A stretch of 64,000 nucleotides of DNA from assembly GCF_036178845.1 (NCBI RefSeq), contig NZ_CP108070.1, forward strand, positions 10,540,001 to 10,604,000. Direction: 5' to 3'. Below are positions 1 to 64,000 of this stretch, piece by piece (positions within the stretch are counted from its first letter, which is position 1; the number at the start of each line of letters is the position of its first letter). The notes under the pieces were generated by a model. That model saw only the letters and a list, made by a program, of their open reading frames with translations. It had not been told where the DNA came from and did no database searches. Source of the DNA: Streptomyces sp. NBC_00271. Lineage in GTDB: Bacteria > Actinomycetota > Actinomycetes > Streptomycetales > Streptomycetaceae. The position numbers were made by a program, and so were the translations under genes.

Positions 1-388
1 CAGAGACGGCACGTCTCAGACTGGCGCGCTGACGACCCCACCTACGCCCGACGGGGCATCTCCCCCCCCGGTGCCCCTCGTCGGCTGCCCTGGACGGCTC
101 CGAGCCGCTCGCCCGCCCCTTCCTCAAGCCAGGCTGGGGCCACTGGCACGTACGGATCGTGACCATTGTGTCGCTGCGTAAGTCCACCTCGACCTGGTAG
201 GGCGCCCTGCCGTCCGCCCAGTTCTGCCGCGCCATGACCCGCGCGTACCGCCAAGACCCGGCCGACCACACCTTCAGCGATGGACGATCGGCGTTCGGCC
301 ACGTCCAGACCTCCGGTCAGCCGCTGTGCGGCACGCTACGGGCGCAGCCTCGGCAGCAGCGGAGAAGAGCAGCACGGCGCAAACGACG
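1..388. other. No intact gene; degraded sequence
   Basis: Both strands were read. The + strand around 100-300 gives protein-like stretches (for example GHWHVRIVTIV and CRAMTRAYRQDP) that are broken by a stop, which suggests the decayed tail of a gene, but no family could be assigned. Overlapping open frames on both strands are of the kind produced by high GC alone. Confidence 0.4.
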
Positions 389-703
389 CTAGCTCTCGTC
401 CTCCAGCGGCGTTGCCTCGTACGCCCCGCGGAATACGGCGTCCAGTGCGTCCGCAAGACTGGCAGTGCCCTTGGCCTGGTGCATCGCCTTGAATGCCTCC
501 TCAGCGCGGAGAACCCAACGGGATTCACGGTCAAACAGCTCCGTAAGAGGCTTCGGCGCCATCCTCGGAGCCCCCGAGGTACGCGCCGCTGAGGCGGCGC
601 TGACCTGCCCGTGCAGCGGGAGCCACACCATGGCCACAGGCCCGACGCCAGGTTCTCTGACTACGTGTCCATCAACGATGCGCACCGCTAACTGGCCCGT
701 CAT
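389..703 (-). CDS. Hypothetical protein, 104 aa
   Basis: Family not recognised. The ATG at 703 is preceded by a GGGG-type ribosome binding site (GTGGGGAC) four to five bases upstream, so it is preferred over an in-frame ATG 26 codons further up. The protein begins MTGQLAVRIVDGHVV and ends acidic (TPLEDES); no signal peptide or membrane segment is visible. The C-terminal third is helix-like and rich in Ala/Arg/Glu (ESRWVLRAEEAFKAMHQ). It diverges from the GntR gene at 921, and the spacer contains a cluster of CCGGACAG repeats, so the two are likely regulated together. Moderate confidence that it is a real gene because of the clean start and shared control region. Confidence 0.5.
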   Translation of the reverse strand: MTGQLAVRIVDGHVVREPGVGPVAMVWLPLHGQVSAASAARTSGAPRMAPKPLTELFDRESRWVLRAEEAFKAMHQAKGTASLADALDAVFRGAYEATPLEDES

Positions 704-772
704 GTCCCCACGGTGACAGGTTCGTTGATGATCGGAAAGACTGCCTAGGCTCGAAAGAGTGCGATTGCTAAG

Positions 773-860
773 GCCGGACACACCGGACAGCTCCGATCTC
801 GGCTGTCCGGTCCATCTTCGCAGTTCACAGGCCTAACCGGACAGCCGGACAGCCGGGACA
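773..860. promoter_or_regulatory. CCGGACAG repeat cluster, candidate GntR operators
   Basis: The octamer CCGGACA(C/G) occurs at 774, 783, 837 and 845, a variant CCGGGACA at 853, and the inverted form CTGTCCGG at 803-810. The 782-790 and 803-811 copies form an inverted pair (ACCGGACAG / CTGTCCGGT). The cluster lies between the divergent genes starting at 703 and 921. The neighbouring GntR protein has two DNA-binding domains, so binding to repeated sites here is a natural inference. Confidence 0.55.
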
Positions 861-920
861 CTCCACCTGCACTGGTGTGCGTGGGAAGCTGGAACACAAC
901 GGACTCCGAAGGAGGAATGC

Positions 921-1421
921 GTGCCGAGCCCCAGCCCACGCGGGACGTATCAGGTGATCTCTCAGGCGTTGCGCGAGCGGATTGCCGCTGGGGCCTACCT
1001 CGACGGGTTGCCGTCCGAGGCCGAGATCGGGCGCGAGTTCGGAGTGGCCCGTACGACGGTGCGGCGTGCTCTGCATGCCCTCGAAGAATCGGGGGACATC
1101 AAGACCGTTGCTGGCGTTGGACGCAGTGTCGCCGGGAGCGCTGGGACCGCACCGTACGAACAGATCATGGCGGACTTGTTGGAGCAGATCCGGAAGGGCG
1201 ACCTGCCTGCGGGTACGCGACTTCCGAGCGAAGCGGACCTCGTCGAGAAGTACGGGGTGTCTCGCGGCACGGTTCGCCGCGCCGTGCGTGAACTGGAGAC
1301 CGCCGGCCACGTCGAGGCGCGGCACGGTGTTGGTCGTTCGTCAGCTCTCCTTCTTGAACTCCCGATTGCCTCGGAGGCAGTGGAAAATGCAACTGGTCAA
1401 GTGGGCCCACGACCTTGCTGA
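921..1421 (+). CDS. GntR-type regulator with two winged-helix domains
   Basis: The protein is 166 aa, with a GTG start five bases after GGAGGA (911-916). Two consecutive GntR-like winged-helix domains are visible: residues about 8-65 (LPSEAEIGREFGVARTTVRRAL) and about 78-145 (LPSEADLVEKYGVSRGTVRRAV). Both carry the PSE and TVRRA signatures of the recognition helix. There is no room for the usual effector-binding domain (FCD, UTRA or MocR), so either the two DNA-binding units are the whole protein or the ligand response lies elsewhere. The last 35 bases overlap the HD-domain gene, implying an operon. A GntR gene followed by an HD-domain gene is a frequent pair in Streptomyces. Its target is probably the repeat cluster just upstream (inference). 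Confidence 0.85.
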   Translation: MPSPSPRGTYQVISQALRERIAAGAYLDGLPSEAEIGREFGVARTTVRRALHALEESGDIKTVAGVGRSVAGSAGTAPYEQIMADLLEQIRKGDLPAGTRLPSEADLVEKYGVSRGTVRRAVRELETAGHVEARHGVGRSSALLLELPIASEAVENATGQVGPRPC

Positions 1422-2193
1422 GTCGCTGTTGGCCGACAGTCTGCCGCGGCGGTGGGCCCACTCTCAGAGGGTCTACTCCCAGGCATTGACCCTGGCACCA
1501 GCGCTGGGTGAGGACGCCGAGCGGTTGGCGGCCGCCGCCATCGTGCACGACGTCGGGTATGCCCGGGCCGCCGTCGATACCGGACACCACATGATCGACG
1601 GGGCCCGGTACTTGCGCGACGTCATGGGGGGTGACCCGCGGCTGTGCAGCATCGTGGCCTTCCACACGTCCTCTCCGTGGGAAGCATCTGAACTTGGGCT
1701 GGACGATGCGCTCACCGAGTTTGGGCCCGCCGAGCCTGAGTTGGTAGACGCGATCACCTATTGCGACCTGACCAGTACTCCGGCCGGAGATCTAGCGGAC
1801 CCTGCCGAGCGGCTCTCCGAGGTCCTAGAACGGTACGGTCCCGAGCATGTCGTCTTCCGGGCGGTATCCGAGGCCCGGCCCGAACTCGTGGCAAGGGTGG
1901 CTCGGGTACGGCGGCGGCGTGCCGAGGTGGTGGAGGCAGGCCCTAGAACTAGGCGGTGCTGCTGGTGCGCAGGACCGTGGCGCGGAACGATGTCACCAGG
2001 GGCCGCAGGTCGACTCGGTGCCATGCGGCCCACAGCTGGATGCATGTGTCGTACCAGGGAAGCTCGCGCACCGCGACATCCTCGGTGGTGGCGCGCACCA
2101 TGCTTTTCTGCACGAGTGCGAGTCCGAGTCCGGAGGCGACCAGGCCGAGCGCGGTCAGTGGCTCGGCGGCGTCGAGGCGGATGTCGGGGGTGA
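1387..2193 (+). CDS. HD-domain hydrolase-like protein with abnormal 3' end
   Basis: The ATG at 1387 lies inside the end of the GntR gene. Residues 1-185 match the HD family seen beside such regulators: H25 in RRWAHSQRV, H54-D55 in IVHDVGY, H67/H68, H93 and an Asp in ITYCDLT, the set expected for a metal-dependent phosphohydrolase. The substrate is unknown. Related proteins end near residue 190, which here would be about 1957. Instead the frame runs on to 2191-2193, giving an Arg/Cys-rich tail that is antisense to the LysR gene (convergent overlap of about 245 bp). The tail looks like read-through after a junction replaced the native stop codon. The catalytic core appears complete. Confidence 0.75.
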   Translation: MQLVKWAHDLAESLLADSLPRRWAHSQRVYSQALTLAPALGEDAERLAAAAIVHDVGYARAAVDTGHHMIDGARYLRDVMGGDPRLCSIVAFHTSSPWEASELGLDDALTEFGPAEPELVDAITYCDLTSTPAGDLADPAERLSEVLERYGPEHVVFRAVSEARPELVARVARVRRRRAEVVEAGPRTRRCCWCAGPWRGTMSPGAAGRLGAMRPTAGCMCRTREARAPRHPRWWRAPCFSARVRVRVRRRPGRARSVARRRRGGCRG

Positions 2194-2848
2194 AGCCGGC
2201 TGCCGTGCAGGTGGCGACGAATGTGTCCCGCCAGGCGGGGTCCTGGGCATTCTCGACTGCGATCCACGGCTGACCATCGAGGTCCCCGGGAGTCACCTTT
2301 TCCTGGTCGGCGAGTGGATGCCCCGCGGGCAGGGCCAGGAGCAGCGGGTCCTCGAGCAGGGGTGCGGCCAGTAGGTCAGGGTCATCCGCGGTCGGAGGTT
2401 CATGGACGAGCGCGATGTCGAGGCTGCGCTGCCGCAGGCCTACGAACTGCTCGATGGGCGGAAGGTTGTACAGAGCGATGTGGATGCCGGGGCGTTCGTT
2501 GTGCAGAGCGCGCAGTGCGCCGGGCAGGATGCCGGTGTGCATGGCGTCTGCGACGTAGCCGATGCACAGGCCGCCCTCTTCTCCGCGGCCCAGCCGTCGG
2601 CCCAGGTTCTCCAGACGATCAGCATGCCGCAGGAGCGCACGGGCTTCGGCCAGGAAGACCTGGCCGTCCCGGGTGAGCCGGATTCTTTGCTGGCCCCGTT
2701 CGAACAGGGCGAGGCCCAGGTTCTGCTCGAGTTGCGCGATCTGCCGGCTGAGCGGTGACTGGGACATGTGCAGCCGCTCGGCGGCCTGGCCGACGTGTTC
2801 GGTCTCGGCGACGGCGACGAAATAGCGGAGTTGCCGCAGGTCAAGCAT
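1949..2848 (-). CDS. LysR-family transcriptional regulator
   Basis: The protein is 299 aa, standard LysR length. The N-terminal helix-turn-helix is at residues 1-60 (RQLRYFVAVAETEHVGQAAERLHMSQSPLSRQ spans it) and the effector-binding domain follows from about 90 to 295. It diverges from the aldo-keto reductase at 2996. The 147 bp between them contains a perfect inverted repeat, so control of the reductase/SRPBCC pair and self-control are likely. The coinducer cannot be predicted. The 3' end overlaps the tail of the HD-domain gene on the other strand. Confidence 0.92.
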   Translation of the reverse strand: MLDLRQLRYFVAVAETEHVGQAAERLHMSQSPLSRQIAQLEQNLGLALFERGQQRIRLTRDGQVFLAEARALLRHADRLENLGRRLGRGEEGGLCIGYVADAMHTGILPGALRALHNERPGIHIALYNLPPIEQFVGLRQRSLDIALVHEPPTADDPDLLAAPLLEDPLLLALPAGHPLADQEKVTPGDLDGQPWIAVENAQDPAWRDTFVATCTAAGFTPDIRLDAAEPLTALGLVASGLGLALVQKSMVRATTEDVAVRELPWYDTCIQLWAAWHRVDLRPLVTSFRATVLRTSSTA

Positions 2849-2874
2849 GTTAGACCTCTAGGGACTCAAGTATG

Positions 2875-2893
2875 TCCAAGTAAGTCTTGGACA
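2875..2893. promoter_or_regulatory. Inverted repeat, candidate LysR operator
   Basis: GTCCAAG-TAAGT-CTTGGAC is a perfect 7-bp inverted repeat with a 5-bp spacer, lying 27 bp upstream of the LysR start and about 100 bp upstream of the aldo-keto reductase start. Flanking GACTCAAG (2864) and GTCTCAAG (2895) add further half-site-like copies. Its place in a divergent LysR promoter fits an activation/repression site. Confidence 0.6.
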
Positions 2894-2995
2894 GTCTCAA
2901 GTTTAGATCCTAGCCTCGAACGAGTCAGACCGACGGATCGCGCGAACAGCGCATAAGTCACATCCGTCGCAACTCGTACAGCAAGGATCCGCACC

Positions 2996-4006
2996 ATGGC
3001 CATCAAGTCCTCCCTGCCCGGCCGCCTGGGCTTCGGCACCGCACCGCTGGGCAACATGTTCCGGGCCATACCCGACGAGGAGGCCGCGGCCACCGTGGAT
3101 GCCGCCTGGGACAACGGCATCCGCTACTTCGACACCGCGCCCTTCTATGGCGCGGGCCTGTCCGAGATCCGGCTCGGTGAAGCCCTGGCCGGCCGCCCCC
3201 GCGACGAGTTCGTCCTGAGCACGAAGGTCGGCCGCGTCATCCTCGACGAGATCGAGGACCCCTCCGCCCGCGACCTGGGCGAGAAGGGCGGACTGTTCGA
3301 ACACGGACGCCCCAACAAGATCGTCAACGACTACTCGGCCGACGCCACGCTGCGGTCCATCGAGGACAGCCTCAAGCGACTGAAGACGGACCGCCTCGAC
3401 ATCGTGTGGGTGCACGACGTCGCGCAGGACTTCTACGGCGACGAGTGGCTCGCCGCGTACGAGACCGCCCGTACCGGCGCATTCCGGGTACTGCAGAAGC
3501 TGCGCGACGAAGGCGTCATCGGGGCCTGGGGCCTCGGGGTCAACCGGGTCGAGCCCCTGGAGCTGACGCTGGACCTCGACGAGCCGAAGCCGGACGCGTT
3601 CCTCCTCGCCGGCCGCTACACGCTGCTCGACCACGAGCGCGCCCTGCAGCGGCTGCTGCCGGCCGCGAAGGCCCAGAACGTCGACATCGTCGTCGGCGGA
3701 CCGTACAGCTCCGGCGTCCTGGCCGGCGGCCAGCACTTCGAGTACCAGAAGGCCCCCGCCCCGATCATCACCAAGGTGGAGCGCATCAAGGCACTCGCAG
3801 GGCAGCACGGCGTCGGCATCAAGGCGGCAGCGCTGCAGTTCTCCCTCGCGCACCCCGCGGTCGTCGCGGCCATTCCCGGTGCCTCCCGGCCGACCCGCAT
3901 CGTGGAGGACGTCGCCGCACTCGGCGAGAGGGTCCCGGCGGCCTTCTGGACGGCTCTGCGCGCGGAGGGGCTGATCGCTCAGGACGCCCCTGTACCCAGC
4001 GCCTGA
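2996..4006 (+). CDS. Aldo/keto reductase family oxidoreductase
   Basis: The protein is 336 aa and resembles the D-threo-aldose 1-dehydrogenase / pyridoxal dehydrogenase branch of aldo-keto reductases, NAD(P)-linked cytoplasmic TIM-barrel enzymes. The catalytic tetrad is readable: D46 (YFDTAPFYG), Y51, K77 (STKVGR) and H140 (WVHD). Residues near the C-terminus (IPGASRPTRIVED) form the expected cofactor-phosphate loop. It is the first gene of a two-gene unit with the SRPBCC gene, divergent from the LysR regulator. The substrate is not determinable; an aldose or aldehyde oxidation is the family expectation. Confidence 0.88.
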   Translation: MAIKSSLPGRLGFGTAPLGNMFRAIPDEEAAATVDAAWDNGIRYFDTAPFYGAGLSEIRLGEALAGRPRDEFVLSTKVGRVILDEIEDPSARDLGEKGGLFEHGRPNKIVNDYSADATLRSIEDSLKRLKTDRLDIVWVHDVAQDFYGDEWLAAYETARTGAFRVLQKLRDEGVIGAWGLGVNRVEPLELTLDLDEPKPDAFLLAGRYTLLDHERALQRLLPAAKAQNVDIVVGGPYSSGVLAGGQHFEYQKAPAPIITKVERIKALAGQHGVGIKAAALQFSLAHPAVVAAIPGASRPTRIVEDVAALGERVPAAFWTALRAEGLIAQDAPVPSA

Positions 4007-4035
4007 CCTCTGCCTCACCTGTTCAGGAGACGACC

Positions 4036-4449
4036 ATGGCAACTACGACCGCAACCATCGACATCCCCGTGCCCGCCGCGCGCGTCTGGCAGCTCATCGG
4101 CGGCTTCGACTCCCTGCCCGACTGGCTGCCCTACATTCCCACGAGCGCGCTCAGTGAGGGCGGCCGCGTCCGCAGCCTCGAGAACGAGGAAGGCGGCGTC
4201 ATCGTCGAACGCCTCGAAGCGTTCGACAACCAGGCGCGCACGTACAGCTACTCCATTCTCCAGGCCCCGTTCCCCGTCACCGACTACCGCTCCACCCTCA
4301 CCGTGCACGAAGTGTCCAGCGGGCAGAGCCGTGTGGAGTGGTCCGGCACCTTCACACCCGCAGGGACAAGCGAAGACGAAGCGATCACCCTGTTCCACGG
4401 CATCTACGCCGAGGGTCTGGCCGCGCTGAAGAAGACACTCGACGCGTGA
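4036..4449 (+). CDS. SRPBCC-family (START-like) small protein
   Basis: The protein is 137 aa. The ATG at 4036 follows CAGGAGACG with good spacing, 29 bp after the reductase stop, so the two genes are probably co-transcribed. The sequence has the polyketide cyclase/dehydrase-type fold pattern: TIDIPVPAARVWQLIGGF at the start, DWLPYI, a central YSYSILQAPFPVTDY strand region and a C-terminal helix (LFHGIYAEGLAALKKTL). Members bind hydrophobic ligands in a cavity and some catalyse cyclisation or isomerisation; no catalytic residues can be assigned here. Confidence 0.85.
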   Translation: MATTTATIDIPVPAARVWQLIGGFDSLPDWLPYIPTSALSEGGRVRSLENEEGGVIVERLEAFDNQARTYSYSILQAPFPVTDYRSTLTVHEVSSGQSRVEWSGTFTPAGTSEDEAITLFHGIYAEGLAALKKTLDA

Positions 4450-4761
4450 ACACGGACACGGGATGCTCGGTAGCGCCGTCCGGCGTCGGACGGTGCCCGA
4501 CGGGCGTCAACTGACCCCACGGGGCGGGATCTTGCGGGTTCCGTCCCGCTGCCCGTCATCCTGGCCCGGTCCTGCCCGGGTTCCGCGATCGGCGCGCGCT
4601 CACCGCGCACACCCGATCGTGGAGCGCGGGCCCGTTTCGTCGAAGGAAGTTGTCGGTGGGTGATGAGGGGCAGGCCCGTTCGAGGAACGTTTCTTGGATG
4701 TCCAGCCTGGTGTCGTGGCCGCGGTCGGCGAAGAGTTGGTTGCTGGAGCAGAGCTCGCGTG
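4450..4761. other. Intergenic, no gene recognised
   Basis: This is 312 bp between the SRPBCC stop and the convergent SDR stop. A 66-codon open frame at 4463-4663 has no ribosome binding site and low-complexity Arg/Pro/Ser content. A CGGGCGTC-rich stretch after 4480 could form a weak terminator; nothing else is seen. Confidence 0.4.
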
Positions 4762-5502
4762 TCAGGCGGTGAAGCCGCCGTCGACGTGGATCGAGGCTCC
4801 AGTGATGTACGCGCCGTCCGCACTTGCCAGGTGGGCGACGGTGGCCGCGATCTCGGCCGCTTCCGCATAGCGGCCAACAGCGGTGAAGCCGGCGATCATC
4901 TCGGCGTTCGGCCCGTCGGCGGGGTTGGCGTCCGTGTCGGTGGGGCCGGGGTGCACCAGATTGACGGTGATTCCACGCGGGCCGAGTTCCCGGGCCAGGC
5001 CCTTCGTCATCCCGACCAGAGCCGTCTTGCTCATCGAGTACAGCGCCAGTCCGGGGAAGACCGCACGCTCGGCGACATTGCTGCCGATGCTGATGATCCG
5101 GCCGCCCTGGTCCATATGACGCACTGCGGCCTGGGACGCGGTGAACGCCGCCCGGACGTTCACCGCCAGAGTGCGGTCGATCTCTGCCGACCCCAGGTCT
5201 TCAAGTGGGCCGACGAGGAAGACCCCGGCGTTGTTGACCAGGATGTCGAGTCTGCCGAACAGCGCGGCGGCCTCGTCCACCGCGGCGGTGAGTGCCTCAG
5301 GGACCGCGCTGTCGGCTCGGACGGCAAGAGCTCGGCACCCCCTGGCGTTGATCTGCTCCACGACCTCGCCGGCGCGTTCCGCGTTGTTCTCATAGGTCAG
5401 GACGAGGTCGGCACCTTCTTCGGCCAGTCGTAATGCCACAGCGGCACCGATACCCCGGCTTCCGCCCGTGATCAAGGCCACGTTTCCTTCAAGTCGGTTC
5501 AT
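4762..5502 (-). CDS. SDR-family oxidoreductase
   Basis: The protein is 246 aa in the classical short-chain dehydrogenase/reductase pattern: TGGSRGIG at residues 12-19 (dinucleotide binding), NNAG at 90-93, Ser at 139/141, and Y155-xxx-K159 (YSMSK) as catalytic residues. It resembles 3-oxoacyl-ACP or glucose dehydrogenase-like SDRs. The start is taken at MNRLEGN; an ATG four codons upstream (5514) is possible and neither has a strong ribosome binding site. It diverges from the RibD-C gene at 5687 over a 184-bp promoter region. Confidence 0.9.
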   Translation of the reverse strand: MNRLEGNVALITGGSRGIGAAVALRLAEEGADLVLTYENNAERAGEVVEQINARGCRALAVRADSAVPEALTAAVDEAAALFGRLDILVNNAGVFLVGPLEDLGSAEIDRTLAVNVRAAFTASQAAVRHMDQGGRIISIGSNVAERAVFPGLALYSMSKTALVGMTKGLARELGPRGITVNLVHPGPTDTDANPADGPNAEMIAGFTAVGRYAEAAEIAATVAHLASADGAYITGASIHVDGGFTA

Positions 5503-5686
5503 GACGTTGAGCATTGCTGGGACCCGTGTCGGAAGCTGGCGGGAATCCGACCTGGCGTTCCACCGCCGCGACGGCACCCTCTGGCGGGCGGAGCTGTCGA
5601 ATGTCCCCGGGCATGTCGAATACGTCGGCTCCCGATCGACGTGAGAGTAAAGGCAGCACATCCCAGGACTTCAGGAGCAACCCATC

Positions 5687-6301
5687 GTGACCGTCACCGC
5701 GGACATGGCCATCTCCCTCGACGGGTGCATCGCCGGCACCAACGTCGCCATCGACAACCCGGCAGGCGACGGCGCCGAGCCGCTCTTCGAGTGGATCCAC
5801 AACCTGGCGAGCTGGCGGCAGCGGCAGGGCATGACCGGCGGGGAGGAGAACCGTGACTCCGCGCTGATGCGCGAGTGGTTCGATGCCACCGGAGCGGTGG
5901 TCATGGGGCGGATGATGTACGACACGGGTGAGGAGTTCTGGGGTGACAACCCGCCGTTCAGGGCCCCGGTCTTCGTGCTCACCCACCGTCCCCGGCCGAC
6001 CCTGGTCAAGGAGGGCGGCACCACCTTCACCTTCGTCACCGACGGCATCCACAGCGCCCTCGACCGGGCGAAGGCCGCCGCCGGGGACAGGAACGTCGAC
6101 ATCGCGGGCGGGGCGAGCACGGTGCAGCAGTATCTCGGGGAGGGGCTCATCGACGAGCTTCAGCTGCACGTGGTGCCCGTGCTCCTCGGAGAGGGACTGC
6201 TGCTCTTCGAGGGACTGGGCACCGGGCGGCGGAACCTTGAGCCGGTCAGGGTGGTTGACACGCCCCTTGCCACCCACGTGAAGTACCGCTTCGTGAAGTG
6301 A
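5687..6301 (+). CDS. Dihydrofolate reductase-like (RibD C-terminal) protein
   Basis: The protein is 204 aa with a GTG start after CAGGAG. The N-terminus MTVTADMAISLDGCIAG, a central VVMGRMMYDTGEEFW, VFVLTHRPR and the GGASTVQQYLGEGLIDELQLHVVPVLLGEG block are the standard landmarks of the RibD C-terminal / DHFR-like reductase family. These are NADPH-dependent reductases of varied function; this stand-alone version is unlikely to make riboflavin on its own. Its 3' end overlaps the aberrant end of the protease gene on the other strand by 142 bp. Confidence 0.88.
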   Translation: MTVTADMAISLDGCIAGTNVAIDNPAGDGAEPLFEWIHNLASWRQRQGMTGGEENRDSALMREWFDATGAVVMGRMMYDTGEEFWGDNPPFRAPVFVLTHRPRPTLVKEGGTTFTFVTDGIHSALDRAKAAAGDRNVDIAGGASTVQQYLGEGLIDELQLHVVPVLLGEGLLLFEGLGTGRRNLEPVRVVDTPLATHVKYRFVK

Positions 6302-7575
6302 CCCGGCACGGATGACGCTCGGTTTCGGCATACCGTGTCGGACCAGCGCACCATCAGGTCGAACCGGTTGGACCCGGTGAAGTCGTCGGCCGTGATGGTT
6401 CGCGCGTGTGTCCAGGTGCCCGCCGAACCGGGCAGGACCGGGCTGTCCGTCGACGGTTGGTAGGGCGGTCTCGCGCCCACCGTGCGATGGGCGGCGGCGT
6501 CGTTGAACAGGTCCTTGGCGTCCTTGCCGTAGATGGGCGCGTATGTCACCCAGGCGTCGTTGGCGTCGTTGCCACCTCCGTTGTACCCACCGGTGTTGCC
6601 GACGACCTTGCCGGTACCGGTGGAGCGGTTGTAGTCCTCGATCCACGGGCCGCCGGAGACCCCTCCGTAGAAGCCGGTGCAGGTCATGCGCACCTGCCGG
6701 TAGCCGGGCAGGCGCGAGGTGGTGACGGGGCAGCGGATCGCCTGGTGCTTCGAATTGACGCTTTCGGAGCTGGGATACCCGATCACCGTGACCTTGTGGG
6801 TGTATTTGGTGGTGGGAGTGAACGTCAGAGCGCCCGTCACGTCCTCCACTTTGCCCCGGCTGTTGGGATCGACCTGCGCGAAGGCCAGGTCCAGGTCGGA
6901 GGTGGGCTTCTTGGTGTTGGCCTCGTAGCGCGGATCGATGTACATCTGCGACACCGCGAAGACGCCGCGCGGCTGGTTCGCGGCGGACAGCCCGTCGCGG
7001 TACTGCGGCACGAAGATGCGGTGGGTGGCCCTCTGCAGACCGCGGCCGCAGTGCCCGGCGGTCAGGACGATGTCATGGGCGGCCGTGTGCACCACGCTGC
7101 CCGTGCAGTACGTGCTCTTGCCGCCCAAGGGCTTGCCGTCGTAGAAGAACGTGCCCACCATCGGGTGGCCGCCGAAGTGCTCGGGACGGGGCGTGCCGGC
7201 CGGCGGCCTGCTGCGCGTGCCGATGCGCGCCGCCGAGGCTGCGGGGGCTCGGCGGGGTGGGCTGTCGAGCGGCACCGCGTTGTCCATGCGGTTGGCTGTC
7301 CAGTACTTCTCCTCCTCGCTCAGGCTTGGGCCGCCGGAGGAGGTCGGGGCTACGGGCGGGTGGCTGGGCTGCGCGGGTGTCGGCGTCGCCGAGGGGGCAG
7401 GCGACGACGGCACGGGAGTACCGGTCGCGGCAGGCGCCTGGCCCGTGCCGAGTATGCCCGCGCACAGACCGAGCGCCAGGGCCGGAATCCATCTAGAACT
7501 GGAACGCAACGAGGTGTCTTTCCGTCTTGGAGGAAGCCGAACGACGGGCGACGTCGATCCCATATAATCGCACAT
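6160..7575 (-). CDS. Secreted trypsin-like serine protease, 3'-truncated
   Basis: The frame encodes 471 aa. After a signal-peptide-like stretch (RWIPALALGLCAGILGTG) and a Pro/Ala/Ser linker comes a chymotrypsin-fold domain with His in VLTAGHCG, Asp in TSDLDLAF and Ser in YGGVSGGPW. Relatives continue with VCBS/FG-GAP repeats; here the repeat begins (FTGSNRFDLMVRWSD) and then changes at about 6340 to sequence antisense to the RibD-C gene. The C-terminal propeller-type domain is therefore lost and replaced by a nonsense tail. The start is uncertain: ATG at 7575 or 7563 lacks a ribosome binding site, while TTG at 7509 follows GGAAAG and would give a normal signal peptide. The protease core looks intact. 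Confidence 0.75.
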   Translation of the reverse strand: MCDYMGSTSPVVRLPPRRKDTSLRSSSRWIPALALGLCAGILGTGQAPAATGTPVPSSPAPSATPTPAQPSHPPVAPTSSGGPSLSEEEKYWTANRMDNAVPLDSPPRRAPAASAARIGTRSRPPAGTPRPEHFGGHPMVGTFFYDGKPLGGKSTYCTGSVVHTAAHDIVLTAGHCGRGLQRATHRIFVPQYRDGLSAANQPRGVFAVSQMYIDPRYEANTKKPTSDLDLAFAQVDPNSRGKVEDVTGALTFTPTTKYTHKVTVIGYPSSESVNSKHQAIRCPVTTSRLPGYRQVRMTCTGFYGGVSGGPWIEDYNRSTGTGKVVGNTGGYNGGGNDANDAWVTYAPIYGKDAKDLFNDAAAHRTVGARPPYQPSTDSPVLPGSAGTWTHARTITADDFTGSNRFDLMVRWSDTVCRNRASSVPGHFTKRYFTWVARGVSTTLTGSRFRRPVPSPSKSSSPSPRSTGTTCS

Positions 7576-7616
7576 ATGTTCGGTGTGATGGTTGGTAGCG
7601 TAGCGTCACATGCGGC

Positions 7617-8015
7617 TTGACGTGGCGTCATAAGGCAGACAGGCATGGCAATGGACCGATTCGCACCGCGGCAGTGGTGGCACTACCGCTCCTGCTGCCC
7701 CTCCTGGCCGTCGGCCCGGCCTCTGCCGCCGAACCGGCACCGCTGCCGCTGCCGCTCGGCAGTGTCCGGTCCGTGCATCCCGGCGACACGCTGACCGTCA
7801 CGGCAGCGAGTGGACAGGCCGTGAACGGCGACACCATTAACTCCCCGGTATTGCAGAAGGCCGGGCGGATGCGGATGACGGCACCCCGGCTGACGGCCGC
7901 CGTCACCATCGCCTGCGACGCCCGGCCTGGCACCTACCCGCTCACGCTGACCAGTGCCGGAGCCGCACGCCCGGCCGAGCACGCGGCCCCGTGGGCACAC
8001 GTACGCGTTGAATGA
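7617..8015 (+). CDS. Small secreted protein, unknown function
   Basis: The frame encodes 132 aa with a TTG start or possibly a later GTG. A hydrophobic signal segment (AAVVALPLLLPLLAVGPASAA) is followed by about 90 residues with beta-strand character (HPGDTLTVTAASGQAVNGDTI, CDARPGTYPLTLTS), reminiscent of Ig-like or surface-anchored domains of Streptomyces. The stop overlaps an ATG at 8012 (ATGA). The weak start and the decayed sequence downstream suggest this may be the front part of a disrupted surface-protein gene. Confidence 0.4.
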   Translation: MTWRHKADRHGNGPIRTAAVVALPLLLPLLAVGPASAAEPAPLPLPLGSVRSVHPGDTLTVTAASGQAVNGDTINSPVLQKAGRMRMTAPRLTAAVTIACDARPGTYPLTLTSAGAARPAEHAAPWAHVRVE

Positions 8016-8392
8016 CCGACGAGGCCGCGCGTTGCGCCTGCCGCAACAAGGTCAAGCCCGACCGGGAGGAACACTGGGCGGCGCACACCACCTGACCCCA
8101 GTCGGAATGGGATGTCAGATCCTTCCGCTGCCCCGTCTACCGGCACGCTCCCGACCAGGTGAGAAACCACCCGAACCAGCCCTGGGCCCGCCTGCGCATC
8201 GCCCCTGCCTCCACAACAACCACCTGCCCCACGCAGCAGGCGGCGCATCCCTCCGGGACATCCCGCACCGAGGTGGTGGCCTGGGCTGCGGGTGGCGTTC
8301 TCCTCGCTGCTGCGGACACGGCGCTCCTCCTCAAGTGCTTCCGGTCCCGCCGTGCGGACACCCCGGGGACACCGCCACACTCAAGCAACTGA
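8012..8392 (+). pseudogene. Decayed frame with C-terminal membrane anchor
   Basis: The ATG at 8012 overlaps the stop of the preceding frame. The frame reads MTDEAARCACRNKVKPDREE and hits an in-frame TGA at 8093-8095. If that is read through, it continues with SEWDVRSFRCPVYRHAP and ends in a membrane segment plus basic tail (VVAWAAGGVLLAAADTALLLK, then RSRRAD). Hydrophobic helix plus positive tail is typical of surface-protein C-termini. The protein family was not recognised; pseudogene status is inferred from the internal stop. Confidence 0.35.
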
Positions 8393-8805
8393 CGCCGCAT
8401 CAGATGTCGGCCTCGGAAGCGGGTTCGCGGATGCTGACAGCAGCCTGGCCGGGAACCCGTTCACCAATCCGGTGTTCACGACATATGGCTGAGGGGGCGA
8501 TCTGTGGGGTCCGGGGGCCATCTCACCGACGCGCCCAGTGGGCCGCTGAGACGCGCATCGCGACGGGGCGGATGCGCTGAAACAGTAACTCTCGCCCTAC
8601 CGTTGGTGGTGGAGGTTCTCGCCGCTCTTGGCATGGCACTTCTCTACGGTCTCGGCCGACCGGACGGAGTCGTAGGACCCCGGTTCCTGCATGAGCGACC
8701 GACCTCCGGATCGGGTCCAACTGTGCATGAGACCGGCTTGCTCGTCGAGTTGCTCGTCGAGGTGTGGGTGGTGCGGGGCACAACCCGGCGAGAACGCCGT
8801 CACGG
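8393..8805. other. No gene recognised
   Basis: This is 413 bp with no frame that looks like a protein on either strand. CTCGTCGAGTTG / CTCGTCGAGGTG (8739-8762) is a short direct repeat. It lies between two decayed genes, so it is probably junction debris. Confidence 0.35.
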
Positions 8806-9003
8806 CTGACCCAGCCGCTGCTCATGGTCGCCGGCAGCAAGGCGGGCTCCCTGTGGCAGGCCGAGCAGCTGCTGCCGCGCGTGAACAGCCCCAAGGAGCT
8901 GGCCGTCATCGACGGTGCCGGACACGTCTCTCTCTACGACGTTCCCGAGTACGTCGACCAGGTGACGGCCCACCTGTCGCCGTTTTTCACGAAGTACGTC
9001 TGA
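8806..9003 (+). pseudogene. C-terminal fragment of an alpha/beta hydrolase
   Basis: The final 65 codons read LTQPLLMVAGSKAGSLWQAE and VIDGAGHVSLYDVPEYVDQV, ending in SPFFTKYV. This matches the last strands of alpha/beta-hydrolase fold enzymes, with the catalytic His in GAGHVSLYD. The nucleophile region and the rest of the N-terminus are absent; upstream sequence in this frame is unrelated. It cannot be functional. Confidence 0.7.
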
Positions 9004-9062
9004 CCTGGCGGCGACCCGTCGGCGACCCGTCGATCGAGGCCTCGGACGCCGGTGACGGCGGT

Positions 9063-9248
9063 GTCGTGTACTGGCGCCGCACGCCCACCGTGGCGACCTC
9101 CTTCTTCAGGTCGGCGGTCTCATCGACCACCAACACCGCTTCCTCATCGTGCAGTTGCCCGGCGTTGAAGCCGCGGAGATCGTCACGGAACACGGCGGCA
9201 TCCCACTCCGCCCTCGACAACAGATGCTGCAGGCCGTACGGGGTCGCA
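9063..9248 (-). pseudogene. IS701-type transposase fragment
   Basis: The minus strand reads LQHLLSRAEWDAAVFRDDLR followed by HDEEAVLVVDETADLKK and TVGVRRQYT, a block characteristic of IS701-family DDE transposases (VVDET.DLKK contains the first catalytic Asp). Both flanks leave the homology abruptly, and no terminal repeats were found. It is a short relic next to the hydrolase fragment, consistent with an old insertion that disrupted that gene. Confidence 0.75.
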
Positions 9249-9328
9249 CCGTGTTGCGGTGACGTTCGGTAGTTGCTGAGTGGCAGCCGCTTACGATCTT
9301 CCGTTTCTGATTCTGCGCCGTACCACTG

Positions 9329-9736
9329 TCACTCCTGCAGGTTCAGCTGCCAGGAGACGCCGAAGCGGTCGTTCACCCAGCCGAACTTGGCGCTGAAGCC
9401 GTACGAGCCCAGCGGCATCAGCTCCGTGCCCTGTTCTGCGAGGGCACCATAGAGGCGGTCGAGCTCGGCCTCGGTGTCGCACTCGACGAACAGCGACATC
9501 GCCGGGGTGAACCCGAAGGCGTGCTTGACGTAGCTGTCGATGCACATGAACCGCTGTCCGGCGAGCGAGAACGTGGCGCGCTGGACCGTGCCGGCCTCGC
9601 CGGGGCCGTCGGCGCCGTAGCGGGAGATGTCGACGACCTCGGCGTCGTCGAACAACGACGTGTAGAAGGTCAGCGCCTCCTCCGCCCTGCCCTCGAACAT
9701 GAGGAAAGTGGTGATCTTCTGTGGCATCGAGGCCAT
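9329..9736 (-). CDS. VOC / PhnB-like protein
   Basis: The protein is 135 aa. The ATG at 9736 has GGAGGG seven bases upstream. The pattern QKITTFLMFEGRAEEALTFY at the N-terminus, FTPAMSLFVECDTEAELDRLY and the ending FGWVNDRFGVSWQLN are those of the PhnB-like, 3-demethylubiquinone-9 methyltransferase-named branch of the vicinal oxygen chelate fold. Such proteins are small, cytoplasmic and often dimeric; their substrates are usually unknown. It stands alone between decayed sequence and a gene-free stretch. Confidence 0.88.
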   Translation of the reverse strand: MASMPQKITTFLMFEGRAEEALTFYTSLFDDAEVVDISRYGADGPGEAGTVQRATFSLAGQRFMCIDSYVKHAFGFTPAMSLFVECDTEAELDRLYGALAEQGTELMPLGSYGFSAKFGWVNDRFGVSWQLNLQE

Positions 9737-10083
9737 GGCGCTGCCCTCCGGTTACAGGCGTCAGTCCTTCGAGGACGAGGCTAGGACCTGCCTCTGACAC
9801 CGGCCTCACGGACACCGCCAGCCACCGTCGTTTCGGTGATCGACACGTGCGCGCATGGCTGAGCTGGAGATGCGCACCCATATCACTCGGAATGCCGAGC
9901 TACCGGAACCGGGGATCTCATCTCACCCACCGTGACCAACCGCACGGAAGGAAGGCCGGTGCACTGTGTCGCAGTACGACTTGACCAGCCGCCCGGAACA
10001 GGGCGTCAGCCGCCCCGCTCTCCCCTGAGCGGCGCCTGTCCGGCGCGCGTGCTGCAACGCCGCGCGCCCCGGGGCTGGACATG
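9737..10083. other. No gene recognised
   Basis: About 350 bp upstream of the VOC gene and downstream of the initiator tRNA. Open frames here are short and Arg/Pro-rich. It presumably holds the VOC promoter; no clear -10/-35 pair was found. Confidence 0.35.
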
Positions 10084-10118
10084 CTTGAGGGGCCGGCACA
10101 TCGTGCCGGCCCCTCAGG
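10084..10118 (-). terminator. Hairpin downstream of tRNA-fMet
   Basis: A perfect 13-bp stem (GAGGGGCCGGCAC / GTGCCGGCCCCTC, 10087-10099 and 10103-10115) with an ATC loop, extendable by about three pairs, begins 7 bases past the 3' end of the minus-strand tRNA. There is no long U tract, as is common for Streptomyces terminators. Confidence 0.8.
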
Positions 10119-10124
10119 TTTCAG

Positions 10125-10198
10125 TAGCGGGGACAGGATTTGAACCTGCGACCTCTGGGTTATGAGCCCAGCGAGCTACCGAGCTGCTCCACCCCGCG
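10125..10198 (-). tRNA. Initiator tRNA-fMet (CAT)
   Basis: This is a 74-nt cloverleaf on the minus strand: acceptor CGCGGGG pairing with CCCCGC, D-arm AGCTCGGTAGCT, anticodon loop CTCATAA, T-arm GCAGG-TTCAAAT-CCTGT. Three consecutive G:C pairs in the anticodon stem (GGG/CCC flanking the loop) and an unpaired first position (C1 opposite U72) are the hallmarks of the initiator rather than elongator Met tRNA. CCA is not encoded. A strong hairpin follows. Confidence 0.93.
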
Positions 10199-10344
10199 TC
10201 GGATTCCTCTACCCTACGCCAATTATCCCGGCCCCGAGACCATGATCGCCGGGACCCGTCGGCTTACCGAGAACGCGTTGAGCGCCGGGCAGACTCCCCG
10301 ACGGGCTGGCCTTCCCTGCCGGGGCGCTGCCTGGACCGGCATCG

Positions 10345-10383
10345 ACGTCTACGTCTACGTCTACGTCTACGTCTACGTCTACG
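10345..10383. repeat. Hexamer tandem repeat (ACGTCT)x6
   Basis: Six perfect copies of ACGTCT plus ACG lie between the tRNA and cspA. On either strand it would encode a repeated dipeptide (Tyr-Val or Asp-Val), but no credible gene spans it. It is a microsatellite-like tract prone to slippage. Confidence 0.9.
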
Positions 10384-10718
10384 GTCGGCGAACGCATACG
10401 GGCGCGACACACACGCGGGCTGGTGGCGGCGTCCCTACAGCTGCTCGGCAACGCCGTGGACGCGCCGTGATGATCGTGGCGGGCCCGACCATGGCGCCGG
10501 CCATGGGACTGCCGCGGGGTCCCGTGCGACCCGTGCGGATCATGACTGTTGCTCTCTGGCGGTGGGCAGTTTCGCGGTGTAGCGTCGCTCTCAGATGTCG
10601 TGGTTCGCAGTATCTGCCCGCGCTCCGGCGTGGGCGCTTTGCTGTGCAGTGCAGGACCAGGGCGATCACCTCCGGGTCCGCGCGGTGCGGAACCCGATAT
10701 CGACTGGAAGGCACCAGC

Positions 10719-10922
10719 ATGGCCAGCGGAACCGTCAAGTGGTTCAACGCAGAAAAGGGCTTCGGCTTCATTTCCCAGGACGGTGGCGGACCGGACGTGT
10801 TCGCGCACTACTCCAACATCAACGCCAGCGGTTTCCGTGAGCTCCAGGAGGGCCAGGCGGTCACCTTCGACGTGACCCAGGGCCAGAAGGGCCCGCAGGC
10901 GGAGAACATCACGCCCGCCTGA
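10719..10922 (+). CDS. CspA-family cold-shock protein
   Basis: The protein is 67 aa, the standard size for an actinobacterial Csp. The start [20 protein letters not shown] contains RNP1 (KGFGFI), and RNP2 is DVFAHY. It is a small OB-fold single-stranded nucleic-acid binder acting as an RNA chaperone. The ATG is preceded by GGAAGG. A long leader (10560-10718) may carry the temperature- or growth-responsive promoter usual for csp genes, and a hairpin terminator follows 23 bp after the stop. Confidence 0.95.
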
Positions 10923-10945
10923 CCTCGCGGCCAGGACGTATGTCA

Positions 10946-10973
10946 GGGTCCCGGAGCATGTGCTCCGGGACCT
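10946..10973 (+). terminator. Hairpin terminator after cspA
   Basis: GGTCCCGGAGCA pairs with TGCTCCGGGACC around a very short loop (10947-10972), a 12-bp perfect stem with a following CTT. It sits directly after the cold-shock gene. Confidence 0.8.
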
Positions 10974-11114
10974 TGGTGTGGCTCTTACGGTTATTTGCCG
11001 ATCCGCGCAGGTCCGTCGGCACGCGGTGAACACATCCCGCCTGGTTTCCCTGGTCCGGATCGGTGCACGCTTCGAGCGCGGCGAGCCTGTTGAACAGCCG
11101 GAAGGACTCGCGGC

Positions 11115-11618
11115 ATGACCGGCCCCCACACCGCCGAGGAGCCAGACGAGGGGTCCGCCGAGGAGCCTGCCGAGCACCGGCGCTTCGCCTGCTACCTGCA
11201 GGCCCTCGAGGCCGTCGCCGAAGCGGACGAGGCCGACCTGGTCGCCGCAGTCCTGCGCGACCAGGACACGACGATGGCGGACAGCGCAGTGGGTCGCCAT
11301 CTGGATCGCCGGGCTGCCGACTTGCTGACCGGCCCTGCGTTCACGGCCTGGGCCCGGACAATGACCGGGGTGATCGCGGATCGCGACTTCCTCACCCTCC
11401 ATCTGCGCGAGTGGACCCTGCTCAGAACCATCGCCCTGGGCAGGCCGTGGGCCGCCGAGGATCTCACCAGCGCATCCGACTGGTTCCAGCGCATGGCCAC
11501 AACCTTGCAGATCGTGGCGTCGCCCGAGGCCCTCAGGCTGCTGGCTGAACGCGGACGAACCCGCCGCGTACGAAACGCGGCGAGCCGTCGGCTGCAACAC
11601 CGGGATCAGCCCAATTGA
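11115..11618 (+). CDS. Hypothetical protein, 167 aa
   Basis: The family is not recognised. The ATG at 11115 follows GGAAGGA. The sequence is largely helical: an acidic N-terminus, then RRFACYLQALEAVAEADEADL and DRDFLTLHLREWTLLRTIALG, and a basic C-terminus (RTRRVRNAASRRLQHR). There is no signal peptide or membrane helix. Codon use fits a real Streptomyces gene. It stands alone, 140 bp after the csp terminator and convergent with the HEAT-repeat gene. Confidence 0.7.
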   Translation: MTGPHTAEEPDEGSAEEPAEHRRFACYLQALEAVAEADEADLVAAVLRDQDTTMADSAVGRHLDRRAADLLTGPAFTAWARTMTGVIADRDFLTLHLREWTLLRTIALGRPWAAEDLTSASDWFQRMATTLQIVASPEALRLLAERGRTRRVRNAASRRLQHRDQPN

Positions 11619-11765
11619 CTTGATCCACAGGTTCTGACGATTCCTGTCGCCCGTGCGACCGGGCGCCGTAGTGCGGCCCAAACGGCCAACTACGCCGCTC
11701 ACCGCCCCCGATGGGGCGAGGCCACGCTCGGACGGCCTTGCGGCGGCGGATGATGCCCGGTTGCG

Positions 11766-13967
11766 TCAGGGGGCAGTGGGAGCAGGGGGAGGAGTAGGGG
11801 CCGTGAAGGTGGTGACGATCGCCTGGGCGCGGTTCCGGAAGGCTTCGTCCTGGCGAATGATGCGGTCTTCCACTCCCGAGCGGATGATCCGCGCGTCGCC
11901 GTCGGCGAGGGCGGACAGCCGGCGCAGGTGGTCGGTGGTCAAGGCGGCGACACCGAGGGCCTCCAGGGCGTCGCAGGCACCTGTCGGGTCGGCTTCCTGT
12001 TCGGCGGACCGCAGGACGGCCGAGGCGAGCGCCGTGCGGTCCAGCGAGGCGGGTGCCGCCACGGCCGTGAGGGCCAGTACCGCGGTCGGCACCTGCACGG
12101 GATGGTCGAGCAGGGTCTTCAGGCGGGAGGTGAGCGGCCGTCCCGCCGGGCCGAGGAGTGCCGTCGTACGAGCGGCCCGCACCGTCGACCACTGGGACCA
12201 GGAGTTCTGTTCGGCCCGGGCGAAGACCGAGTCCAGAGCAGCGACCACCGTGTCGGCGTCCTCCGTCACGTGCCACAGAGCCTCGGCGAGCGCCGTGTCC
12301 GCGTCCAGCGCGGGTGTGGCCGTTTCGCCGTCCGGGCCGCTGAGCGCCTCGCGCAGGGCCGGGGCCAGGGACGCCGCCCGGGGACCGAGCGCGCCGACCG
12401 TCCCCACGGCCTCCCTGAGCCGGCGGCCACCGCTGCGAAGCTCCCGGTCGAGGCAGTGCACCAGGGGCTCGTGCCCGCCGACGAGCTCGTACACGGCCTT
12501 CGCCGCCGGGAGCGAGCCCTCCCCGGCCGCCGCCCGCAACACCGTGACCGCCTCGGCGCGTTCGCCGGGCGCGCTGTCGACGGCGATGGCGGCGATGGCC
12601 GGGGCGACCTGGCCCGGGAAGTGCACGAGTGCCTCGTACAGCTCGGGCAGCGCCGACGCGGCCCGGGCTCCCCACCCGCCCAGGAGGCTCGTCAGCAGTC
12701 GAGGTTCGTTGCCGCTCAGGGCCTCGGGCCGGACGAGGCGGTGCCGGATCGCGTCGAGGAGTTCGTCGTCGTACGGGAAGGTGGAGTCCGCCGGACGCAG
12801 GAAGCCGGCAGCGGCGTCGAGAGCCCGCGGCCGTCGTCCGAGCCCGCTTGTCAGGAACGGCGAGGCCTGGGCGGGCGCGACACGGACGAGCGCGGCCAGC
12901 GCACGGTCCGCGTGGTCATCTGTCTGGTCCGGGTTCCGGCCGGCGAGTGGGGCCAGGACGTCCGCGGCCGCTGCGGCGGCGGTGCCCAGACGGCCCAGCA
13001 GCGACGCCATCGCGACCACGGCCTCCTCGTCGACGGCCGCAGCGAGCAGGCCGGCCAGCAACTGCCGTGGAGCGCTGCGGGAGAGCATGCAGGCGCGGTC
13101 GGCCGTCCACACGGCCTCGGCCCGCACCTTGGCCCGGTCATCCCGCAGGGCCGCGTCGACCAGCGCGAACGCCGCCTCCCGGTCCGCGAGGCGGTCCCTG
13201 TTCAGCAGGGCCTCCACGACGGCCGTGAACGGCTCGTTGCGTTCGAGGTCGAGGCAGTCGCCGCCGAGCGGTTCGGTCGGCAGAAGGGACAGCATCGTCG
13301 TGTGATGCGCCTCGGTCCAGGGCAGGCCCGCATCGAGGCAGGCGAAGAGGGCGGCCATGCGTATCCCGGCCGGCTGGGACGGGTCCAAAACGGTGGCGGC
13401 CGCCACCGCGCCGGCCGGCGGGTCGAGCCGCGAGATCCCGGAAAGGACCTCCGCGCGCACCAGCGGCTCGGCCTCCTCCTCCCAGCGCCTGTGGAGGGCC
13501 GGGAGCACGAGCGCGGTCGCACCGGTGTGGGACACCGCCCACACGGCGGTCCGGCGGACCTCCGGCTCCGCGGCGTCCAGCAGGGGCAGGAGCAGCGGAA
13601 GTTGTCCGGCTACTGCCGCCCGGACCGTGCCCGGTGTCACGCCGTGCTCGTCCTCGCTCTCGGCCATGCCTCCGAGCAGCATCAACACGTCAGCCACCTG
13701 GCGGCCGGCCACCGCGATCCTGGCCAGGAACGGCGCCACTTCCGCACTGGCGGCATAGACCGTCCCCTGATGCAGCACGCTTCCGTACAACTCCGACAGC
13801 GCTTCGCCCGCCGCCCCCGCGTCGCTGTCGGCCAGGGCCCGCAGCAGATCGGGGAGATCCTCCGCACTGCCGTAGGCGTGGCTGAAGGAGGACCAGGGGT
13901 GGGAGTCCAGGTCGTCGAGCGGGTGTACGAGTTCCATGGGGAGCATCGTGCCAGCCACGTCCGACAT
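11766..13967 (-). CDS. HEAT-repeat protein
   Basis: The protein is 733 aa. It is made of repeated helical pairs rich in Ala/Leu with conserved Asp/Arg (for example LLDAAEPEVRRTAVWAVSHT, ALRDDRAKVRAEAVWTADRA), the pattern of HEAT/ARM-type repeats, from about residue 80 to 700. Such proteins are usually scaffolds; no enzymatic motif is visible. The start may be ATG 13967 or ATG 13937; neither has a clear ribosome binding site. The first lies 5 bp after the end of the frameshifted DUF5958-like gene, suggesting translational coupling in one operon. Confidence 0.85.
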   Translation of the reverse strand: MSDVAGTMLPMELVHPLDDLDSHPWSSFSHAYGSAEDLPDLLRALADSDAGAAGEALSELYGSVLHQGTVYAASAEVAPFLARIAVAGRQVADVLMLLGGMAESEDEHGVTPGTVRAAVAGQLPLLLPLLDAAEPEVRRTAVWAVSHTGATALVLPALHRRWEEEAEPLVRAEVLSGISRLDPPAGAVAAATVLDPSQPAGIRMAALFACLDAGLPWTEAHHTTMLSLLPTEPLGGDCLDLERNEPFTAVVEALLNRDRLADREAAFALVDAALRDDRAKVRAEAVWTADRACMLSRSAPRQLLAGLLAAAVDEEAVVAMASLLGRLGTAAAAAADVLAPLAGRNPDQTDDHADRALAALVRVAPAQASPFLTSGLGRRPRALDAAAGFLRPADSTFPYDDELLDAIRHRLVRPEALSGNEPRLLTSLLGGWGARAASALPELYEALVHFPGQVAPAIAAIAVDSAPGERAEAVTVLRAAAGEGSLPAAKAVYELVGGHEPLVHCLDRELRSGGRRLREAVGTVGALGPRAASLAPALREALSGPDGETATPALDADTALAEALWHVTEDADTVVAALDSVFARAEQNSWSQWSTVRAARTTALLGPAGRPLTSRLKTLLDHPVQVPTAVLALTAVAAPASLDRTALASAVLRSAEQEADPTGACDALEALGVAALTTDHLRRLSALADGDARIIRSGVEDRIIRQDEAFRNRAQAIVTTFTAPTPPPAPTAP

Positions 13968-13972
13968 CAGAA

Positions 13973-14361
13973 TCAGTCAGCGACGGACAGCCTGTGCCAC
14001 CAGTGGGCGCACCCGTTGGAGCAGAAGCGTTCGCGGCGCCGTCCGTCGACAATCGCGAGTACGGCGATCAGCAGCCGGAACGCCTTCCGGCGTTCGTCGA
14101 GAGGGGCGAGGCCGGCGATCTTGCTCAGCTGCTGGTCGATCCGACCGCGTGTGATCAGTACTGCGGGCGTGTGCGTCGGGCGCGGCGGACGCTATCCGGT
14201 CCGTCTTCGGCGGCGACGCGAGCCTGGACGCAGTAGTGGGACAAGAACCGCAGCGTCTCTGACTGCTCCTCCGGGCCGAGTGCGTCAAACCACTCGATGC
14301 CCTGCGACATGGGGCGCAGCCCCTGGGCGAGTTCGTTGAGCATGACGTCGCGTTCGGCCAT
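13973..14361 (-). pseudogene. DUF5958-like gene, frameshifted
   Basis: The ATG at 14361 begins MAERDVMLNELAQGLRPMSQ and continues GIEWFDALGPEEQSETL to AEDGPDSVRRA. The frame then stops at 14155. A one-base shift near 14190 restores a continuous family-like ending: THTPAVLITRGRIDQQLSKI, LDERRKAFRLLIAVLAIVDG and a Cys/His/Trp C-terminus (CSNGCAHWWHRLSVAD) with a stop at 13973. DUF5958-type proteins of Streptomyces have this layout and about this total length (near 129 codons). The break may be a true mutation or a sequence error. Confidence 0.7.
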
Positions 14362-14405
14362 GTCTGCCTTCCGTGGGTCAGGCGGCACTCCGCCGCTGAC
14401 AGGGG

Positions 14406-14858
14406 TCAGTGGAACCAGACGACAAGTCGGACGTTGTCCGCTCCGTGGAGTTCGCCGAGTGTGCGCATGACGCTCCAGACAGGTCCCCAGCGGGTGCCGT
14501 CTCCGGCCACCATGTCTCGACTCCGCGTGCCGGAGCTGTCTGCTTCCTGCCAGCCGGCGGAGGCGAGTTCGGCCCAGGTGATCCGCGTTGTCCCATGTAC
14601 GTCGGCGGAGCCGCCGTAGGCCGCGTACTCGGTTCTCAGCCCCTCGGACGCGTCGCCTGGAAAGCCGCGGCCTTCGGCCAGAGGGCGGAAGCCGAAGGAA
14701 TTGCGGATACCGAAGAGGCAGGCGAGGGCGCCGTAGGCGTTGCCGTCGTTGAGCAGGAAGAGGTCGATGGCGGCGTGCCACACGGAGTCCTCGTCGTCGG
14801 GACCCCAGAGGCGGGCACCTGGTCGACACTCGATCATGCCACTGACGTCGGTAGACAT
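14406..14858 (-). CDS. Hypothetical protein, 150 aa
   Basis: The family is not recognised. The ATG at 14858 is preceded by GGCAGGATG. It starts MSTDVSGMIECRPGARLWGP and contains a helical region DSVWHAAIDLFLLNDGNAYG and LACLFGIRNSFGF, then a polar middle and a beta-rich ending (NVRLVVWFH). It is soluble, with no signal peptide. It lies 44 bp upstream of the DUF5958-like gene on the same strand and is probably part of the same operon with the HEAT-repeat gene. Confidence 0.7.
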   Translation of the reverse strand: MSTDVSGMIECRPGARLWGPDDEDSVWHAAIDLFLLNDGNAYGALACLFGIRNSFGFRPLAEGRGFPGDASEGLRTEYAAYGGSADVHGTTRITWAELASAGWQEADSSGTRSRDMVAGDGTRWGPVWSVMRTLGELHGADNVRLVVWFH

Positions 14859-15254
14859 GTTGGCATCCTGCCTGTACGGGGCATGAGGAGGCACCTGCTT
14901 TTCCTCTGGCGTGATGCCGGGGGAGCGGGGCGCTTCAGCACGGCATCCGCAAGAAGGGCATGTGGTCGACAGGCGTGCAGCGGCAGTACTCGGGCGACGC
15001 AGGAAGGACGGAGAACCCTCAGTTCGGTGTCTGCCTCGCCTGTGCAGCACCGAGACGAGGCCGGCTTCGAGTCCTTCTCGCCGGTCGTGATCGGCACCAT
15101 ATGCCGCGGTCCGTCGATGAGCAGGCGTCGCGCACCGACCTTGCCCACCTCGGCGGTCGTCCGCGAAACGGCGTTGTCAGTGGTCGCCGCTATGTTCAGT
15201 CGTGTCCCGCCGAAGTGGTGTGGAAGTCCCCTCTGATGCATAGGAGATGGTGCG
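14859..15254. other. Divergent intergenic region, 396 bp
   Basis: This separates the minus-strand hypothetical gene (start 14858) from the SWIM-like gene (start 15255). No protein-like frame is supported; it must hold promoters for both directions. AGGAGATGG at 15242-15250 is the ribosome binding site of the next gene. Confidence 0.5.
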
Positions 15255-15758
15255 TTGTCGGATTGGGAGAGGTCGAGTACGGCACGGGTGACCGTGCCCG
15301 CGCGGCCGCGGAAGCTCGCCAAGGTGCCCTTCGTCGAGCTGGCCGACGGACGCCTCCAGGGTGTGGTGTCCAGCGGTTCGGACATCGAGCGGGTCTACGT
15401 CTCGTCGGTCGCGGCCGGCACCTACGCGTTCGCCTGCAGCACCAACAACAACCGCCCCTGCGGCGGCGCGCGGGGCATGTTCTGCAATCACATCCGGGCC
15501 CTGATCAACGAGGCGGTGCTTCAGTACGGCGCCGAGCGCGTCGCCCGCTATCTGAGGGTCGAGCTCGCGGACGGCGAGCTGAGCGGACAGACCATCGCCC
15601 ACGCCATGGACACCACACGACCGGCGCAGGGAGACACCAAGGCCGCGGCGCCCGTCTTCAGCCGGTTCCTGCGCCACCTGGCCTATCTCGAACTCGCCCC
15701 GACCACCGCGCCGTTGCCGGAGATGCAGTGGTTCCCGCCGACCAGGGCGGTGGCGTGA
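15255..15758 (+). CDS. SWIM-like zinc-binding protein of MoxR/VWA cluster
   Basis: The protein is 167 aa. The TTG at 15255 is placed seven bases after AGGAGA. The segment AFACSTNNNRPCGGARGMFC followed by NH supplies a Cys...Cys...Cys-x-His array like that of SWIM-type zinc fingers, which mediate DNA or protein contacts. The preceding part is beta-rich (VPARPRKLAKVPFVELADG). It is the first gene of an operon-like set with the 462-aa protein, VWA, MoxR and DUF5682 genes; its stop overlaps the next ATG by one base. Its role is inferred from context only. Confidence 0.65.
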   Translation: MSDWERSSTARVTVPARPRKLAKVPFVELADGRLQGVVSSGSDIERVYVSSVAAGTYAFACSTNNNRPCGGARGMFCNHIRALINEAVLQYGAERVARYLRVELADGELSGQTIAHAMDTTRPAQGDTKAAAPVFSRFLRHLAYLELAPTTAPLPEMQWFPPTRAVA

Positions 15759-17146
15759 TGCGCGCGGACCTGCTCTCCGACCCCGTCGCCGGCCTCGACG
15801 AAGCGCTGGCGGCCGTCGACGCCTTCGACCAGGCTCTCGTCGCGGGCCTGCTCCGTCCGCAACCCGCCCAGGCCGCGGGTCTGACCGAGCTCGCGCACGC
15901 CGTCGCGGGGACACCACTGGCCGCCCGGGTCTCCGAGGCGGCGGCGAAGGCGGCGGCCGGAGCAGCGGGCGAAGACCACTTCGTCGCCCTCGCCGCCGCC
16001 CGCACCGCACTGCTCGGCTCCGTCCACGACGCACTGATGACCCGCGTCACCGAGGCGACCGGTCGCCCCCGCGGCGAGGAGACCGTCCCGGCAACCGGTG
16101 GGCGGCAGGCGGCGAACCTGCTCGCCGCCGCTCGGGCCTGGCTCTGCGATCTCGCACGCGCCGGATGGCAGGGCATCGACCACGAGGTGGTCTCCGGGGC
16201 GGCGCAGGTCGTCTCCGCGATGCTTCCGGACCCGTCCCTGCGCCGACCGGCGACGCTCCTCGACGGCTTCGCCGCCGAACTCGCGGCGTCCTGCCCGGGC
16301 TCCGCCCTCGAGAGGATCCCGGCGCGCCGCTGGGGCGACCTCTGGTCACGCGGGATGCTGCTGACGCTGCCCGGTGCCGCCGAGGCGCCCGCGCCGGGTA
16401 CCGCCACCGGTCGCCTGCTGCCCCTGGGAGTCGACCTGCAGGAACACGCGACCGCGGCACAGGCCCAGGTCCACGCGGTGTTCGAACCCGCCGACGGCTC
16501 CGCGCCCGGCCTGGTGCGCGCCACCGTGTCGGTGCCGAAGCCCGACACGGTCGTCGGAGCCGGCCTCTGGCAGCTGCTGCGGCCGCACATGTCGCTTCTG
16601 GCAGCCGCCGGCGAAGGCCGCTCCATGGAGCTCAGCGACATGCCGGTCACCGCCGAGGGCGACCTGATCTGGAGCGACGAGCACGCCCGTCCGAGCGAGC
16701 CCGCCGACGCCTTCACCACCGCCCGCGTCGCCCTGCCCACCGCCACCGACCCGGCGACCGCACCGCTGGACCGGCACCCGACGCGCATCGCCGTCCCTGT
16801 GTTCCTGGAGGGCTACGCCGTCCAGAAGGAGGACGAGACGATGACGTTCACGGTCGCCGGGCACCCCCTCGCCGTCGACACCGACCGCGTTCCTACCGCC
16901 GGCCCGCTCACCCCCGAGGCCGTCGCGACGTCGAACGCCTGCATAGGGCTGCTCCGCTGGGACGCCGGCACGTATCGCGTCCAGCCTTTGGCCGTCGAGA
17001 CGACCGTGCGGAAGAAGCCCGTCGCCCTCCACGCCGGGGCATGGGCCGGGGGCACGACCGACAAGGTCGGCGTCAAGGCCGAAAAGGCCGCCACCGACGC
17101 CGTGGCCATGCTGCGGGAGCGCGCCGGAAGGCTGCTGCGGAATTGA
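15758..17146 (+). CDS. Hypothetical protein of MoxR/VWA cluster, 462 aa
   Basis: The ATG overlaps the stop of the SWIM-like gene (TGATG), so translation is coupled. The N-terminal 140 residues are Ala-rich helices (AALAAVDAFDQALVAGLLRP). The central and C-terminal parts contain beta-strand-rich segments (TIRIAVPVFLEGY-like, MTFTVAGHPLAVDTDR). No catalytic motif or membrane helix was recognised. The stop is followed within ten bases by the right end of a tnpB element that separates it from the rest of the operon. Genes of this size occur beside VWA/MoxR/DUF5682 genes in other actinobacteria, from memory only. Confidence 0.65.
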   Translation: MRADLLSDPVAGLDEALAAVDAFDQALVAGLLRPQPAQAAGLTELAHAVAGTPLAARVSEAAAKAAAGAAGEDHFVALAAARTALLGSVHDALMTRVTEATGRPRGEETVPATGGRQAANLLAAARAWLCDLARAGWQGIDHEVVSGAAQVVSAMLPDPSLRRPATLLDGFAAELAASCPGSALERIPARRWGDLWSRGMLLTLPGAAEAPAPGTATGRLLPLGVDLQEHATAAQAQVHAVFEPADGSAPGLVRATVSVPKPDTVVGAGLWQLLRPHMSLLAAAGEGRSMELSDMPVTAEGDLIWSDEHARPSEPADAFTTARVALPTATDPATAPLDRHPTRIAVPVFLEGYAVQKEDETMTFTVAGHPLAVDTDRVPTAGPLTPEAVATSNACIGLLRWDAGTYRVQPLAVETTVRKKPVALHAGAWAGGTTDKVGVKAEKAATDAVAMLRERAGRLLRN

Positions 17147-18512
17147 CTTCTCCCCTTCCTGAAGGAGGGGGATTCTTACGGCTCGCGCCGTGAGGGTTTC
17201 TGCTTCGTCGCCGACTGCCTGTCCGGAGTACTCCGTTGAGGTCTTACGCCAGCTCCACAGACTGTCACCGCCAGCCCGGCGGCCAGAAGGTTGTGCGCCG
17301 CGTTCACGTCGCGGTCGTGGGTCATGCCGCAGTCGCACGTCCAGGTGCGGACGTGCAGCGGCATCGTGTCCTGCAGGGTGTTGCAGGCGGAGCACAGCCT
17401 GGAGGAGGGGAACCACCGGTCCACCACGATCACCTCGCGCCCGTACCACTGGGCTTTGTACTCCAGCATGCTCCTGAACTCGCTCCACGCCGCGTCGCTG
17501 ATGGCGCGGGCCAGTTTCCCGTTTTTGACCATGTTGCGCACGGTCAGGTCCTCGATCACGATCGTTTGGTTTTCACGAACGAGTCGAGTGGTCAGCTTGT
17601 GCAGCGTGTCGCGGCGCCGGTCAGCGATCCGCGCATGGATCTTCGCGACCTTGAGCCGGGCCCTGGCTCGGTTCGCCGAGCCCTTCTCCTTCTTCGCCAG
17701 ACGACGCTGTGCCTTGGCCAGAGCGGCACGGTCACGGCGCTCGTGCCGGGGGTTGGTGATCTTCTCCCCGGTCGAGAGGGTCAGAAGATGCTCCAGCCCG
17801 GCGTCGATGCCGACCGCATTCCCCCTCGCCGGGAGCGGCTTGACGCCGGGGTCGTCGCACAGCAGGGAGACGAACCAGCGTCCCGCCGCGTCCTGCGAGA
17901 CGGTCACGGTGGACGGGGCCATGCCCTCGGGCAGCGGCCTCGACCACACGACGGCCAGCGGCTCGGTCATCTTCGCCAGTGTCAGCGCTCCGTCACGGAA
18001 GCGGAATGCGCTGGTGGTGTACTCCGCACTCCTGCGCGACTTCTTGCGCGACTTGAACCGCGGGTATTTCGCCCGCTTGCCGAAGAAATGGGTGAACGCC
18101 GTCTGCAGGTGCCGCAGCGCCTGCTGGAGGGGGACCGAGGACACCTCGTTGAGGTAGGCCAGCTCCTCGGTCTTCTTCCATGCCGTCAGCATCGCGGAGG
18201 TGGCGTTGTAGTTCACCCGCTCCTGACGGGTCACCCACGCCTGGGTGCGGGCTGCGAGCGCCAGGTTGTAGACCTTCCGCACGCACCCGAACGTGCGCGA
18301 CAGCTCCGCTGCCTGCGCATCCGTCGGATAGAAGCGGTACCGATACGCCCGCTTCACGTGAGTGCTCACAGCTCACAAACTATCGCATCAACTTGCGGCA
18401 ATCTGCGGAAAGTTGGTCGCGAACGACGATCCGCCCTGGCGGCGAATCGTCTTTCCCTGCACGGCTCCGCAGGAGTCCGTTTCCTCTCCGCCCTGAAGGG
18501 CGGAGTATCCAC
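17147..18512 (-). mobile_element. IS200/IS605-type tnpB element
   Basis: The element carries only tnpB (no tnpA). At the tnpB 3' side a 9-bp stem with TGAA loop lies at 17151-17172 (CCCCTTCC / GGAGGGG core). On the 5' side an 8-bp stem CTCCGCCC-TGAA-GGGCGGAG lies at 18486-18505. Subterminal hairpins without inverted-repeat ends or target duplication are typical of the family. The insertion lies exactly between the stop of the 462-aa protein gene and the ribosome binding site (GGAGGG, 18513-18518) of the VWA gene. The exact ends are estimated. Confidence 0.75.
17176..18369 (-). CDS. tnpB: TnpB RNA-guided nuclease (OrfB family)
   Basis: The protein is 397 aa and full length. The RuvC-like catalytic triad is intact: D189 (GIDAGL), E273 (VIEDL) and D354 (RDVNAA). 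The zinc ribbon is present (C326-xx-C329 and C345-x-C347). The N-terminal OrfB helix-turn-helix region is at 1-110. Characterised TnpB proteins use a guide RNA transcribed from the element's 3' end to cut DNA next to a short target motif, which helps retain the element. By analogy the guide RNA would run over the 3' end of this gene and the 17151-17172 hairpin on the minus strand. Without tnpA in the window, mobility depends on a partner elsewhere. Confidence 0.93.
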   Translation of the reverse strand: MSTHVKRAYRYRFYPTDAQAAELSRTFGCVRKVYNLALAARTQAWVTRQERVNYNATSAMLTAWKKTEELAYLNEVSSVPLQQALRHLQTAFTHFFGKRAKYPRFKSRKKSRRSAEYTTSAFRFRDGALTLAKMTEPLAVVWSRPLPEGMAPSTVTVSQDAAGRWFVSLLCDDPGVKPLPARGNAVGIDAGLEHLLTLSTGEKITNPRHERRDRAALAKAQRRLAKKEKGSANRARARLKVAKIHARIADRRRDTLHKLTTRLVRENQTIVIEDLTVRNMVKNGKLARAISDAAWSEFRSMLEYKAQWYGREVIVVDRWFPSSRLCSACNTLQDTMPLHVRTWTCDCGMTHDRDVNAAHNLLAAGLAVTVCGAGVRPQRSTPDRQSATKQKPSRREP

Positions 18513-18523
18513 GGAGGGATCAG

Positions 18524-19969
18524 ATGACCGACGCGACGACCTCACCCCACCCCGAAGCGGACCCCCACGACGCTCACGCCCCTCACGACAACCGTCGTCA
18601 GGTTCTGTACTGGCGGCTCCTCGCCCGGCTCTTCGACCACGAGGAGCAGGCGACGCTGGAGTCGGCGAGCCTCGCCGTCGTCGAGGACATCGGCCTGCCG
18701 TCCGCGTTGCTGGACCCGGGCGCCTCCGTCGACTCGATCGTGCAGCGCCATCCGGACCTGGCCGAGGAGTTCGACGGTCTGACGGTGCCCGAGGCTGACG
18801 ACGAGGCCCGGGACCGGGCCGCCGAAGTGCGGCGCGCGGCAATGGTGTCGAAGGTGCTGCTCAACGTCTTCGCCGCCGGCTCCGGCACGGTCACCGCCGG
18901 ACAGCTGGCGCGCTGGCAGTCCGACGCGGGCTGGCTGGAGCGCGCACTCGGCTGCAAGCCGGGCGAACTGCGCGGTGGCCGCGCCGGCGCGGGGTCCGGG
19001 GCAGGCGCCGCGGGACCCGGGGTCAGCCCGACCGGTACCGGCGGCCCGGGCACGACCCCCGACCTCAGTCGGCTGATTCCGGCGATCGGCCCGGAACTCG
19101 GCGCGATCGAGGCCGATCTCGTCAAGCGGATGCGCCTGCGCGAGGTGCTGGCCGATCCCAAGCTCGCCGCGCAGCTGACACCGAGCATGTCGCTGATCGA
19201 ACAGCTGCTGCGGGACAAGAACAACCTCTCGGGTGTGGCTCTGGCCAACGCCAAGGCCCTGATCCGCCGATTCGTCGACGAGGTCGCCCAAGTACTGCGC
19301 ACCCAGGTGGAGAAGACCTCGGTGGGCGCGCTGGACCGCTCGGTCCCGCCCAAGCGGGTGTTCCGCAACCTCGACCTCGACCGCACGATCTGGAAGAACC
19401 TCACCAACTGGAGCCCGGAGGAGGAGCGGCTGTACGTCGACCGCCTCTACTACCGGCACACCGCACGCAAGACGACGCCCCAACGGCTGATCGTCGTCGT
19501 GGACCAGTCGGGCTCGATGGTCGACTCGATGGTGAACTGCACCATCCTGGCATCCATATTCGCCGGACTGCCCAAGGTGGACGTCCACCTGATCGCGTAC
19601 GACACCCAGGCGCTCGACCTCACCGCATGGGTGCACGACCCCTTCGAGACCCTGCTGCGCACCAACCTCGGGGGCGGCACCGACGGCACGGTCGCCATGG
19701 CCCTGGCCCAGCCGAAGATCGCCGAGCCCCGCAACACCGTCGTGGTGTGGATCTCCGACTTCTACGAATGGCGGTCCGAGCCGCTGTTCGACAGCATGGC
19801 CGCCATCCACCGCTCGGGAGCCAAGTTCATTCCGGTCGGCTCGGTGACCAGCTCCGGCCGCGGCAGCGTCAACCCGTGGTTCCGGGAGCGCTTCAAGGAC
19901 CTCGGTACGCCGGTGCTCTCCGGCCACATCCGCAAGCTCGTCCACGAGCTCAAGACGTTCCTCGCCTAG
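18524..19969 (+). CDS. VWA-domain protein of MoxR cluster
   Basis: The protein is 481 aa with an ATG five bases after GGAGGG. The N-terminal 200 residues are helical (YWRLLARLFDHEEQATLES), followed by a Gly/Ala/Pro linker near residue 160. The C-terminal von Willebrand A domain holds a MIDAS: DQSGS at residues 327-331, Thr in GGGTDG and Asp in ISDFYEW. MoxR-partner VWA proteins dock on the AAA+ ATPase and deliver metal-dependent conformational work to a client. Immediate neighbours are MoxR and DUF5682. A tnpB element lies just upstream, so its transcription may now depend on a promoter in the element. Confidence 0.92.
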   Translation: MTDATTSPHPEADPHDAHAPHDNRRQVLYWRLLARLFDHEEQATLESASLAVVEDIGLPSALLDPGASVDSIVQRHPDLAEEFDGLTVPEADDEARDRAAEVRRAAMVSKVLLNVFAAGSGTVTAGQLARWQSDAGWLERALGCKPGELRGGRAGAGSGAGAAGPGVSPTGTGGPGTTPDLSRLIPAIGPELGAIEADLVKRMRLREVLADPKLAAQLTPSMSLIEQLLRDKNNLSGVALANAKALIRRFVDEVAQVLRTQVEKTSVGALDRSVPPKRVFRNLDLDRTIWKNLTNWSPEEERLYVDRLYYRHTARKTTPQRLIVVVDQSGSMVDSMVNCTILASIFAGLPKVDVHLIAYDTQALDLTAWVHDPFETLLRTNLGGGTDGTVAMALAQPKIAEPRNTVVVWISDFYEWRSEPLFDSMAAIHRSGAKFIPVGSVTSSGRGSVNPWFRERFKDLGTPVLSGHIRKLVHELKTFLA

Positions 19970-20028
19970 GCGTCCCGCCCGCTCAGACACTCCTCGCTCA
20001 TCTTTTCTCCGTTCAGAAAGGCCCCGTG

Positions 20029-21141
20029 ATGTCCGACCTGTTGCGCGCCCCCGCCGAGATCAAGTTCGCCGAGGAACTGGACTGGCTGGAGTCCATCGAC
20101 GACAACCCCAAGCCCTTCTCCTGGCGGCTGTCCCCGAAGATGGTCCGTCTGTTCATCCTGGGCTCCGAGCGTTCCGACGGCCTGGACCGGGAGATCTCGC
20201 AGAAGTGGTTCGGTGACCGCAGCTTCGTCGAACGCTCCATCGTCACGCTCGCCTCCGACCGCGGTCTGCTGCTCATCGGCGACCCCGGCACCGGCAAGAG
20301 CTGGCTGGCCGAGCTGCTGTCCGCCGCGATCTCCCGCAACTCCACGCTGGTGGTGCAGGGTACGGCCGGCACCACCGAGGACCACATCAAGTACTCCTGG
20401 AACGTGTCCATGGTCATCGCCAAGGGGCAGTCGCGGGAGTCGATGATCCCCTCGCCGATCATGACCGCGATGGAGACCGGTGCGATCGGCCGTTTCGAGG
20501 AACTCACCCGCTCCACCAGCGACGTCCAGGACGCGCTGATCTCGATCCTGTCCGAGAAGTACATCTCGGTCCCGGAGCTGGACAGCGACAACATCGTCTT
20601 CGCCCAGCCCGGGTTCTCGATCATCGCCACCGCCAACAGCCGTGACCGGGGCGTCAACGACCTGTCCTCGGCGCTCAAGCGCCGCTTCAACTTCGTACGC
20701 ATCCCCGTGGTGACGAACAAGAAGAGCGAGGCGGAGATCGTCCGCTTCCGCACCGAGGAACTGCTGGGCCGTCACCAGATCGAGCTGGACGTGCCCCCGA
20801 CCCTGCTCGACGTGCTGCTGCAGAGCTTCGCCGACCTGCGCGCCTCCGCGGCCGCGGCCGGCAGCGACGACGAGAAGCTGGAGTCCGCACTGTCCACCGC
20901 CGAGCAGATCGGCGTGCTCGAGGACGCGATCCTGCACAGCAACTTCTTCGGCGAACGCGCCCTGACCGCCCACACCCTGGCCTCCTCGCTCGTCGGGTCA
21001 CTGGCCCGGCGCGAGCCCGAGGACCTGGCCATCCTCAACAAGTACCTGCACGGCGTGGTCGAGCCGCGCAGCAAGGAAGAGGGCGGATCCTGGCCGGAGT
21101 TCCTGGAGGGCGGCCGCGACGCGATCGCCACCCTGTCATGA
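20029..21141 (+). CDS. MoxR-family AAA+ ATPase
   Basis: The protein is 370 aa with Walker A at about 84-91 (GDPGTGKS). The conserved TANSRDRGVNDLSSALKRRF segment carries the sensor/arginine-finger region. AAA+ ATPases of the MoxR type act as chaperone-like remodelers with VWA partners. It follows the VWA gene by 59 bp and its stop overlaps the DUF5682 start (ATGA). A short ribosome binding site AGAAAGG lies at 20015-20021. The client is unknown; DUF5682 is the obvious candidate. Confidence 0.93.
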   Translation: MSDLLRAPAEIKFAEELDWLESIDDNPKPFSWRLSPKMVRLFILGSERSDGLDREISQKWFGDRSFVERSIVTLASDRGLLLIGDPGTGKSWLAELLSAAISRNSTLVVQGTAGTTEDHIKYSWNVSMVIAKGQSRESMIPSPIMTAMETGAIGRFEELTRSTSDVQDALISILSEKYISVPELDSDNIVFAQPGFSIIATANSRDRGVNDLSSALKRRFNFVRIPVVTNKKSEAEIVRFRTEELLGRHQIELDVPPTLLDVLLQSFADLRASAAAAGSDDEKLESALSTAEQIGVLEDAILHSNFFGERALTAHTLASSLVGSLARREPEDLAILNKYLHGVVEPRSKEEGGSWPEFLEGGRDAIATLS

Positions 21142-23996
21142 GCGGCGCGCCCGAGAGCACGCGGGACGGGACCATGAGCGGCGCACACAAGAGCACGCAC
21201 AAGACCACGCACGAGGGCACCTTCGAAGCGCTGCGCGCGCAGTTGCAGGGGGCCGCCGCGACGCTGGCCGACGGGCCCGACGCCCTGGAGGGCATCCTCC
21301 TCGGCATCGTCGAGGACGTCGACCGCGCGGTGCGCGAGCCCCTGGAGATCTTCCCCGTCTGCCACCACTCGCCCGCCTCGGCGCTGGCCATGGCACGCCG
21401 TCTGCGGGAGAAGCAGCCGAAGGTCGTGTACCTGGAGCTGTGTGAGGACATGGCGCCGCTGCTGACCGAACTGCGCAACTGCAGGCTCCCGGTGGCGGTC
21501 CAGGCCTTCGCGACCGAGATCGACGGCTTTCCGGCCGAGTGGTCCCCGCTGTCGGTGGTCGCACCGATCACCGAGGCCTCCGCCGAGTACCAGGCGATCG
21601 CCTACGCACTGGACACGCCGGGCGTCGAACTCGTCCTCGTCGACCGTTCCTCGGACCACGTCTTCCAGTGGGACGCACGCGGGACGCATACCGACGAGCC
21701 CGCCGACCCCGACGCCCCGCCCGTCGAGGAGGAGGCCGCGCTGCACGGCGACGCGGTCGGCGTGGAGATCGGCGACCTGCGCCCGCGCTTCGCCGAACTG
21801 GAGGAACACCTGCTGCGGCACGGCAGGGTGCGGCACTGGTCGGAGTGGTGGCACCAGTACGTCGAACTGCCGCTCGGCGACAGCGACCACGACACCTACC
21901 GCCAGGTGATGCTCCTGATCGGCAGCCTCTTCCGGCGCCTCGCACCCGGCGACCCGCACCGGGTGCGGGTGGACGAGGACCGCGAGCGCTACATGTGGAC
22001 CAGGATGCGCGAGCACCTGACGGCGACCGGCACCGATCCCGACGACTGCCTGTATGTCTGCGGAGCCTTCCACGCGGCCAGCCGGGTCGAGGAGTTCGGC
22101 GTTCACGGCACCGACACCTTCGAGATCGCCCCGCGCAGCGCGACCAAGTGGCAGCACGGCCTGATCCCGTCCAGCCACGCGGCGATCGAGGCGCAGTTCG
22201 GCCTCGCCGCCGGTTCGGTGTCGATCGCCGCGACCGTCTGGGCGAAGAACGTCAGCCGCACCCGTGTGCAACCCTACCGCCTGGCGGGACAGGCGGGCGC
22301 GAAGAAGTCGAGGGCGAAGAAGACCGTGGCCGCGGCGGCTGCGGTACCGGCGCTCCCACCCGCGGACAAGCTGACCGGCTTCCTGCGGCGGCCGCCCGTC
22401 CTCGACCGGCTGGACGAGGACGAACTGCTCGGCTGGTCCGTGGAGATCGTGCGGGCAGCGCGCCGTAACGGCTACCTCGCCTCCACCGCCGACGCCATCG
22501 CCGTGTTCGAGACGTCGATCCTGCTGGCCGGGATGCGTGACCGGGCCAGGCCGACGCCGTACGACTTCCAGGACGCGGCCGTCACCTGCATCGAGAAGGA
22601 CACCGTGCCGGGCCGGCGCGATGTACGCCGGCTCGTGGAGATCATGATGGGCGGCGACCGGGTCGGCCAGGTCGGCTACGACGCGCTGCCACCGCTGGCG
22701 CGCGACGTGCACGACCGGCTCGCGCCGCTGAACCTGAAACTCCAACAGCGGGGCGTGCAGAGGGCGTTGCTGAACATAGCCGCTCAGCCGGAACTGGAGC
22801 GTTGCTCCGACGTGCTGTGGATGCTCCGCCATCTGTTGCCCCAGGGTGCCGCGCGGCCGATCATGGGCGAGCGGACGCTGGGGGAGCGGTCGATCCAGGA
22901 GTCGTGGGACCTGGCGCTGGGCACCCACCAGCGGGCGCTCATCGAGCTCGGCTACGAGGGCGTCAGCATCGAACAGGTCCTTGAACAGCGTCTGCGGCGG
23001 ACGGCGTACGGCCCGCAGGCCACCACGGCGACCGTACTGGGGACCGTCGAGGACGCGACGCTGTATCTGCGCAGCCGCCGCCTCACGGACGAACTGGGCA
23101 CCCGAGCGCTGGAGGTGCTGGCGACCGAACGCAGCGTCGACGGCGCGCCGGAGGTGCTGCGCCGGGCGCGACGGCTGCTGGCGTACTACCGCACCAGCGA
23201 ACCGACGCTGCCCCCATGGATCGAGTCCTTCGTCAAGACCGGGTACGCGCACTACTGCACCCTGCTGCCCACGGCGTTCACCGACGAGGACGCCACCGTC
23301 CGGCACGTGGCGGCGATGCTCGGCTTCCTGTTCAGCATGGAGAGCCTGGCGCTGTCGCTGGGCTGCGACCGTACCCAACTGGAGCTGGCCGTCGGCCAGT
23401 CGCATCCTGCGGACCCCTCGAAGACGGCGCTGCTGTGGGCGGCGCAGACACAGCTCGGGAACCTCTCCCGCGCCGACCTTCGCACGAGGTGCGACGAACT
23501 GCTCGGCAACCCTCTGGTGGTGCCCGCCTATCCGCGCTACCTCAGCGGCTTCGTACACGCCCTGGAGCCCGTCCCGGCCCTCACCGACTTCGTCGTGGAA
23601 GCGGTGTCTAACGCGTTCGGACGGCTGCCGGACCCGGTGCTCCTGCCCTGGCTGCCCACCCTGATCACCACTCTGCGTGCGAGCGGCACAGAGCTGGCCC
23701 CGCTGCTGATCCGGGAGGCCGGACGCATCTTCCCCGGCCGGCTGGCGGCGCTGGACGCGTGGGTGCCGCCGTGGCGAGCACAGTCGGAGCCGCAGGCGCC
23801 CTCGGCGGGCGGCGCTGACGACGGCCCCGGTGCCGTGCTGCTCGCCGCCCACCCCGCGACGTGCGACGCGGTGGCGAGTCTGCTGGGTTGCGACGGTACG
23901 TGGCGGACGGCGGCCCCCGTCTCGTCCGGGGCGGCGCTGCTCGGTCGTCATCCCGATACGGCGCTGGCATTGGAGGCGCTGCTGGCCGGCCCCTGA
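21138..23996 (+). CDS. DUF5682 family protein
   Basis: The protein is 952 aa. The ATG overlaps the MoxR stop. The N-terminal third has the family landmark FPVCHHSPASALAMARRLRE, followed by VVYLELCEDMAPLLTELRNC and CLYVCGAFHAASRVEEF, a layout that suggests a ChaN/TraB-like alpha/beta fold with conserved His/Glu. The remainder is helical and Leu/Arg/Glu-rich. No signal peptide or membrane helix is seen. DUF5682 proteins occur regularly with MoxR and VWA genes; the biochemical role has not been established to my knowledge. Confidence 0.88.
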   Translation: MSGAPESTRDGTMSGAHKSTHKTTHEGTFEALRAQLQGAAATLADGPDALEGILLGIVEDVDRAVREPLEIFPVCHHSPASALAMARRLREKQPKVVYLELCEDMAPLLTELRNCRLPVAVQAFATEIDGFPAEWSPLSVVAPITEASAEYQAIAYALDTPGVELVLVDRSSDHVFQWDARGTHTDEPADPDAPPVEEEAALHGDAVGVEIGDLRPRFAELEEHLLRHGRVRHWSEWWHQYVELPLGDSDHDTYRQVMLLIGSLFRRLAPGDPHRVRVDEDRERYMWTRMREHLTATGTDPDDCLYVCGAFHAASRVEEFGVHGTDTFEIAPRSATKWQHGLIPSSHAAIEAQFGLAAGSVSIAATVWAKNVSRTRVQPYRLAGQAGAKKSRAKKTVAAAAAVPALPPADKLTGFLRRPPVLDRLDEDELLGWSVEIVRAARRNGYLASTADAIAVFETSILLAGMRDRARPTPYDFQDAAVTCIEKDTVPGRRDVRRLVEIMMGGDRVGQVGYDALPPLARDVHDRLAPLNLKLQQRGVQRALLNIAAQPELERCSDVLWMLRHLLPQGAARPIMGERTLGERSIQESWDLALGTHQRALIELGYEGVSIEQVLEQRLRRTAYGPQATTATVLGTVEDATLYLRSRRLTDELGTRALEVLATERSVDGAPEVLRRARRLLAYYRTSEPTLPPWIESFVKTGYAHYCTLLPTAFTDEDATVRHVAAMLGFLFSMESLALSLGCDRTQLELAVGQSHPADPSKTALLWAAQTQLGNLSRADLRTRCDELLGNPLVVPAYPRYLSGFVHALEPVPALTDFVVEAVSNAFGRLPDPVLLPWLPTLITTLRASGTELAPLLIREAGRIFPGRLAALDAWVPPWRAQSEPQAPSAGGADDGPGAVLLAAHPATCDAVASLLGCDGTWRTAAPVSSGAALLGRHPDTALALEALLAGP

Positions 23997-24511
23997 CATC
24001 GGGCCCGAGAACGCTCGTCCACATTCCAACCGGGTGCTACTCGAGGCCGAAGCCCCCAGTAGGTGGGGCGAGTTGGAAGAGTCGTGCGGGGACGGCGTCG
24101 TCCTCGGCAAGGCTGTGACCAGGGAGGACACCGTCCGGGTGCGCCTGGACGTGGGCACGTCCGGACGTCGGCGTCGGCCCCGCGGCCGCCGCCAGGGGCA
24201 ACTGCTGGGAGCGCGACGAAGCCCTCCGCGCCGACCTTGCCACGGCGGTGGCCGCCTCCGAAGCGGCTTGGGCACTCGATCACTGGTCTTGCTGGCTGGT
24301 GGCACCGTGCACGACGTCCGCGCCGACCGGTTCATCCTCTCCGGCGGGCCCCGCAACGGCCGGCCCGCCTGGTGGAACTGGACGGTCGCCGAGCACCTCG
24401 CCCACCAGGCGGCCGACGAGCCCGCCCCGGCTCACCACCCGGGCCAGGCCTGGCTGTTCGAGGCGCCCACGCCCGTCCAAGCCGACCAGCCCCCGAGTCC
24501 TCTCCCCTCTC
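23997..24511. other. Probable gene remnant, family unknown
   Basis: One + strand frame around 24300-24480 looks protein-like (RFILSGGPRNGRPAWWNWTV, EHLAHQAADEPAPA, GQAWLFEAP) but has no start or upstream half and is not matched by the sequence before it. It may be the 3' end of a lost gene. No other feature is seen in the rest of the segment. Confidence 0.3.
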
Positions 24512-24539
24512 CCTGTGGCCGCCGAAAGGCGGCCACAGG
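24512..24539 (+). terminator. Strong hairpin, GAAA loop
   Basis: CCTGTGGCCGCC (24512-24523) pairs perfectly with GGCGGCCACAGG (24528-24539) around a GAAA tetraloop. It lies at the end of the MoxR/DUF5682 block and the remnant frame, consistent with a transcription terminator working in either direction. Confidence 0.8.
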
Positions 24540-24994
24540 CATGCTCCAGCCCCGATTCCGGATGGCTGCGGAACCGAATTGACAGAAGCCCGCATTCCTT
24601 GGGGCAGTGAGCCGATTCCTGCAAAAGGCCGGGTCGGTGACCGTCACTCAGGACAGCCATACGATGCGATCGAGCCCGTGACCTGCGTTCATGAACCGTG
24701 ACGGCTGGCCGAGGCGAAGAGGGACGGCCAGCTCCAACGCCCCGATTAATTGCGCACTTTGCCGATGACGGCTTTCAAGGCGGAGAAGAGGCACCGGCGT
24801 TGCTACTGTCACTCGCAACCCGCTGAGAGCCGGTGAATCAGCAAGGACGCGAAAGGGGCCAAGCGCCAGACGTTTGGTAGGCCGAGGAGCAAGGCCCCCT
24901 ACGCACGCACGCGCAGTCTCGCATCTCCCGCCGCCCCCGTACACGTTTTGCGGGTTCGGCTCACCGGCACAGTGTGGTGCGACTGCGGAGAGTC
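24540..24994. other. No gene recognised
   Basis: About 455 bp. Both strands give only short, Arg/Pro-rich frames. GGAG at 24987-24990 is the ribosome binding site of the next gene, whose promoter must be in this segment. AT content is locally raised around 24740-24780. Confidence 0.4.
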
Positions 24995-25240
24995 ATGACT
25001 CATCTTCTAGAAGTGATGTTCGAAGATCTGGGTGTATGGGGTCACGTGATCATGGCCCTCCTCTTCGCCGTCCTGGCCGAACGGATGGCGAAACTCCTGA
25101 ACTTCGCACCCGTCCACCCTGCCCTGTTCATCGAGCGGATCAAGGCCGTCGACGTCACCAAGCCGCTGACCTTCTTCGCCCTCCAGGTAGTGGCCGTGTT
25201 CGTCGCCGTGGGTATCGCGAACGCCCTGGGGTGGCTGTGA
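24995..25240 (+). CDS. Small membrane protein, 81 aa
   Basis: The ATG at 24995 follows GCGGAG. Two hydrophobic helices are visible: VWGHVIMALLFAVLAERM (about residues 14-31) and FFALQVVAVFVAVGIANALG (about 60-79), joined by a basic/proline-containing loop (NFAPVHPALFIERIKAVDVT). The family was not recognised. Its stop overlaps the GTG of the next gene (GTGA), so the two are co-translated and probably act together at the membrane. Confidence 0.75.
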   Translation: MTHLLEVMFEDLGVWGHVIMALLFAVLAERMAKLLNFAPVHPALFIERIKAVDVTKPLTFFALQVVAVFVAVGIANALGWL

Positions 25241-25977
25241 CGACCAACGAGAATCCGGTCAAGGGCGTCCGAGGCCGGCCCCGTAAGAATCCGCCTCCAG
25301 AGGCTGGCGAGGCCCGCAAGCTTTTCGTCCGGCTTTTGGACGAGCACATTCCGGCCGGGGAGACCCGCAAGTCGCTCTGCGAAGACAGCAAGCTGTCCCC
25401 GTCCGGCTGGTCGCGGTTCGCCACCGGCAGCAAGTCGGTGCCGTCATGGGCTGGCTTCTTCCGGCCGCTCACCCAGCACATGCGGAAGGTGCACGCGGCG
25501 AAATCGCCGGACTCGGACGACTTCCCGGACGAGGAGGTGTGGCAGGAGCTCCACGCTCAGGTCCTCGCGGAAGCCGGGCGGTCGCCCGAGGGTGGCAACG
25601 GTCGCAACGGCATGGGCGGGTCGATTCGCTCTGCCGCGCGTAAGACTGCCCGAGTCCTCGGCGACGTCGCGTCGTCTGCCGCGACCGCCGCGATGATCGC
25701 GGTAGTTGGCTTCGGCGGTATCGCCTTCGCGGTCTGGCGCGGTCTCTCGGGGTCCGGCAGCGGTTTCCCAGGGCCTGGCGGCGGCTTCCTGATGGGCGTC
25801 TTCCAGACCGTGGCCGCGCTGTACGCCGGTGGCCGCGCCCGCGATGTCACGCGGTGGCTCCTGGAGCGCGTGCCCCTGGGACTCCTCCCCGCACGACTCC
25901 GGATCGTCGTCGAGCGGCAGCGAGCGCTGCTCATGACGAAGCGTGACGACGAACCTACCCATCGGGACGGTGAGTGA
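25237..25977 (+). CDS. Membrane protein with XRE-like N-terminal domain
   Basis: The protein is 246 aa from the GTG at 25237. It opens with a basic stretch (GVRGRPRKNPP), then a helical segment RKLFVRLLDEHIPAGETRKS and LSPSGWSRFATGSKSVPSW, which resembles the degenerate XRE/Cro helix-turn-helix at the N-terminus of many actinobacterial signalling and conflict proteins. Two hydrophobic segments follow (AATAAMIAVVGFGGIAFAVW and GGGFLMGVFQTVAALYAGG), separated by a Gly/Ser/Pro loop, and a basic C-terminus. It is co-translated with the 81-aa membrane protein. No enzymatic motif was found; a membrane sensor or effector pair is one possibility. Confidence 0.7.
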   Translation: MTTNENPVKGVRGRPRKNPPPEAGEARKLFVRLLDEHIPAGETRKSLCEDSKLSPSGWSRFATGSKSVPSWAGFFRPLTQHMRKVHAAKSPDSDDFPDEEVWQELHAQVLAEAGRSPEGGNGRNGMGGSIRSAARKTARVLGDVASSAATAAMIAVVGFGGIAFAVWRGLSGSGSGFPGPGGGFLMGVFQTVAALYAGGRARDVTRWLLERVPLGLLPARLRIVVERQRALLMTKRDDEPTHRDGE

Positions 25978-26216
25978 TATAGGTTCAAAGTGATCGGCCG
26001 TTCACGTAATGGTGCGGTCGGTCGCTGGCGCTGGTGGTGCAATCGCACCCCGGCACGCGGTTGAGTGCGGAATCAACCGCTTGAAGCGGAACCGGGCGGT
26101 GGCCTGCCGCTTCGACAAACTTGCGGTCCGCTTCGAGGCCACCGTCCTCGTTGCTGCAATCAACGAATGGCTGTGACCAGCCGATGGTCGCTGAACGGGA
26201 CAGCCGGCTCTGGTGC

Positions 26217-26933
26217 TCACCTCCGTGATGCCTCGTAAGCCTCGCGGATGACCGCAGGGATGCGTCCACGATCATTTACCAGATAGCCGTTGGTGCGTGC
26301 CCAGAGGCGTATCGGCTCGTCTTCCGGACGGGGATCGAGCTTACGGGGTCTTGCAGACTTGCCGGGGCCTCTCCAGTCTCCCGAGGAGACCCCTTCCAGC
26401 CGGTCCGCTGCCTCTTGGAAGAAAGCGAACAACGAGGCGTATATGCCCTCCTCGGGACCGTAGGCTTCAGCCCACGTTCCGATGGTTCCGTTGAGCGTGT
26501 CCAGAAACGTCCCGTAGAGACCGTCGCGCTCCGCGGCGATTGGCACCCACTCACGACGCCAGAACGGATAGTTGAGGTCTGCGGACGGCCGCATTTCTTC
26601 CAAGCCCATCTGGCTGAGGTAGACCCGCTGAATATTCGTCAGGCCAAGAAGGAGATGGCCGCCGGGGATGGCTGCTACCTCGCACCCCAGCGTCACCAGA
26701 CACGATTGGCCATCGGGTTGCCTGCCGGCATCGATGTCGTTCGCCAGCAGCCACTGCCACATCTCCCCTGGCAGCTTCAGACCCATGTGCAGTTCGGCTT
26801 CGCTAATGGCCGCATGGCTCCCCGGGCCGCCGAGCGCAGCGAGAGCTTCAGGGTCGTTCCGTTCAAGCCACGCGGTTACCCGGCCCCACGCCTCTCGTAC
26901 GTCTCCTGCCTCGTGCATCGGAGTTTCGCTCAC
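26217..26933 (-). CDS. SMI1/KNR4-like protein with Lsr2-type DNA-binding tail
   Basis: The protein is 238 aa. The GTG at 26933 has GGAG eight bases upstream (GGTGGAGATCACAC). Residues about 12-190 follow the SMI1/KNR4 (SUKH) pattern: AWGRVTAWLERNDPEALAAL, ISEAELHMGLKLPGEMWQWL, and NYPFWRREWVPIAAERDG with the late TFLDTLNGTIGTWAE. The last about 30 residues (IRLWARTNGYLVNDRGRIPA, VIREAYEASRR) match the C-terminal domain of Lsr2, including the RGR minor-groove clamp. SUKH proteins often bind toxins or signalling proteins; the Lsr2-type tail predicts AT-rich DNA binding. Confidence 0.8.
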   Translation of the reverse strand: MSETPMHEAGDVREAWGRVTAWLERNDPEALAALGGPGSHAAISEAELHMGLKLPGEMWQWLLANDIDAGRQPDGQSCLVTLGCEVAAIPGGHLLLGLTNIQRVYLSQMGLEEMRPSADLNYPFWRREWVPIAAERDGLYGTFLDTLNGTIGTWAEAYGPEEGIYASLFAFFQEAADRLEGVSSGDWRGPGKSARPRKLDPRPEDEPIRLWARTNGYLVNDRGRIPAVIREAYEASRR

Positions 26934-27183
26934 GTGTGATCTCCACCCAGGCAGGATGCGCACATCCGTGGAACACACCCACCCATATCGCTGGCTCGCA
27001 GGGAGCGTTGCCCGGTCTCCCGGACTGTGAAGTTGTCCTCTTGGCGAGGCGACGACCGCTGATGACCCATTGGAGAACCGTATGCGGGACCACTGACAGT
27101 GACTGACGCGGAACGCGTTTCTCCAGACCGTCTACGGCGCACACCTGGCCCCCGGAGCACGCCACCAACTTATAAAACGCTCC

Positions 27184-27834
27184 CTAGCCCAGGGTGAGCA
27201 TCATTGCGTCGTAGAACGGCGCGTCCACCCTCGGGACTGCAGCGAGCTCAGCTGAGATCGCGAACCATGCAGTCGTACAGCGGTGCCCGACCCACGGGCG
27301 GGAGACGCCCACCTTTCGGTATCCCCATGCCTTGTACGCACTCCGGGCGGCCTCGGCTTCGGCCTCCGGCCGGACGGTCAGGGTCACTCGCCCGGCGTCC
27401 AGGTCCCCGATGAGCTGCGCGTGCAGCGCGGCGGCGACGCCGCCGCGTCGCCAGGCCTTGCGTACGGCCGGCTCGATGACGACGAACGTACGGCGGCCGT
27501 CCTCGCGGGTGTAGTCGTCGGGCAGGGTGACGTCCTGAAGGTTGCGCCACCAGCGAGTGTCTGGGGCCAGGTAGTAGCCGTACGTGAAGCCGACGACTTC
27601 CTGGTTTTCGGCGGCGAGGACGAGCCGCATGCCGACGCGGCGGGCGTGTACGGCGTAGTGGTCGATGAACTCGGCGACATCTGAGGGGCCCTCGTTGTAC
27701 GGAGCGTCGGCGTAGACCTCCTCGTAGGCCGTCAGGAAGCGGTCGAGCTGCGCAGCCGAGTCCCATCCAAATTGCCTGATGGGGGTTCCCCCTAGTGGCC
27801 TGCAGGGGCCCGGACGGGGCCCGGGTGCCTGCAA
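27184..27834 (-). CDS. GNAT-family N-acetyltransferase, 5' end uncertain
   Basis: The frame allows up to 216 aa. The core is a GNAT fold: RLVLAAENQEVVGFTYGYYL, a FVVIEPAVRKAWRRGGVAAA segment that forms the acetyl-CoA pyrophosphate loop (RRGGVAAAL), then ARSAYKAWGYRKVGVSRPWV. The substrate is unknown. The only upstream start is a TTG at 27834 without a ribosome binding site, and the first 17 residues (MQAPGPRPGPCRPLGGT) look non-native; homology starts at about IRQFGWDSAAQLDRFL. The 5' end may have been cut by recombination beside the tRNA scar at 27957. Confidence 0.75.
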   Translation of the reverse strand: MQAPGPRPGPCRPLGGTPIRQFGWDSAAQLDRFLTAYEEVYADAPYNEGPSDVAEFIDHYAVHARRVGMRLVLAAENQEVVGFTYGYYLAPDTRWWRNLQDVTLPDDYTREDGRRTFVVIEPAVRKAWRRGGVAAALHAQLIGDLDAGRVTLTVRPEAEAEAARSAYKAWGYRKVGVSRPWVGHRCTTAWFAISAELAAVPRVDAPFYDAMMLTLG

Positions 27835-27956
27835 GGGGCCGGAACGACCGGGAGAGATCAGGAAGGGCCTGAGTGTCGCCGTATAAACACATGGCCCTGG
27901 CCTGCGAAAAAGGGAAGCTTAAGGCAGGATCGGCAAGATCGCGGACGATCCTCAAA

Positions 27957-28004
27957 GGACTCATAATCCGTCGGCCGTGGGTTCGAGTCCCACCCGCCCC
28001 ACCA
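27957..28004 (+). pseudogene. 3' half of a CAT-anticodon tRNA (att scar)
   Basis: The sequence from GGACTCATAATCC to CCACC-CGCCCCACCA reproduces a tRNA from the anticodon stem to the 3' CCA: anticodon loop CTCATAA, T-arm GTGGG-TTCGAGT-CCCAC (27977-27993), acceptor 3' strand CCGCCCC (27994-28000), then ACCA. No matching 5' half (a GGGGCGG acceptor strand or a D-arm) exists upstream. Tyrosine-recombinase elements of actinobacteria commonly integrate in tRNA 3' halves and leave such a duplicated core at the far end. For a + strand tRNA the element would lie to the left of the scar. Confidence 0.8.
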
Positions 28005-28071
28005 GAAGCATGCCCTGACCTGCGAAACATCTTCCCGGGCAGTCGAAGTGTCAACTTTGGTTCAACGGAGG

Positions 28072-28167
28072 GAATCTGCTGCTCGCAGCTTCTCTCTTGG
28101 ATCCGCTGGCGCCGCGTGATCGTTACATTCAAGGTCCTGACCTGCGGTGATGTGAACGATCGGGATT
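28072..28167 (+). repeat. Diverged direct repeat, copy 1
   Basis: GAATCTGCTGCTCGCA at 28072 and GGTCCTGACCTGCGGTGATG at 28133 match GAATCTGCTACTCACA at 28309 and GGTCCTGACCTGTGGAGATG at 28369, with the same internal spacing to within one base. The unit is about 95 bp. It follows the tRNA scar and may be a by-product of repeated integration or excision. Confidence 0.5.
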
Positions 28168-28308
28168 GCTGAGGGTTACCTGGTGGCTCTCTTTGTCCCA
28201 TCAGAGCAAGATCAAGTGGCCCTACAGTGGCCCGGAGGGCGTGGAACGGTGTGGCGTAGGTTCCTTCCTTGCCTCGTTGGCTTTGGCCCCGACGCACGGA
28301 GCAGCTTT

Positions 28309-28403
28309 GAATCTGCTACTCACACGGACCGTCTGAGGTGTCAGGGCAGGGCGCGATACCACTGTCAGGGTCCTGACCTGTGGAGATGTGGGCGAGCTCG
28401 GGT
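28309..28403 (+). repeat. Diverged direct repeat, copy 2
   Basis: This is the second copy of the segment at 28072-28167, 237 bp downstream; about two thirds to three quarters of the aligned bases agree by eye, with two near-identical blocks at the ends. Confidence 0.5.
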
Positions 28404-28759
28404 GCTGGAAGTGCGCAGGCTCGTTTCGTGTCTCCGCTCGTGGGTGTGCCTTGGGGCTCCTTCCGGCTGGTGGGATCAGCGGCTGTGGCCGAACTCCTCG
28501 CGTATCTGGGGCGGGTCGCCCTGGCGGTGGGTAGCGTTCGGCTTCGTTGAACGCCTTCGAGGCCACATCGAGGACTTGGCTATCAGGGCTGACATGGTGA
28601 CTTTGGGCGCGGTGCCGCCAAGCAAGCTGCTGCCGCCGCACCGCCGTGCCTTGGTGCCTTCCGGAGTCACGGCGTTGCGTTGTGGTTCACCGGGTGGTCG
28701 GGCTGTGGGCTGAGCTCTCGGCTAGGGGAGTTGAGGGGCGGCCGCAGATCGCGGTCGGC

Positions 28760-29476
28760 TCAGTTGCAGCACGAGCACCCGGGGGCGCAACCGCAGGGAT
28801 CCGTCGTGCCGTCGGTCTCCTTGAGCGCCGTGAGGCCGGTGGGGGCGCAGCAGTCGTCGCCGCGCCAGGCCTCGCGGCCTTCCTTGACCGCGACGACGGC
28901 GATCACGAGGGCGGCGATGGGGTCGGCCCAGGTCCAGCCCAGCAGGGAGTTGGCGAGCAGGCCGACCAGGAGGACGGCCGAGAGGTAGGTGCAGAGCAGG
29001 GTCTGCTTGGAGTCGGCGACGGCGGAGGCGGAGCCTAGTTCGCGTCCGGCGCGGCGCTGGTCGGCGGACAGGAACGGCATGATCGCGAGGGAGAGGGCTG
29101 CCAGCGCGATCCCCGGCGTGGAGTGCTGCGCCTCTCCGGTTCCCGTCAGGGCGCGGACGGAGTCGATCGCGACGTACGCGGCGAGCGCGAAGAAGGACAA
29201 CGCGATGATGCGCAGCGCGGTCTTCTCCCGGGCTTCGCGTACGTCGCGATCGGAGGCGGAGAACTGCCAGGCGACCGCCGCAGCGGAGGAAACCTCGATG
29301 ACCGAGTCCAGGCCGAAGCCGACCAGCGCGGTGGAGGAGGCGACGGTGCCCGCCGTGATCGCGACGATCGCCTCGATGATGTTGTAGGTGATGGTGGCGG
29401 CGACCAGCAGGCGGATGCGACGAACCAGTTGGGCGCGGCGGTCCGGTGCCGGGCCGAGGGAGACCGACGTCGCCAT
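28760..29476 (-). CDS. Cation diffusion facilitator-type transporter
   Basis: The protein is 238 aa and lies in the membrane, with about six hydrophobic helices (ATITYNIIEAIVAITAGTVA, LVGFGLDSVIEVSSAAAVAW, IALSFFALAAYVAIDSVRAL, LCTYLSAVLLVGLLANSLLG). The metal-site helix has the GLDS motif with Asp, as in CDF-like exporters. The C-terminal tail is Cys-rich (CGCAPGCSCC), suited to thiophilic metals. The ATG overlaps the stop of the CmtR-like gene, so it is the second gene of a sensor-exporter operon. By context it exports Cd2+, Zn2+ or a similar divalent metal. Confidence 0.87.
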   Translation of the reverse strand: MATSVSLGPAPDRRAQLVRRIRLLVAATITYNIIEAIVAITAGTVASSTALVGFGLDSVIEVSSAAAVAWQFSASDRDVREAREKTALRIIALSFFALAAYVAIDSVRALTGTGEAQHSTPGIALAALSLAIMPFLSADQRRAGRELGSASAVADSKQTLLCTYLSAVLLVGLLANSLLGWTWADPIAALVIAVVAVKEGREAWRGDDCCAPTGLTALKETDGTTDPCGCAPGCSCCN

Positions 29477-29811
29477 CAGCAGCAGCCCTCCTCGTCGGCG
29501 TCGACGCAGGTGCGGTCGGCCTCGACGGCCAGGACGACACCGCGCAGGTCGTCCAGGGCGTGGCCGAGGCGGGCGTCCGCCAGCTCGTAACGCACGCGCC
29601 GCCCTTCCGGGACGGCGACGACGATGCCGCAGTCGCGCAGGCAGGCGAGGTGGTTCGACAGACGGGTGCGGGAGATCTCCAGCTGGTCGGCAAGTGCCGC
29701 CGGGTGCGCGGGCGCCTCCCGCAGAGCCAGAAGGATGCGGCACCGGATCGGGTCGGCGAGCGCACGGCCGAAGCGGGCCAGGGCGTCGATGTCGGAAGCG
29801 ATGGTCAACAC
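29476..29811 (-). CDS. CmtR-like ArsR/SmtB metal sensor
   Basis: The protein is 111 aa from the GTG at 29811. The winged-helix sequence FGRALADPIRCRILLALREA and RTRLSNHLACLRDCGIVV is of the ArsR/SmtB family. Counting from this start places cysteines at 57, 61 and 102, the same numbers as the Cd(II)/Pb(II) ligands of Mycobacterium CmtR, which supports both the start and the assignment. It would repress the operon until metal binds. A GATTCC-TGAATTCA-type palindrome lies 18 bp upstream. There is no clear ribosome binding site, so the mRNA may be leaderless. Confidence 0.9.
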   Translation of the reverse strand: MLTIASDIDALARFGRALADPIRCRILLALREAPAHPAALADQLEISRTRLSNHLACLRDCGIVVAVPEGRRVRYELADARLGHALDDLRGVVLAVEADRTCVDADEEGCC

Positions 29812-29828
29812 AAGCCCAACGATACATA

Positions 29829-29849
29829 GATTCCTGAATTCAGGGAATC
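29829..29849. promoter_or_regulatory. Palindrome at cmtR-like promoter, candidate operator
   Basis: CCTGAATTCAGG is a perfect 12-bp palindrome extended to GATTCC...GGGAATC with one extra G. It sits 18 bp before the start of the sensor gene, where autoregulatory sites of ArsR/SmtB proteins usually lie. Confidence 0.6.
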
Positions 29850-29978
29850 GTGGATCGTGCGTCCTGTTTGTGTGGTGGCTGCTACCCCTCTCGGCGTCCG
29901 GGAGGGTGGCCGGACCTGCGGTCGGCGGATGCCGCACGTACCGGGAAAGGACGCGGACGATGAGGGCTCGATGTCGGT

Positions 29979-30155
29979 TCAGTGGTCGCCGGAGAAGATC
30001 TCCCGGACCTCGCGGGCGGCGAAGTAGACCAGCATGTAACCGGCCGCCGGGTCGGCCCACCATCAGCCGACGGCGGAATTGAGGACCAGGCCTAGCAGGG
30101 CGGCGGCGGCCAGCAGGCCGTCGATCAACGTGACGCGGCCCTTGGTCTTCAACAC
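29979..30155 (-). pseudogene. Second CDF-type transporter, C-terminal relic
   Basis: The minus strand reads VLKTKGRVTLIDGLLAAAAL, LGLVLNSAVG, stop, WWADPAAGYMLVYFAAREVR, EIFSGDH. This is the last helix pair and tail of a CDF-type cation exporter. A TGA interrupts where related proteins have Trp (G-W-W-W-A-D-P). The N-terminal two thirds are missing. It is a relic of another transporter next to the intact operon. Confidence 0.75.
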
Positions 30156-30457
30156 CGGTTTGTCGTGGACTTGGCTTCGCCGCAGTGGAGTTGCGCATCG
30201 ATCTCGGTGGGACGGCCGTTTGGCCAGCTCCTGGCAAGACACGCCATGCCCGCTGCCGACCAGGCCCTGACGGCTCCCCTTCGGACGACTGGTCGTCTGG
30301 TCGGTCGGAGGTTTGGCTCTCCGCTCCTCGGCCAGAGACCACGCGGCTCGCGGAGCTGCGCCGGGGCCGTCTCCCTCGCTGCTTCCGCTTGGAAGCCTGG
30401 ACAGATCGCCCGTCTACTATGGCCTTACGTATTTGGCGGTGAAAGGGAGTCGGGGCC
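30156..30457. other. Intergenic, promoter region of blaI-type gene
   Basis: No gene is supported in these 302 bp. CGTCTACTATGGCCTTACGTA at 30411-30431 is AT-richer than its surroundings and contains TACTA, a half-site seen in BlaI operators, about 40 bp upstream of the BlaI-like start. Confidence 0.4.
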
Positions 30458-30826
30458 ATGCGGCGGCTGGGGGATCTCGAGGCGGAGATCATGGATCGCC
30501 TCTGGACGTGGGACCGTCCAGCGACGGTGCGTGAGGTTGTCGACGATATCAACAAGACCCGTCCCGTCGCCTACACCACCGTGATGACCGTCACCAACAT
30601 CCTCTACAGCAAGGGCTGGCTGCTGCGCGGCAAGCAGGGTCGGGCCTGGTTGTACACGCCGGTCCGCAGCCGCGAGGCGTACGCCGCCGCGTTGATGGAG
30701 GATGGCCTGGGGGAGAGCAAGGATCGCTCTGCTGCGCTGGTCCACTTCGTCGAGAACATGTCCGAGGACGAGGTGGCGGCTCTTCGCACGGCCCTGCGGA
30801 ACGTGGGACGACAGGCGGAGGCGTGA
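30458..30826 (+). CDS. BlaI/MecI-family repressor, copy 1
   Basis: The protein is 122 aa. The winged-helix at residues 1-75 (LGDLEAEIMDRLWTWDRPAT, VAYTTVMTVTNILYSKGWL) and the C-terminal helix pair (RSAALVHFVENMSEDEVAAL) are the family norm. These repressors are inactivated by proteolysis triggered by a membrane M56 protease. Its stop overlaps the start of exactly such a gene (GTGA at 30823), so the two form a regulatory module. A second BlaI/M56 module lies at 43359-44713. Targets are likely among the surrounding metal genes. Confidence 0.92.
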   Translation: MRRLGDLEAEIMDRLWTWDRPATVREVVDDINKTRPVAYTTVMTVTNILYSKGWLLRGKQGRAWLYTPVRSREAYAAALMEDGLGESKDRSAALVHFVENMSEDEVAALRTALRNVGRQAEA

Positions 30827-31746
30827 ACGCGGCTCCCGTCCTGGTCGGCTACACGGCGGCCGTGGGTTTCGCCGCTCCGTATCTGCTCCTGCGCTCCCGC
30901 TGGCCGCACCGGGCCCCGGCCCTGGCGGCGGCGGTGTGGCACGCCCTGGTGGTCGCGTTCTCGATCGGTGCCGCGCTCGCCGCATACAACCTGGCCATGC
31001 CGGCCCATCACTTGCAGGCAGGTCTGTCGGGCTTCCTCCATTTTTGCGGACTGCAGGTCGGCCCGGGTGCCGCCGCGGGTGAGCCCGCACCCCAATCGGC
31101 GGCCTGGCTCGCCTTTGTCCTGCCCGCCGCGATCGGGATCACCCTGGTTGCGAGCTTCACCTTCCACGTCGTACGAGCTTGTCGGGCGCGGGCCCGGCAC
31201 CGCGAGGTTGTGGACTTGGTGGGGCACCGCTCCGCCAGGTTGCGCGCCACGATTCTGCCGTACGGCATCCCCGCTGCGTACTGCCTGCCCGGCCGCCGCC
31301 CCCGGATCGTGATCAGCGACGCCGCCGTGCGTGAACTCACGGCGGAACAGCTCGACGCCGTACTGGAACACGAACAGGGCCACATCGCAGGGCGCCACCA
31401 CCTGGCCCTGGCCGCCGCGGAGGCGTTCCACTCGGTGTTCCGCCGACTGCCGTTGGCCCGTCATGCCCGGGAACAGACGGCGCTCCTGCTGGAGATGGTC
31501 GCCGATGACCGCGCTCTGCGCAGCCACTCCAGTGAGGTACTGGCCACGGCGATGTACGAGATGGCGGCGGCCCGTACCCCGAAGGGTGCGTTCGCGGCGG
31601 GCAGTCACACGGTCCTGATCCGCCTGGAGCGAGTCCTCGGCCCGCGCAGGGCCCCTCACCCCGCTTTCTGGGGTTCCGTGGCCACCCTGGCTGCGGCGGT
31701 TCCGCTGCTGCCGCTACTGGTCGCCTGCCCGCCCGGCCTCGGCTGA
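30823..31746 (+). CDS. M56-family membrane protease/sensor, copy 1
   Basis: The protein is 307 aa with a GTG start coupled to the repressor gene. Membrane segments occur near residues 5-25, 35-60, 95-120 and 285-305. The zinc-protease motif HEQGH (HExxH) is in LDAVLEHEQGHIAGRHH, with a downstream Glu/Asp in LEMVADDRAL. The long extracellular beta-lactam-binding domain of BlaR1 is absent, so the signal is something else or is delivered by a partner. It probably cleaves the BlaI-like repressor directly or indirectly. Confidence 0.9.
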   Translation: MNAAPVLVGYTAAVGFAAPYLLLRSRWPHRAPALAAAVWHALVVAFSIGAALAAYNLAMPAHHLQAGLSGFLHFCGLQVGPGAAAGEPAPQSAAWLAFVLPAAIGITLVASFTFHVVRACRARARHREVVDLVGHRSARLRATILPYGIPAAYCLPGRRPRIVISDAAVRELTAEQLDAVLEHEQGHIAGRHHLALAAAEAFHSVFRRLPLARHAREQTALLLEMVADDRALRSHSSEVLATAMYEMAAARTPKGAFAAGSHTVLIRLERVLGPRRAPHPAFWGSVATLAAAVPLLPLLVACPPGLG

Positions 31747-32113
31747 CGACACCGGACAAGGCGGCGGTGACTCAGACTTACTTGCGACCCCATCGTGTTA
31801 CCAGCACCGACGGTGGCAACCGCTCATGGCCGTGCCCGGGGGACAGGCCCAGGCGCTGACTGATGTCGACGCCGATCACGTCCTTGCTGCGACGTGAACG
31901 GGCGTGTGCGAGTCATGCGACGGAGGCAGGACCTTCGCCGAACTGGCGCCGCTTGCTTCCTGAGTTCCCCGCCGGGGTGAGGGGGCATCTGCGAGCGTCC
32001 CCCCGGGCGCCGCGGTTGGTCAAGGCTTCACCATGTGGTGCCGGTGGCTGAGCGGACGGGAGTTACCCAACGTACTAAGGGGGTAAGTAGAACGTCCGTC
32101 GAAGGGAAACTCC
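31747..32113. other. Intergenic region upstream of copper lipoprotein
   Basis: No gene is supported in 367 bp. TTACCC (32063-32068) and GGGTAA (32081-32086) form a spaced inverted repeat around TACTAAGG (32073-32080). The octamer recurs upstream of ccdA at 42621. These lie just upstream of the lipoprotein gene and are probable control elements. Confidence 0.45.
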
Positions 32114-32674
32114 GTGATCCAGCAACGCATTGTCCTCCTCTCGGCCGCAGGGCTCGCCTCGGCGCTCCTCCTGGCGGCGTGCGGCAGCTCGACGGAAAAG
32201 ACCTCCACCGGTACGAGCCCCGGCAGCGTCGCTCCGGTCGCCACGGCCGCCTCGCAATCCGCGACCCCCGCACCGACCGGCAGCAGTGACTCCGGCAGTG
32301 GGCACATGGCCACGACCACCATGCTCATGGCCAAGGCGATGGGCGGCATGGGCAGCGTGGTGACCGACGACAAGGGGATGACCCTCTACCGCTACGACAT
32401 GGACCAGGCGAATCCGTCCAAGTGGACGTGCGCCGGTGAGTGTACGAAGACGTGGATGCCCGTCATGGTGGAGGACTCCGTGCAGACCACAGGGGTTGAG
32501 AAGAGTCTCCTCGGCACGGTCCACCGGGACGGCATGAAGCAGCTCACCCTCGGCGGCTGGCCGCTGTACCGGTACATGGGCGACACGACGGCCGGACAGA
32601 TGAACGGCCAGGCCAAGGACAAGATGTGGTACGCCGTCACCCCGTCCGGCAAGAAGTCCACCATGTCGGGCTGA
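32114..32674 (+). CDS. Lipoprotein with secreted-repeat (COG4315-like) domain
   Basis: The protein is 186 aa with a GTG start preceded by GAAGGGAA. The signal peptide ends in a lipobox LLAAC with C23. After a Ser/Thr/Pro linker come two copies of the secreted-repeat motif (LYRYDMDQANPSKWTCAGEC, LYRYMGDTTAGQMNGQAKDK). Met- and His-rich residues around 60-80 (GHMATTTMLMAKAMGGMG) could bind copper. It is anchored outside the cytoplasmic membrane. Location beside copper genes supports, but does not prove, a role in copper handling. Confidence 0.85.
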   Translation: MIQQRIVLLSAAGLASALLLAACGSSTEKTSTGTSPGSVAPVATAASQSATPAPTGSSDSGSGHMATTTMLMAKAMGGMGSVVTDDKGMTLYRYDMDQANPSKWTCAGECTKTWMPVMVEDSVQTTGVEKSLLGTVHRDGMKQLTLGGWPLYRYMGDTTAGQMNGQAKDKMWYAVTPSGKKSTMSG

Positions 32675-32947
32675 GCCCAGACGCACGGTCGTGGGGGCAC
32701 CGAAGAGCGGCGTGGATGACGCTGCGCGGCACGGTCTGTTCGGGCGCAGCCGAACTGACATGGCGGCACGACGGCAAGGCCATCGCGATCTGGGACTTCA
32801 GCATCGGCCTCGACTGACATCGCGGCCACCGCAGGGCCGGCTCGTCCCCTCCGCCGGGTCGCCGCCCTGGGGCCGCGGCCCACTCACGTCCAGGCACCCG
32901 GCTTGTCCGGAGACGGCCGCCGCCGAGGACCGCGTGGTCCGGCCGGG

Positions 32948-33726
32948 TCAGCTCAGTGCCTGGACTGCGTAGCGGACGCCGATACCGAGAGGGAATGCCG
33001 AGCAGGAGACGGAGTGCGGTTACGGGCAGCCGGGGCTGGAGGCGGGCGCCGAGGCAGCCGCCCACCAGTCCTCCCAGCCCGTCCGTGAGACCAAGAAGCC
33101 AATGCGGAGCGATGTCGCCCGTGGTGGTCATGGCCAGCACGGCGTAGGCGCCTGCGTCTACAACAGGCGTGACAAAGGTGGAGGCCGGAGCGGCAGGCGC
33201 GACCGCAGCTATCGGCACTCCGGGGCCCACCAGCATCGGGCCGAGCAGGGAGCCGCCGCCGATCCCGTAGATTCCCCCGGTGACCCCGACGGCTGCGGCC
33301 GGCGCGACGGTGGCACGGGACGAGGACTGGGCGGCAGCGGGGTGGATACGGGCCGGGCGCACCGTGCACCAGCACAGCCAGCGGCGACAGCAGAACGCCG
33401 ATGAACAGACGGAACACGCGCGGGCCAGGGACGGCGAACACCCGGATCACCGTGCCCAGGACCACCACCGGCACGGTGCCAGCGATCAGCAGGCGGGCCG
33501 GCGGCCCGCCCAGCCGTCCCGCCTTGTGGCAACGCGGCAGGGCACCGGGGCCGGCAACGACGTTGAACAGCAGGTTCGTCGGAGTCACCGCTGGACTGGG
33601 CACCTCTAGGATGCTGACCTGCACGGGCAGCAGGAACACAGCGCCGGAAACGCCCGCCGGCGCAGTGGCCACCGATTGCAGCAACCCGGCGGTGAAGGCG
33701 AACAGCACGGTCGACCACGTCGCCAC
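32948..33726 (-). pseudogene. TauE/SafE-type permease, frameshifted twice
   Basis: The GTG at 33726 follows GGAGGGA and reads VATWSTVLFAFTAGLLQSVA to RVFRLFIGVLLSPLAVLV. After a shift near 33340 the family sequence resumes (AVGVTGGIYGIGGGSLLGPM, VVDAGAYAVLAMTTTGDIAP), including the GIGGG loop. A second shift near 32990 gives the ending LGIGVRYAVQALS and a stop at 32948. Together the pieces make a complete sulfite/organosulfur exporter-like (TSUP) protein of about 258 residues. The gene is inactive unless the shifts are sequence errors. Confidence 0.8.
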
Positions 33727-33855
33727 AGGCTCCCTCCGAGGCTCGTTGCCCCAGTATCGGGACCGGGCCCGGCCGGCGCGGTCAACCCGTTCCTCGGCAA
33801 TGCCGAGGAACGGCAACGCGACCGGTGGGCCCGTCCAGGTGGCACGAGGAGAACG

Positions 33856-35481
33856 TCAGGCCTTGTAGGCCACGTTCGCCATCATTCCGGCCTCGCCGTG
33901 GTAGGCGTTGTGGCAGTGCATCATCCACTGGCCCGGGTTGTCGGCGTTGAGGAACACGGACACCGTCTTCTTGGGCAGCACGATCGTGGTGTCCTTGCGC
34001 GGCCCGGAGGTTCCGAGCTGGTACGTGTGGCCGTGCAGGTGCATCGGGTGCCACATCTCGGTCGTGTTGACGAAGTCGAGCCGTACCCGCTGGCCCTCCT
34101 CGATGACGATCGGGTGCGCCTCGGGATTCTTCATGTCGAACGGCGTGCCGTTGATGGCCCAGTTGTACTTCATCATGTTGCCGGTCAGCTTGATCTGGTG
34201 CGTGACGTCGGTCTTCGAGGACTTGAGACGCACATCGTCGGCGGCCCGCAGCTGGGACGCCGTCATGATCATGCCGTCGAGTTCCCGCGGACGGACGGAT
34301 GCCTTGGGTGCGCTTCCGGAGCCTGTGCGCATCAGGGCCAGGCCGTTGGCGTTCTTGCCCTCGGCCAGGGCGGCGAGCGGGAAGACGCCGTCGCCGAGGG
34401 TGACGAGGACGTCGTAGCGTTCGCCCATGCCGACCAGCAGGGCGTCCACTTCCTGGTGCTGGACGGGGAAGCCGTCGGTGTGGGTGATGGTCAGTTTGTG
34501 GCCGCCGAGGGCGACCCGGTAGGCGGTGTCCGAGCCGGCGTTGATGATGCGCAGCCGTACCTTCTTGCCGGGCTTGCCGGTGTAGACATCCGGGTCGGTG
34601 GCCACGCGGCCGTTGATCAGGTGGTGCGGGTATTTCACGTCACCGGCGTCGCCGCCGAGCAGGCTGCTGGTGGCGCCCATGAGCATGAACTTCTTGGACA
34701 TGCCGCCGGAGGAGGCGGAGGCCGAGGCGGAACCGCCCATGTCCATCCCGCCCATGTCACCCATGCTGTCCGAACTGCTGGGGCTCGGGCTGCTGCTCAT
34801 GTCCATGCCGCTCATGTCGGCCATGCCCAGCTTGAGCTCGGAGAAGACCTCGTTGGGGGTGCCGGTGACGCCATCGACCCAATCGTCGAGAAGGACGACC
34901 CACTCGTCGTCGTACGACAGGGGCTCCTTGGGGTCCTCGACGATCAGCGGGGCGTACAGGCCACGGTCGAGCTGGACGCCGACATGGGGGTGGAAGAAGT
35001 ACGTACCCGGGGCGTCGGCGATGAACCTGTAGGTGAAGGTGGATCCGGCCCGGACCGCGGTCTGTGTGGCCGGGGGCACGCCGTCCATGTCGTTGCGCAG
35101 GGCGATGCCGTGCCAGTGGATCGACGTGGCCGTCTTGTTCGGGAGCTGGTTGGACAGCTCGGCTATCAGAGTGTCGCCGACGGAGAGGCGTACCTCCTTG
35201 CCCGGCGTACGGCCGTCGAAGGCCCAGGTCTTGGGCATGACGCCGCCGCCCAGGTCGATCATCGCGGGTGACGCGGTCAGGGTGAGCTTCCGCTGCCGTC
35301 CACTGCTCGTGCGCTTCTTCTCGGCGGCGGCGACCGCCGAGGCGGTCGGGCTGACCAGGGCGTTGCCGCTGCCGCTGCCGGATCCGGTGTTACCGGAGCC
35401 GCCATTGCAGGCGGCGAGGGCGCCGGTTCCGGCGGCTCCGAGCCCGGCGAGCAGGACGGAGCGGCGGTTGATGCTGTTCAT
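33856..35481 (-). CDS. Tat-exported multicopper oxidase
   Basis: The protein is 541 aa. The N-terminus MNSINRRSVLLAGLGAAGTG is a twin-arginine signal, followed by AACN, a possible lipobox. All four copper-ligand clusters are present: IHWHG, FFHPHVG, HPMHLHGH and MMHCHNAYHGEAGM. The middle has a Met/Asp/Ser-rich insert (MSGMDMSSSPSPSS, GDMGGMDMGG) like the copper-buffering loops of CueO-type enzymes. It likely oxidises Cu(I) to Cu(II) outside the membrane. It shares the divergent control region to its right with the DUF6153-like gene in the same direction. Confidence 0.95.
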   Translation of the reverse strand: MNSINRRSVLLAGLGAAGTGALAACNGGSGNTGSGSGSGNALVSPTASAVAAAEKKRTSSGRQRKLTLTASPAMIDLGGGVMPKTWAFDGRTPGKEVRLSVGDTLIAELSNQLPNKTATSIHWHGIALRNDMDGVPPATQTAVRAGSTFTYRFIADAPGTYFFHPHVGVQLDRGLYAPLIVEDPKEPLSYDDEWVVLLDDWVDGVTGTPNEVFSELKLGMADMSGMDMSSSPSPSSSDSMGDMGGMDMGGSASASASSGGMSKKFMLMGATSSLLGGDAGDVKYPHHLINGRVATDPDVYTGKPGKKVRLRIINAGSDTAYRVALGGHKLTITHTDGFPVQHQEVDALLVGMGERYDVLVTLGDGVFPLAALAEGKNANGLALMRTGSGSAPKASVRPRELDGMIMTASQLRAADDVRLKSSKTDVTHQIKLTGNMMKYNWAINGTPFDMKNPEAHPIVIEEGQRVRLDFVNTTEMWHPMHLHGHTYQLGTSGPRKDTTIVLPKKTVSVFLNADNPGQWMMHCHNAYHGEAGMMANVAYKA

Positions 35482-35556
35482 GACGTGGTGTCCTCTGTGT
35501 CGTAACTGCCGATGTGGTCGCGGAGGGACGGCACATCGCGCGCCGTCCGGCGCGGC

Positions 35557-35985
35557 CTAAATGCGCAGTTGAGAGAGGACGGACAGATCGGGCGGAGCTC
35601 TGCTCGCCACGGAGCCCGGTGCGCGTCGGGACAAGGCCCTCAGGAGATCGGCCGAGGCGTCGAACGCGCTCTGCCCCGGTATGGCGAGATGCACGGTGGT
35701 GACGCTCGCCGAGCTGCAGTGCTGCATGCCTGGCGTGGCGCATCCGCCGTCGTTGAGATTGTGTGTGGATGCGTCCGAGACGGACGACGCCGTGCCGTCC
35801 GGCAGCACGTGAGCGTCATGGGCTGCGCCCGGCATGGCCGCGTGGGCCGTGGCCGGCATCGGCGAGTCGGTCATCCCGGATATCTCATGGTGAACGAGCA
35901 CGGCCAGCGCGACGCACAGGGTGAGGAGCACCCCGTACGCCCAGCGAACGGCTGAACCGCCGCTGCGCGCTGTCCGTATCCCCAT
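35557..35985 (-). CDS. Small secreted Met/His-rich protein (DUF6153-like)
   Basis: The protein is 142 aa. The ATG at 35985 has GGAG five bases upstream (AAGGTGGAGCTC), preferred over an ATG eight codons earlier. One membrane/signal helix (WAYGVLLTLCVALAVLV) is followed by a Met/His/Ala-rich segment (MTDSPMPATAHAAMPGAAHD) and GGCATPGMQHCSS. These residues fit a periplasmic-side copper binder. It is the first gene of an operon with the multicopper oxidase, with a CsoR-type box 46 bp upstream of its start. Confidence 0.7.
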   Translation of the reverse strand: MGIRTARSGGSAVRWAYGVLLTLCVALAVLVHHEISGMTDSPMPATAHAAMPGAAHDAHVLPDGTASSVSDASTHNLNDGGCATPGMQHCSSASVTTVHLAIPGQSAFDASADLLRALSRRAPGSVASRAPPDLSVLSQLRI

Positions 35986-36030
35986 GAGCTCCACCTTCAC
36001 CGTGTGCACCGCGAGCCGGAGTCGCTATCT

Positions 36031-36045
36031 TACCCCCCGGGGGTA
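36031..36045. promoter_or_regulatory. CsoR-type copper operator
   Basis: TACCCCC-C-GGGGGTA is a perfect inverted repeat with a one-base centre, upstream of the DUF6153-like / multicopper-oxidase genes on the minus strand. It matches the G/C-tract with flanking TA that CsoR repressors recognise, and it is the same design as the box at 37476. Confidence 0.8.
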
Positions 36046-36131
36046 CTGGCCTTCGTGTCGCAGGTGCTGCGTGGACTCGCCCGTAGGGGCATGTGAAGCA
36101 GGGAACCACGAAGGGCCGCCGATCGTCTACG

Positions 36132-36148
36132 AATAACCTTAGGTTATT
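36132..36148. promoter_or_regulatory. AATAACCT-T-AGGTTATT palindrome
   Basis: This is a perfect 8-bp inverted repeat with a one-base centre, 22 bp upstream of the L,D-transpeptidase start. It is among the most AT-rich spots in the region. CCTTAGG/CCTAA-type motifs also occur near 42614 and 44755, so a shared regulator is possible. Confidence 0.6.
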
Positions 36149-36169
36149 AGGGAATGAAGAGGGGGTCCC

Positions 36170-37384
36170 ATGCGACAGCGCCCGACACCACGGCCCGTCC
36201 GCCGGATTGTGCAACCGCTCGCGCTTGCCGCGTCCGCCGTCGTTGTCCTCGCCGCGTGCAGCACCGGCGGCAAGTCGAACAGCGGCACGAACGCGTCAGC
36301 GGACGACGGCAAGAACGCCGGACCGGCCGCGATAGCCGTGGAGCCCGGCGACGCGAACGCCAGGGTGCCGGTCAGCCAGAAGGTGACGGTGCGCGCCCGG
36401 GGCGGCTCCCTGTCGTCCGTCGAGGTCGGCTCGCCCGGCCCGGGCACACTCTCCGGCACTTGGTCGAAGGGCAAGTCCGTGTGGACCTCCACGACCCCAC
36501 TCGCCCCTGGCGCCACGTACACGGTGAAAGCCAACGGCAAGACGTCCGGCGGGGCGGCCCTCAACAAGACCGCCTCCTTCACCACCGAGGCGGCGAAGGA
36601 CACCTTCGTCGGCGAGTACTACCCCGACAAGGGTGCGAAGGTCGGCGTCGCGATGCCGGTGTCGATCACCTTCAACAAGCCGATCCGCGACAAGGCGGTG
36701 GTGGAGCGGAAACTCAAGGTCACCGCTTCACCCGCGGTCGCGGGCGCCTGGAGCTGGATGAAGGACCGCAACGGCAAGGATCGCATCGACTTCCGGCCTG
36801 AGAAGTACTGGAAGTCCGGCACCGCCGTCACCCTGACCATGGACCTCGCGGGCGTGGACGCGGGCGGCGGCGTGTATGGCACCCAGCAGCGCGTCGTGAC
36901 CTTCACCATCGGCGACGCCGTGACCAGCACCGTCGACGTCGGCAAGAAGACCATGACGGTGGCGAAGAACGGCAGGACGCTCCGAACTCTGAAGATCTCG
37001 TCCGGCAAGAAGGGCTTCGAGACCTGGAACGGCACCATGGTCGTGCTGAGCAAGGTGCCGACGATCCGCATGAACTCCCGGACGGTCGGCATCTTCGGCC
37101 CCGAGGCGTACAACCTCGGCTCGGTGAAGTGGGACGTGCAACTCACCACGTCCGGCACGTATGTGCATGCGGCGCCGTGGAACGCGGGCAAGTTCGGCGT
37201 GGTCAACGGCAGTCACGGGTGTATCGGCATGAGTACGAGTGACGCCAACCGGTTCTACGACCAGGTCCACCTCGGCGACCCGGTCACCGTGGTCAACTCC
37301 GTCGACACCGTGGCGGTCAACAACGGCTACGGCGACTGGAACGTCGACTGGGCCACCTGGAGGAAGGGCAGCGCCCTGGACTGA
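36170..37384 (+). CDS. L,D-transpeptidase lipoprotein
   Basis: The protein is 404 aa. The signal peptide ends in a lipobox (VVLAAC). Two Ig-like domains (about 50-145 and 150-255) precede a YkuD catalytic domain with the motif SHGCIGM, nucleophile C351, and HAAPWNAGKFG. The layout is that of LdtMt2-type enzymes that make 3-3 peptidoglycan cross-links, resistant to most beta-lactams. It sits between two CsoR boxes in the copper block and has its own palindrome at 36132. Cell-wall remodelling under metal stress is an attractive but untested role. Confidence 0.93.
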   Translation: MRQRPTPRPVRRIVQPLALAASAVVVLAACSTGGKSNSGTNASADDGKNAGPAAIAVEPGDANARVPVSQKVTVRARGGSLSSVEVGSPGPGTLSGTWSKGKSVWTSTTPLAPGATYTVKANGKTSGGAALNKTASFTTEAAKDTFVGEYYPDKGAKVGVAMPVSITFNKPIRDKAVVERKLKVTASPAVAGAWSWMKDRNGKDRIDFRPEKYWKSGTAVTLTMDLAGVDAGGGVYGTQQRVVTFTIGDAVTSTVDVGKKTMTVAKNGRTLRTLKISSGKKGFETWNGTMVVLSKVPTIRMNSRTVGIFGPEAYNLGSVKWDVQLTTSGTYVHAAPWNAGKFGVVNGSHGCIGMSTSDANRFYDQVHLGDPVTVVNSVDTVAVNNGYGDWNVDWATWRKGSALD

Positions 37385-37475
37385 CACGCCGGTTTCGATG
37401 CGCCCGCTCCGGCGTTCACTCTCCTCGGACTCGGAGGTGTGGCCGGGTCCATATGAACAGAGCCACAGCTAGGGA

Positions 37476-37492
37476 ATACCCCCAGGGGGTAT
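37476..37492. promoter_or_regulatory. CsoR-type copper operator (copZ-copA)
   Basis: ATACCCCC-A-GGGGGTAT is a perfect 8-bp inverted repeat with a one-base centre, about 80 bp upstream of the copZ start. It matches the consensus of CsoR operators controlling copZ-copA operons in actinobacteria. Confidence 0.88.
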
Positions 37493-37573
37493 ATGGTTGG
37501 CATGGCAGGAGGGGACGGGGAACGATGCCGTCCCGGAAAGCTGCACACGTGTCTACACCCTGAGGAAGAAGCC

Positions 37574-37855
37574 ATGACCACCGAGACGAACTCCGGTTCC
37601 TGCGGCTCCGGCGCCGGTGCCACGGTCGACGTCCGCGGCGTCGGCATCACTACCGTCTACCAGGTGTCCGGCATGACCTGCGGCCACTGCGAGAACGCCG
37701 TCTCCCAGGAGATCTCGGCGCTGGACGACGTCACCGCGGTCACCGCCGTCGCCAAGACCGGCGAGGTGACCGTCACATCCACCGCCGCGCTCGACGAAGA
37801 GGCCGTCCGCGCCGCTGTCGACGAGGCCGGCTACGAGCTCGTCGGCCGAGCCTGA
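37574..37855 (+). CDS. copZ: Copper chaperone CopZ-like
   Basis: The protein is 93 aa. The ATG at 37574 follows GAGGAAGAAGCC. The heavy-metal-associated domain has the Cu(I) site MTCGHC with C36 and C39, and a ferredoxin-like fold pattern ending [11 protein letters not shown]. The first about 25 residues are an extra Ser/Gly tail with one Cys. It carries Cu(I) in the cytosol to the N-terminal domain of CopA, whose gene follows by 112 bp. It is controlled by the CsoR box at 37476 (inference). Confidence 0.95.
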
Positions 37856-37967
37856 CGACTCCGTCGGGGCCTCACCCCCCGGCAACGCGAGTTCCCTCCC
37901 AGAGCCGTGGCATACCGCTCCGCTGATACGGACGCCGTACGTCCTGGCTTACCCAGGAGAAACGCCC

Positions 37968-40253
37968 ATGACCAGCACCGCTCCCGAAAAGGCAGTCCCC
38001 GAAACGGCGCCCGCGCCCGCCCACGCGGTCGAACTCTCCATCGGCGGTATGACCTGCGCCTCGTGCGCCGCCCGCATCGAGAAGAAGCTCAACCGCCTGG
38101 ACGGCGTCACTGCGACCGTCAACTTCGCTACCGAGAAGGCGAAGGTCTCGTACCCGGCGGCCGTCGACATCGCCGACCTCATCGCCACCGTCGAGAAGAC
38201 CGGCTACACCGCCGAGGAGCCGCCCCCGCCAGCCTCCACCACCGCCGACGTGCGCGAGGGCGAGGCCGCCCCGTCCGTCGCGGACGGGGAGCCGCTGTCC
38301 CTGCGGCAGCGCCTCTACGTGTCACTCGTGCTCACCGCGCCCGTCGTCCTGATGGCGATGGTGCCGTCCTTGCAGTTCGACAACTGGCAGTGGCTGTCGC
38401 TGACGCTCGCCGCACCGGTCGTGGTCTGGGGCGCCTTCCCCTTCCACAAGGCCGCCTGGACGAACGCCCGGCACGGCGCCGCGACCATGGACACGTTGGT
38501 GTCGATCGGCACGCTCGCCGCGTTCGGCTGGTCGCTGTGGGCACTGTTCTTCGGGCACGCCGGGATGCCGGGCATGCGGCACGCCTTCGAGCTCACCGTC
38601 TCCCGTACGGACGGCTCCTCCTCCATCTACCTGGAGGCCGCTGCCGGGGTGACCGCCTTCATCCTCGCCGGGCGTTACCTGGAGGCGAAGTCCAAGCGCA
38701 AGGCGGGTGCGGCGCTGCGGGCGCTGCTGGAGCTGGGCGCCAAGGACGTCGCGGTGCTGCGGGGCGGCAAGGAAGTACGCCTCCCTGTCGCCGAGTTGAC
38801 TGTCGGTGACCGCTTCGTCGTACGACCCGGCGAGAAGGTCGCGACCGACGGAACCGTCGTCGAGGGCGCCTCGGCGGTCGACGCCTCCATGCTGACCGGC
38901 GAGTCCCTGCCGGTGGACGTGACGGTCGGCGACGCCGTGACCGGGGCGACCGTGAACGCGGGCGGTCGGCTCATCGTCGAGGCGACCCGCGTCGGTTCGG
39001 ACACGCAGCTCGGGCGGATGGCGAGGCTGGTGGAGGACGCCCAGAACGGCAAGGCCGAGGTGCAGCGCCTCGCCGACCGGATCTCGGCCGTCTTTGTTCC
39101 CGTCGTCATCCTCATCGCGTTCGGCACCCTGCTGACCTGGCTGCTTGTGACCGGTGACGTCACTTCTGCGTTCACGGCCGCGGTCGCGGTGCTGATTATC
39201 GCCTGCCCCTGCGCGCTCGGTCTGGCCACGCCGACCGCCCTCATGGTCGGCACGGGCCGGGGCGCCCAGCTCGGCATCCTCATCAAGGGCCCCGAGGTAC
39301 TGGAGTCCACGCACCGTGTCGACGCCGTCGTCCTGGACAAGACCGGAACGGTGACCACGGGCCGGATGCGCATTCAGGACGTCTTCACCGCACCGGGCGT
39401 GGACGAGAACGAACTGCTGAAGCTGGCGGGCGCGTTGGAGCACGCCTCTGAGCACCCCATCGCGCAGGCGATCGCGGCTGGCGCCGTCGAGCGGGCCGGA
39501 AGCCTTCCCGTGCCGGAGAACTTCGAGAACAACGCCGGGCTCGGCGTGCAGGGAGTGGTGGACGGTCACGCTGTGCTCGTCGGCCGCGAGAGGCTCCTCA
39601 AGGAGTGGGTCATCGAGCTGCCCCGGGAGCTGGCCGAGGCCAAGGCCGCAGCGGAGGCCGAGGGGCGTACGGCCGTCGCCGTCGCCTGGGACGGTGAGGC
39701 GCGCGGTGTTCTCACGGTCGCCGACGCGATTAAGGAGACGAGCGCCGAGGCGGTGGCCGATCTGCGCAGGCTCGGTCTTAAGCCCGTCCTGCTGACCGGC
39801 GACAACCAGCTCGTAGCCGAGTCCGTGGGCAGGTCCGTCGGCATTGACGAGGTGATCGCCGAAGTCCTGCCCGAGGACAAGGTGAGCGTGGTCAAGCGGC
39901 TGCAGGACGAGGGCCGTACGGTCGCGATGGTCGGCGACGGCGTCAACGACGCGGCCGCGCTCGCCACCGCCGACCTGGGTCTTGCCATGGGAACCGGCAC
40001 CGACGCGGCCATAGAGGCCGGCGACCTGACCCTCGTACGCGGCGACCTTCGCGTCGCCGCCGACGCGATCCGCCTTTCCCGCAGGACCCTCGCCACCATC
40101 AAGGGCAACCTCTTCTGGGCCTTCGGCTACAACGTCGCAGCCCTGCCGCTGGCCGCCTTCGGGATGCTCAACCCGATGATCGCGGGCGCCGCGATGGCCT
40201 TCTCCTCGGTCTTCGTCGTGACCAACAGCCTGCGACTGCGGTCCTTCAAGTAG
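37968..40253 (+). CDS. copA: Copper-exporting P1B-type ATPase CopA
   Basis: The protein is 761 aa. It has one N-terminal metal-binding domain with MTCASC (C30/C33), eight membrane helices, the Cu(I) translocation motif CPC in [10 protein letters not shown], the phosphorylation site [11 protein letters not shown] in EHASEHPIA, and the hinge [10 protein letters not shown]. These are the hallmarks of the Cu+ ATPase subgroup. It pumps cytosolic Cu(I) outward. It is co-regulated with copZ, and its 3' end faces the cyclodipeptide synthase gene across 73 bp. Confidence 0.96.
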
Positions 40254-40326
40254 GTGTGCAGACAGAGAAGTTGATCGAGGCGCCCGGGCGGACAGACCGG
40301 GCGCCTCGTGCACGCGCTGCTCCAGG

Positions 40327-41082
40327 TCATCGTCGCTGCACGGTATCCGGCACATGGACGCCTGGGCGTTGGATTTCTACGGCGCTGTGCAGATGACAGA
40401 AGCCCTGCTCGGGGGCCGGGTGCAGGGCCAGCCGGTGGTGGTACAGGTCGGCCAGCAGCTGCGGGACCTCGTGGTAGCAGAACACCGAGGCGGCCGCGCC
40501 TGCGATGCGCGGGGTGTCCAGGAACAGCGGCAGTTCGGCCAGGAAGTACCGCACCGCGCCCCGCAGCTGTTCTTGCGTGGGCTGCCGGCCGGGCGGCAGT
40601 CGGCGTTTCAGCACCCAGGCCGAGGCGCTCAGGCACGCCTGGGCAAAGCCGGTGTCCTTGCGGAAGCGGTGCTCCTCATGTGCCGTGAGTTCCTCGTAGG
40701 CGGGGTTCGAGGCGAGCGCCTGGCCGTCGAGGAGGTAGGGGCCGGGGTCGAGTACGCCGTTGTCGGCAAGGGCTTTGGTGATCTTGTTGCGGACGTACTG
40801 GCCCTGGCGGCGGGCCTTCCAGGCGGCCTTCTCCGGCGGATAGCCGAGTGCTTCCAGGGTGTGGGCGGCCGCGGTGTCGGGGACGAAGAAGTGCACGTCC
40901 GTGAAGGTGGACAGCCCCCAGCAGACCAGGTCGGCGATCCGTTGGGCGGAGAAGTGGCTGTTGAACGGGCTGATCCCGAGGCACGCGTGGGCGCGGCCCG
41001 CGAAGGCGGTCCGACATTGGGCGGTGAGCGGCTCTGCGCGGATCAGGTCGACAGGCTCGGTGGACACGGACTCGGAGGGCAT
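40327..41082 (-). CDS. Cyclodipeptide synthase (tRNA-dependent, NYH type)
   Basis: The protein is 251 aa. Residues align with AlbC of Streptomyces noursei at an offset of one: S38 and N41 in LGISPFNSHFS (S37, N40), Y179 and E183 in RYFLAELPLF (Y178, E182), and Y203-H204 in FCYHE (Y202, H203). All catalytic and NYH-subgroup residues are thus present. Family members take two aminoacyl-tRNAs and form a cyclic dipeptide through a Ser-linked intermediate. The start at 41082 has GGAG seven bases upstream. No tailoring oxidase, P450 or methyltransferase gene is adjacent. The product cannot be predicted. Confidence 0.9.
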   Translation of the reverse strand: MPSESVSTEPVDLIRAEPLTAQCRTAFAGRAHACLGISPFNSHFSAQRIADLVCWGLSTFTDVHFFVPDTAAAHTLEALGYPPEKAAWKARRQGQYVRNKITKALADNGVLDPGPYLLDGQALASNPAYEELTAHEEHRFRKDTGFAQACLSASAWVLKRRLPPGRQPTQEQLRGAVRYFLAELPLFLDTPRIAGAAASVFCYHEVPQLLADLYHHRLALHPAPEQGFCHLHSAVEIQRPGVHVPDTVQRR

Positions 41083-41219
41083 GGCGGACTCCGGTTGGAC
41101 GAGGAGAGGGGCGTGTCGGTGTACGGCACCGGGCGGACGTGCCGGCTCAGTTCAGCAGCCGAACGCAGGCACTCTGACGGCGGTCCGTGGGGTGGTGAGA
41201 CTGAGGCGTGTGCCTCTCT

Positions 41220-41621
41220 CTACGTACGGATCACGCACAGCTCATAGGAGCCCTCGGAGCCCAGAGCACGCTCCCAGCCCGGAGAGGCATCGAGCGACAC
41301 CGTCGTGGGCGGGGTCCACAGCGGCAGGTCACGGTCGACGCCAGGCACAGGGGTGCGCGGGGCGGGCTCGGCGCGGGAGGCGGGGCACCGGTCGTGGTCG
41401 GACATGCACGAGTGCTCGCCGGTGGACGACGTGTCCCCGGGGGACGCGACCACCACGGTGGCCTCGGCCGAACGGCCCGCGCACGGCTCCGTCATGGCTG
41501 TTCCGGCAGCGGATCCGACGCCGGAGGCGCAGCCCAGGAGCGCGAGTACCAGCAGCAGTACGCCGACCGCGCGGGGGGCGCCCACGCGTGCACGGTCGCG
41601 GGGGAGACGCTGCTGGCGCAT
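41220..41621 (-). CDS. Small secreted protein, Cys/His-containing
   Basis: The protein is 133 aa from the ATG at 41621. A signal segment (AVGVLLLVLALLGCASGVGS) includes a plausible lipobox (LLGC). The mature part has clustered Cys/His (TGEHSCMSDHDRCPA) and an ending GWERALGSEGSYELCVIRT. The family was not identified with confidence; it resembles the DUF6153-like proteins of this region. It precedes the cyclodipeptide synthase on the same strand by 137 bp and may share its transcript. Confidence 0.55.
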   Translation of the reverse strand: MRQQRLPRDRARVGAPRAVGVLLLVLALLGCASGVGSAAGTAMTEPCAGRSAEATVVVASPGDTSSTGEHSCMSDHDRCPASRAEPAPRTPVPGVDRDLPLWTPPTTVSLDASPGWERALGSEGSYELCVIRT

Positions 41622-41786
41622 GAGGCAGTGATGCACCACTTCGTGGGCCAGGGCCAGCGGCACCGCCGAGAGGTCACCCGGATGGCGGACGGTGCGGCGC
41701 GCGGAAGCGCACAACGTTTCCCCGCCACGGGATGCCGATGCGACTCCGACCCGTGCCGAGGCCCTCCGGCGTCGGCGTTGCGGGGC

Positions 41787-42548
41787 TCACAGCGCCAGCT
41801 GGTAGCCCGCGACCCAGTAGCGCAGCAGCCCGGTCAGATACGTCCACGCGCCACTGACCTGCAGAACGCCGACGACCACCAGCATCGCGCCGCCGAAGCG
41901 CATCACGCCCCGCGCGTTGCGGCGAGCGAAACCGAAGGCACGCAGGGCACGGCGGAAGCCGAGGGCGGCTACGAGGAAGGGCAGGCCCAGGCCGACGCTG
42001 TAGACGAAGGCCAGCAGGGCGCCGCGGCCCGCGCTGCCGGTGTTGAAGGACAGGCTCATCACGGCGGCGAGCGTGGGGCCGATGCACGGGGTCCAGCCGA
42101 GGCCGAACATCACCCCGAGAAGCGGGGCCCCGGCCAGGCCCGCCCGTGGGTGGTAGCTGATGCGGAAGGTACGTCCGGCGAAAGGGATGCGCTCGAAGGC
42201 GCCCAGGAAGAGTAGTCCCAGCAGGATCGTCAGCGCGCCCAGGATCCGAGTGATCAGGTCCTGGTATTCGAACAGCGTGTTGCCGACATAGCCGAGCGCG
42301 GCACCGTAGCTCGCGAAGAGGGCGGAGAAGCCGAGGATGAACAGCGCCGTCCCGGCGACCATCCGACCCCGACTTTCGCGCCCCGCCTGCACGTCGGCCG
42401 CCGACATGCCGGTGGCGTACGAGACGTAGCCGGGCACTAGTGGCAGGCAGCAGGGCGAGAAGAACGAGACCGCGCCCGCGAGGAGCGCGAGTGGCGCCGC
42501 CAACAGCAGCGGGCCGCTGGCGACGAGCTCGGATATGCCTTGACTCAC
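41787..42548 (-). CDS. ccdA: CcdA/DsbD-type cytochrome c biogenesis protein
   Basis: The protein is 253 aa with six membrane helices. The two redox cysteines are placed as in CcdA: FFSPCCLPLVPGY in the first helix and WTPCIGPTLA in the fourth. These transfer reducing power from cytosolic thioredoxin to extracytoplasmic thiols. In a copper region it would help repair or metallate secreted thiol proteins. It diverges from the methyltransferase pseudogene; the spacer has an ACCT-ACTA-AGGT motif at 42618. Confidence 0.93.
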   Translation of the reverse strand: MSQGISELVASGPLLLAAPLALLAGAVSFFSPCCLPLVPGYVSYATGMSAADVQAGRESRGRMVAGTALFILGFSALFASYGAALGYVGNTLFEYQDLITRILGALTILLGLLFLGAFERIPFAGRTFRISYHPRAGLAGAPLLGVMFGLGWTPCIGPTLAAVMSLSFNTGSAGRGALLAFVYSVGLGLPFLVAALGFRRALRAFGFARRNARGVMRFGGAMLVVVGVLQVSGAWTYLTGLLRYWVAGYQLAL

Positions 42549-42613
42549 GGACGGCCTCCAGGGCAGGGGGTAGGGGACGCGGCGCCATGTCGGGCGGCCC
42601 GAGCGAGCGTATT

Positions 42614-42629
42614 CCTAACCTACTAAGGT
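42614..42629. promoter_or_regulatory. CCTAACCTACTAAGGT motif, candidate operator
   Basis: ACCT-ACTA-AGGT is an inverted repeat with a 4-bp spacer, next to CCTAA (42614). The octamer TACTAAGG is shared with the lipoprotein promoter at 32073. It lies between the divergent ccdA and methyltransferase genes. Confidence 0.45.
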
Positions 42630-42673
42630 GAATCATTGAGGGTGTCCGCTCCGCCATCACCGAGGAGGACATC

Positions 42674-43313
42674 ATGGTCAAAGCGGTGTCTCATCCGTTC
42701 TTCGCCCGCATCTACCCGCGCATCATCGCCTTCACCGAGGCGCACGGCTCGATCGAGCACCGCCAGGAGCTGCTGGCGGGTGTGCACGGTCGGGTGGTCG
42801 AGATCGGAGCCGGGACGGGGGCGAACTTCCGGCACTATCCGCCCGAGGTGACGCAGGTGGTGGCGGTGGAGCCGGAACCGAGACTCCGGGCTCTCGCAGA
42901 TAAAGCCACGACGGAGACGCCCGTGTCGGTGGAGGTGGCGGCGAGCCGGGCGGAGAAGCTGCCGTCGGAGGACGACGGTTTCGACGTGGCGGTGTTCTCA
43001 CTGGTGCTCTGCACCTTCGCGGACGTGCCGGGCGCCCTCGCCCGAGGCGAGGCGGGTGCTGAAACCGGGCGGGAAGCTGCTCTTCTACGAGCATGTGGGC
43101 TCCGAGCGGCCCGGCTTCCGCCGGGTGCAGAAGTCGCTGGCCCTGCCGTGGCGGCTCATCGGTGGCGGCTGCCACCTCACCCATGACACCGAACGCGCCA
43201 TCCAGGAGGCGGGCTTCACCGTCGAGGACATCCGCCGCTTCTACTTCCTGATCAACGGCCGAGCCAACCCCGCATCCCCGTCGATCATCGGTACCGCCCG
43301 CCCGACCACCTAG
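42674..43313 (+). pseudogene. Class I SAM methyltransferase, frameshifted
   Basis: The ATG follows GAGGAGGACATC. The frame reads HGRVVEIGAGTGANFRHYPP (SAM-binding motif I) and DGFDVAVFSLVLCTFADVPG, then leaves the family at 43040. Removing one C there gives ALAEARRVLKPGGKLLFYEH and RRFYFLINGRANPASPSIIG to a stop at 43311-43313. The complete restored protein would be about 213 residues, normal for UbiE/YcgJ-like methyltransferases. The shift is in a GCCCGAGGCGAGGCGGG tract and could be a sequence error. Confidence 0.8.
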
Positions 43314-43358
43314 GCCGCTTAGGATGTCCGGAGAACATTCCGATCGGGGAGGAGGGCC

Positions 43359-43739
43359 ATGACGCAGTTCGGCGAGCTGGAAGCCGCGATCATGGACGCG
43401 GTGTGGTCCGCGGGCAAACCGTTGCGCGTCCGCGAGGTTCTCGAGCGCCTGGACCGGGACCCGGAGCCCGCGTACAACACCGTCCACACCGTCACCGAGA
43501 TCCTCTACCGCAAGGGTTGGCTGGCGAAGGAGAAGGACGGCCGGGCCTACAAGTACGGAGCCACCCAGAGCCGTGAGGAGTACGTCGCCGGGCTGATGGG
43601 GGAGGCGCTGTCCGTGGCCGACGACCGCACCGCGACGCTGGCCCGCTTCGTGCAGCAGATGCAGCCCGGCGAGGCCGAGGAACTGCACCGGCTGCTCGGA
43701 CAGGCCGTGGCCCGGGAAGCGGGGGAGGCGTCCTCGTGA
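43359..43739 (+). CDS. BlaI/MecI-family repressor, copy 2
   Basis: The protein is 126 aa with an ATG after GGGGAGGAGGGCC. The winged helix (FGELEAAIMDAVWSAGKPLR, AYNTVHTVTEILYRKGWLAK) and C-terminal dimer helices (RTATLARFVQQMQPGEAEEL) match the first copy at 30458. It is translationally coupled to a second M56 gene. The upstream sequence CGCTTAGGATGTCCGGAGAACATTCCG contains GTCCGGAGAACATTCCG-like symmetry that may be an operator. Confidence 0.92.
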   Translation: MTQFGELEAAIMDAVWSAGKPLRVREVLERLDRDPEPAYNTVHTVTEILYRKGWLAKEKDGRAYKYGATQSREEYVAGLMGEALSVADDRTATLARFVQQMQPGEAEELHRLLGQAVAREAGEASS

Positions 43740-44713
43740 TCGTCGCCGCCGTCCTCTTCACCTACGCCGTGCTGTTGTGCACTTTGGCGCCCCGGCTGTT
43801 GCGCGGGGCCTGCTGGGCTGAGCGGGCACCCCGGCTGGGCATCGTGGTCTGGCAGGTGCTGGGCGCCTCGGCGCTCACATCCGCCATCTTGGCCGGGCTC
43901 GCGCTGACCGTGCCGACCGTCAGGGTCAGTGCCGATCTCGCGCAGCTGCTCCAGGCGTGCGTGATGGCGCTGACCGCGCAGTACGCCTCGCCGGGCGGCG
44001 CCGCCGCCGGGGCCGCGGGGGCCGTGCTCGCGCTCGCGGTGCTGGGGCGGGTGACCTGGTGTGCGGGCACGGCTCTCCTGCGCATCGGCCGGGAGCGTCG
44101 GGAGCACCGCGAGGTCCTCGACATGGTCGGTCGCGCCGATCCCGTACGCGGTGTCGTCGTCCTCGACCATGAAGAACCCGCCGCTTACTGCCTGCCCGGC
44201 CGCCACCGCCGCACAGTGATCACCACGGGCGCTCTGCACGCCCTGGACGACGAACAGCTCACCGCCGTCCTGGCCCACGAACGCGCCCACCAGGCCGAAC
44301 GCCACGACGCCGTACTGGCCTGGACGCAGGCCCTGGCCCGAGCCTTTCCCCGCGTTCCGCTGTTCCGTACGGCCGAGGCGGAGATCGCGCGGCTGGTGGA
44401 GATGCGAGCCGACGACGTGGCCGCCGCCCGCTCCGGACGGCTGACCACCGCCGCGGCACTGCTCGCGGTCGCGGGCGGCCCGACTCCGGCCGTGGCGCTC
44501 GCCGCCGGCGGTTCCACCGCGGCGCGCCGGGTGCGCCGCCTTATCGAAGCGCACGCCCCGCTGGGCCGCCTGCGCATCGCGGCGGGTTCGCTGACCGCGG
44601 CAGTGGCGCTGGCCGTGCCGCTGCTGATCGTCGGCGGTCCGGCGGCGGCCGCGACGCAGCTCAACTACTGCCCGAACGGCACCCCGGCCGCCCAGGTCAC
44701 CTCCATGCGCTGA
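43736..44713 (+). CDS. M56-family membrane protease/sensor, copy 2
   Basis: The protein is 325 aa with a GTG start overlapping the repressor stop. Membrane segments occur near residues 2-22, 35-60, 90-115 and 283-303. The zinc motif is HERAH (HExxH) in LTAVLAHERAHQAERHD, with VEMRADDVAAA supplying the third ligand region. A short extracytoplasmic C-terminal tail contains one Cys (LNYCPNGTPAA). No penicillin-binding domain is present. It is paralogous to the protein at 30823. Confidence 0.9.
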   Translation: MIVAAVLFTYAVLLCTLAPRLLRGACWAERAPRLGIVVWQVLGASALTSAILAGLALTVPTVRVSADLAQLLQACVMALTAQYASPGGAAAGAAGAVLALAVLGRVTWCAGTALLRIGRERREHREVLDMVGRADPVRGVVVLDHEEPAAYCLPGRHRRTVITTGALHALDDEQLTAVLAHERAHQAERHDAVLAWTQALARAFPRVPLFRTAEAEIARLVEMRADDVAAARSGRLTTAAALLAVAGGPTPAVALAAGGSTAARRVRRLIEAHAPLGRLRIAAGSLTAAVALAVPLLIVGGPAAAATQLNYCPNGTPAAQVTSMR

Positions 44714-44754
44714 CCGTCACTGTGCCCTCCGGCTGGACACCCCATCATCAGTCA

Positions 44755-44769
44755 CCTAATCTCCTTAGG
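44755..44769. promoter_or_regulatory. CCTAA-TCTCC-TTAGG inverted repeat
   Basis: This perfect 5-bp inverted repeat with a 5-bp spacer lies 36 bp upstream of the CcdA-CopC-CopD fusion start and 42 bp after the M56 stop. It shares the CCTAA/TTAGG half-site with the palindrome at 36132 and the motif at 42614. Confidence 0.5.
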
Positions 44770-44804
44770 AGCTCAGGTTTTTGGTTGAGGAGGGTGTCGT
44801 CCGC

Positions 44805-47387
44805 ATGGGAGACCTGCTGTTCGGTACGACGCTGCTGGCGTCGTTCCTCGGCGGCGTGGTGGCTCTGCTCGCGCCCTGCTGTGTGTCGGTGATGCTGCCC
44901 GCGTACCTGGCCACAGGCTTCCGGCGCCGCACCGGGATCCTGGCCGCGACGCTGGTCTTCGCCGCCTGGGTGGCCACGGTGATCGTGCCGATCGGTCTCG
45001 GCGCCACCGCGCTGGTCTCGCTGATCTCCGGCCACCACCTACTGGTGTTCTCCATCGGTGGCGCGGCCATGGCACTCGGCGGGCTCGCACTGCTGGCCGG
45101 GTGGAAGCCGCAGCTGCCGATGATCGCGGGCCGGGCGCCGCACGGGCACGGCTTCGGCTCCGTGTACGGCCTCGGCGTGTTCTCCGGAGCGGCCAGCTCC
45201 TGCTGCGCACCGGTGCTCGCCGGGGTCGCCGTGCTCTCCGGCGCCGCGGCGTCCTTCCCCGCCGCGCTCGCCGTGTCGCTGACGTACGTGGCCGGGATGG
45301 TCGCCCCGCTGTGCCTGCTCGCGCTGGTGTGGGACCGCCGGGACTGGGGTGCCAGTCGACTGTTGCAGGGTCGCCAGGTCACCGTCGGCGTAGGCCGGTT
45401 GCGGCGGCCGCTGGGCAGTGCTGTCTCCGGGACACCGGAGACCCTTGAACCGGTGACCGCACTCGCACCATCCCTCCGACGCCCGGCCGGGGTCCTCCTC
45501 GCCCTGGCCGCGCTCGCCCTGGCCGCGCTCCTGGGTACCGCCACCCCCGCGTCCGCCCACGCCACGCTGCTGTTCACCAGCCCGGCCGCGGACGCCACAG
45601 TCGCCGACTCGCCGAAGTCGCTTGTCCTGGTCTTCGACCAGCCGGTGAGCCTGAGCGGGAGCACCGTACGGCTGCAGCCCACTGCCGGCCTCGGCACGGC
45701 CGCCCTCAGCCAAGGCCGTCGCACCGTCACCGTGCCCGTACGCGGCACGCTGACCGAGGGCGTGCACACCGTCGACTGGACGGTCACCGCCCAGGACGGC
45801 GACATCATGACCGGCAGCTACCGCTTCGCCGTCGGCCCCCGCACCGTCGCCCTCACCTCCGGCCAGACCACCACCGCGAAGGACCGCGTCCCCACCACGA
45901 TCCTGCGCTGGCTCCTGTTTGCCGCACTCGCCCTGCTCCTCGGCGAGCTCACCACGAGCCACCTCGCCGCCCGCGTCCCCGACGCCCCCGTCAGGCGACC
46001 CCGCTCCTGGGCGCTGCCCGCCGCCCTCGTCGGCTGCGCCGCCGCCCTCGGTCTGACGGCGCTGGTGATCGGCGACGGCTCGCTGCGCTCGGTGATCGAC
46101 ACCCGCCCCGGCGTCCTGTCGCTGATCGAGGTGGCCGGCTTCGCCCTCGCAGCCGTTGCCGTTGGCGTACGCCACCGTTCATGGGCGGTCGTCCCGCTGG
46201 CCGCTGTCGTGATCGCCGAGGCACTACGCGCGCACCCGCAGGCCCAACAGGCCGTCGCCGGACCGATGTTGACCTTCATCCACCTCGCGGCTGCCGCCCT
46301 GTGGCTGGGCGCCCTGGTGCAGGTACTGCGCACGACGGCCGACTGGCGCGGCGAGCGGGCCGCCGCACGCGGCCTGCTGTCGGCCTACGCACGGCTGGCC
46401 GCCTGGCTGTTCGCGGCCGTCGTGACGACCGGCGTCATCGCCGCCCTGCTGCTCGTCCCGCTCGGCGACGTCTTCCACACGACATACGGCCAGGTCCTCC
46501 TCGCCAAGATCGCGCTGGTCGCGGGGGCCGCCGCCCTCGCCTACCTCGCGCGCCGCCGCCTGCACTCCGCACCCGGCCGCCTCCCGTACCGTCCCGCCCG
46601 CGTCGAAGCCTCCGCCCTGATCGTCGTCCTCGCCGTGTCGGCCACCCTCACGGTGCTGCGCGCACCCGCCGACGCCAACCGCCCCCTCTCCTTCGCACCC
46701 CCGACCACCGGCCCCGTCGTCCCGGCCGGCACCCGCGCCGGGGAGATCGGCATCAGCGCCCGCGCCAGCACCGGTCAGCTCATCGTCGAGCTGACCGCAC
46801 CCCAGGTCGGCAACCCCGACGACCAGTCGTACGGCCTGTCCGCCACCCTCGCCGACCCGCGCGGCACCCGCCGAGCCCTGAAACTCCGCGGCTGCGGCAC
46901 CGGCTGCTTCTACACCCAGCTCACCTGGCGCGAGGGCACCAGCCACCTCACCCTGACAGCCTCGGCGGGCGAGGAATGGGCGGGCGGCCGGGCGGGCCTG
47001 GCCATCACCTGGCCCGCCCGCCCCGACGCCGCCCTGCTCCGCGAGACGGTCGGCGCGATGAAGAAAGCCCCCCGCTTCACCCTGCACGAACTGGTCACCA
47101 GCAACACCACGCTCGGCCTCGGCGACCTCAAGCAACTCCCCATCACAGGCAAGGAGTTCCTGGCCGCCGAGCCGTACGGCAGCGGCACCGCACCCGTGAT
47201 CACCCGGCTGCCGGACGACAACGGCCACCGCCGTCTCGCCCTTGCCTACCCCGCCGAGCACACCCAGCTCGACCTCACCCTCGACGAGACCGGCCGCATC
47301 CTCCATGAGACCCTGACCGCCCCCAACCACCTGGTCACCCGCACCTTCGTCTACCCGGAGACGGGGGAGGAGGGCCATGAGCACTGA
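44805..47387 (+). CDS. CcdA-CopC-CopD fusion, copper resistance membrane protein
   Basis: The protein is 860 aa; the ATG at 44805 lies nine bases after GAGGAGGG. Residues 1-205 are CcdA-like (LLAPCCVSVMLPAYLATGF, AASSCCAPVLAGVAVLSG) but lack the last helix of the family. A linker then runs into an internal signal-like helix (AGVLLALAALALAALLGTA) ending ASAHA, and a CopC domain (ATLLFTSPAADATVADSPKS). The CopC Cu(II) region reads TAQDGDIMTGSYRF, with Asp where CopC proteins usually have His. CopD-type helices follow from about 365 to 640, then an extracytoplasmic C-terminal domain ending GEEGHEH. A GTG at 45453 would give a normal CopC-CopD start, so the fusion may be an in-frame junction of two genes. 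Confidence 0.85.
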   Translation: MGDLLFGTTLLASFLGGVVALLAPCCVSVMLPAYLATGFRRRTGILAATLVFAAWVATVIVPIGLGATALVSLISGHHLLVFSIGGAAMALGGLALLAGWKPQLPMIAGRAPHGHGFGSVYGLGVFSGAASSCCAPVLAGVAVLSGAAASFPAALAVSLTYVAGMVAPLCLLALVWDRRDWGASRLLQGRQVTVGVGRLRRPLGSAVSGTPETLEPVTALAPSLRRPAGVLLALAALALAALLGTATPASAHATLLFTSPAADATVADSPKSLVLVFDQPVSLSGSTVRLQPTAGLGTAALSQGRRTVTVPVRGTLTEGVHTVDWTVTAQDGDIMTGSYRFAVGPRTVALTSGQTTTAKDRVPTTILRWLLFAALALLLGELTTSHLAARVPDAPVRRPRSWALPAALVGCAAALGLTALVIGDGSLRSVIDTRPGVLSLIEVAGFALAAVAVGVRHRSWAVVPLAAVVIAEALRAHPQAQQAVAGPMLTFIHLAAAALWLGALVQVLRTTADWRGERAAARGLLSAYARLAAWLFAAVVTTGVIAALLLVPLGDVFHTTYGQVLLAKIALVAGAAALAYLARRRLHSAPGRLPYRPARVEASALIVVLAVSATLTVLRAPADANRPLSFAPPTTGPVVPAGTRAGEIGISARASTGQLIVELTAPQVGNPDDQSYGLSATLADPRGTRRALKLRGCGTGCFYTQLTWREGTSHLTLTASAGEEWAGGRAGLAITWPARPDAALLRETVGAMKKAPRFTLHELVTSNTTLGLGDLKQLPITGKEFLAAEPYGSGTAPVITRLPDDNGHRRLALAYPAEHTQLDLTLDETGRILHETLTAPNHLVTRTFVYPETGEEGHEH

Positions 47388-47441
47388 GCACCCGGGCCCG
47401 ATCGAAAGCGCGTTCACAAGTACCGCTTAACATTCAGCGTG

Positions 47442-47885
47442 ATGAGCAGCCGGACGCAGCACACGGCCCGCGGCGCGTGGCGGACCACGCACATCGCGGC
47501 GCTCTGTCCTGCCCTGGCCGTACTGCTCGCGGCTCTGGTGATATGCCTGGGGCCCGCGGCACACGCCGCCAGCGGCGACCGGGCCACTTCCACGACCGCT
47601 GCCATGACCGGCGTTTTCCACGCGCAGATGCAGACAGGCAGTCCGGCCGAGCACCACACAATGCCGGTCGCGCACCCGGGTGGCTGTCCCGCCGGAGACG
47701 TGTGCTGCTCACCCGCCGTCCACGGTGCGGCAGCGGTGCTCGCCGCACCCGTGCACCCCCTGCCGGTGCTTCTGCCCCGCATGCCGAGCCTCCCCAGGCG
47801 GGAGGCCGGTCCCACGCTCCTCGCCAAGCCTCCGCCGGCTGACAGTGCTCCCGATCTCCACGTCCTCCAGGTGCAGCGGACCTAG
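47442..47885 (+). CDS. Small secreted Cys/His-rich protein
   Basis: The protein is 147 aa (GTG one codon earlier also possible; no ribosome binding site seen). It has a membrane/signal helix (LCPALAVLLAALVICLGPAA), then Met/His/Cys residues (FHAQMQTGSPAEHHTMPVAH, CPAGDVCCSPAVHG) and a proline-rich tail. Composition and location resemble the other DUF6153-like proteins at 35557 and 41220. A role in extracytoplasmic copper binding is an inference from context. Confidence 0.6.
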   Translation: MSSRTQHTARGAWRTTHIAALCPALAVLLAALVICLGPAAHAASGDRATSTTAAMTGVFHAQMQTGSPAEHHTMPVAHPGGCPAGDVCCSPAVHGAAAVLAAPVHPLPVLLPRMPSLPRREAGPTLLAKPPPADSAPDLHVLQVQRT

Positions 47886-47999
47886 ACGGATGGCATGGCG
47901 CTGTGGCGCTCACGCGTGCCCATGCGCCGAACGACATCCGTCCACCCCCTGCACCCACCGCCGCCGACGACACCGCGGCGGGGACAAGGACACCCAGGC

Positions 48000-48656
48000 A
48001 TGCCCAACACGAGCAAGAAGCAGGCCGCCGCCGACCGCAAGGCCCGCATAGAGGCGATGCGCCGTGCCGAAAAGGCCCGCGAGCGCCGCAACCGCATCAT
48101 CACCATCACGCTCAGTACGGTCATCGTCGCCGGACTCGCCGGCTGGGGCGCGTACGCCATCAACAACGCCAACGAGAAGAACGACCAGAAGGCCGCCGCC
48201 GCGGCGAAGCCGATAAGCGGCGAGAAGACTTGGGATGCGAAGAAGCTCACGCGCAACCACGTCCAGACCAAGGTCGACTACCCGATGAACCCACCCGTAG
48301 GCGGCAACCACGCTCCGGTGTGGATGACCTGCAACGGCGACGTCTACACCAAGGCCATCGCGAACGAGAACGCCGTCCACTCCCTCGAACACGGCGCGGT
48401 CTGGGTCACGTACAACGACAAGGCCAGCGCGGCCGACATCAAGACCCTCGCAGGCAAGGTCTCCAAGACCCCCTACACGCTGATGAGCCCGGACAAGACC
48501 GAGTCCGGGACGATCATGCTGTCGGCCTGGGGCCACCAGCTCAGTGTGAACACAGCCTCCGATCCGCGAGTCGAGCAGTTCCTCACCAAGTACGTCCAGG
48601 GCGCGCAGACCCCCGAACCGGGTGCCGCCTGCACGAACGGACTGACCGCCTCATGA
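48000..48656 (+). CDS. DUF3105 family membrane-anchored protein
   Basis: The protein is 218 aa from the ATG at 48000 (AAGGA nine bases upstream). A basic, coiled-coil-like N-terminus (KKQAAADRKARIEAMRRAEK) precedes one membrane helix (IITITLSTVIVAGLAGWGAY). The external domain has the DUF3105 signature: NHVQTKVDYPMNPPVGGNHA and VHSLEHGAVWVTY, with several His that could bind metal. The gene overlaps the next start (ATGA). DUF3105/DUF305 pairs occur in actinobacterial copper and metal regions; function is unproven. Confidence 0.92.
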   Translation: MPNTSKKQAAADRKARIEAMRRAEKARERRNRIITITLSTVIVAGLAGWGAYAINNANEKNDQKAAAAAKPISGEKTWDAKKLTRNHVQTKVDYPMNPPVGGNHAPVWMTCNGDVYTKAIANENAVHSLEHGAVWVTYNDKASAADIKTLAGKVSKTPYTLMSPDKTESGTIMLSAWGHQLSVNTASDPRVEQFLTKYVQGAQTPEPGAACTNGLTAS

Positions 48657-49345
48657 CGGGCCTGACCGCCACCGCACCGGACGAGACCGACCTGGGCGAC
48701 GTACCCGACCGCAAGCCCGCTCTCACCCGCTGGCTGGTCATCGGTGCGGCGGCCCTGGTCGCCATCGTCCTGGCCCTCTCGTTGCTCGCCGTGACCGACA
48801 ACGGCAACAACAAGTCAGCCGCCGTCCCCACGGCCGACTCCGCCGACGCCGGCTTCGCCCGCGACATGGCCGTCCACCACCAGCAGGCCGTCGAGATGGC
48901 CTACATCGTCCGCGACCGCACCACCGACGAGGACGTCCGCCGCCTCGCGTACGACATCGCCCAGACCCAGGCCAACCAGCGTGGCATGCTGCTCGGCTGG
49001 CTCTCCCTGTGGAACCTGCCCGTGACATCTCCCGACGGCTATATGACCTGGATGCCCATGGGCCACATGAGCCACCAGATGAAGGACGGCTCCCTCATGC
49101 CGGGCATGGCCACCAACACCGAGTTGAACCAACTCGGCAAGCTCAACGGCAAACAGGCGGAGATCCTCTACCTCCAGCTCATGTACGACCACCACATGGG
49201 CGGCATCGACATGGCCCGAACCTGCGCCCAGCAGTGCGCGGTTCCCCAGGAGAAGAAGCTCGCCCAGGGCATGGTCGACGCCCAGCAGTCGGAGATGAAG
49301 GTCATGGCCGACCTGCTGCGGGAACGCGGATCTGCACCGCGCTGA
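48653..49345 (+). CDS. DUF305 family protein
   Basis: The protein is 230 aa, co-translated with DUF3105. One membrane helix (WLVIGAAALVAIVLALSLLA) precedes the external four-helix, ferritin-like DUF305 domain with DMAVHHQQAVEMAYIV and LMYDHHMGGIDMARTCAQQC, paired His/Met motifs typical of the family. Met-rich segments (YMTWMPMGHMSHQMKDGSLM) suggest copper binding. It is likely a periplasmic-side copper sequestration protein. Confidence 0.93.
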   Translation: MTGLTATAPDETDLGDVPDRKPALTRWLVIGAAALVAIVLALSLLAVTDNGNNKSAAVPTADSADAGFARDMAVHHQQAVEMAYIVRDRTTDEDVRRLAYDIAQTQANQRGMLLGWLSLWNLPVTSPDGYMTWMPMGHMSHQMKDGSLMPGMATNTELNQLGKLNGKQAEILYLQLMYDHHMGGIDMARTCAQQCAVPQEKKLAQGMVDAQQSEMKVMADLLRERGSAPR

Positions 49346-49390
49346 CGTGTTCGCCGCCGCCGAGGGCCCGGATCGCTTGGCGATCCGGGC

Positions 49391-49610
49391 TCATCCCGCA
49401 CACCCGGCCGGGCCGCAGCAGCCGCTGGCGCGGACGCGCGGACGAGGCGAAGCCGGCACGGGGAGGCGAAACAGCAGGCGCAGCGGTGCGACGAGCCCTC
49501 CGGCGAGACGGGGCGCGGCTCGTTCGCCGTACGCACGCCACAGGCCAGCAGCAGCGCGACCAGCAGGTGAGCGACGAACATGCCGGCGGGGACATGCGGC
49601 CCACGTCATG
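49391..49610 (-). pseudogene. C-terminal relic of a membrane protein, frameshifted
   Basis: The minus strand reads HVPAGMFVAHLLVALLLA in one frame and, after a one-base shift near 49535, WRAYGERAAPRLAGGLVAPL and RLLFRLPVPASP to a stop at 49391. The joined pattern (AAHV.AG...A.WL..GE.A..RL) recalls the last helix and tail of Streptomyces small membrane proteins seen near metal genes. The N-terminal part is absent. Family identity is tentative. Confidence 0.5.
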
Positions 49611-49774
49611 TCCCATGGACTCCGATCCCTCGTCGGAGCCGCCCGACTGGGCCATTGCGTCGCCCCCGGGCCGTACGTGGCGGGAGCGGGCCAGCAGCAT
49701 CGGCGTGGAGGTGGTCTCCTCCGCTTCGTGTGTCAGCGCACTGTGCCGGAGCCGGTGCAGGGAGGGCACCCAGA

Positions 49775-49935
49775 ACCTGCAGTGCACCTACCTGGCCGCC
49801 GCCGTCCTGGCCGGTCTGCTCGCCAACGCGCTGTTCGGCCTGTGGTGGCTCGACCCGGTCGTGGTCCTATGCGTCGCTGGCCTCGCGGTACGCGAGGACG
49901 TCGAGTCCTGGCGCGGCGAGGAAGGCGGCTGCTGA
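49775..49935 (+). pseudogene. Third CDF-type transporter, C-terminal relic
   Basis: The frame ends NLQCTYLAAAVLAGLLANAL, FGLWWLDPVVVLCVAGLAVR, EDVESWRGEEGGC. It aligns with the last helices and tail of the intact CDF transporter at 28760 (LCTYLSAVLLVGLLANSLLG, EGREAWRGDDCC). Upstream sequence in the frame is unrelated, so only the C-terminal 50 or so codons remain. Confidence 0.75.
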
Positions 49936-50181
49936 CGGTGCCCAGGTGGGCCGGTCACTCCCGCGCCCAAGGCCCCGGCTCGCTCGACAACGGCGGCAGA
50001 GGCTGGCCTGTATCCCGACCGCGGTCAAAGATTGTGGGCCGGTCGTCGGCGGGGGCGGTCCGAACGGCCCCTTCTCCGGCCCTCTGCCCTGCGGGAGGGT
50101 GGTGAGCAGGCAAGGCGTGGCGGCCTCCGGTGACGCATTCTGGAGGTGAGGTTTGCCCACCAGTCGAAGAAGGCGATCGGC

Positions 50182-50457
50182 ATGATGTGGTACGACGGCG
50201 GCTGGGGCTGGGGCGGCTGGATCTTCATGGCTATCTTCATAGTGCTGTTCTGGGCACTGGTGATCGCCGGTATCGTCGCGCTCGTCCGCTACCTCACGGG
50301 CAGCCATCACGGCCACCAGGTCGGCCTGCCCTCCTCCGGGAATTCCGGCTGGGGAGGCAGGCGAGCGGAGGACTTGCTTTCCGAGCGGTTCGCCCGCGGG
50401 GAGATCGAGGAGGACGAGTACAAACGCCGCCTTGCGCTGCTGCGGGAGCACCGGTGA
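50182..50457 (+). CDS. SHOCT-domain small membrane protein
   Basis: The protein is 91 aa. The ATG at 50182 is chosen because the protein opens MMWYDGGWGWGGWIFMAIFI, as relatives do; AAGG lies eight bases upstream. One membrane helix (FMAIFIVLFWALVIAGIVAL) is followed by a short linker and a C-terminal SHOCT domain (RRAEDLLSERFARGEIEEDE, YKRRLALLREHR). SHOCT domains are thought to mediate oligomerisation or placement. Its stop overlaps the start of the cupredoxin-like gene (GTGA). Confidence 0.9.
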   Translation: MMWYDGGWGWGGWIFMAIFIVLFWALVIAGIVALVRYLTGSHHGHQVGLPSSGNSGWGGRRAEDLLSERFARGEIEEDEYKRRLALLREHR

Positions 50458-51065
50458 CCGCCAAGCGCCGCCGCAGGGTGTGGCTGACCGTCGCCGGGGC
50501 ACTGGCAGCCCTGGTCCTGGGCCTTGCGACGACGGCAACGCTCGCCACCACAGGTGCCCTCCGCCACGCCGCTCCAGCGGGCTGGGCGACGTCGGGCGCA
50601 CGGTGCAGCCCGCCCGCACTGTCAGGGCATCTGGCGGACGTGACCGTCGGCGACATGATGGGCGCAATGATGGGCGGTCCCCACGGTCACACCCCGAGCG
50701 CCGGCCCTGGCCAGCACGGCATGGGCATGATGTGGCTGCGCGCCACCCCGAGCACGGTCCCTGCCGGTACGGTGTCGCTGCGCGTGTTCAACGCTGGAGC
50801 CCTCACACATGAGGTCGTCGTGCTCCCGCTGCCGGCCGGCCAAGCCGTCGGAGAGCGGCCCATTGGTGCCAAGGGGCGCATCGCCGAAACCGGAAGCCTG
50901 GGCGAAGCCTCGCGCACCTGCGCCGCCGGGGAAGGCGACGGCATCACCTCCGGCGCCATGGCCTGGACCACACTGACGCTCCAGCCCGGCCGCTACGAGC
51001 TGGTGTGCAACCTCCGAGGCCACTACGCCGCCGGGATGTACTCCGAACTGAGCGTCACACGGTGA
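50454..51065 (+). CDS. Exported cupredoxin-like (sulfocyanin/plastocyanin) protein
   Basis: The protein is 203 aa with a GTG start coupled to the SHOCT gene. An uncleaved or cleaved N-terminal helix (RVWLTVAGALAALVLGLATT) leads to a Met/His-rich segment (DMMGAMMGGPHGHTP, GQHGMGMMWL) and a cupredoxin domain. The type-1 copper ligands appear as His in LTHEVVVLPL and C-x5-H-x4-M in VCNLRGHYAAGM. It is likely an extracytoplasmic copper or electron-transfer protein. Confidence 0.88.
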   Translation: MTAKRRRRVWLTVAGALAALVLGLATTATLATTGALRHAAPAGWATSGARCSPPALSGHLADVTVGDMMGAMMGGPHGHTPSAGPGQHGMGMMWLRATPSTVPAGTVSLRVFNAGALTHEVVVLPLPAGQAVGERPIGAKGRIAETGSLGEASRTCAAGEGDGITSGAMAWTTLTLQPGRYELVCNLRGHYAAGMYSELSVTR

Positions 51066-51788
51066 CACTCAAGCCGTCGGGACCGTGTCCTGGCCTGCCC
51101 GGCGGGGTCCGGGCACGGCGGTGGGCAGCAGATCGAGCCCGTTGTCCGTGAGAAGCCTCGGTCTACGGCGCCATCAGCGCGGGCCCACCTTGCCAGGTGA
51201 GCGGCACCCGCCGGTGTCTGTACTGGGACGAACTCGCGCGCTCGTGACCTTTCGGCGGCGTGGCGCGGCCCTGTCTGCCGGCATGTCGGATGGCTGCTGC
51301 TGTACCTGGCGGGCAACGGGCGAGGCGGGTGGGCGATAGCTTTCGGGCAACTTGGCGGTCGGTGCGGACTCGTGGAAGCCGGAGCGGGATATCTGCAGGT
51401 CAGGCGTCTACGCGTTCACGGTTCCCGTGTGGTGTTCCCGTGGGAACATGACGGCGGGCTGAAACGGCTTGATGCGGGCCGGAACGGGTCGATACGGGCC
51501 GAAGCGGTGGACGTTTGTGCAGGTCGGCGGATAACCGCAGGTCAGGGCGTCGAATGGGGCCCAGTGCAGCGGGGTTCCCAGTGATGCCGGTGAGGAAGCT
51601 GAACCGGTTCAATCGCGCACGCTAAGGCAACCCGCCGAGCGGCCGGGCTACGCTTCCCGGCCGTTCTGCACGGGGCTGCTGCGGGGTGGCCAAGGGGCGG
51701 CCACGCAGCAACCATGGAGGCGGCTACGGGGCGGTTATGGGATCGCCCACGGGACCGTTGACACACCTCAGCGGGCGAATCTACGGTT
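51066..51788. other. Long intergenic region before the fusion gene
   Basis: No protein-like frame is seen in about 720 bp. GTTCCC-GT-GGGAAC at 51434-51447 is a perfect palindrome of LacI-box type. GATGCGGGCCGGAACGGG (51472) and GATACGGGCCGAAGCGG (51491) form a short imperfect direct repeat. The segment also marks the right edge of the copper block. Confidence 0.45.
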
Positions 51789-51804
51789 GCCGGAACGTTC
51801 CGGC
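51789..51804. promoter_or_regulatory. LacI-type operator
   Basis: GCCGGAACGTTCCGGC is a perfect 16-bp palindrome with the central CG step typical of LacI-family boxes. It lies 59 bp upstream of the fusion gene, whose downstream partner encodes a LacI-family repressor. Confidence 0.8.
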
Positions 51805-51862
51805 ACCCCTTGAGCCGGTCCCCCGCGCGCGTGCGGCGTGCCGAACGGAAGCGAGCGACCCC

Positions 51863-54859
51863 ATGGGTATCCCGTCCGCCGACTGGCTGGTGCGGCCGAT
51901 CGGTCCTGTCGACGAGGCCGAGGTGTCGGCGGTGCTCGCGGAGCGCTTCGGAGTGACGGGAACCGTCCACGACCTGGGCAGTCAGCAGGACCGCAACTAC
52001 CGCGTGCGTACGGAGACGGGGGACTACGTCCTCAAGATCGCCAACCCCGCCTCGGACCCGGCCGCGCTGCGCGCCCAGTGCGCAGCCGTGGAACGCCTGT
52101 CCGACGCGATGTCCGGGCTGAGGCTGCCGCGAGCCCACGCCGGCGTCGACGGCGAGGTGGTGCAGCGGCTCGGCGCGGGCGGCGTGGATCTCGTATGCCG
52201 TCTGCTGGACTACGTGCCCGGTGAGCCGATCATGGACAGCCGCTATCTCGCACCACCGGTCGTGGCCAGGCTCGGCGAACTCGCCGGACGGGTCGTGGCC
52301 GGGCTCGCCGACTTCGCGGGCGTGGAGCAGGAACGGCCCCTGCTGTGGGATCTGCGCAACGCGCTCACCGTCGTCGAGACGCTCGCTCCCCACCTGCCCG
52401 ACCAGGAACGGGCCGCTCGGGTACTGCGGGCGTCCCGGGCCGCGCACACCCTGCTGGAGCCGTTCGTGGACCGCCTGCCGGTACAGGTGATCCATGGTGA
52501 CGTCACCGACAACAACGTGGTCTGCGAACCGGCTCCGGACGGCCGCCGGATGCCGGTCGGCGTGATCGACTTCGGTGACCTCGGCCTCGGCTGGACGGTG
52601 GCCGAACTGGCGGTCACCTGCGCCTCCGTGCTCCATCATCACGGGGCCGGACCGGCATCCGTGCTGCCCGCCGTGCACGCCTTCCACATGGTGCGACCTC
52701 TCGCGAACGAGGAAGTGGACGCGCTGTGGCCGCTGGTCGTGCTGCGGACCTCCGTCATGGTGGTGAGCGGCCAGTACGACACTCTGTTGGACCCCGGCAA
52801 CAGTTACGCCTCGGTGGCGCTGGACCGCGAGTGGGCGATGTTCGATGCCGCGGTGTCCGTCCCGGCCGAGGTGATGACGGCCCAGCTGCGGCACGCCCTC
52901 GGCCGCCCGTCGGCGCAGCTCCTGCCGGTGGCCGAACATACGCTGCTGCCCGGTCTGCCGGACGACGTGGCGAGCCTCGACCTGTCCGTGTCGAGCGAGG
53001 AGCTGCACACGGGACGCTGGCTGGCGCCCGACGCCGAAACCGCCCTGGCCCGGGCCGCCCTGACGGCGGGCCACAAGGCGGTACGAACCCGGCACGGCGA
53101 GTTCCGGCTGACCCGCACCACCGTCGACGACTCCGTCCCCGCCGCGACCTGCGCACTCGGCGTGGAGCTCCACCTCGCCGGTCCGGCGGAGATACGGGCA
53201 CCCTGGGCGGGCACGGTCACCCGGCACGGCGACACCGGCGTGACGCTGCACACCGGAGGCCTGGACCTGCTGCTGGACGGCGTCGACGCGGAGGTCCAGC
53301 CGGGTCCCGTCGTCTCCGGGCAGCAGCTCGGGACGGTGGCCGCCCACGGGGGCGTACGGGTGCTGGGCGTCCAGCTCTTCCGGCCGTGCGCCACCGGGGG
53401 CCGACCGCCACGGTTCGCGCCGCCGGAACTGGCCGCCGGATGGCTGGAGGTGTGCCCCGACCCGACCCGCCTCTTCCTCGCCCCTGACGCCCCTGACGCC
53501 CCTGACGCGCCTGACGCGCCGTCCTCCGCTCCCGACGGTGTTCCGTTCTCCGCCCGCGACGCCCAACAGGCCGTCACAGAAGCGGAGTTGCTGGAGCGGC
53601 GTGAGCACTCCTTCGCCACCGTCCAGGAGCACTACTTCGAGACGCCGCCCCAGATCGAACGCGGCTGGCGGCACCACCTGGTGGACACCCGGGGCCGCGG
53701 CTACCTCGACATGCTGAACAACGTGACCATCCTCGGCCACGGCCACCCCGGGCTCGGCGAAGCCGTGCACCGGCAGTGGCAGCGGCTGAACACCAACTCC
53801 CGTTTCCACTACGCCTCGGTGGTCGAGCTCTCCGAGCGACTCACCGGACTCCTTCCGGCCGAGCTGGACACCGTGTTCCTGGTCAACAGCGGTTCCGAGG
53901 CCGTGGACCTCGCGCTCCGGCTCGCCTGGGCGGCGACCGGACGACAGGACGTGGTCGCGGTGGAGGAGGCGTACCACGGCTGGACCTACGCGAGCGACGC
54001 GGTGTCGACCTCGATCGCCGACAACCCGAACGCGCTCGCCTCACGGCCGCCGTGGGTGCACACCGTCGCGGCACCCAACTCCTACCGGGGCCGCCACCGG
54101 GGACCGCAGTCGCGGCGGTACGCTCCCGAAGCCGCCGCCAGGATCCGCGAACTGGCCGTCCAGGGGCGCCCCTTGGCCGCCTTCGTGTGCGAGCCGTACT
54201 ACGGCAACGCGGGCGGCATGGCCCTCCCCGACGGATATCTCCGGCAGGTGTACGAGGCCACCCGCGACGTCGGCGGGCTGTGCGTCGCCGACGAGGTCCA
54301 GGTCGGTTACGGCCGGCTCGGCTCGCACTTCTGGGGATTCGAACAGCAGGGCGTGGTGCCGGACATCGTCACCGTCGCCAAGGCGATGGGCAACGGGCAT
54401 CCGCTGGGCGCGGTGATCACCCGACGCGAGATCGCCGACGCCTACCGTACGCAGGGCTACTTCTTCTCCTCAGCGGGCGGTAGCCCGGTCAGTTCGGTGG
54501 TCGGGCTCACCGTCCTGGACGCACTGCGCGACGAGGACCTTCAGACCAACGCCCGTGAGATCGGCGCCCACCTGAAGGACCGGCTCCTCGAACTGGCCGA
54601 GCGGCACGCACTGATCGGCGCGGTGCACGGCTCGGGGCTGTATCTGGGCGTCGAGTTCGTCCGGGACCGCGAGAGCCTGGAACCGGCGACCGAGGAGACG
54701 GCCGCGATCTGCGACCGGCTGCGGGAACTCGGGGTGATCGTCCAGCCGACCTCGGACCGGCAGTGCGTGCTGAAGATCAAGCCGCCGCTGTGTCTGACCC
54801 GGCGGAGCGCCGACGTGTTCGCCGACGCGCTGGACGACGTACTGACGCACGGCTGGTGA
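51863..54859 (+). CDS. APH-kinase / M23-like / class-III aminotransferase fusion
   Basis: The protein is 998 aa in three parts. Residues about 1-330 are an APH-type phosphotransferase (VIHGDVTDNNVV catalytic loop, VIDFGDLGLG metal site). Residues about 430-530 resemble the M23-peptidase/biotinyl-like segment (IRAPWAGTVTRHGDTGVTLH). After an (APD)n linker, residues about 560-998 are a class-III PLP aminotransferase with VNSGSEAVDLALRLA, DEVQVGYGRLG and PLP lysine in TVAKAMGNGHP. The same three-part layout is known from the hydroxylysine-kinase plus AGXT2L-type phospho-lyase group, which phosphorylate an amino alcohol and then eliminate phosphate. The substrate is unknown. It is co-transcribed with LacI. 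Confidence 0.92.
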   Translation: MGIPSADWLVRPIGPVDEAEVSAVLAERFGVTGTVHDLGSQQDRNYRVRTETGDYVLKIANPASDPAALRAQCAAVERLSDAMSGLRLPRAHAGVDGEVVQRLGAGGVDLVCRLLDYVPGEPIMDSRYLAPPVVARLGELAGRVVAGLADFAGVEQERPLLWDLRNALTVVETLAPHLPDQERAARVLRASRAAHTLLEPFVDRLPVQVIHGDVTDNNVVCEPAPDGRRMPVGVIDFGDLGLGWTVAELAVTCASVLHHHGAGPASVLPAVHAFHMVRPLANEEVDALWPLVVLRTSVMVVSGQYDTLLDPGNSYASVALDREWAMFDAAVSVPAEVMTAQLRHALGRPSAQLLPVAEHTLLPGLPDDVASLDLSVSSEELHTGRWLAPDAETALARAALTAGHKAVRTRHGEFRLTRTTVDDSVPAATCALGVELHLAGPAEIRAPWAGTVTRHGDTGVTLHTGGLDLLLDGVDAEVQPGPVVSGQQLGTVAAHGGVRVLGVQLFRPCATGGRPPRFAPPELAAGWLEVCPDPTRLFLAPDAPDAPDAPDAPSSAPDGVPFSARDAQQAVTEAELLERREHSFATVQEHYFETPPQIERGWRHHLVDTRGRGYLDMLNNVTILGHGHPGLGEAVHRQWQRLNTNSRFHYASVVELSERLTGLLPAELDTVFLVNSGSEAVDLALRLAWAATGRQDVVAVEEAYHGWTYASDAVSTSIADNPNALASRPPWVHTVAAPNSYRGRHRGPQSRRYAPEAAARIRELAVQGRPLAAFVCEPYYGNAGGMALPDGYLRQVYEATRDVGGLCVADEVQVGYGRLGSHFWGFEQQGVVPDIVTVAKAMGNGHPLGAVITRREIADAYRTQGYFFSSAGGSPVSSVVGLTVLDALRDEDLQTNAREIGAHLKDRLLELAERHALIGAVHGSGLYLGVEFVRDRESLEPATEETAAICDRLRELGVIVQPTSDRQCVLKIKPPLCLTRRSADVFADALDDVLTHGW
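53480..53515 (+). repeat. 9-bp tandem repeat in linker
   Basis: Four consecutive GC(C/G)CCTGAC units encode Ala-Pro-Asp repeats between the M23-like and aminotransferase parts. Copy number can vary without shifting the frame. Confidence 0.9.
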
Positions 54860-55899
54860 CACGGGAGATGCCGACCCCCGGATCCGCGGCCGTGCCGGCG
54901 CCACGCCCCGGCACCCCGGCCACGATCGCCGACGTGGCACGGGCGGCCGCGGTCTCCAAGACCACGGCCTCGGACGCCCTGCGCGGTCACGGCCGGGTGT
55001 CGGGACCGACCCGGGATGCCGTGCTGGAGGCGGCCCGGCGGCTGGGCTACGCGCCCAACCGCAGCGCCCGCAGCCTGCGCACCTCCGTCACGGACACCGT
55101 CGCGCTCTACTTCCCGGAGTTCCTGACCAGCGCCGAGTACTCCATGGCGTTCGTGTTCGGAGTGGTCGAGCGTGCCGCGGGCGCGGGCCTGAACGTCACC
55201 CTGCTGTCCTCCGGCCATCTGCCGCAGCACGGCACGGCGCCACCCCAGGTGGACGGGCTGGTGCTGTGCGACCCGGCCCCCGAGGACCCGGTGGTCCGGC
55301 ACCTGATGAACACCGGGCTGCCGGTCGTGACGGCCGAGCGGTACGCCGGTGATGAGCAGCCGACCGGGGTGGTCCGATCCGACCACGAGGCGTCTATGAC
55401 CGAACTGCTGGACCATCTGCGCGACTCCGGTGCCCGGCGGCCCGCGCTCATCGCCTCCGAGGCCACCTCCGACTGGTCCCTCACCCTCCAACGGACCCAC
55501 GCCCGTTGGTGCGCCGATCACGGCGTACCCCTCGTCCTGCGCAAGGCGCCCGTCGGTGCCACCCCCGAGGTACTGCGAGGTATCGCGCGGGACCTGCTCG
55601 CCCAGGAACCCGGGACCGACGCTGTCGTGTGCGCTCCCGACGGCGCCGCCGCGGCCGTACTGCCCGAACTGCGCGCGGCGGGCCGCACGGTGGGCGGGGA
55701 TCTGCTGCTGGCGTCCTGCGTGGACTGCTCGGCGATGCGGACGGCGGAGCCGGCGATCACCGCGATCGACCTGCGTCCCCGCTCGATGGGAGCCGAATGC
55801 GCCCGCCTGCTCTGCGAGATCCTGTCCGGCCGGACGCCACCGGGAACCGTGCGCACCCTGCCCGTCGCACTGAACGTCAGGGCATCGACCCGCGCTTAG
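54856..55899 (+). CDS. LacI-family transcriptional repressor
   Basis: The protein is 347 aa. The GTG at 54856 overlaps the stop of the fusion gene (GTGA); an ATG at 54868 is a less likely start because its GGGAG is too close. The helix-turn-helix ATIADVARAAAVSKTTASDA with hinge LGYAPNRSARSLRT is classical LacI. The effector-binding domain follows (about 75-345). The nearest candidate operator is the palindrome at 51789. It probably represses the fusion gene until the substrate or a related metabolite is present. Confidence 0.93.
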   Translation: MTREMPTPGSAAVPAPRPGTPATIADVARAAAVSKTTASDALRGHGRVSGPTRDAVLEAARRLGYAPNRSARSLRTSVTDTVALYFPEFLTSAEYSMAFVFGVVERAAGAGLNVTLLSSGHLPQHGTAPPQVDGLVLCDPAPEDPVVRHLMNTGLPVVTAERYAGDEQPTGVVRSDHEASMTELLDHLRDSGARRPALIASEATSDWSLTLQRTHARWCADHGVPLVLRKAPVGATPEVLRGIARDLLAQEPGTDAVVCAPDGAAAAVLPELRAAGRTVGGDLLLASCVDCSAMRTAEPAITAIDLRPRSMGAECARLLCEILSGRTPPGTVRTLPVALNVRASTRA

Positions 55900-56245
55900 C
55901 GATGCCGACGAGGCCGGTGAGGGTGGCGAACGGCTCGCTCACGCGGCATCCCCCGTTCCAGCCGGGCCAGGGTCGCGCGGCCGCGTGCGACGATCTCGGG
56001 ATCGTGGTGGGGGACACCCCAGGAGATGGCGCTCACGGCATCGAGCGCGGCCAGACACCGAAGGGAGCGCTCCACCTTGTCGGTGAGCTCGCGGCCGTAG
56101 CCCTCGAAGAACGCGGCGCGCAGGTCGGGCCGGCCCACCCACGGGCCGCAGGCGAGGCGGACGATGTCGAAGACCACGGCATGCGGCCGGGCCCGCTCCA
56201 GATCGACCACCGCCGGCGTGCCGGGCCCGGTGTCGAACAGCCAAT
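55896..56245 (-). pseudogene. Phosphotransferase C-terminal fragment
   Basis: The minus strand reads NWLFDTGPGTPAVVDLERAR, PHAVVFDIVRLACGPWVGRP and TALDAVSA-type segments (LRCLAALDAVSAISWGVPHH), the C-terminal half of an APH-like phosphotransferase with the metal Asp in VVDLERA. Upstream of about 56250 the homology stops where the recombinase relic begins, so the HGD catalytic loop is missing. It overlaps the LacI stop by a few bases. Confidence 0.75.
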
Positions 56246-56311
56246 TGCGTTTCTTTCTCCAGGCTGTCCGGAGTTGTCGTCTGCCTTGCTCATGGATCTT
56301 CTGGGGGAGAA

Positions 56312-57281
56312 GTGTCGGATCGTTGGGGTGTCGCGTTCTACGACTTCCTGAAGCCGCCGCCGGGTCTGGGCGGGGGTGTGCTGGAGGGGGCCAGTCCGGG
56401 CAAGATCTCGGTGCCGGGCGCCGCCGGCGGAAGGGGAATTCGGCCGTCGAGCTCCCGTCGGCGGCAGGTGAAGCGGATGCTTCGGGTGCCCTTCGAGCAG
56501 TGGCGTGACGTCGGTTTGAGTGGCTACGGCTTCGACGGTGCGCGGCGGGCCGGATGGCGCGGACGGAACGAGGATCGCGACGTGGCGTTCGTCGACGGCC
56601 TGTACGGCACCGGGCTGCGTCTTCAGGAGTGGGGCAGCGTCCTTGACGTGGAGGCTGCTGCGCTCTTCGACTGCGCGTCTTTTCGCGGGCCTGGCTGGCG
56701 GCAGCGTGCCTGAAGGGGGGCGAAGGAGGGTCGGTGGTATCGGATTCCGCGAGCGGTGCTGCGTGAAGTCGAGGGTTACGCCGATCCATTGGAAGGCTCG
56801 CGGACGGAGGTGATACGCAGGGCCCGGCGTCGGGGCAGCTACGAGCGGCTCGCGTACCTGCGGGTGGTCAGCGGCTACAACACCCGAAGCCGTGTGTTGT
56901 ATGTGGAGGGCGGCGGCTCGCTGTCGGTTGGCGTTCTGAGCCCCGATGAGAGGCGTCTGCTGTTCCGTCGGGCCGCATCCGGACTCCAACCGCTGGCGGT
57001 GTGGCTGTCGCCGAACGGACTGCCGAAGAAGGTGAAGGGCTGGGAGGGACACGTGGTACGCGCTGTCGCTTTTGATGGGGCACGCGGACCCGTCCACGAC
57101 GCGTGACACATATCTGGAACCGTTCACCGCGCTCCAGGTCGACTACCTGATGGAGTTGCTGGACGGCGACGAGGCCAAGGGCATCGAAGTGTTGATCCGT
57201 ACCGTGGCCGAGCGGGGCGGGCGGACGCTGACGGGTATCGCCCGTCCTGGCGTCCAGCCGGCGGCTGCGGGACGCGCATGA
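56312..57281 (+). pseudogene. Tyrosine recombinase (phage-type integrase), deleted
   Basis: The GTG follows GGGGGAGA. The first frame reads VSDRWGVAFYDFLKPPPGLG and RNEDRDVAFVDGLYGTGLRL, QEWGSVLDVE, which is the start of the catalytic domain with its first Arg. A shift after about 56680 leads to VLREVEGYADPLEGSRTEVI and LSPNGLPKKVKGWE. At about 57040 the sequence jumps to LMGHADPSTTRDTYLEPFTA, LQVDYLMELLDGDEAKGIEV, the active-site Tyr segment. The HxLRH region is deleted. It cannot be active. Confidence 0.85.
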
Positions 57282-57671
57282 GCGCCGAGGGTGGGCATGC
57301 CCGGCGCGACGCCCTGCCGCCGTACATGCGGACCTGCCAGTGCCACGAACGAGGCTGCTCTTGGCATCCATGTCACCGCGGCTGCGCAGGGCCTGCTGCA
57401 TGAAGGCCCGCCGCGACGTGCACGACGCGGGGACCCGGCTGTGAAACTGGGCGATCAACGGTACTTGGGAGCGGGTGTTCACCGCCCTGCTCGCCCAGGC
57501 CGACGCTGGAGATGCCCGCCGGCCCTGACCGGCAGGCACCGCAGAGTCCCAGGACGGCGGCGCCCTCCCCCGGGAGACGGCGCCGTCCCAGCGCAGCGAG
57601 TGGCAGCCACGCCGGGACTGGCAGAGGATGAGAGCGCTGCTCCCGCGCCGTGCCGCTAAGGAGGCCCGGAC
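57282..57671. other. Junction region, no gene recognised
   Basis: About 390 bp between the recombinase relic and the FUSC gene. Frames are Arg/Pro/Ala-rich and unlike proteins. TAAGGAGGCC at 57657-57666 is the ribosome binding site of the FUSC gene. Confidence 0.4.
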
Positions 57672-59789
57672 ATGCGCTGGTGGTCGTCGCTGATCACGAC
57701 AGGACGGGACGGGCTACTCATCCAGCGGGCATTCGCCGCCCCCTCGGCGATCGCACGGGCCGTACTGGCCGTGCTGCTCGCCACGGTCCTAGGCCGGCTG
57801 CTGGACGACCCGGTCGCCGGGGCCATGACCAGCGTCGGTGCGTTCATCTGCGGCATCGGTACGTTGCTGAGCCCGCTGCGCCACCCTGCGGTGAACGCGC
57901 TCGGGATGTCCGCGGCCTTCAGCGGAATGGCGGTGCTGGGCGCCACGGTGCACGGCACCACCTGGCTGTTCCTGCTGTTGCTCGCGGTCACGGCGTTCGC
58001 CGCCGGGCTGTGGTGGACGCTGGGCGTCGCGCCCGGCATCCGGGGTTGCCTCGCGGTCATCGGGCTGATGATCACGGCCGATCTCGCTCCCGACGTACAT
58101 GGCGGACTGGTGATGGCCGGATGGATCGCGGTCGGGACCGGACTCACCGTTGTGGCGCAGCTGCTCCCGCCGTACGGTCCGCGGTTCGCCGCGCAGCGCC
58201 GTGCCCTCGCGGCCCTGTACCAGGCGCTCGCCGAGGCCTCGGTCGCGGCCGACTCCGCCGCCTTGGACCGGTCCGCTCCGTTCACGGCGGCCCGGCAGGC
58301 CCTGGACCTGCTGCCGCAGTTCAGCCGACCGGCGGCGGCGGCCATGTTCGGTCTGCTGGGAGAGGCCGAGCGCATCGGCAGAGCACTGCAGACCGTACGA
58401 GTGACGGTGTACGTGGCGGCAGCGGCAGGGAACCAGGAGGCACGGGACGGCACCGCGCAAGTGCTGGGCAACATCTCCCGTACGGTGGCCTCCGGCCGCG
58501 AGAACCGTACCCCCGAGGAGGTCTGGACCCTCCTGGAGTCGTGGGCGGCCGTCTCGCCCGTGCACGGCCCGTGCGACCTGGCCGCGCGGCTGCGGCTGGC
58601 CGAGCAACTGGCCCAGCGCTCGACCGAGGACCACCTCGGCGATGTACTGGAACCCCACACCGAGGTGCCGGGCCTGTACGCGGGCACACCCTCCGTGGCC
58701 CGCACCGCCCGGCGGATCCGGGCGCAGCTGCGTCCCCAGTCGCCGATCTTCCGCCATGCGGTGCGGCTCGCGGTGGGCGTGGTGCTCGCCGAGGTCATCG
58801 GCCGGTCGATCGGCGGGTGGGGCGGGCTGGGCATCTCCGCGCATGGCTTCTGGGTGGCCCTGACCACCATGCTGGTGCTCTTCCCCGGGTACGGGCACAC
58901 TATCGCCCGCGGCTGGGGACGGGCGGCTGGGGCCGTGCTGGGCGGTCTCTTCGCCTGGGTGTTGTCCCTGCCGCACTGGTCGCCCACCGGCCTCGCGGTC
59001 GCGTCGGTGGTGCTGGCCGCGGCGTCGTTCGTGACCCTGCGGACCGGGCAGCTGATGCTCAACCTGTGGCTGACCACCTGGATCGTCTTCCTGATCCACC
59101 ATGTCGGCGGGCTGCCCGGGCCCACTGCCTGGGCGCGCGCCGCCGACACGGTGGTCGGCGCCGCGCTCGCCGTACTCATCTTCCTGGTGTGGCCGACCTG
59201 GTCCAGCCGGCGGCTGCCGGGCCTGCTCGCGGAGTGGCTGCGGGTACAGGACCGGCTGCTCCCCGAGCTGCTGACCGGCTACGCCGACGTCGGGGCGACC
59301 GACCTGGCCGCCATCGACGAACTGCGGGCGCGGTCACGGCAGGTCAGGGAGCATCTGGAGATCTCGGTGGAGCAGGCGCACGCCGAGCCGGCCGAGCACC
59401 GCGGCCCCTGGTCGAGTGCGCAGCTGGAGCAGATCAGGACCCAGGTGTCCGCGGTCGCCGGATGTGCCACGCTGCTGGGCGAACACCTGCCGCGTACTGC
59501 GCAGGACGTCGTGCCGGAGCTGACCGAACTGGCCGATCCGCTGCACGAACACCTCGCCGCCCTGGCCCGTGCCGCCGCCGGAGCCGAGACGGTGGCCCCG
59601 GGGGCACTGCGGTCGGTGTTCGACTCCTTCATCGCCCGCTCCGGCCTGCTGGCTGCGGCGTCCGACGGCTCCGGCAGCGCCGCGACCAGCCGCGCCGTCG
59701 ACCTGAGCACCGCAAGCATCGACGCCGTCGAGGCTCTTACCGCCACCATTGCCTCCCGCCACCGCCCCCGTCGCCACGCAGCAGCCTGA
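57672..59789 (+). CDS. FUSC-family membrane protein
   Basis: The protein is 705 aa. Two blocks of membrane helices flank a long cytoplasmic region: about residues 20-165 (AIARAVLAVLLATVLGRLLD, FLLLLAVTAFAAGLWWTLGV) and about 355-520 (HAVRLAVGVVLAEVIGRSIG, ALTTMLVLFPGYGHTIARGW). This duplicated arrangement and the FPGYG..I.RG.GR.AG motif define the FUSC/YccS/aromatic-acid exporter group. The C-terminal 180 residues are helical and cytoplasmic. A TAAGGAGG ribosome binding site precedes the ATG. The substrate is unknown; aromatic acids or xenobiotics are the family guess. Confidence 0.9.
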   Translation: MRWWSSLITTGRDGLLIQRAFAAPSAIARAVLAVLLATVLGRLLDDPVAGAMTSVGAFICGIGTLLSPLRHPAVNALGMSAAFSGMAVLGATVHGTTWLFLLLLAVTAFAAGLWWTLGVAPGIRGCLAVIGLMITADLAPDVHGGLVMAGWIAVGTGLTVVAQLLPPYGPRFAAQRRALAALYQALAEASVAADSAALDRSAPFTAARQALDLLPQFSRPAAAAMFGLLGEAERIGRALQTVRVTVYVAAAAGNQEARDGTAQVLGNISRTVASGRENRTPEEVWTLLESWAAVSPVHGPCDLAARLRLAEQLAQRSTEDHLGDVLEPHTEVPGLYAGTPSVARTARRIRAQLRPQSPIFRHAVRLAVGVVLAEVIGRSIGGWGGLGISAHGFWVALTTMLVLFPGYGHTIARGWGRAAGAVLGGLFAWVLSLPHWSPTGLAVASVVLAAASFVTLRTGQLMLNLWLTTWIVFLIHHVGGLPGPTAWARAADTVVGAALAVLIFLVWPTWSSRRLPGLLAEWLRVQDRLLPELLTGYADVGATDLAAIDELRARSRQVREHLEISVEQAHAEPAEHRGPWSSAQLEQIRTQVSAVAGCATLLGEHLPRTAQDVVPELTELADPLHEHLAALARAAAGAETVAPGALRSVFDSFIARSGLLAAASDGSGSAATSRAVDLSTASIDAVEALTATIASRHRPRRHAAA

Positions 59790-60189
59790 AATTCCGCAGG
59801 GGCGCCGTCCGCCCGACCGTGAGTCTCCCTGCCGGGGGTGAGGTGCGAAGCCGGGCAGGCCCCGGTGATTGACGCCAGTGCACGGGCGGTGCGACGCGGT
59901 CCGGATACGCAGATCCTCATGGCGCCGCGCCACCGCGAGGCGCGGCGCGAGACGCCTGGATCCCCGCTGCGGCCTGATCACCGGGTTGGTCCGACTCCTG
60001 CGGTGCAGGGCAGGGGTAGTCGTTTCGCCGCCAGGGCGAAACGGCGTCCACTGCGCGACGGGGTGAGCGAACCCACCAAGATCGATCATCGCACCTTGTC
60101 GCCGTGCCGGGACCATGACCGGCTTGCCATCACCGGGGGACACGGCCTTCTACCGCAGGCAGCGACTGTTGTGGGAAAGGGTGGTGCGC
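59790..60189. other. Convergent intergenic region
   Basis: No gene is supported in 400 bp between the FUSC stop and the convergent GH15 stop. A hairpin at 60021-60043 is the only clear structure. A second stretch rich in CGCGCCACCGCGAGGCGCG (59924-59946) may fold as well. Confidence 0.5.
60021..60043. terminator. Hairpin between convergent genes
   Basis: CGTTTCGCC (60021-60029) pairs with GGCGAAACG (60035-60043) around a five-base loop. It stands between the convergent FUSC and GH15 genes and may end transcription from both sides. Confidence 0.65.
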
Positions 60190-62148
60190 TCACCTGCGGA
60201 TGATGTCGTCCGACGGATATGGGGTGGACAGCGTGAGTGGTGGACCTCCGGTCCCTGCTGCCATCGGTTGCGGGTAGCGATATGGAACCGGAAGCGGTGA
60301 GGTAGGAGGGAAGCCCGGCGTGGCGGCGTCGAGATGGGCATCCAGGCTCAGCGCGGCGGTGACGAGGGCGAGATGGGTCAATGCTTGGGGGAAGTTGCCG
60401 AGTTGCTCGCCGGTCAGCCCGATTTCCTCGGAGTACAGACCGAGATGATTGGCGTAGGTGAGCATCTTCTCGAAGACGAGTCGCCCTTCACGCAGATGGC
60501 CGGCGCGGGCGAGGGCTTCGACGTACCAGAAGGTACACGCCGAGAAGGTGCCTTCAGAACCGAGTAGCCCGTCCGGAGACGAAGAGGGGTCGTAGCGGTA
60601 TACGAGGCCGTCAGACACGAGATCTGTCTTGATCGCGTCCAAGGTCGAGAGCCACCGCGGATCCTGCGGGGGTATGAACCCGACGGAGGGCATCCGCAGT
60701 AGCGCGGAGTCCAGCACGTCGCTGCCCAGGTACTGCGTGAACGCGGCACGCTCCGGACTCCAACCTCGCTGCATGATCTGCCAGTAGATGGCGTTGCGCT
60801 GGTTGGTCCAGCGCTCCAGCTCGGCGGGGCGGCCGCTCTGGGCGGCCATGCGGATGGCCCGGTCCAATGCGATCCAGCTCATAAGCCGCCCGTAGGTGAA
60901 GTCCTTGTCGCCGCCGCGCGTTTCCCAAATGCCGGCTTCGGGACGGTCCCAGTGCTCGCACACCCAGTCCACCGTGTCGATCAGCGCCTGCCAGATGCGG
61001 CAGGTCGTCGGCAGACCGCGTTGCTCGGCGAAATGGAGGCACTCCAGTGCCGATCCGTAGATGTCGAGCTGCAACTGGTCAGCGGCGCCGTTGCCAATCC
61101 GCACCGGAGCAGAGGAACGGTAGCCTTCCCAGTGCCCCAGGGTCTGTTCCGCCAGGTCGGGGGAGCCGTCGACGCGGTACATGACCCTCAGAGGGTGTTC
61201 ACCCGAACCGGCGTGTTCCTGAACGCGGTCACCCAGCCACTCGGTGAATGCCACGGCTTCCTCGGCGAATCCCAGCCCGAGCAGGGCATGAAGGGACAAT
61301 GAGGCATCGCGCACCCACGCGTAGCGGTAGTCCCAGTTGCGCTCGCCTCCGACCTGTTCCGGAAGGCTGGTGGTCGGAGCCGCAATCATGGCCCCGGACG
61401 GGGCATACGTCATGAGTTTGAGCGTCATGGCGGAGCGGTTGACCATCTCCCGCCACCGTCCGGTGTAGCGTGAACGCGCCAGCCAGTTGTGCCAGAAGGT
61501 GATGGTGTCCTCCAGAAGACGCTCGCATTCCTCCGGCGGAATGATGCGTGGCGGGCCGTCGGCGAACGTCTCCAGCACGAGGCCGCGGGTCATACCGGCT
61601 CGCAGCCCTACGGTCATGAACACGTCGCCGGCGCGGATCCTCCGGTCGTCCAGGCGTTCGTCGTCGAGTGTGTCCACCACGTGGATGGTCAAGTCCATAT
61701 CTCGGCTGCCGAGATGCCAGCCGCCCTTGCGCGAGGTGACCTCATGCGGTTGTCGCGCGTAGTCGAACCGAGGGGCGATCTCGATGTCGAACGACACCTC
61801 ACCGCGTGTGCACCGCAGCATGCGGACCAACCGGTGGTGGCTTGTCGGATTGCGTGGCGAGGCAGGCGGCATGAAATCCACGACCGATCCGACGCCTTGC
61901 TCGGTCATGAATCTGGTCAGCAGCACACAGGTGTCCGGGTAGTACAGCTGCTTTGTCGCATACGTCGGCGCCTGGGGAGTGATCGTCCAGTGACCACCGT
62001 TCTCACCGTCGAGCAGCGCTCCGAAGATACTTGGCGAGTCGAATCGAGGGCTGCAGAACCAGTCGATCGTTCCCTCGGTGGAGACCAGAGCGGCCGTCTG
62101 CAGGTCACCGATGAGTCCGTGGTCTTCGATCAGCGGGTGTTCGTTCAT
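60190..62148 (-). CDS. GH15-family glycoside hydrolase (trehalase-type)
   Basis: The protein is 652 aa from the ATG at 62148 with GGAAGAGG seven bases upstream. The N-terminal beta-sandwich (IEDHGLIGDLQTAALVSTEG, TIDWFCSPRFDSPSIFGALL) and the (alpha/alpha)6 barrel with GGERNWDYRYAWVRDASLSL and AGIWETRGGDKDFTYGRLMS (catalytic Glu region) match the GH15 enzymes of actinobacteria described as trehalases/glucoamylase-like. The ending TGEQLGNFPQALTHLALVTA is also typical. It is cytoplasmic, with no signal peptide. Probable reaction: trehalose to two glucose. Confidence 0.92.
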   Translation of the reverse strand: MNEHPLIEDHGLIGDLQTAALVSTEGTIDWFCSPRFDSPSIFGALLDGENGGHWTITPQAPTYATKQLYYPDTCVLLTRFMTEQGVGSVVDFMPPASPRNPTSHHRLVRMLRCTRGEVSFDIEIAPRFDYARQPHEVTSRKGGWHLGSRDMDLTIHVVDTLDDERLDDRRIRAGDVFMTVGLRAGMTRGLVLETFADGPPRIIPPEECERLLEDTITFWHNWLARSRYTGRWREMVNRSAMTLKLMTYAPSGAMIAAPTTSLPEQVGGERNWDYRYAWVRDASLSLHALLGLGFAEEAVAFTEWLGDRVQEHAGSGEHPLRVMYRVDGSPDLAEQTLGHWEGYRSSAPVRIGNGAADQLQLDIYGSALECLHFAEQRGLPTTCRIWQALIDTVDWVCEHWDRPEAGIWETRGGDKDFTYGRLMSWIALDRAIRMAAQSGRPAELERWTNQRNAIYWQIMQRGWSPERAAFTQYLGSDVLDSALLRMPSVGFIPPQDPRWLSTLDAIKTDLVSDGLVYRYDPSSSPDGLLGSEGTFSACTFWYVEALARAGHLREGRLVFEKMLTYANHLGLYSEEIGLTGEQLGNFPQALTHLALVTAALSLDAHLDAATPGFPPTSPLPVPYRYPQPMAAGTGGPPLTLSTPYPSDDIIRR

Positions 62149-62324
62149 GGGGCCTCTTCCCATTTCGCCTGGCGTCAGCAGTGACGTCGCTGCCATAGGC
62201 CATGCCGCTTGCGGACACACGATGCGCTCCCACCTCCAGACTGCCCGGCGTACCCAGGGTTCGCATTACTCCCGGAGGCGGACTGCGCGCTACTGTCCGT
62301 GACGTAAGGGGACCTACCCGGTCA

Positions 62325-62600
62325 GCCGGCGGACGCTGTCATCGGCGCGCGCGAGGTGCGCCCTGTCGCAGAGCAGTTGGTTCAGGAAGTCGGCGATGGC
62401 CTCGCTGCCGTCGGCGAGCATCTTTGCCACGGCCACAGCGCTTCGCCCTGGAGCGTGTCCCGCGGCTGCGGCCGCAACCGGCGCAGCGCGTCGGTGAACG
62501 CCGTGGTCAGCCCGGTGGCATCGGCCAGATCCGATAGGGCGACCAGCAGGCCACGGCAGACCGTGAACCGCCCTACGTCCTTGAGGAAGGCCCGGCAGCC
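62325..62600 (-). pseudogene. Transposase relic, possibly IS1380-like
   Basis: Two minus-strand frames carry pieces of one protein: LADATGLTTAFTDALRRLRP then, shifted, AVAKMLADGSEAIADFLNQL and LLCDRAHLARADDS. The order (VTGLT.AL..AL...R) followed by (D.A..LADG.EAI.D...L) resembles the N-terminal part of IS1380-type transposases. There is no start, no C-terminus and no visible terminal repeats. Identification is tentative. Confidence 0.4.
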
Positions 62601-62910
62601 CGGCTGCGCGCCCTCGACCGGATCGCCGAGCCGGAACCGTGCACCGTCGCCCACACCCCAAGCAGCTCTTGACGGCAATGAGCTCGAACACCTCCGGCGG
62701 TTCCGCGAAGGCATCGGGGACCGGGCGAGGTGGTGTGCTCGCAGCCGGGGCCGGAGTGGGCCCCCGCCGGCTCCGTGGTGCAGCTACGGCTCGGCGACGG
62801 CACCGGGCTGACCATCCACATGAACACGGCCGTCCCGCCCGACCGGGTGTGGCCTTCGATCCACTCGCCCGAGGTGAGTCCCGATCGAGGGATTGCCTCG
62901 GGCGGGAACG

Positions 62911-63900
62911 TCACTTGTCGCTTGCGACCCGGGTGAGCCAGTCGATCAGGATGCGGTTGACGTCCTCGGGCCGTTCCTGCTGGATCCAGTGGCCGCAGTC
63001 GTCGAGGAGGTGGGAGGAGAGCAGCCCGGGCAGGGTGGTGGGGTAGGCCGCGATCGCGTCGGCCAGCCAGGTGGTGGACGCATCCCGACCGCCGCCGATG
63101 AACAGCGAGGGCTGGGTGATGGGCGCACCGTCGTGGTCGGCCAGGTCCTCCCAGTCCCGGTCCATGTTCCGGTAGCGGTTCAGGGCCCCCGTCATCCCGG
63201 TCCGCTCGAACTCTCCCGCGTAGAGATCGAGGTCGTGCTCATCGAGCCAGTGGGGGAGCCGCTCCGTGGGAAAGCGGTCGCGCTGCGCGCCCCCGGGGCT
63301 CACGAAGTGCGGGTCCGGCGCGCCGGGTGCGGGCATGGTGTCGGCGGACAGCGCCGCGTACAGGCCCGCGAGCCAGCCGCGGACGTCGGGCTCGATCTCG
63401 GCCTCGGCCCGGCCTGGCTCCTGGAAGTAGGAGACGTAGAACTCCTCGCCCCCGCCCATCTGCGCGAAGATCTCACTGGGGCGCGGGCCGCCGCGCGGGG
63501 CGTAGGGCACGCTGAGCAGTCCGACCGCGCCGAACACGTCGGGGCGGACGAGGGCGGAGACGGCGGCGATGTTCGCACCCCAGTCGTGCCCGACGACGAT
63601 CGCGGACTCCTCACCCAGGGCTTTCACCACGGCGACGTTGTCCTCCACCAGCTCGAGGATCCGGTACGCGGTGGGCGCCTCGGGCCTGGAGGAGCGGCCG
63701 TAGCCGCGGACGTCGATGGCGACCGCCCGGTAGCCGGCGGCGGCGAGTGCCGGAAGCTGGTGGCGCCAGGAGTACCAGGACTCCGGAAAACCGTGGACGA
63801 GCAGAACCAGCGGGCCGGTCCCCTGCTCCACCAGGTGGATCCGCCCGGCGGGCGAGGGGACAAGACGGTGGACGCGGTCTGTTGCGGACGGCTGCGGCAC
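62911..63900 (-). CDS. Alpha/beta hydrolase, epoxide hydrolase-like
   Basis: The protein is 329 aa from the GTG at 63900, chosen because GGGAGGATCC precedes it; ATGs at 63966 and 63993 would add a non-conserved tail. Features of epoxide hydrolases: HGFPESWYSWRHQL (oxyanion hole), nucleophile Asp in VVGHDWGANIAAV, a cap domain around 140-230 with Tyr in FYVSYFQEPG, and the base His in LDDCGHWIQQERPE. It would open epoxides to diols in the cytoplasm. The nucleophile being Asp rather than Ser supports epoxide hydrolase over esterase. Confidence 0.9.
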   Translation of the reverse strand: MPQPSATDRVHRLVPSPAGRIHLVEQGTGPLVLLVHGFPESWYSWRHQLPALAAAGYRAVAIDVRGYGRSSRPEAPTAYRILELVEDNVAVVKALGEESAIVVGHDWGANIAAVSALVRPDVFGAVGLLSVPYAPRGGPRPSEIFAQMGGGEEFYVSYFQEPGRAEAEIEPDVRGWLAGLYAALSADTMPAPGAPDPHFVSPGGAQRDRFPTERLPHWLDEHDLDLYAGEFERTGMTGALNRYRNMDRDWEDLADHDGAPITQPSLFIGGGRDASTTWLADAIAAYPTTLPGLLSSHLLDDCGHWIQQERPEDVNRILIDWLTRVASDK

Positions 63901-64000
63901 GGATCCTCCCAGGGGGCTCGACGCGTGGCCGCTGCGGTGAAGGGGCCGGAGCGGCCCGTTCGGCATGCGGCCTCCGGTACTACCGACGATCATGCGTCGG

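What the first reader, a model, noticed from the sequence alone, without database searches (positions are those of the whole stretch)
40327..41082. Complete cyclodipeptide synthase embedded in a copper-resistance cluster without tailoring genes
All residues that define the active site of AlbC-type enzymes are present. Cyclodipeptide synthases usually sit with oxidases, P450s or methyltransferases, but this one stands between copA and ccdA with a small Cys/His lipoprotein-like gene upstream. A copper-binding or copper-induced diketopiperazine, used for metal handling or signalling, would be a new link.
Basis: partly seen in the sequence, partly recalled or inferred. Interest (0 to 1): 0.7.

Follow-up and report, generated by a model that had tools for sequence, protein, structure and literature searches.

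The report
Cyclodipeptide synthase of copper-resistance operons
A Streptomyces enzyme that builds tiny ring-shaped dipeptides from charged tRNAs belongs to a subfamily whose genes sit again and again inside copper-resistance gene clusters, sometimes right behind a metal-switch-type promoter, which suggests an apparently unreported small molecule, perhaps cysteine-based, in bacterial copper handling.

Summary
The gene is real: window 40327-41082 (-) encodes an intact NYH-type cyclodipeptide synthase (CDPS). The neighbourhood is not a one-off: of 41 loci of its superclade, 25 have copper or BlaI/M56 markers within 8 kb (18 an explicit Cu-ATPase, HMA or CopC/D gene); of 41 other CDPS loci none has, one weak P-ATPase match aside. 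Several gene orders occur, on chromosomes, four Streptomyces megaplasmids and in a second family (3 loci, 2 genomes). In one clade (16 loci) the CDPS directly follows a MerR-type promoter; in 12 of these copA is next. 13 of the other 16 superclade loci share a thiol-redox operon. The pockets of the window enzyme and the second-family enzymes match best a characterised cysteine-using CDPS; for the MerR clade and the thiol-operon clade the match is ambiguous or leans to proline. Best reading: a copper-stress CDPS making a probably cysteine-containing diketopiperazine that binds or buffers Cu(I). The genomic link is strong; product, copper binding and induction are untested, and copper clusters without an intact CDPS exist. 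No paper listed in the searches showed this link in title or abstract start.

The parts
40327..41082 (-). Cyclodipeptide synthase (CDPS), NYH subfamily; pocket P1 C-G-F-P-G-L-F-F, P2 A-W-V-R-E-P-Q
41220..41714 (-). Small Cys/His-containing membrane- or lipoprotein-like ORF ending ELCVIRT (likely start ATG at 41621, inferred); small ORFs with the same kind of ending lie directly upstream of CDPS in L045, L046, L047, L096, L097
   Evidence: no Pfam family
41787..42548 (-). CcdA (DsbD_TM), upstream of the small ORF and CDPS on the same strand
   Evidence: 92% identical to CcdA of plasmid pFRL6
37968..40253 (+). CopA, Cu-type P1B ATPase with HMA domain, tail to tail with CDPS
   Evidence: TIGR01511 527.5 bits, cut-off 397
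37493..37855 (+). HMA-domain (copper chaperone-like) protein
37476..37492 (.). Perfect palindrome ATACCCCCAGGGGGTAT, CsoR-like box (family assignment recalled) before the HMA-copA genes
42614..42628 (.). CCTAA-N5-TTAGG-type box (1 mismatch) between ccdA and the methyltransferase gene; candidate BlaI/CopY-like operator for ccdA-small ORF-CDPS (inferred)
43309..43323 (.). Same box (1 mismatch) upstream of blaI
44755..44769 (.). Same box (exact) upstream of ccdA-copCD
42635..43310 (+). Class I SAM methyltransferase gene, split over two frames relative to the plasmid homologue
43359..43739 (+). BlaI/MecI/CopY-family repressor
   Evidence: PF03965; 91% to pFRL6
43736..44713 (+). M56/M48-like membrane peptidase (Pfam M48; 91% to a protein annotated M56 in pFRL6)
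44781..47387 (+). CcdA N-terminal part fused in frame to CopC-CopD
47439..49339 (+). Small ORF, DUF3105 (Pfam) and DUF305 (by 79% identity to the pFRL6 gene) of the same cluster
33856..36009 (-). Multicopper oxidase (33856-35481) and DUF6153 protein (35557-36009)

Best explanation
This is an active-site-complete CDPS of a subfamily that has become an accessory of bacterial copper-resistance operons. SHOWN: the enzyme is intact, its superclade carries the pocket signature C-G-[FY]-P-x-x-F-F, relatives evolve under purifying selection and are repeatedly placed in copper clusters in different gene orders, in one clade directly behind a MerR-type promoter with copA next. INFERRED: under copper or related metal stress the enzyme takes two aminoacyl-tRNAs, at least one probably Cys-tRNA, and releases a cyclodipeptide such as cyclo(Cys-Cys) or cyclo(Cys-X). 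The small thiol(s) bind Cu(I), or keep copper and thiols in a harmless redox state, until CopA and the CcdA/CopC/D/thioredoxin-like parts export it or use it. No tailoring enzyme would be needed because the thiols of the unmodified ring are the ligands. In the window it probably works in a ccdA-small ORF-CDPS transcript controlled by the BlaI/M56 pair.
For: Conservation: copper or BlaI/M56 markers within 8 kb in 25 of 41 superclade loci against 0 of 41 other CDPS loci; 18 of the 25 have an explicit Cu-ATPase, HMA or CopC/D gene. Gene orders: merR<->CDPS-copA (20-bp gap in plasmid pFRL6), CDPS/merR/HMA-copA, CDPS-BlaI-M56(-CopC), BlaI-M56-CDPS (L138), and the window order. Promoter: 16 of 16 clade-A loci have CTTG...TAnCGTCC...ATG directly upstream; 11 match the strict dyad pattern and L098 has one mismatch. 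Module swap: CcdA, BlaI, M56 and DUF3105 of the window are 91-92% identical to pFRL6, yet CDPS is about 53% and CopA 64% identical, so different copA+CDPS modules occupy the same slot. Selection: omega 0.16-0.52 in 10 pairs. Cysteine: the pockets of the window, L041 (by one point), L096, L102, L103 and L138 score best against the only Cys row of Table 2 of PMC5816076; L102, L103, L138 have P1 CGYPS[LFM]FF, that row VGYPSIFF. Sister loci encode rhodanese, thioredoxin and a thioredoxin-reductase-like protein beside the CDPS.
Against: No product, copper binding or induction was measured. By P1+P2 score clade A (L003, L042, L052) favours Pro rows, and the sister loci L054 and L099 and the superclade member L101 also put a Pro row first (30 vs 29, 35 vs 29, 34 vs 31 for Cys). 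The consensus of the published cCC group is a figure and could not be read, so membership is untested. The clade-A MerR tested scores below every NCBIfam metal-specific cut-off, and all 16 clade-A MerRs have a Cys in GE[SQ]PC, which, as recalled, marks divalent-metal rather than Cu(I) sensors. Relatives of the window backbone lack an intact CDPS (L140 keeps a 59-residue fragment; none in 20 kb of L141 and L142), so the cluster does not need it. 7 of the 25 loci have no explicit Cu-ATPase, HMA or CopC/D gene within 8 kb, only BlaI/M56 with or without CcdA, Grx, Prx or DUF305/3105 genes. A methyltransferase family recurs in 7 of 24 copper loci, so an unmodified product is not certain. Contexts of the nearest homologues (78-95% identity) were not seen. 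Low support at several deep nodes.
Confidence: 0.45

Rival explanations
1. The CDPS is a copper-cluster gene, but its product acts outside the cell: a metal-induced signal, antimicrobial or copper-scavenging diketopiperazine whose amino acids need not include Cys.
For: Clade-A pockets resemble Pro/Leu-using enzymes; CDPS products were recovered from E. coli culture supernatants in PMC5816076 (section 10); CDPS is absent from related copper clusters; TauE/SafE-family membrane proteins lie near the CDPS in 11 loci and a methyltransferase family in 7 of 24.
Against: The most constant partners of the copper-type CDPS are copA, merR, BlaI and M56; no P450- or CDO-type partner was seen among the window ORFs scanned.
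Confidence: 0.26
2. The CDPS serves thiol or sulphur redox homeostasis during metal stress (a small dithiol/disulphide couple or a sink for excess Cys) and copper binding is incidental.
For: The sister clade has a conserved CDPS-permease-rhodanese-thioredoxin-protease operon, mostly with a thioredoxin-reductase-like gene, in 13 loci; CcdA, glutaredoxin and peroxiredoxin genes accompany several copper-type loci.
Against: In the copper clades the closest partner is the copper ATPase or BlaI/M56; permease, rhodanese, Trx and protease of the sister operon are in 0 of 24 copper-type loci and its TrxR in 2 of 24.
Confidence: 0.13
3. Hitch-hiker: the CDPS rides on mobile metal-resistance islands and plasmids without a role in metal handling.
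For: Found on megaplasmids; remnants exist (L063 with internal stops; 59-residue fragment in L140); rare (7 of 392 Streptomyces genomes have the copper type).
Against: Three groups with different gene orders, place directly behind a MerR-type promoter, purifying selection, swap of copA+CDPS modules in one slot, also in a second family.
Confidence: 0.12

Closest known systems
Cyclodipeptide synthases, NYH subfamily (AlbC, Rv2275, YvmC; PF16715, TIGR04539)
   Same: Fold, six active-site residues, length
   Different: Place in copper operons with no P450- or CDO-type neighbour found; pocket signature C-G-[FY]-P-x-x-F-F
CDPS 102 of Algicola sagamiensis (cCG 72.8%, cCC 27.2%) and the cCX/cCC specificity group (PMC5816076)
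   Same: Best pocket match of the window and of L096, L102, L103, L138
   Different: Val instead of Cys at position 33; 'copper' and 'metal' do not occur in that paper's main text; group consensus could not be compared
Pulcherriminic acid pathway (YvmC, cyclo(Leu-Leu), iron binding; recalled)
   Same: A CDPS product that ends as a metal ligand
   Different: Needs a P450 (CypX, recalled) and concerns iron; here copper genes and no P450 found
CueR/CsoR/CopY-regulated cop operons (recalled)
   Same: merR-type promoter with dyad, copA, CopZ-like HMA protein, BlaI/CopY family regulator
   Different: A CDPS is inserted as first or adjacent gene

Membership tests
Cyclodipeptide synthase (PF16715 / TIGR04539) | Full-length family match above curated cut-off | tested here: met
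   240.1 bits vs 27; 257.8 vs 45
Cyclodipeptide synthase (PF16715 / TIGR04539) | Catalytic Ser37, Tyr178, Glu182, Tyr202 (AlbC numbering) | tested here: met
Cyclodipeptide synthase (PF16715 / TIGR04539) | CDPS fold | tested here: met
   model pLDDT 91.0; top matches 3oqh, 7azu, 6ztu, 2x9q
Cyclodipeptide synthase (PF16715 / TIGR04539) | Makes a cyclodipeptide from aminoacyl-tRNAs | not testable with these tools
   needs expression and LC-MS
NYH subfamily | Asn40, Tyr202, His203 | tested here: met
cYY group (Rv2275-like) | P1 VG[VI]TMLFN with Asn at position 200 | tested here: not met
   Phe at 200; NCBIfam cyclodityrosine synthase NF052540 135.7 bits, cut-off 300
cCX/cCC specificity group | Published P1/P2 consensus | tested here: inconclusive
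   Best match to the one readable member, CDPS 102 (40 vs next 26 for the window); clade A, sister clade and L101 ambiguous or nearer to Pro rows; consensus logo not readable
Classical CDPS biosynthetic cluster | Adjacent CDO, P450 or other tailoring enzyme | tested here: not met
   Among 17 ORFs scanned no CDO- or P450-type gene; only a split methyltransferase gene on the other strand
Copper-resistance cluster | Cu-type P1B ATPase, HMA chaperone, copper-type regulator | tested here: met
   the regulator is of the BlaI/CopY family, its ligand untested
CueR-type (Cu(I) MerR) control | CueR-like regulator and long-spacer dyad promoter | tested here: inconclusive
   Dyad promoter present in clade A, not found at the window CDPS; MerR metal not assignable

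The most novel reading that the evidence does not exclude
Actinobacteria possess a tRNA-dependent, metal-inducible small-molecule copper ligand: a cysteine-containing, unmodified cyclodipeptide such as cyclo(Cys-Cys), made as the first product of a copper-efflux operon, in effect a two-residue metallothionein assembled without ribosome or NRPS; the sister clade would use the same ring in a thiol-redox pathway.
Probability: 0.36. Interest if true: 0.87.

Novelty: new variant of a known kind. Interest (0 to 1): 0.7.

Why it matters
It gives CDPSs a possible physiological role in metal stress rather than in antibiotic-like pathways, and adds a candidate small molecule to bacterial copper handling. 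In clade A a metal-switch-type promoter sits directly before the CDPS, so induction and product can be tested with one reporter and one LC-MS run.

Tried and rejected
Rejected: (1) chance or frame artefact. (2) cYY-type (mycocyclosin-like) enzyme: no Asn200, although one source names relatives 'cyclo(L-tyrosyl-L-tyrosyl) synthase'. (3) cPP-type: only L062 has that pocket; it was left out of the superclade count. (4) A MerR-type promoter or CCTAA-N5-TTAGG box in the gap upstream of the window CDPS: none found. The box motif was derived from these same clusters, so its enrichment (12 in the window against 3.4 expected; 72 in 511,305 bases of copper loci against 34 in 707,168 of others) is partly circular.

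Led nowhere: the published cCC consensus (only a logo); metal identity of the MerR; mention of the CDPS in the S. mirabilis P16B-1 metal paper (term search, none).

Some stretches are short or cut by contig ends (L002, L009, L049, L056, L058, L064, L082). Random 20-kb stretches: 2 of 12 held one marker. The tree has only cYY-type enzymes as outgroup; L118-L139 are not in it. The Fisher value ignores relatedness and is not used. Pocket positions 4 and 5 of P1 were read at AlbC 67 and 119, because only so do the cYY-type loci give the published letters; the paper's text calls position 119 the fourth, a disagreement I could not settle. The cYY-type and cPP-type loci used to check the scoring are themselves uncharacterised; they show that clear assignments are possible, not that they are right.

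Full report
WHAT IS THERE. The window lies at 10.54-10.60 Mb of an 11.93-Mb contig. The ORF at 40327-41082 (-) is an intact CDPS: PF16715 at E 3.1e-71, TIGR04539 at 257.8 bits, closest solved sequence Rv2275 (2x9q, E 3.5e-29), AlphaFold2 model with pLDDT 91.0 whose PDB matches at ranks 1-49 are CDPSs. S37, N40, Y178, E182, Y202 and H203 (AlbC numbering) are present, so it is of the NYH subfamily. One CDPS match was found in its genome.

SURROUNDINGS. From about 30.4 to 49.4 kb the window is a copper island: BlaI and M56-like pair (30458-31746), multicopper oxidase (33856-35481), DUF6153 protein (35557-36009), L,D-transpeptidase-domain protein (36170-37384), HMA protein and Cu-type P-ATPase (37493-40253), CDPS, a small Cys/His ORF, CcdA, a split methyltransferase gene, BlaI, M56/M48-like peptidase, a CcdA-CopC-CopD fusion, DUF3105 and a DUF305-like gene. 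17 ORFs were scanned with Pfam, not every ORF (e.g. 32637-33362 was not). The palindrome ATACCCCCAGGGGGTAT, CsoR-like by recollection, precedes HMA-copA. CCTAA-N5-TTAGG-type boxes stand between ccdA and the methyltransferase gene, upstream of blaI and upstream of ccdA-copCD. The CDPS has none in its 137-bp upstream gap, so control by read-through from ccdA is an inference.

IS THE NEIGHBOURHOOD CONSERVED? Yes. Homologues on four Streptomyces megaplasmids, 52-64% identical, lie in annotated metal clusters: in pFRL6, S. liliifuscus and S. mirabilis P16B-1 pI the order is merR (divergent), CDPS, heavy-metal P-ATPase with a 20-bp gap; in NBC_00637 it is CDPS-BlaI-M56-CopC. I fetched stretches, mostly 20 kb, around CDPS genes and searched them by tblastn with marker proteins (E 1e-10). 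Markers lie within 8 kb in 25 of 41 superclade loci: 24 of 39 (L062 taken out), plus L138 with and L139 without. 18 of the 25 have an explicit Cu-ATPase, HMA or CopC/D gene; 7 (L045, L046, L047, L063, L102, L103, L138) have BlaI/M56, some with CcdA, glutaredoxin, peroxiredoxin, DUF305 or DUF3105 genes. Of 41 other CDPS loci (21 of the cYY type; 20 more at 30-41% identity to the pFRL6 enzyme) none was counted; L132 has one P-ATPase match at 27% identity. Random 20-kb stretches gave a single marker in 2 of 12. Many loci are related, so the counts are not independent. The tree of 60 CDPSs shows three copper-associated groups inside the superclade: clade A (16 loci, support 0.99), the window clade B (5 loci, 0.99; L063 not in the tree) and the pair L102/L103, two copies in one genome of another family of the class; L138, from a second genome of that family, adds a BlaI-M56-CDPS order. 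Several deeper supports are low (0.12-0.68).

REGULATION. In clade A all 16 loci have CTTG...TAnCGTCC...ATG immediately before the CDPS; 11 match the strict dyad pattern around CTTGACCTTGCCCTAAGGGCAAGGT, L098 has one mismatch, and L002, L003, L006, L009 have weaker versions. The ATG lies six bases after the -10-like TAnCGT in the printed matches, so the transcript is probably leaderless and the CDPS the first gene served by a metal-type promoter (inference). In 12 of the 16 merR is divergent and copA follows CDPS directly; in the other four merR and an HMA gene lie between. The pFRL6 MerR scores highest with CueR (96.8 bits, cut-off 147.4) but nearly the same with CadR/PbrR (94.2, cut-off 151.45), so its metal is open.

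A SWAPPED MODULE. CcdA, BlaI, M56 and DUF3105 of the window are 91-92% identical to those of pFRL6 (CopC/D 85, DUF305 79, split methyltransferase 71%), but CopA is 64% and CDPS about 53% identical, in a different order. Different copA+CDPS modules thus occupy the same slot. Against this, L140 has the window-type copA (89%) and backbone with only a 59-residue CDPS remnant of the other type, and L141 and L142 have the backbone with no CDPS in 20 kb. Of 14 M56 places in 392 Streptomyces genomes, 5 are beside a superclade CDPS, one of these a remnant. The CDPS is an accessory, not a core part. The copper type occurs in 7 of 392 Streptomyces genomes.

THE SISTER CLADE. 12 of the 16 loci without copper markers and not of cYY type (L062 included in the 16) share another operon: divergent LysR, CDPS, cytosine/purine-type permease, rhodanese, secreted thioredoxin, subtilase, and in 11 a thioredoxin-reductase-like protein; L139 has permease, rhodanese, thioredoxin and subtilase in that order, with the reductase-like gene on the other side. 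None of the 21 cYY loci has any of these; of 24 copper loci two have the reductase. Three superclade loci have neither set (L096, L097, L101); L096 and L097 have a small ORF with the same kind of C-terminus as the window's small gene directly upstream of CDPS, as do L045-L047.

WHAT IT MAKES. Pocket positions follow PMC5816076 (abstract, sections 10-13 and part 1 of section 15 read). P1 of the window is CGFPGLFF, P2 AWVREPQ. Scored by BLOSUM62 against the 32 motifs of Table 2, the best is the enzyme that makes cyclo(Cys-Gly) and cyclo(Cys-Cys): 40 against 26 for the next. L096 (42 vs 24), L102 (40 vs 30), L103 (40 vs 28) and L138 (39 vs 30) give the same; L041 is nearly tied (34 vs 33). Clade A (Trp at the fifth position), L101 and the sister loci L054 and L099 put a Pro row first, the last two and L101 by 1-6 points, although by P1 alone L101, L054 and L099 are nearest to the Cys row. 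Loci with cYY-like and cPP-like pockets are assigned to those rows by wide margins, but their products are unknown. Cysteine in P1 is the best guess for the window enzyme, at about 0.55. PMC7487605 (one passage) says CDOs hardly convert cCC, which would fit the lack of such genes.

MECHANISM. Shown: intact enzyme, selection (omega 0.16-0.52 in 10 pairs), recurrent copper context, MerR-type promoter in clade A. Inferred: copper stress turns on the operon; the CDPS turns aminoacyl-tRNAs into a small ring with one or two thiols; these bind Cu(I) or protect thiol redox until efflux. Thiols as Cu(I) ligands are general knowledge, not tested here. A methyltransferase family recurs near 7 of 24 copper-type loci, so a modified product remains possible.

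LITERATURE. In the held PMC library: 'cyclodipeptide synthase' with 'P-type ATPase' 0 papers; with 'copper' 29 (25 listed), 'heavy metal' 20 (19 listed), 'MerR' 15 (10 listed); diketopiperazine + copper + chalkophore 2; a six-term search 27 (12 listed). None of the listed titles and abstract starts is about this link; of these papers only a few were looked into, by term search or by the sections named above. The study of S. mirabilis P16B-1 plasmid metal genes (PMC9195940) has no word beginning cyclodipeptide or diketopiperazine in its main text. Subscription papers are not covered, so novelty is provisional.

Noticed in passing
L051, L053-L061, L099, L100, L139 (around the CDPS): Conserved operon CDPS - cytosine/purine-type permease - rhodanese - secreted thioredoxin - subtilase, mostly with a thioredoxin-reductase-like gene and a divergent LysR; looks like a thiol-based diketopiperazine pathway in its own right.
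   Followed up: partly
window 44781-47387: CcdA (first 211 of 322 residues of the pFRL6 homologue) runs in frame into CopC-CopD; the peroxiredoxin and glutaredoxin genes that lie between them in pFRL6 were not found.
   Followed up: partly
window 42635-43310: Class I methyltransferase gene of the copper cluster is split over two frames here; homologues of 31-34% or more identity recur in other copper-type loci.
   Followed up: partly
window 36031-36045 and 37476-37492: Two CsoR-like GGGGG/CCCCC palindromes, one before HMA-copA and one between the DUF6153 and L,D-transpeptidase-domain genes.
   Followed up: no
window 30458-31746 and 43359-44713: Two BlaI-M56 pairs in one copper island.
   Followed up: no
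L063 (G090) and L140 (G212): CDPS remnants beside BlaI-M56 or CcdA-copA genes: one copy with internal stops, one 59-residue fragment.
   Followed up: partly
window 17176-18369: ORF whose start resembles transposon OrfB/TnpB proteins (by recollection; no family search made).
   Followed up: no
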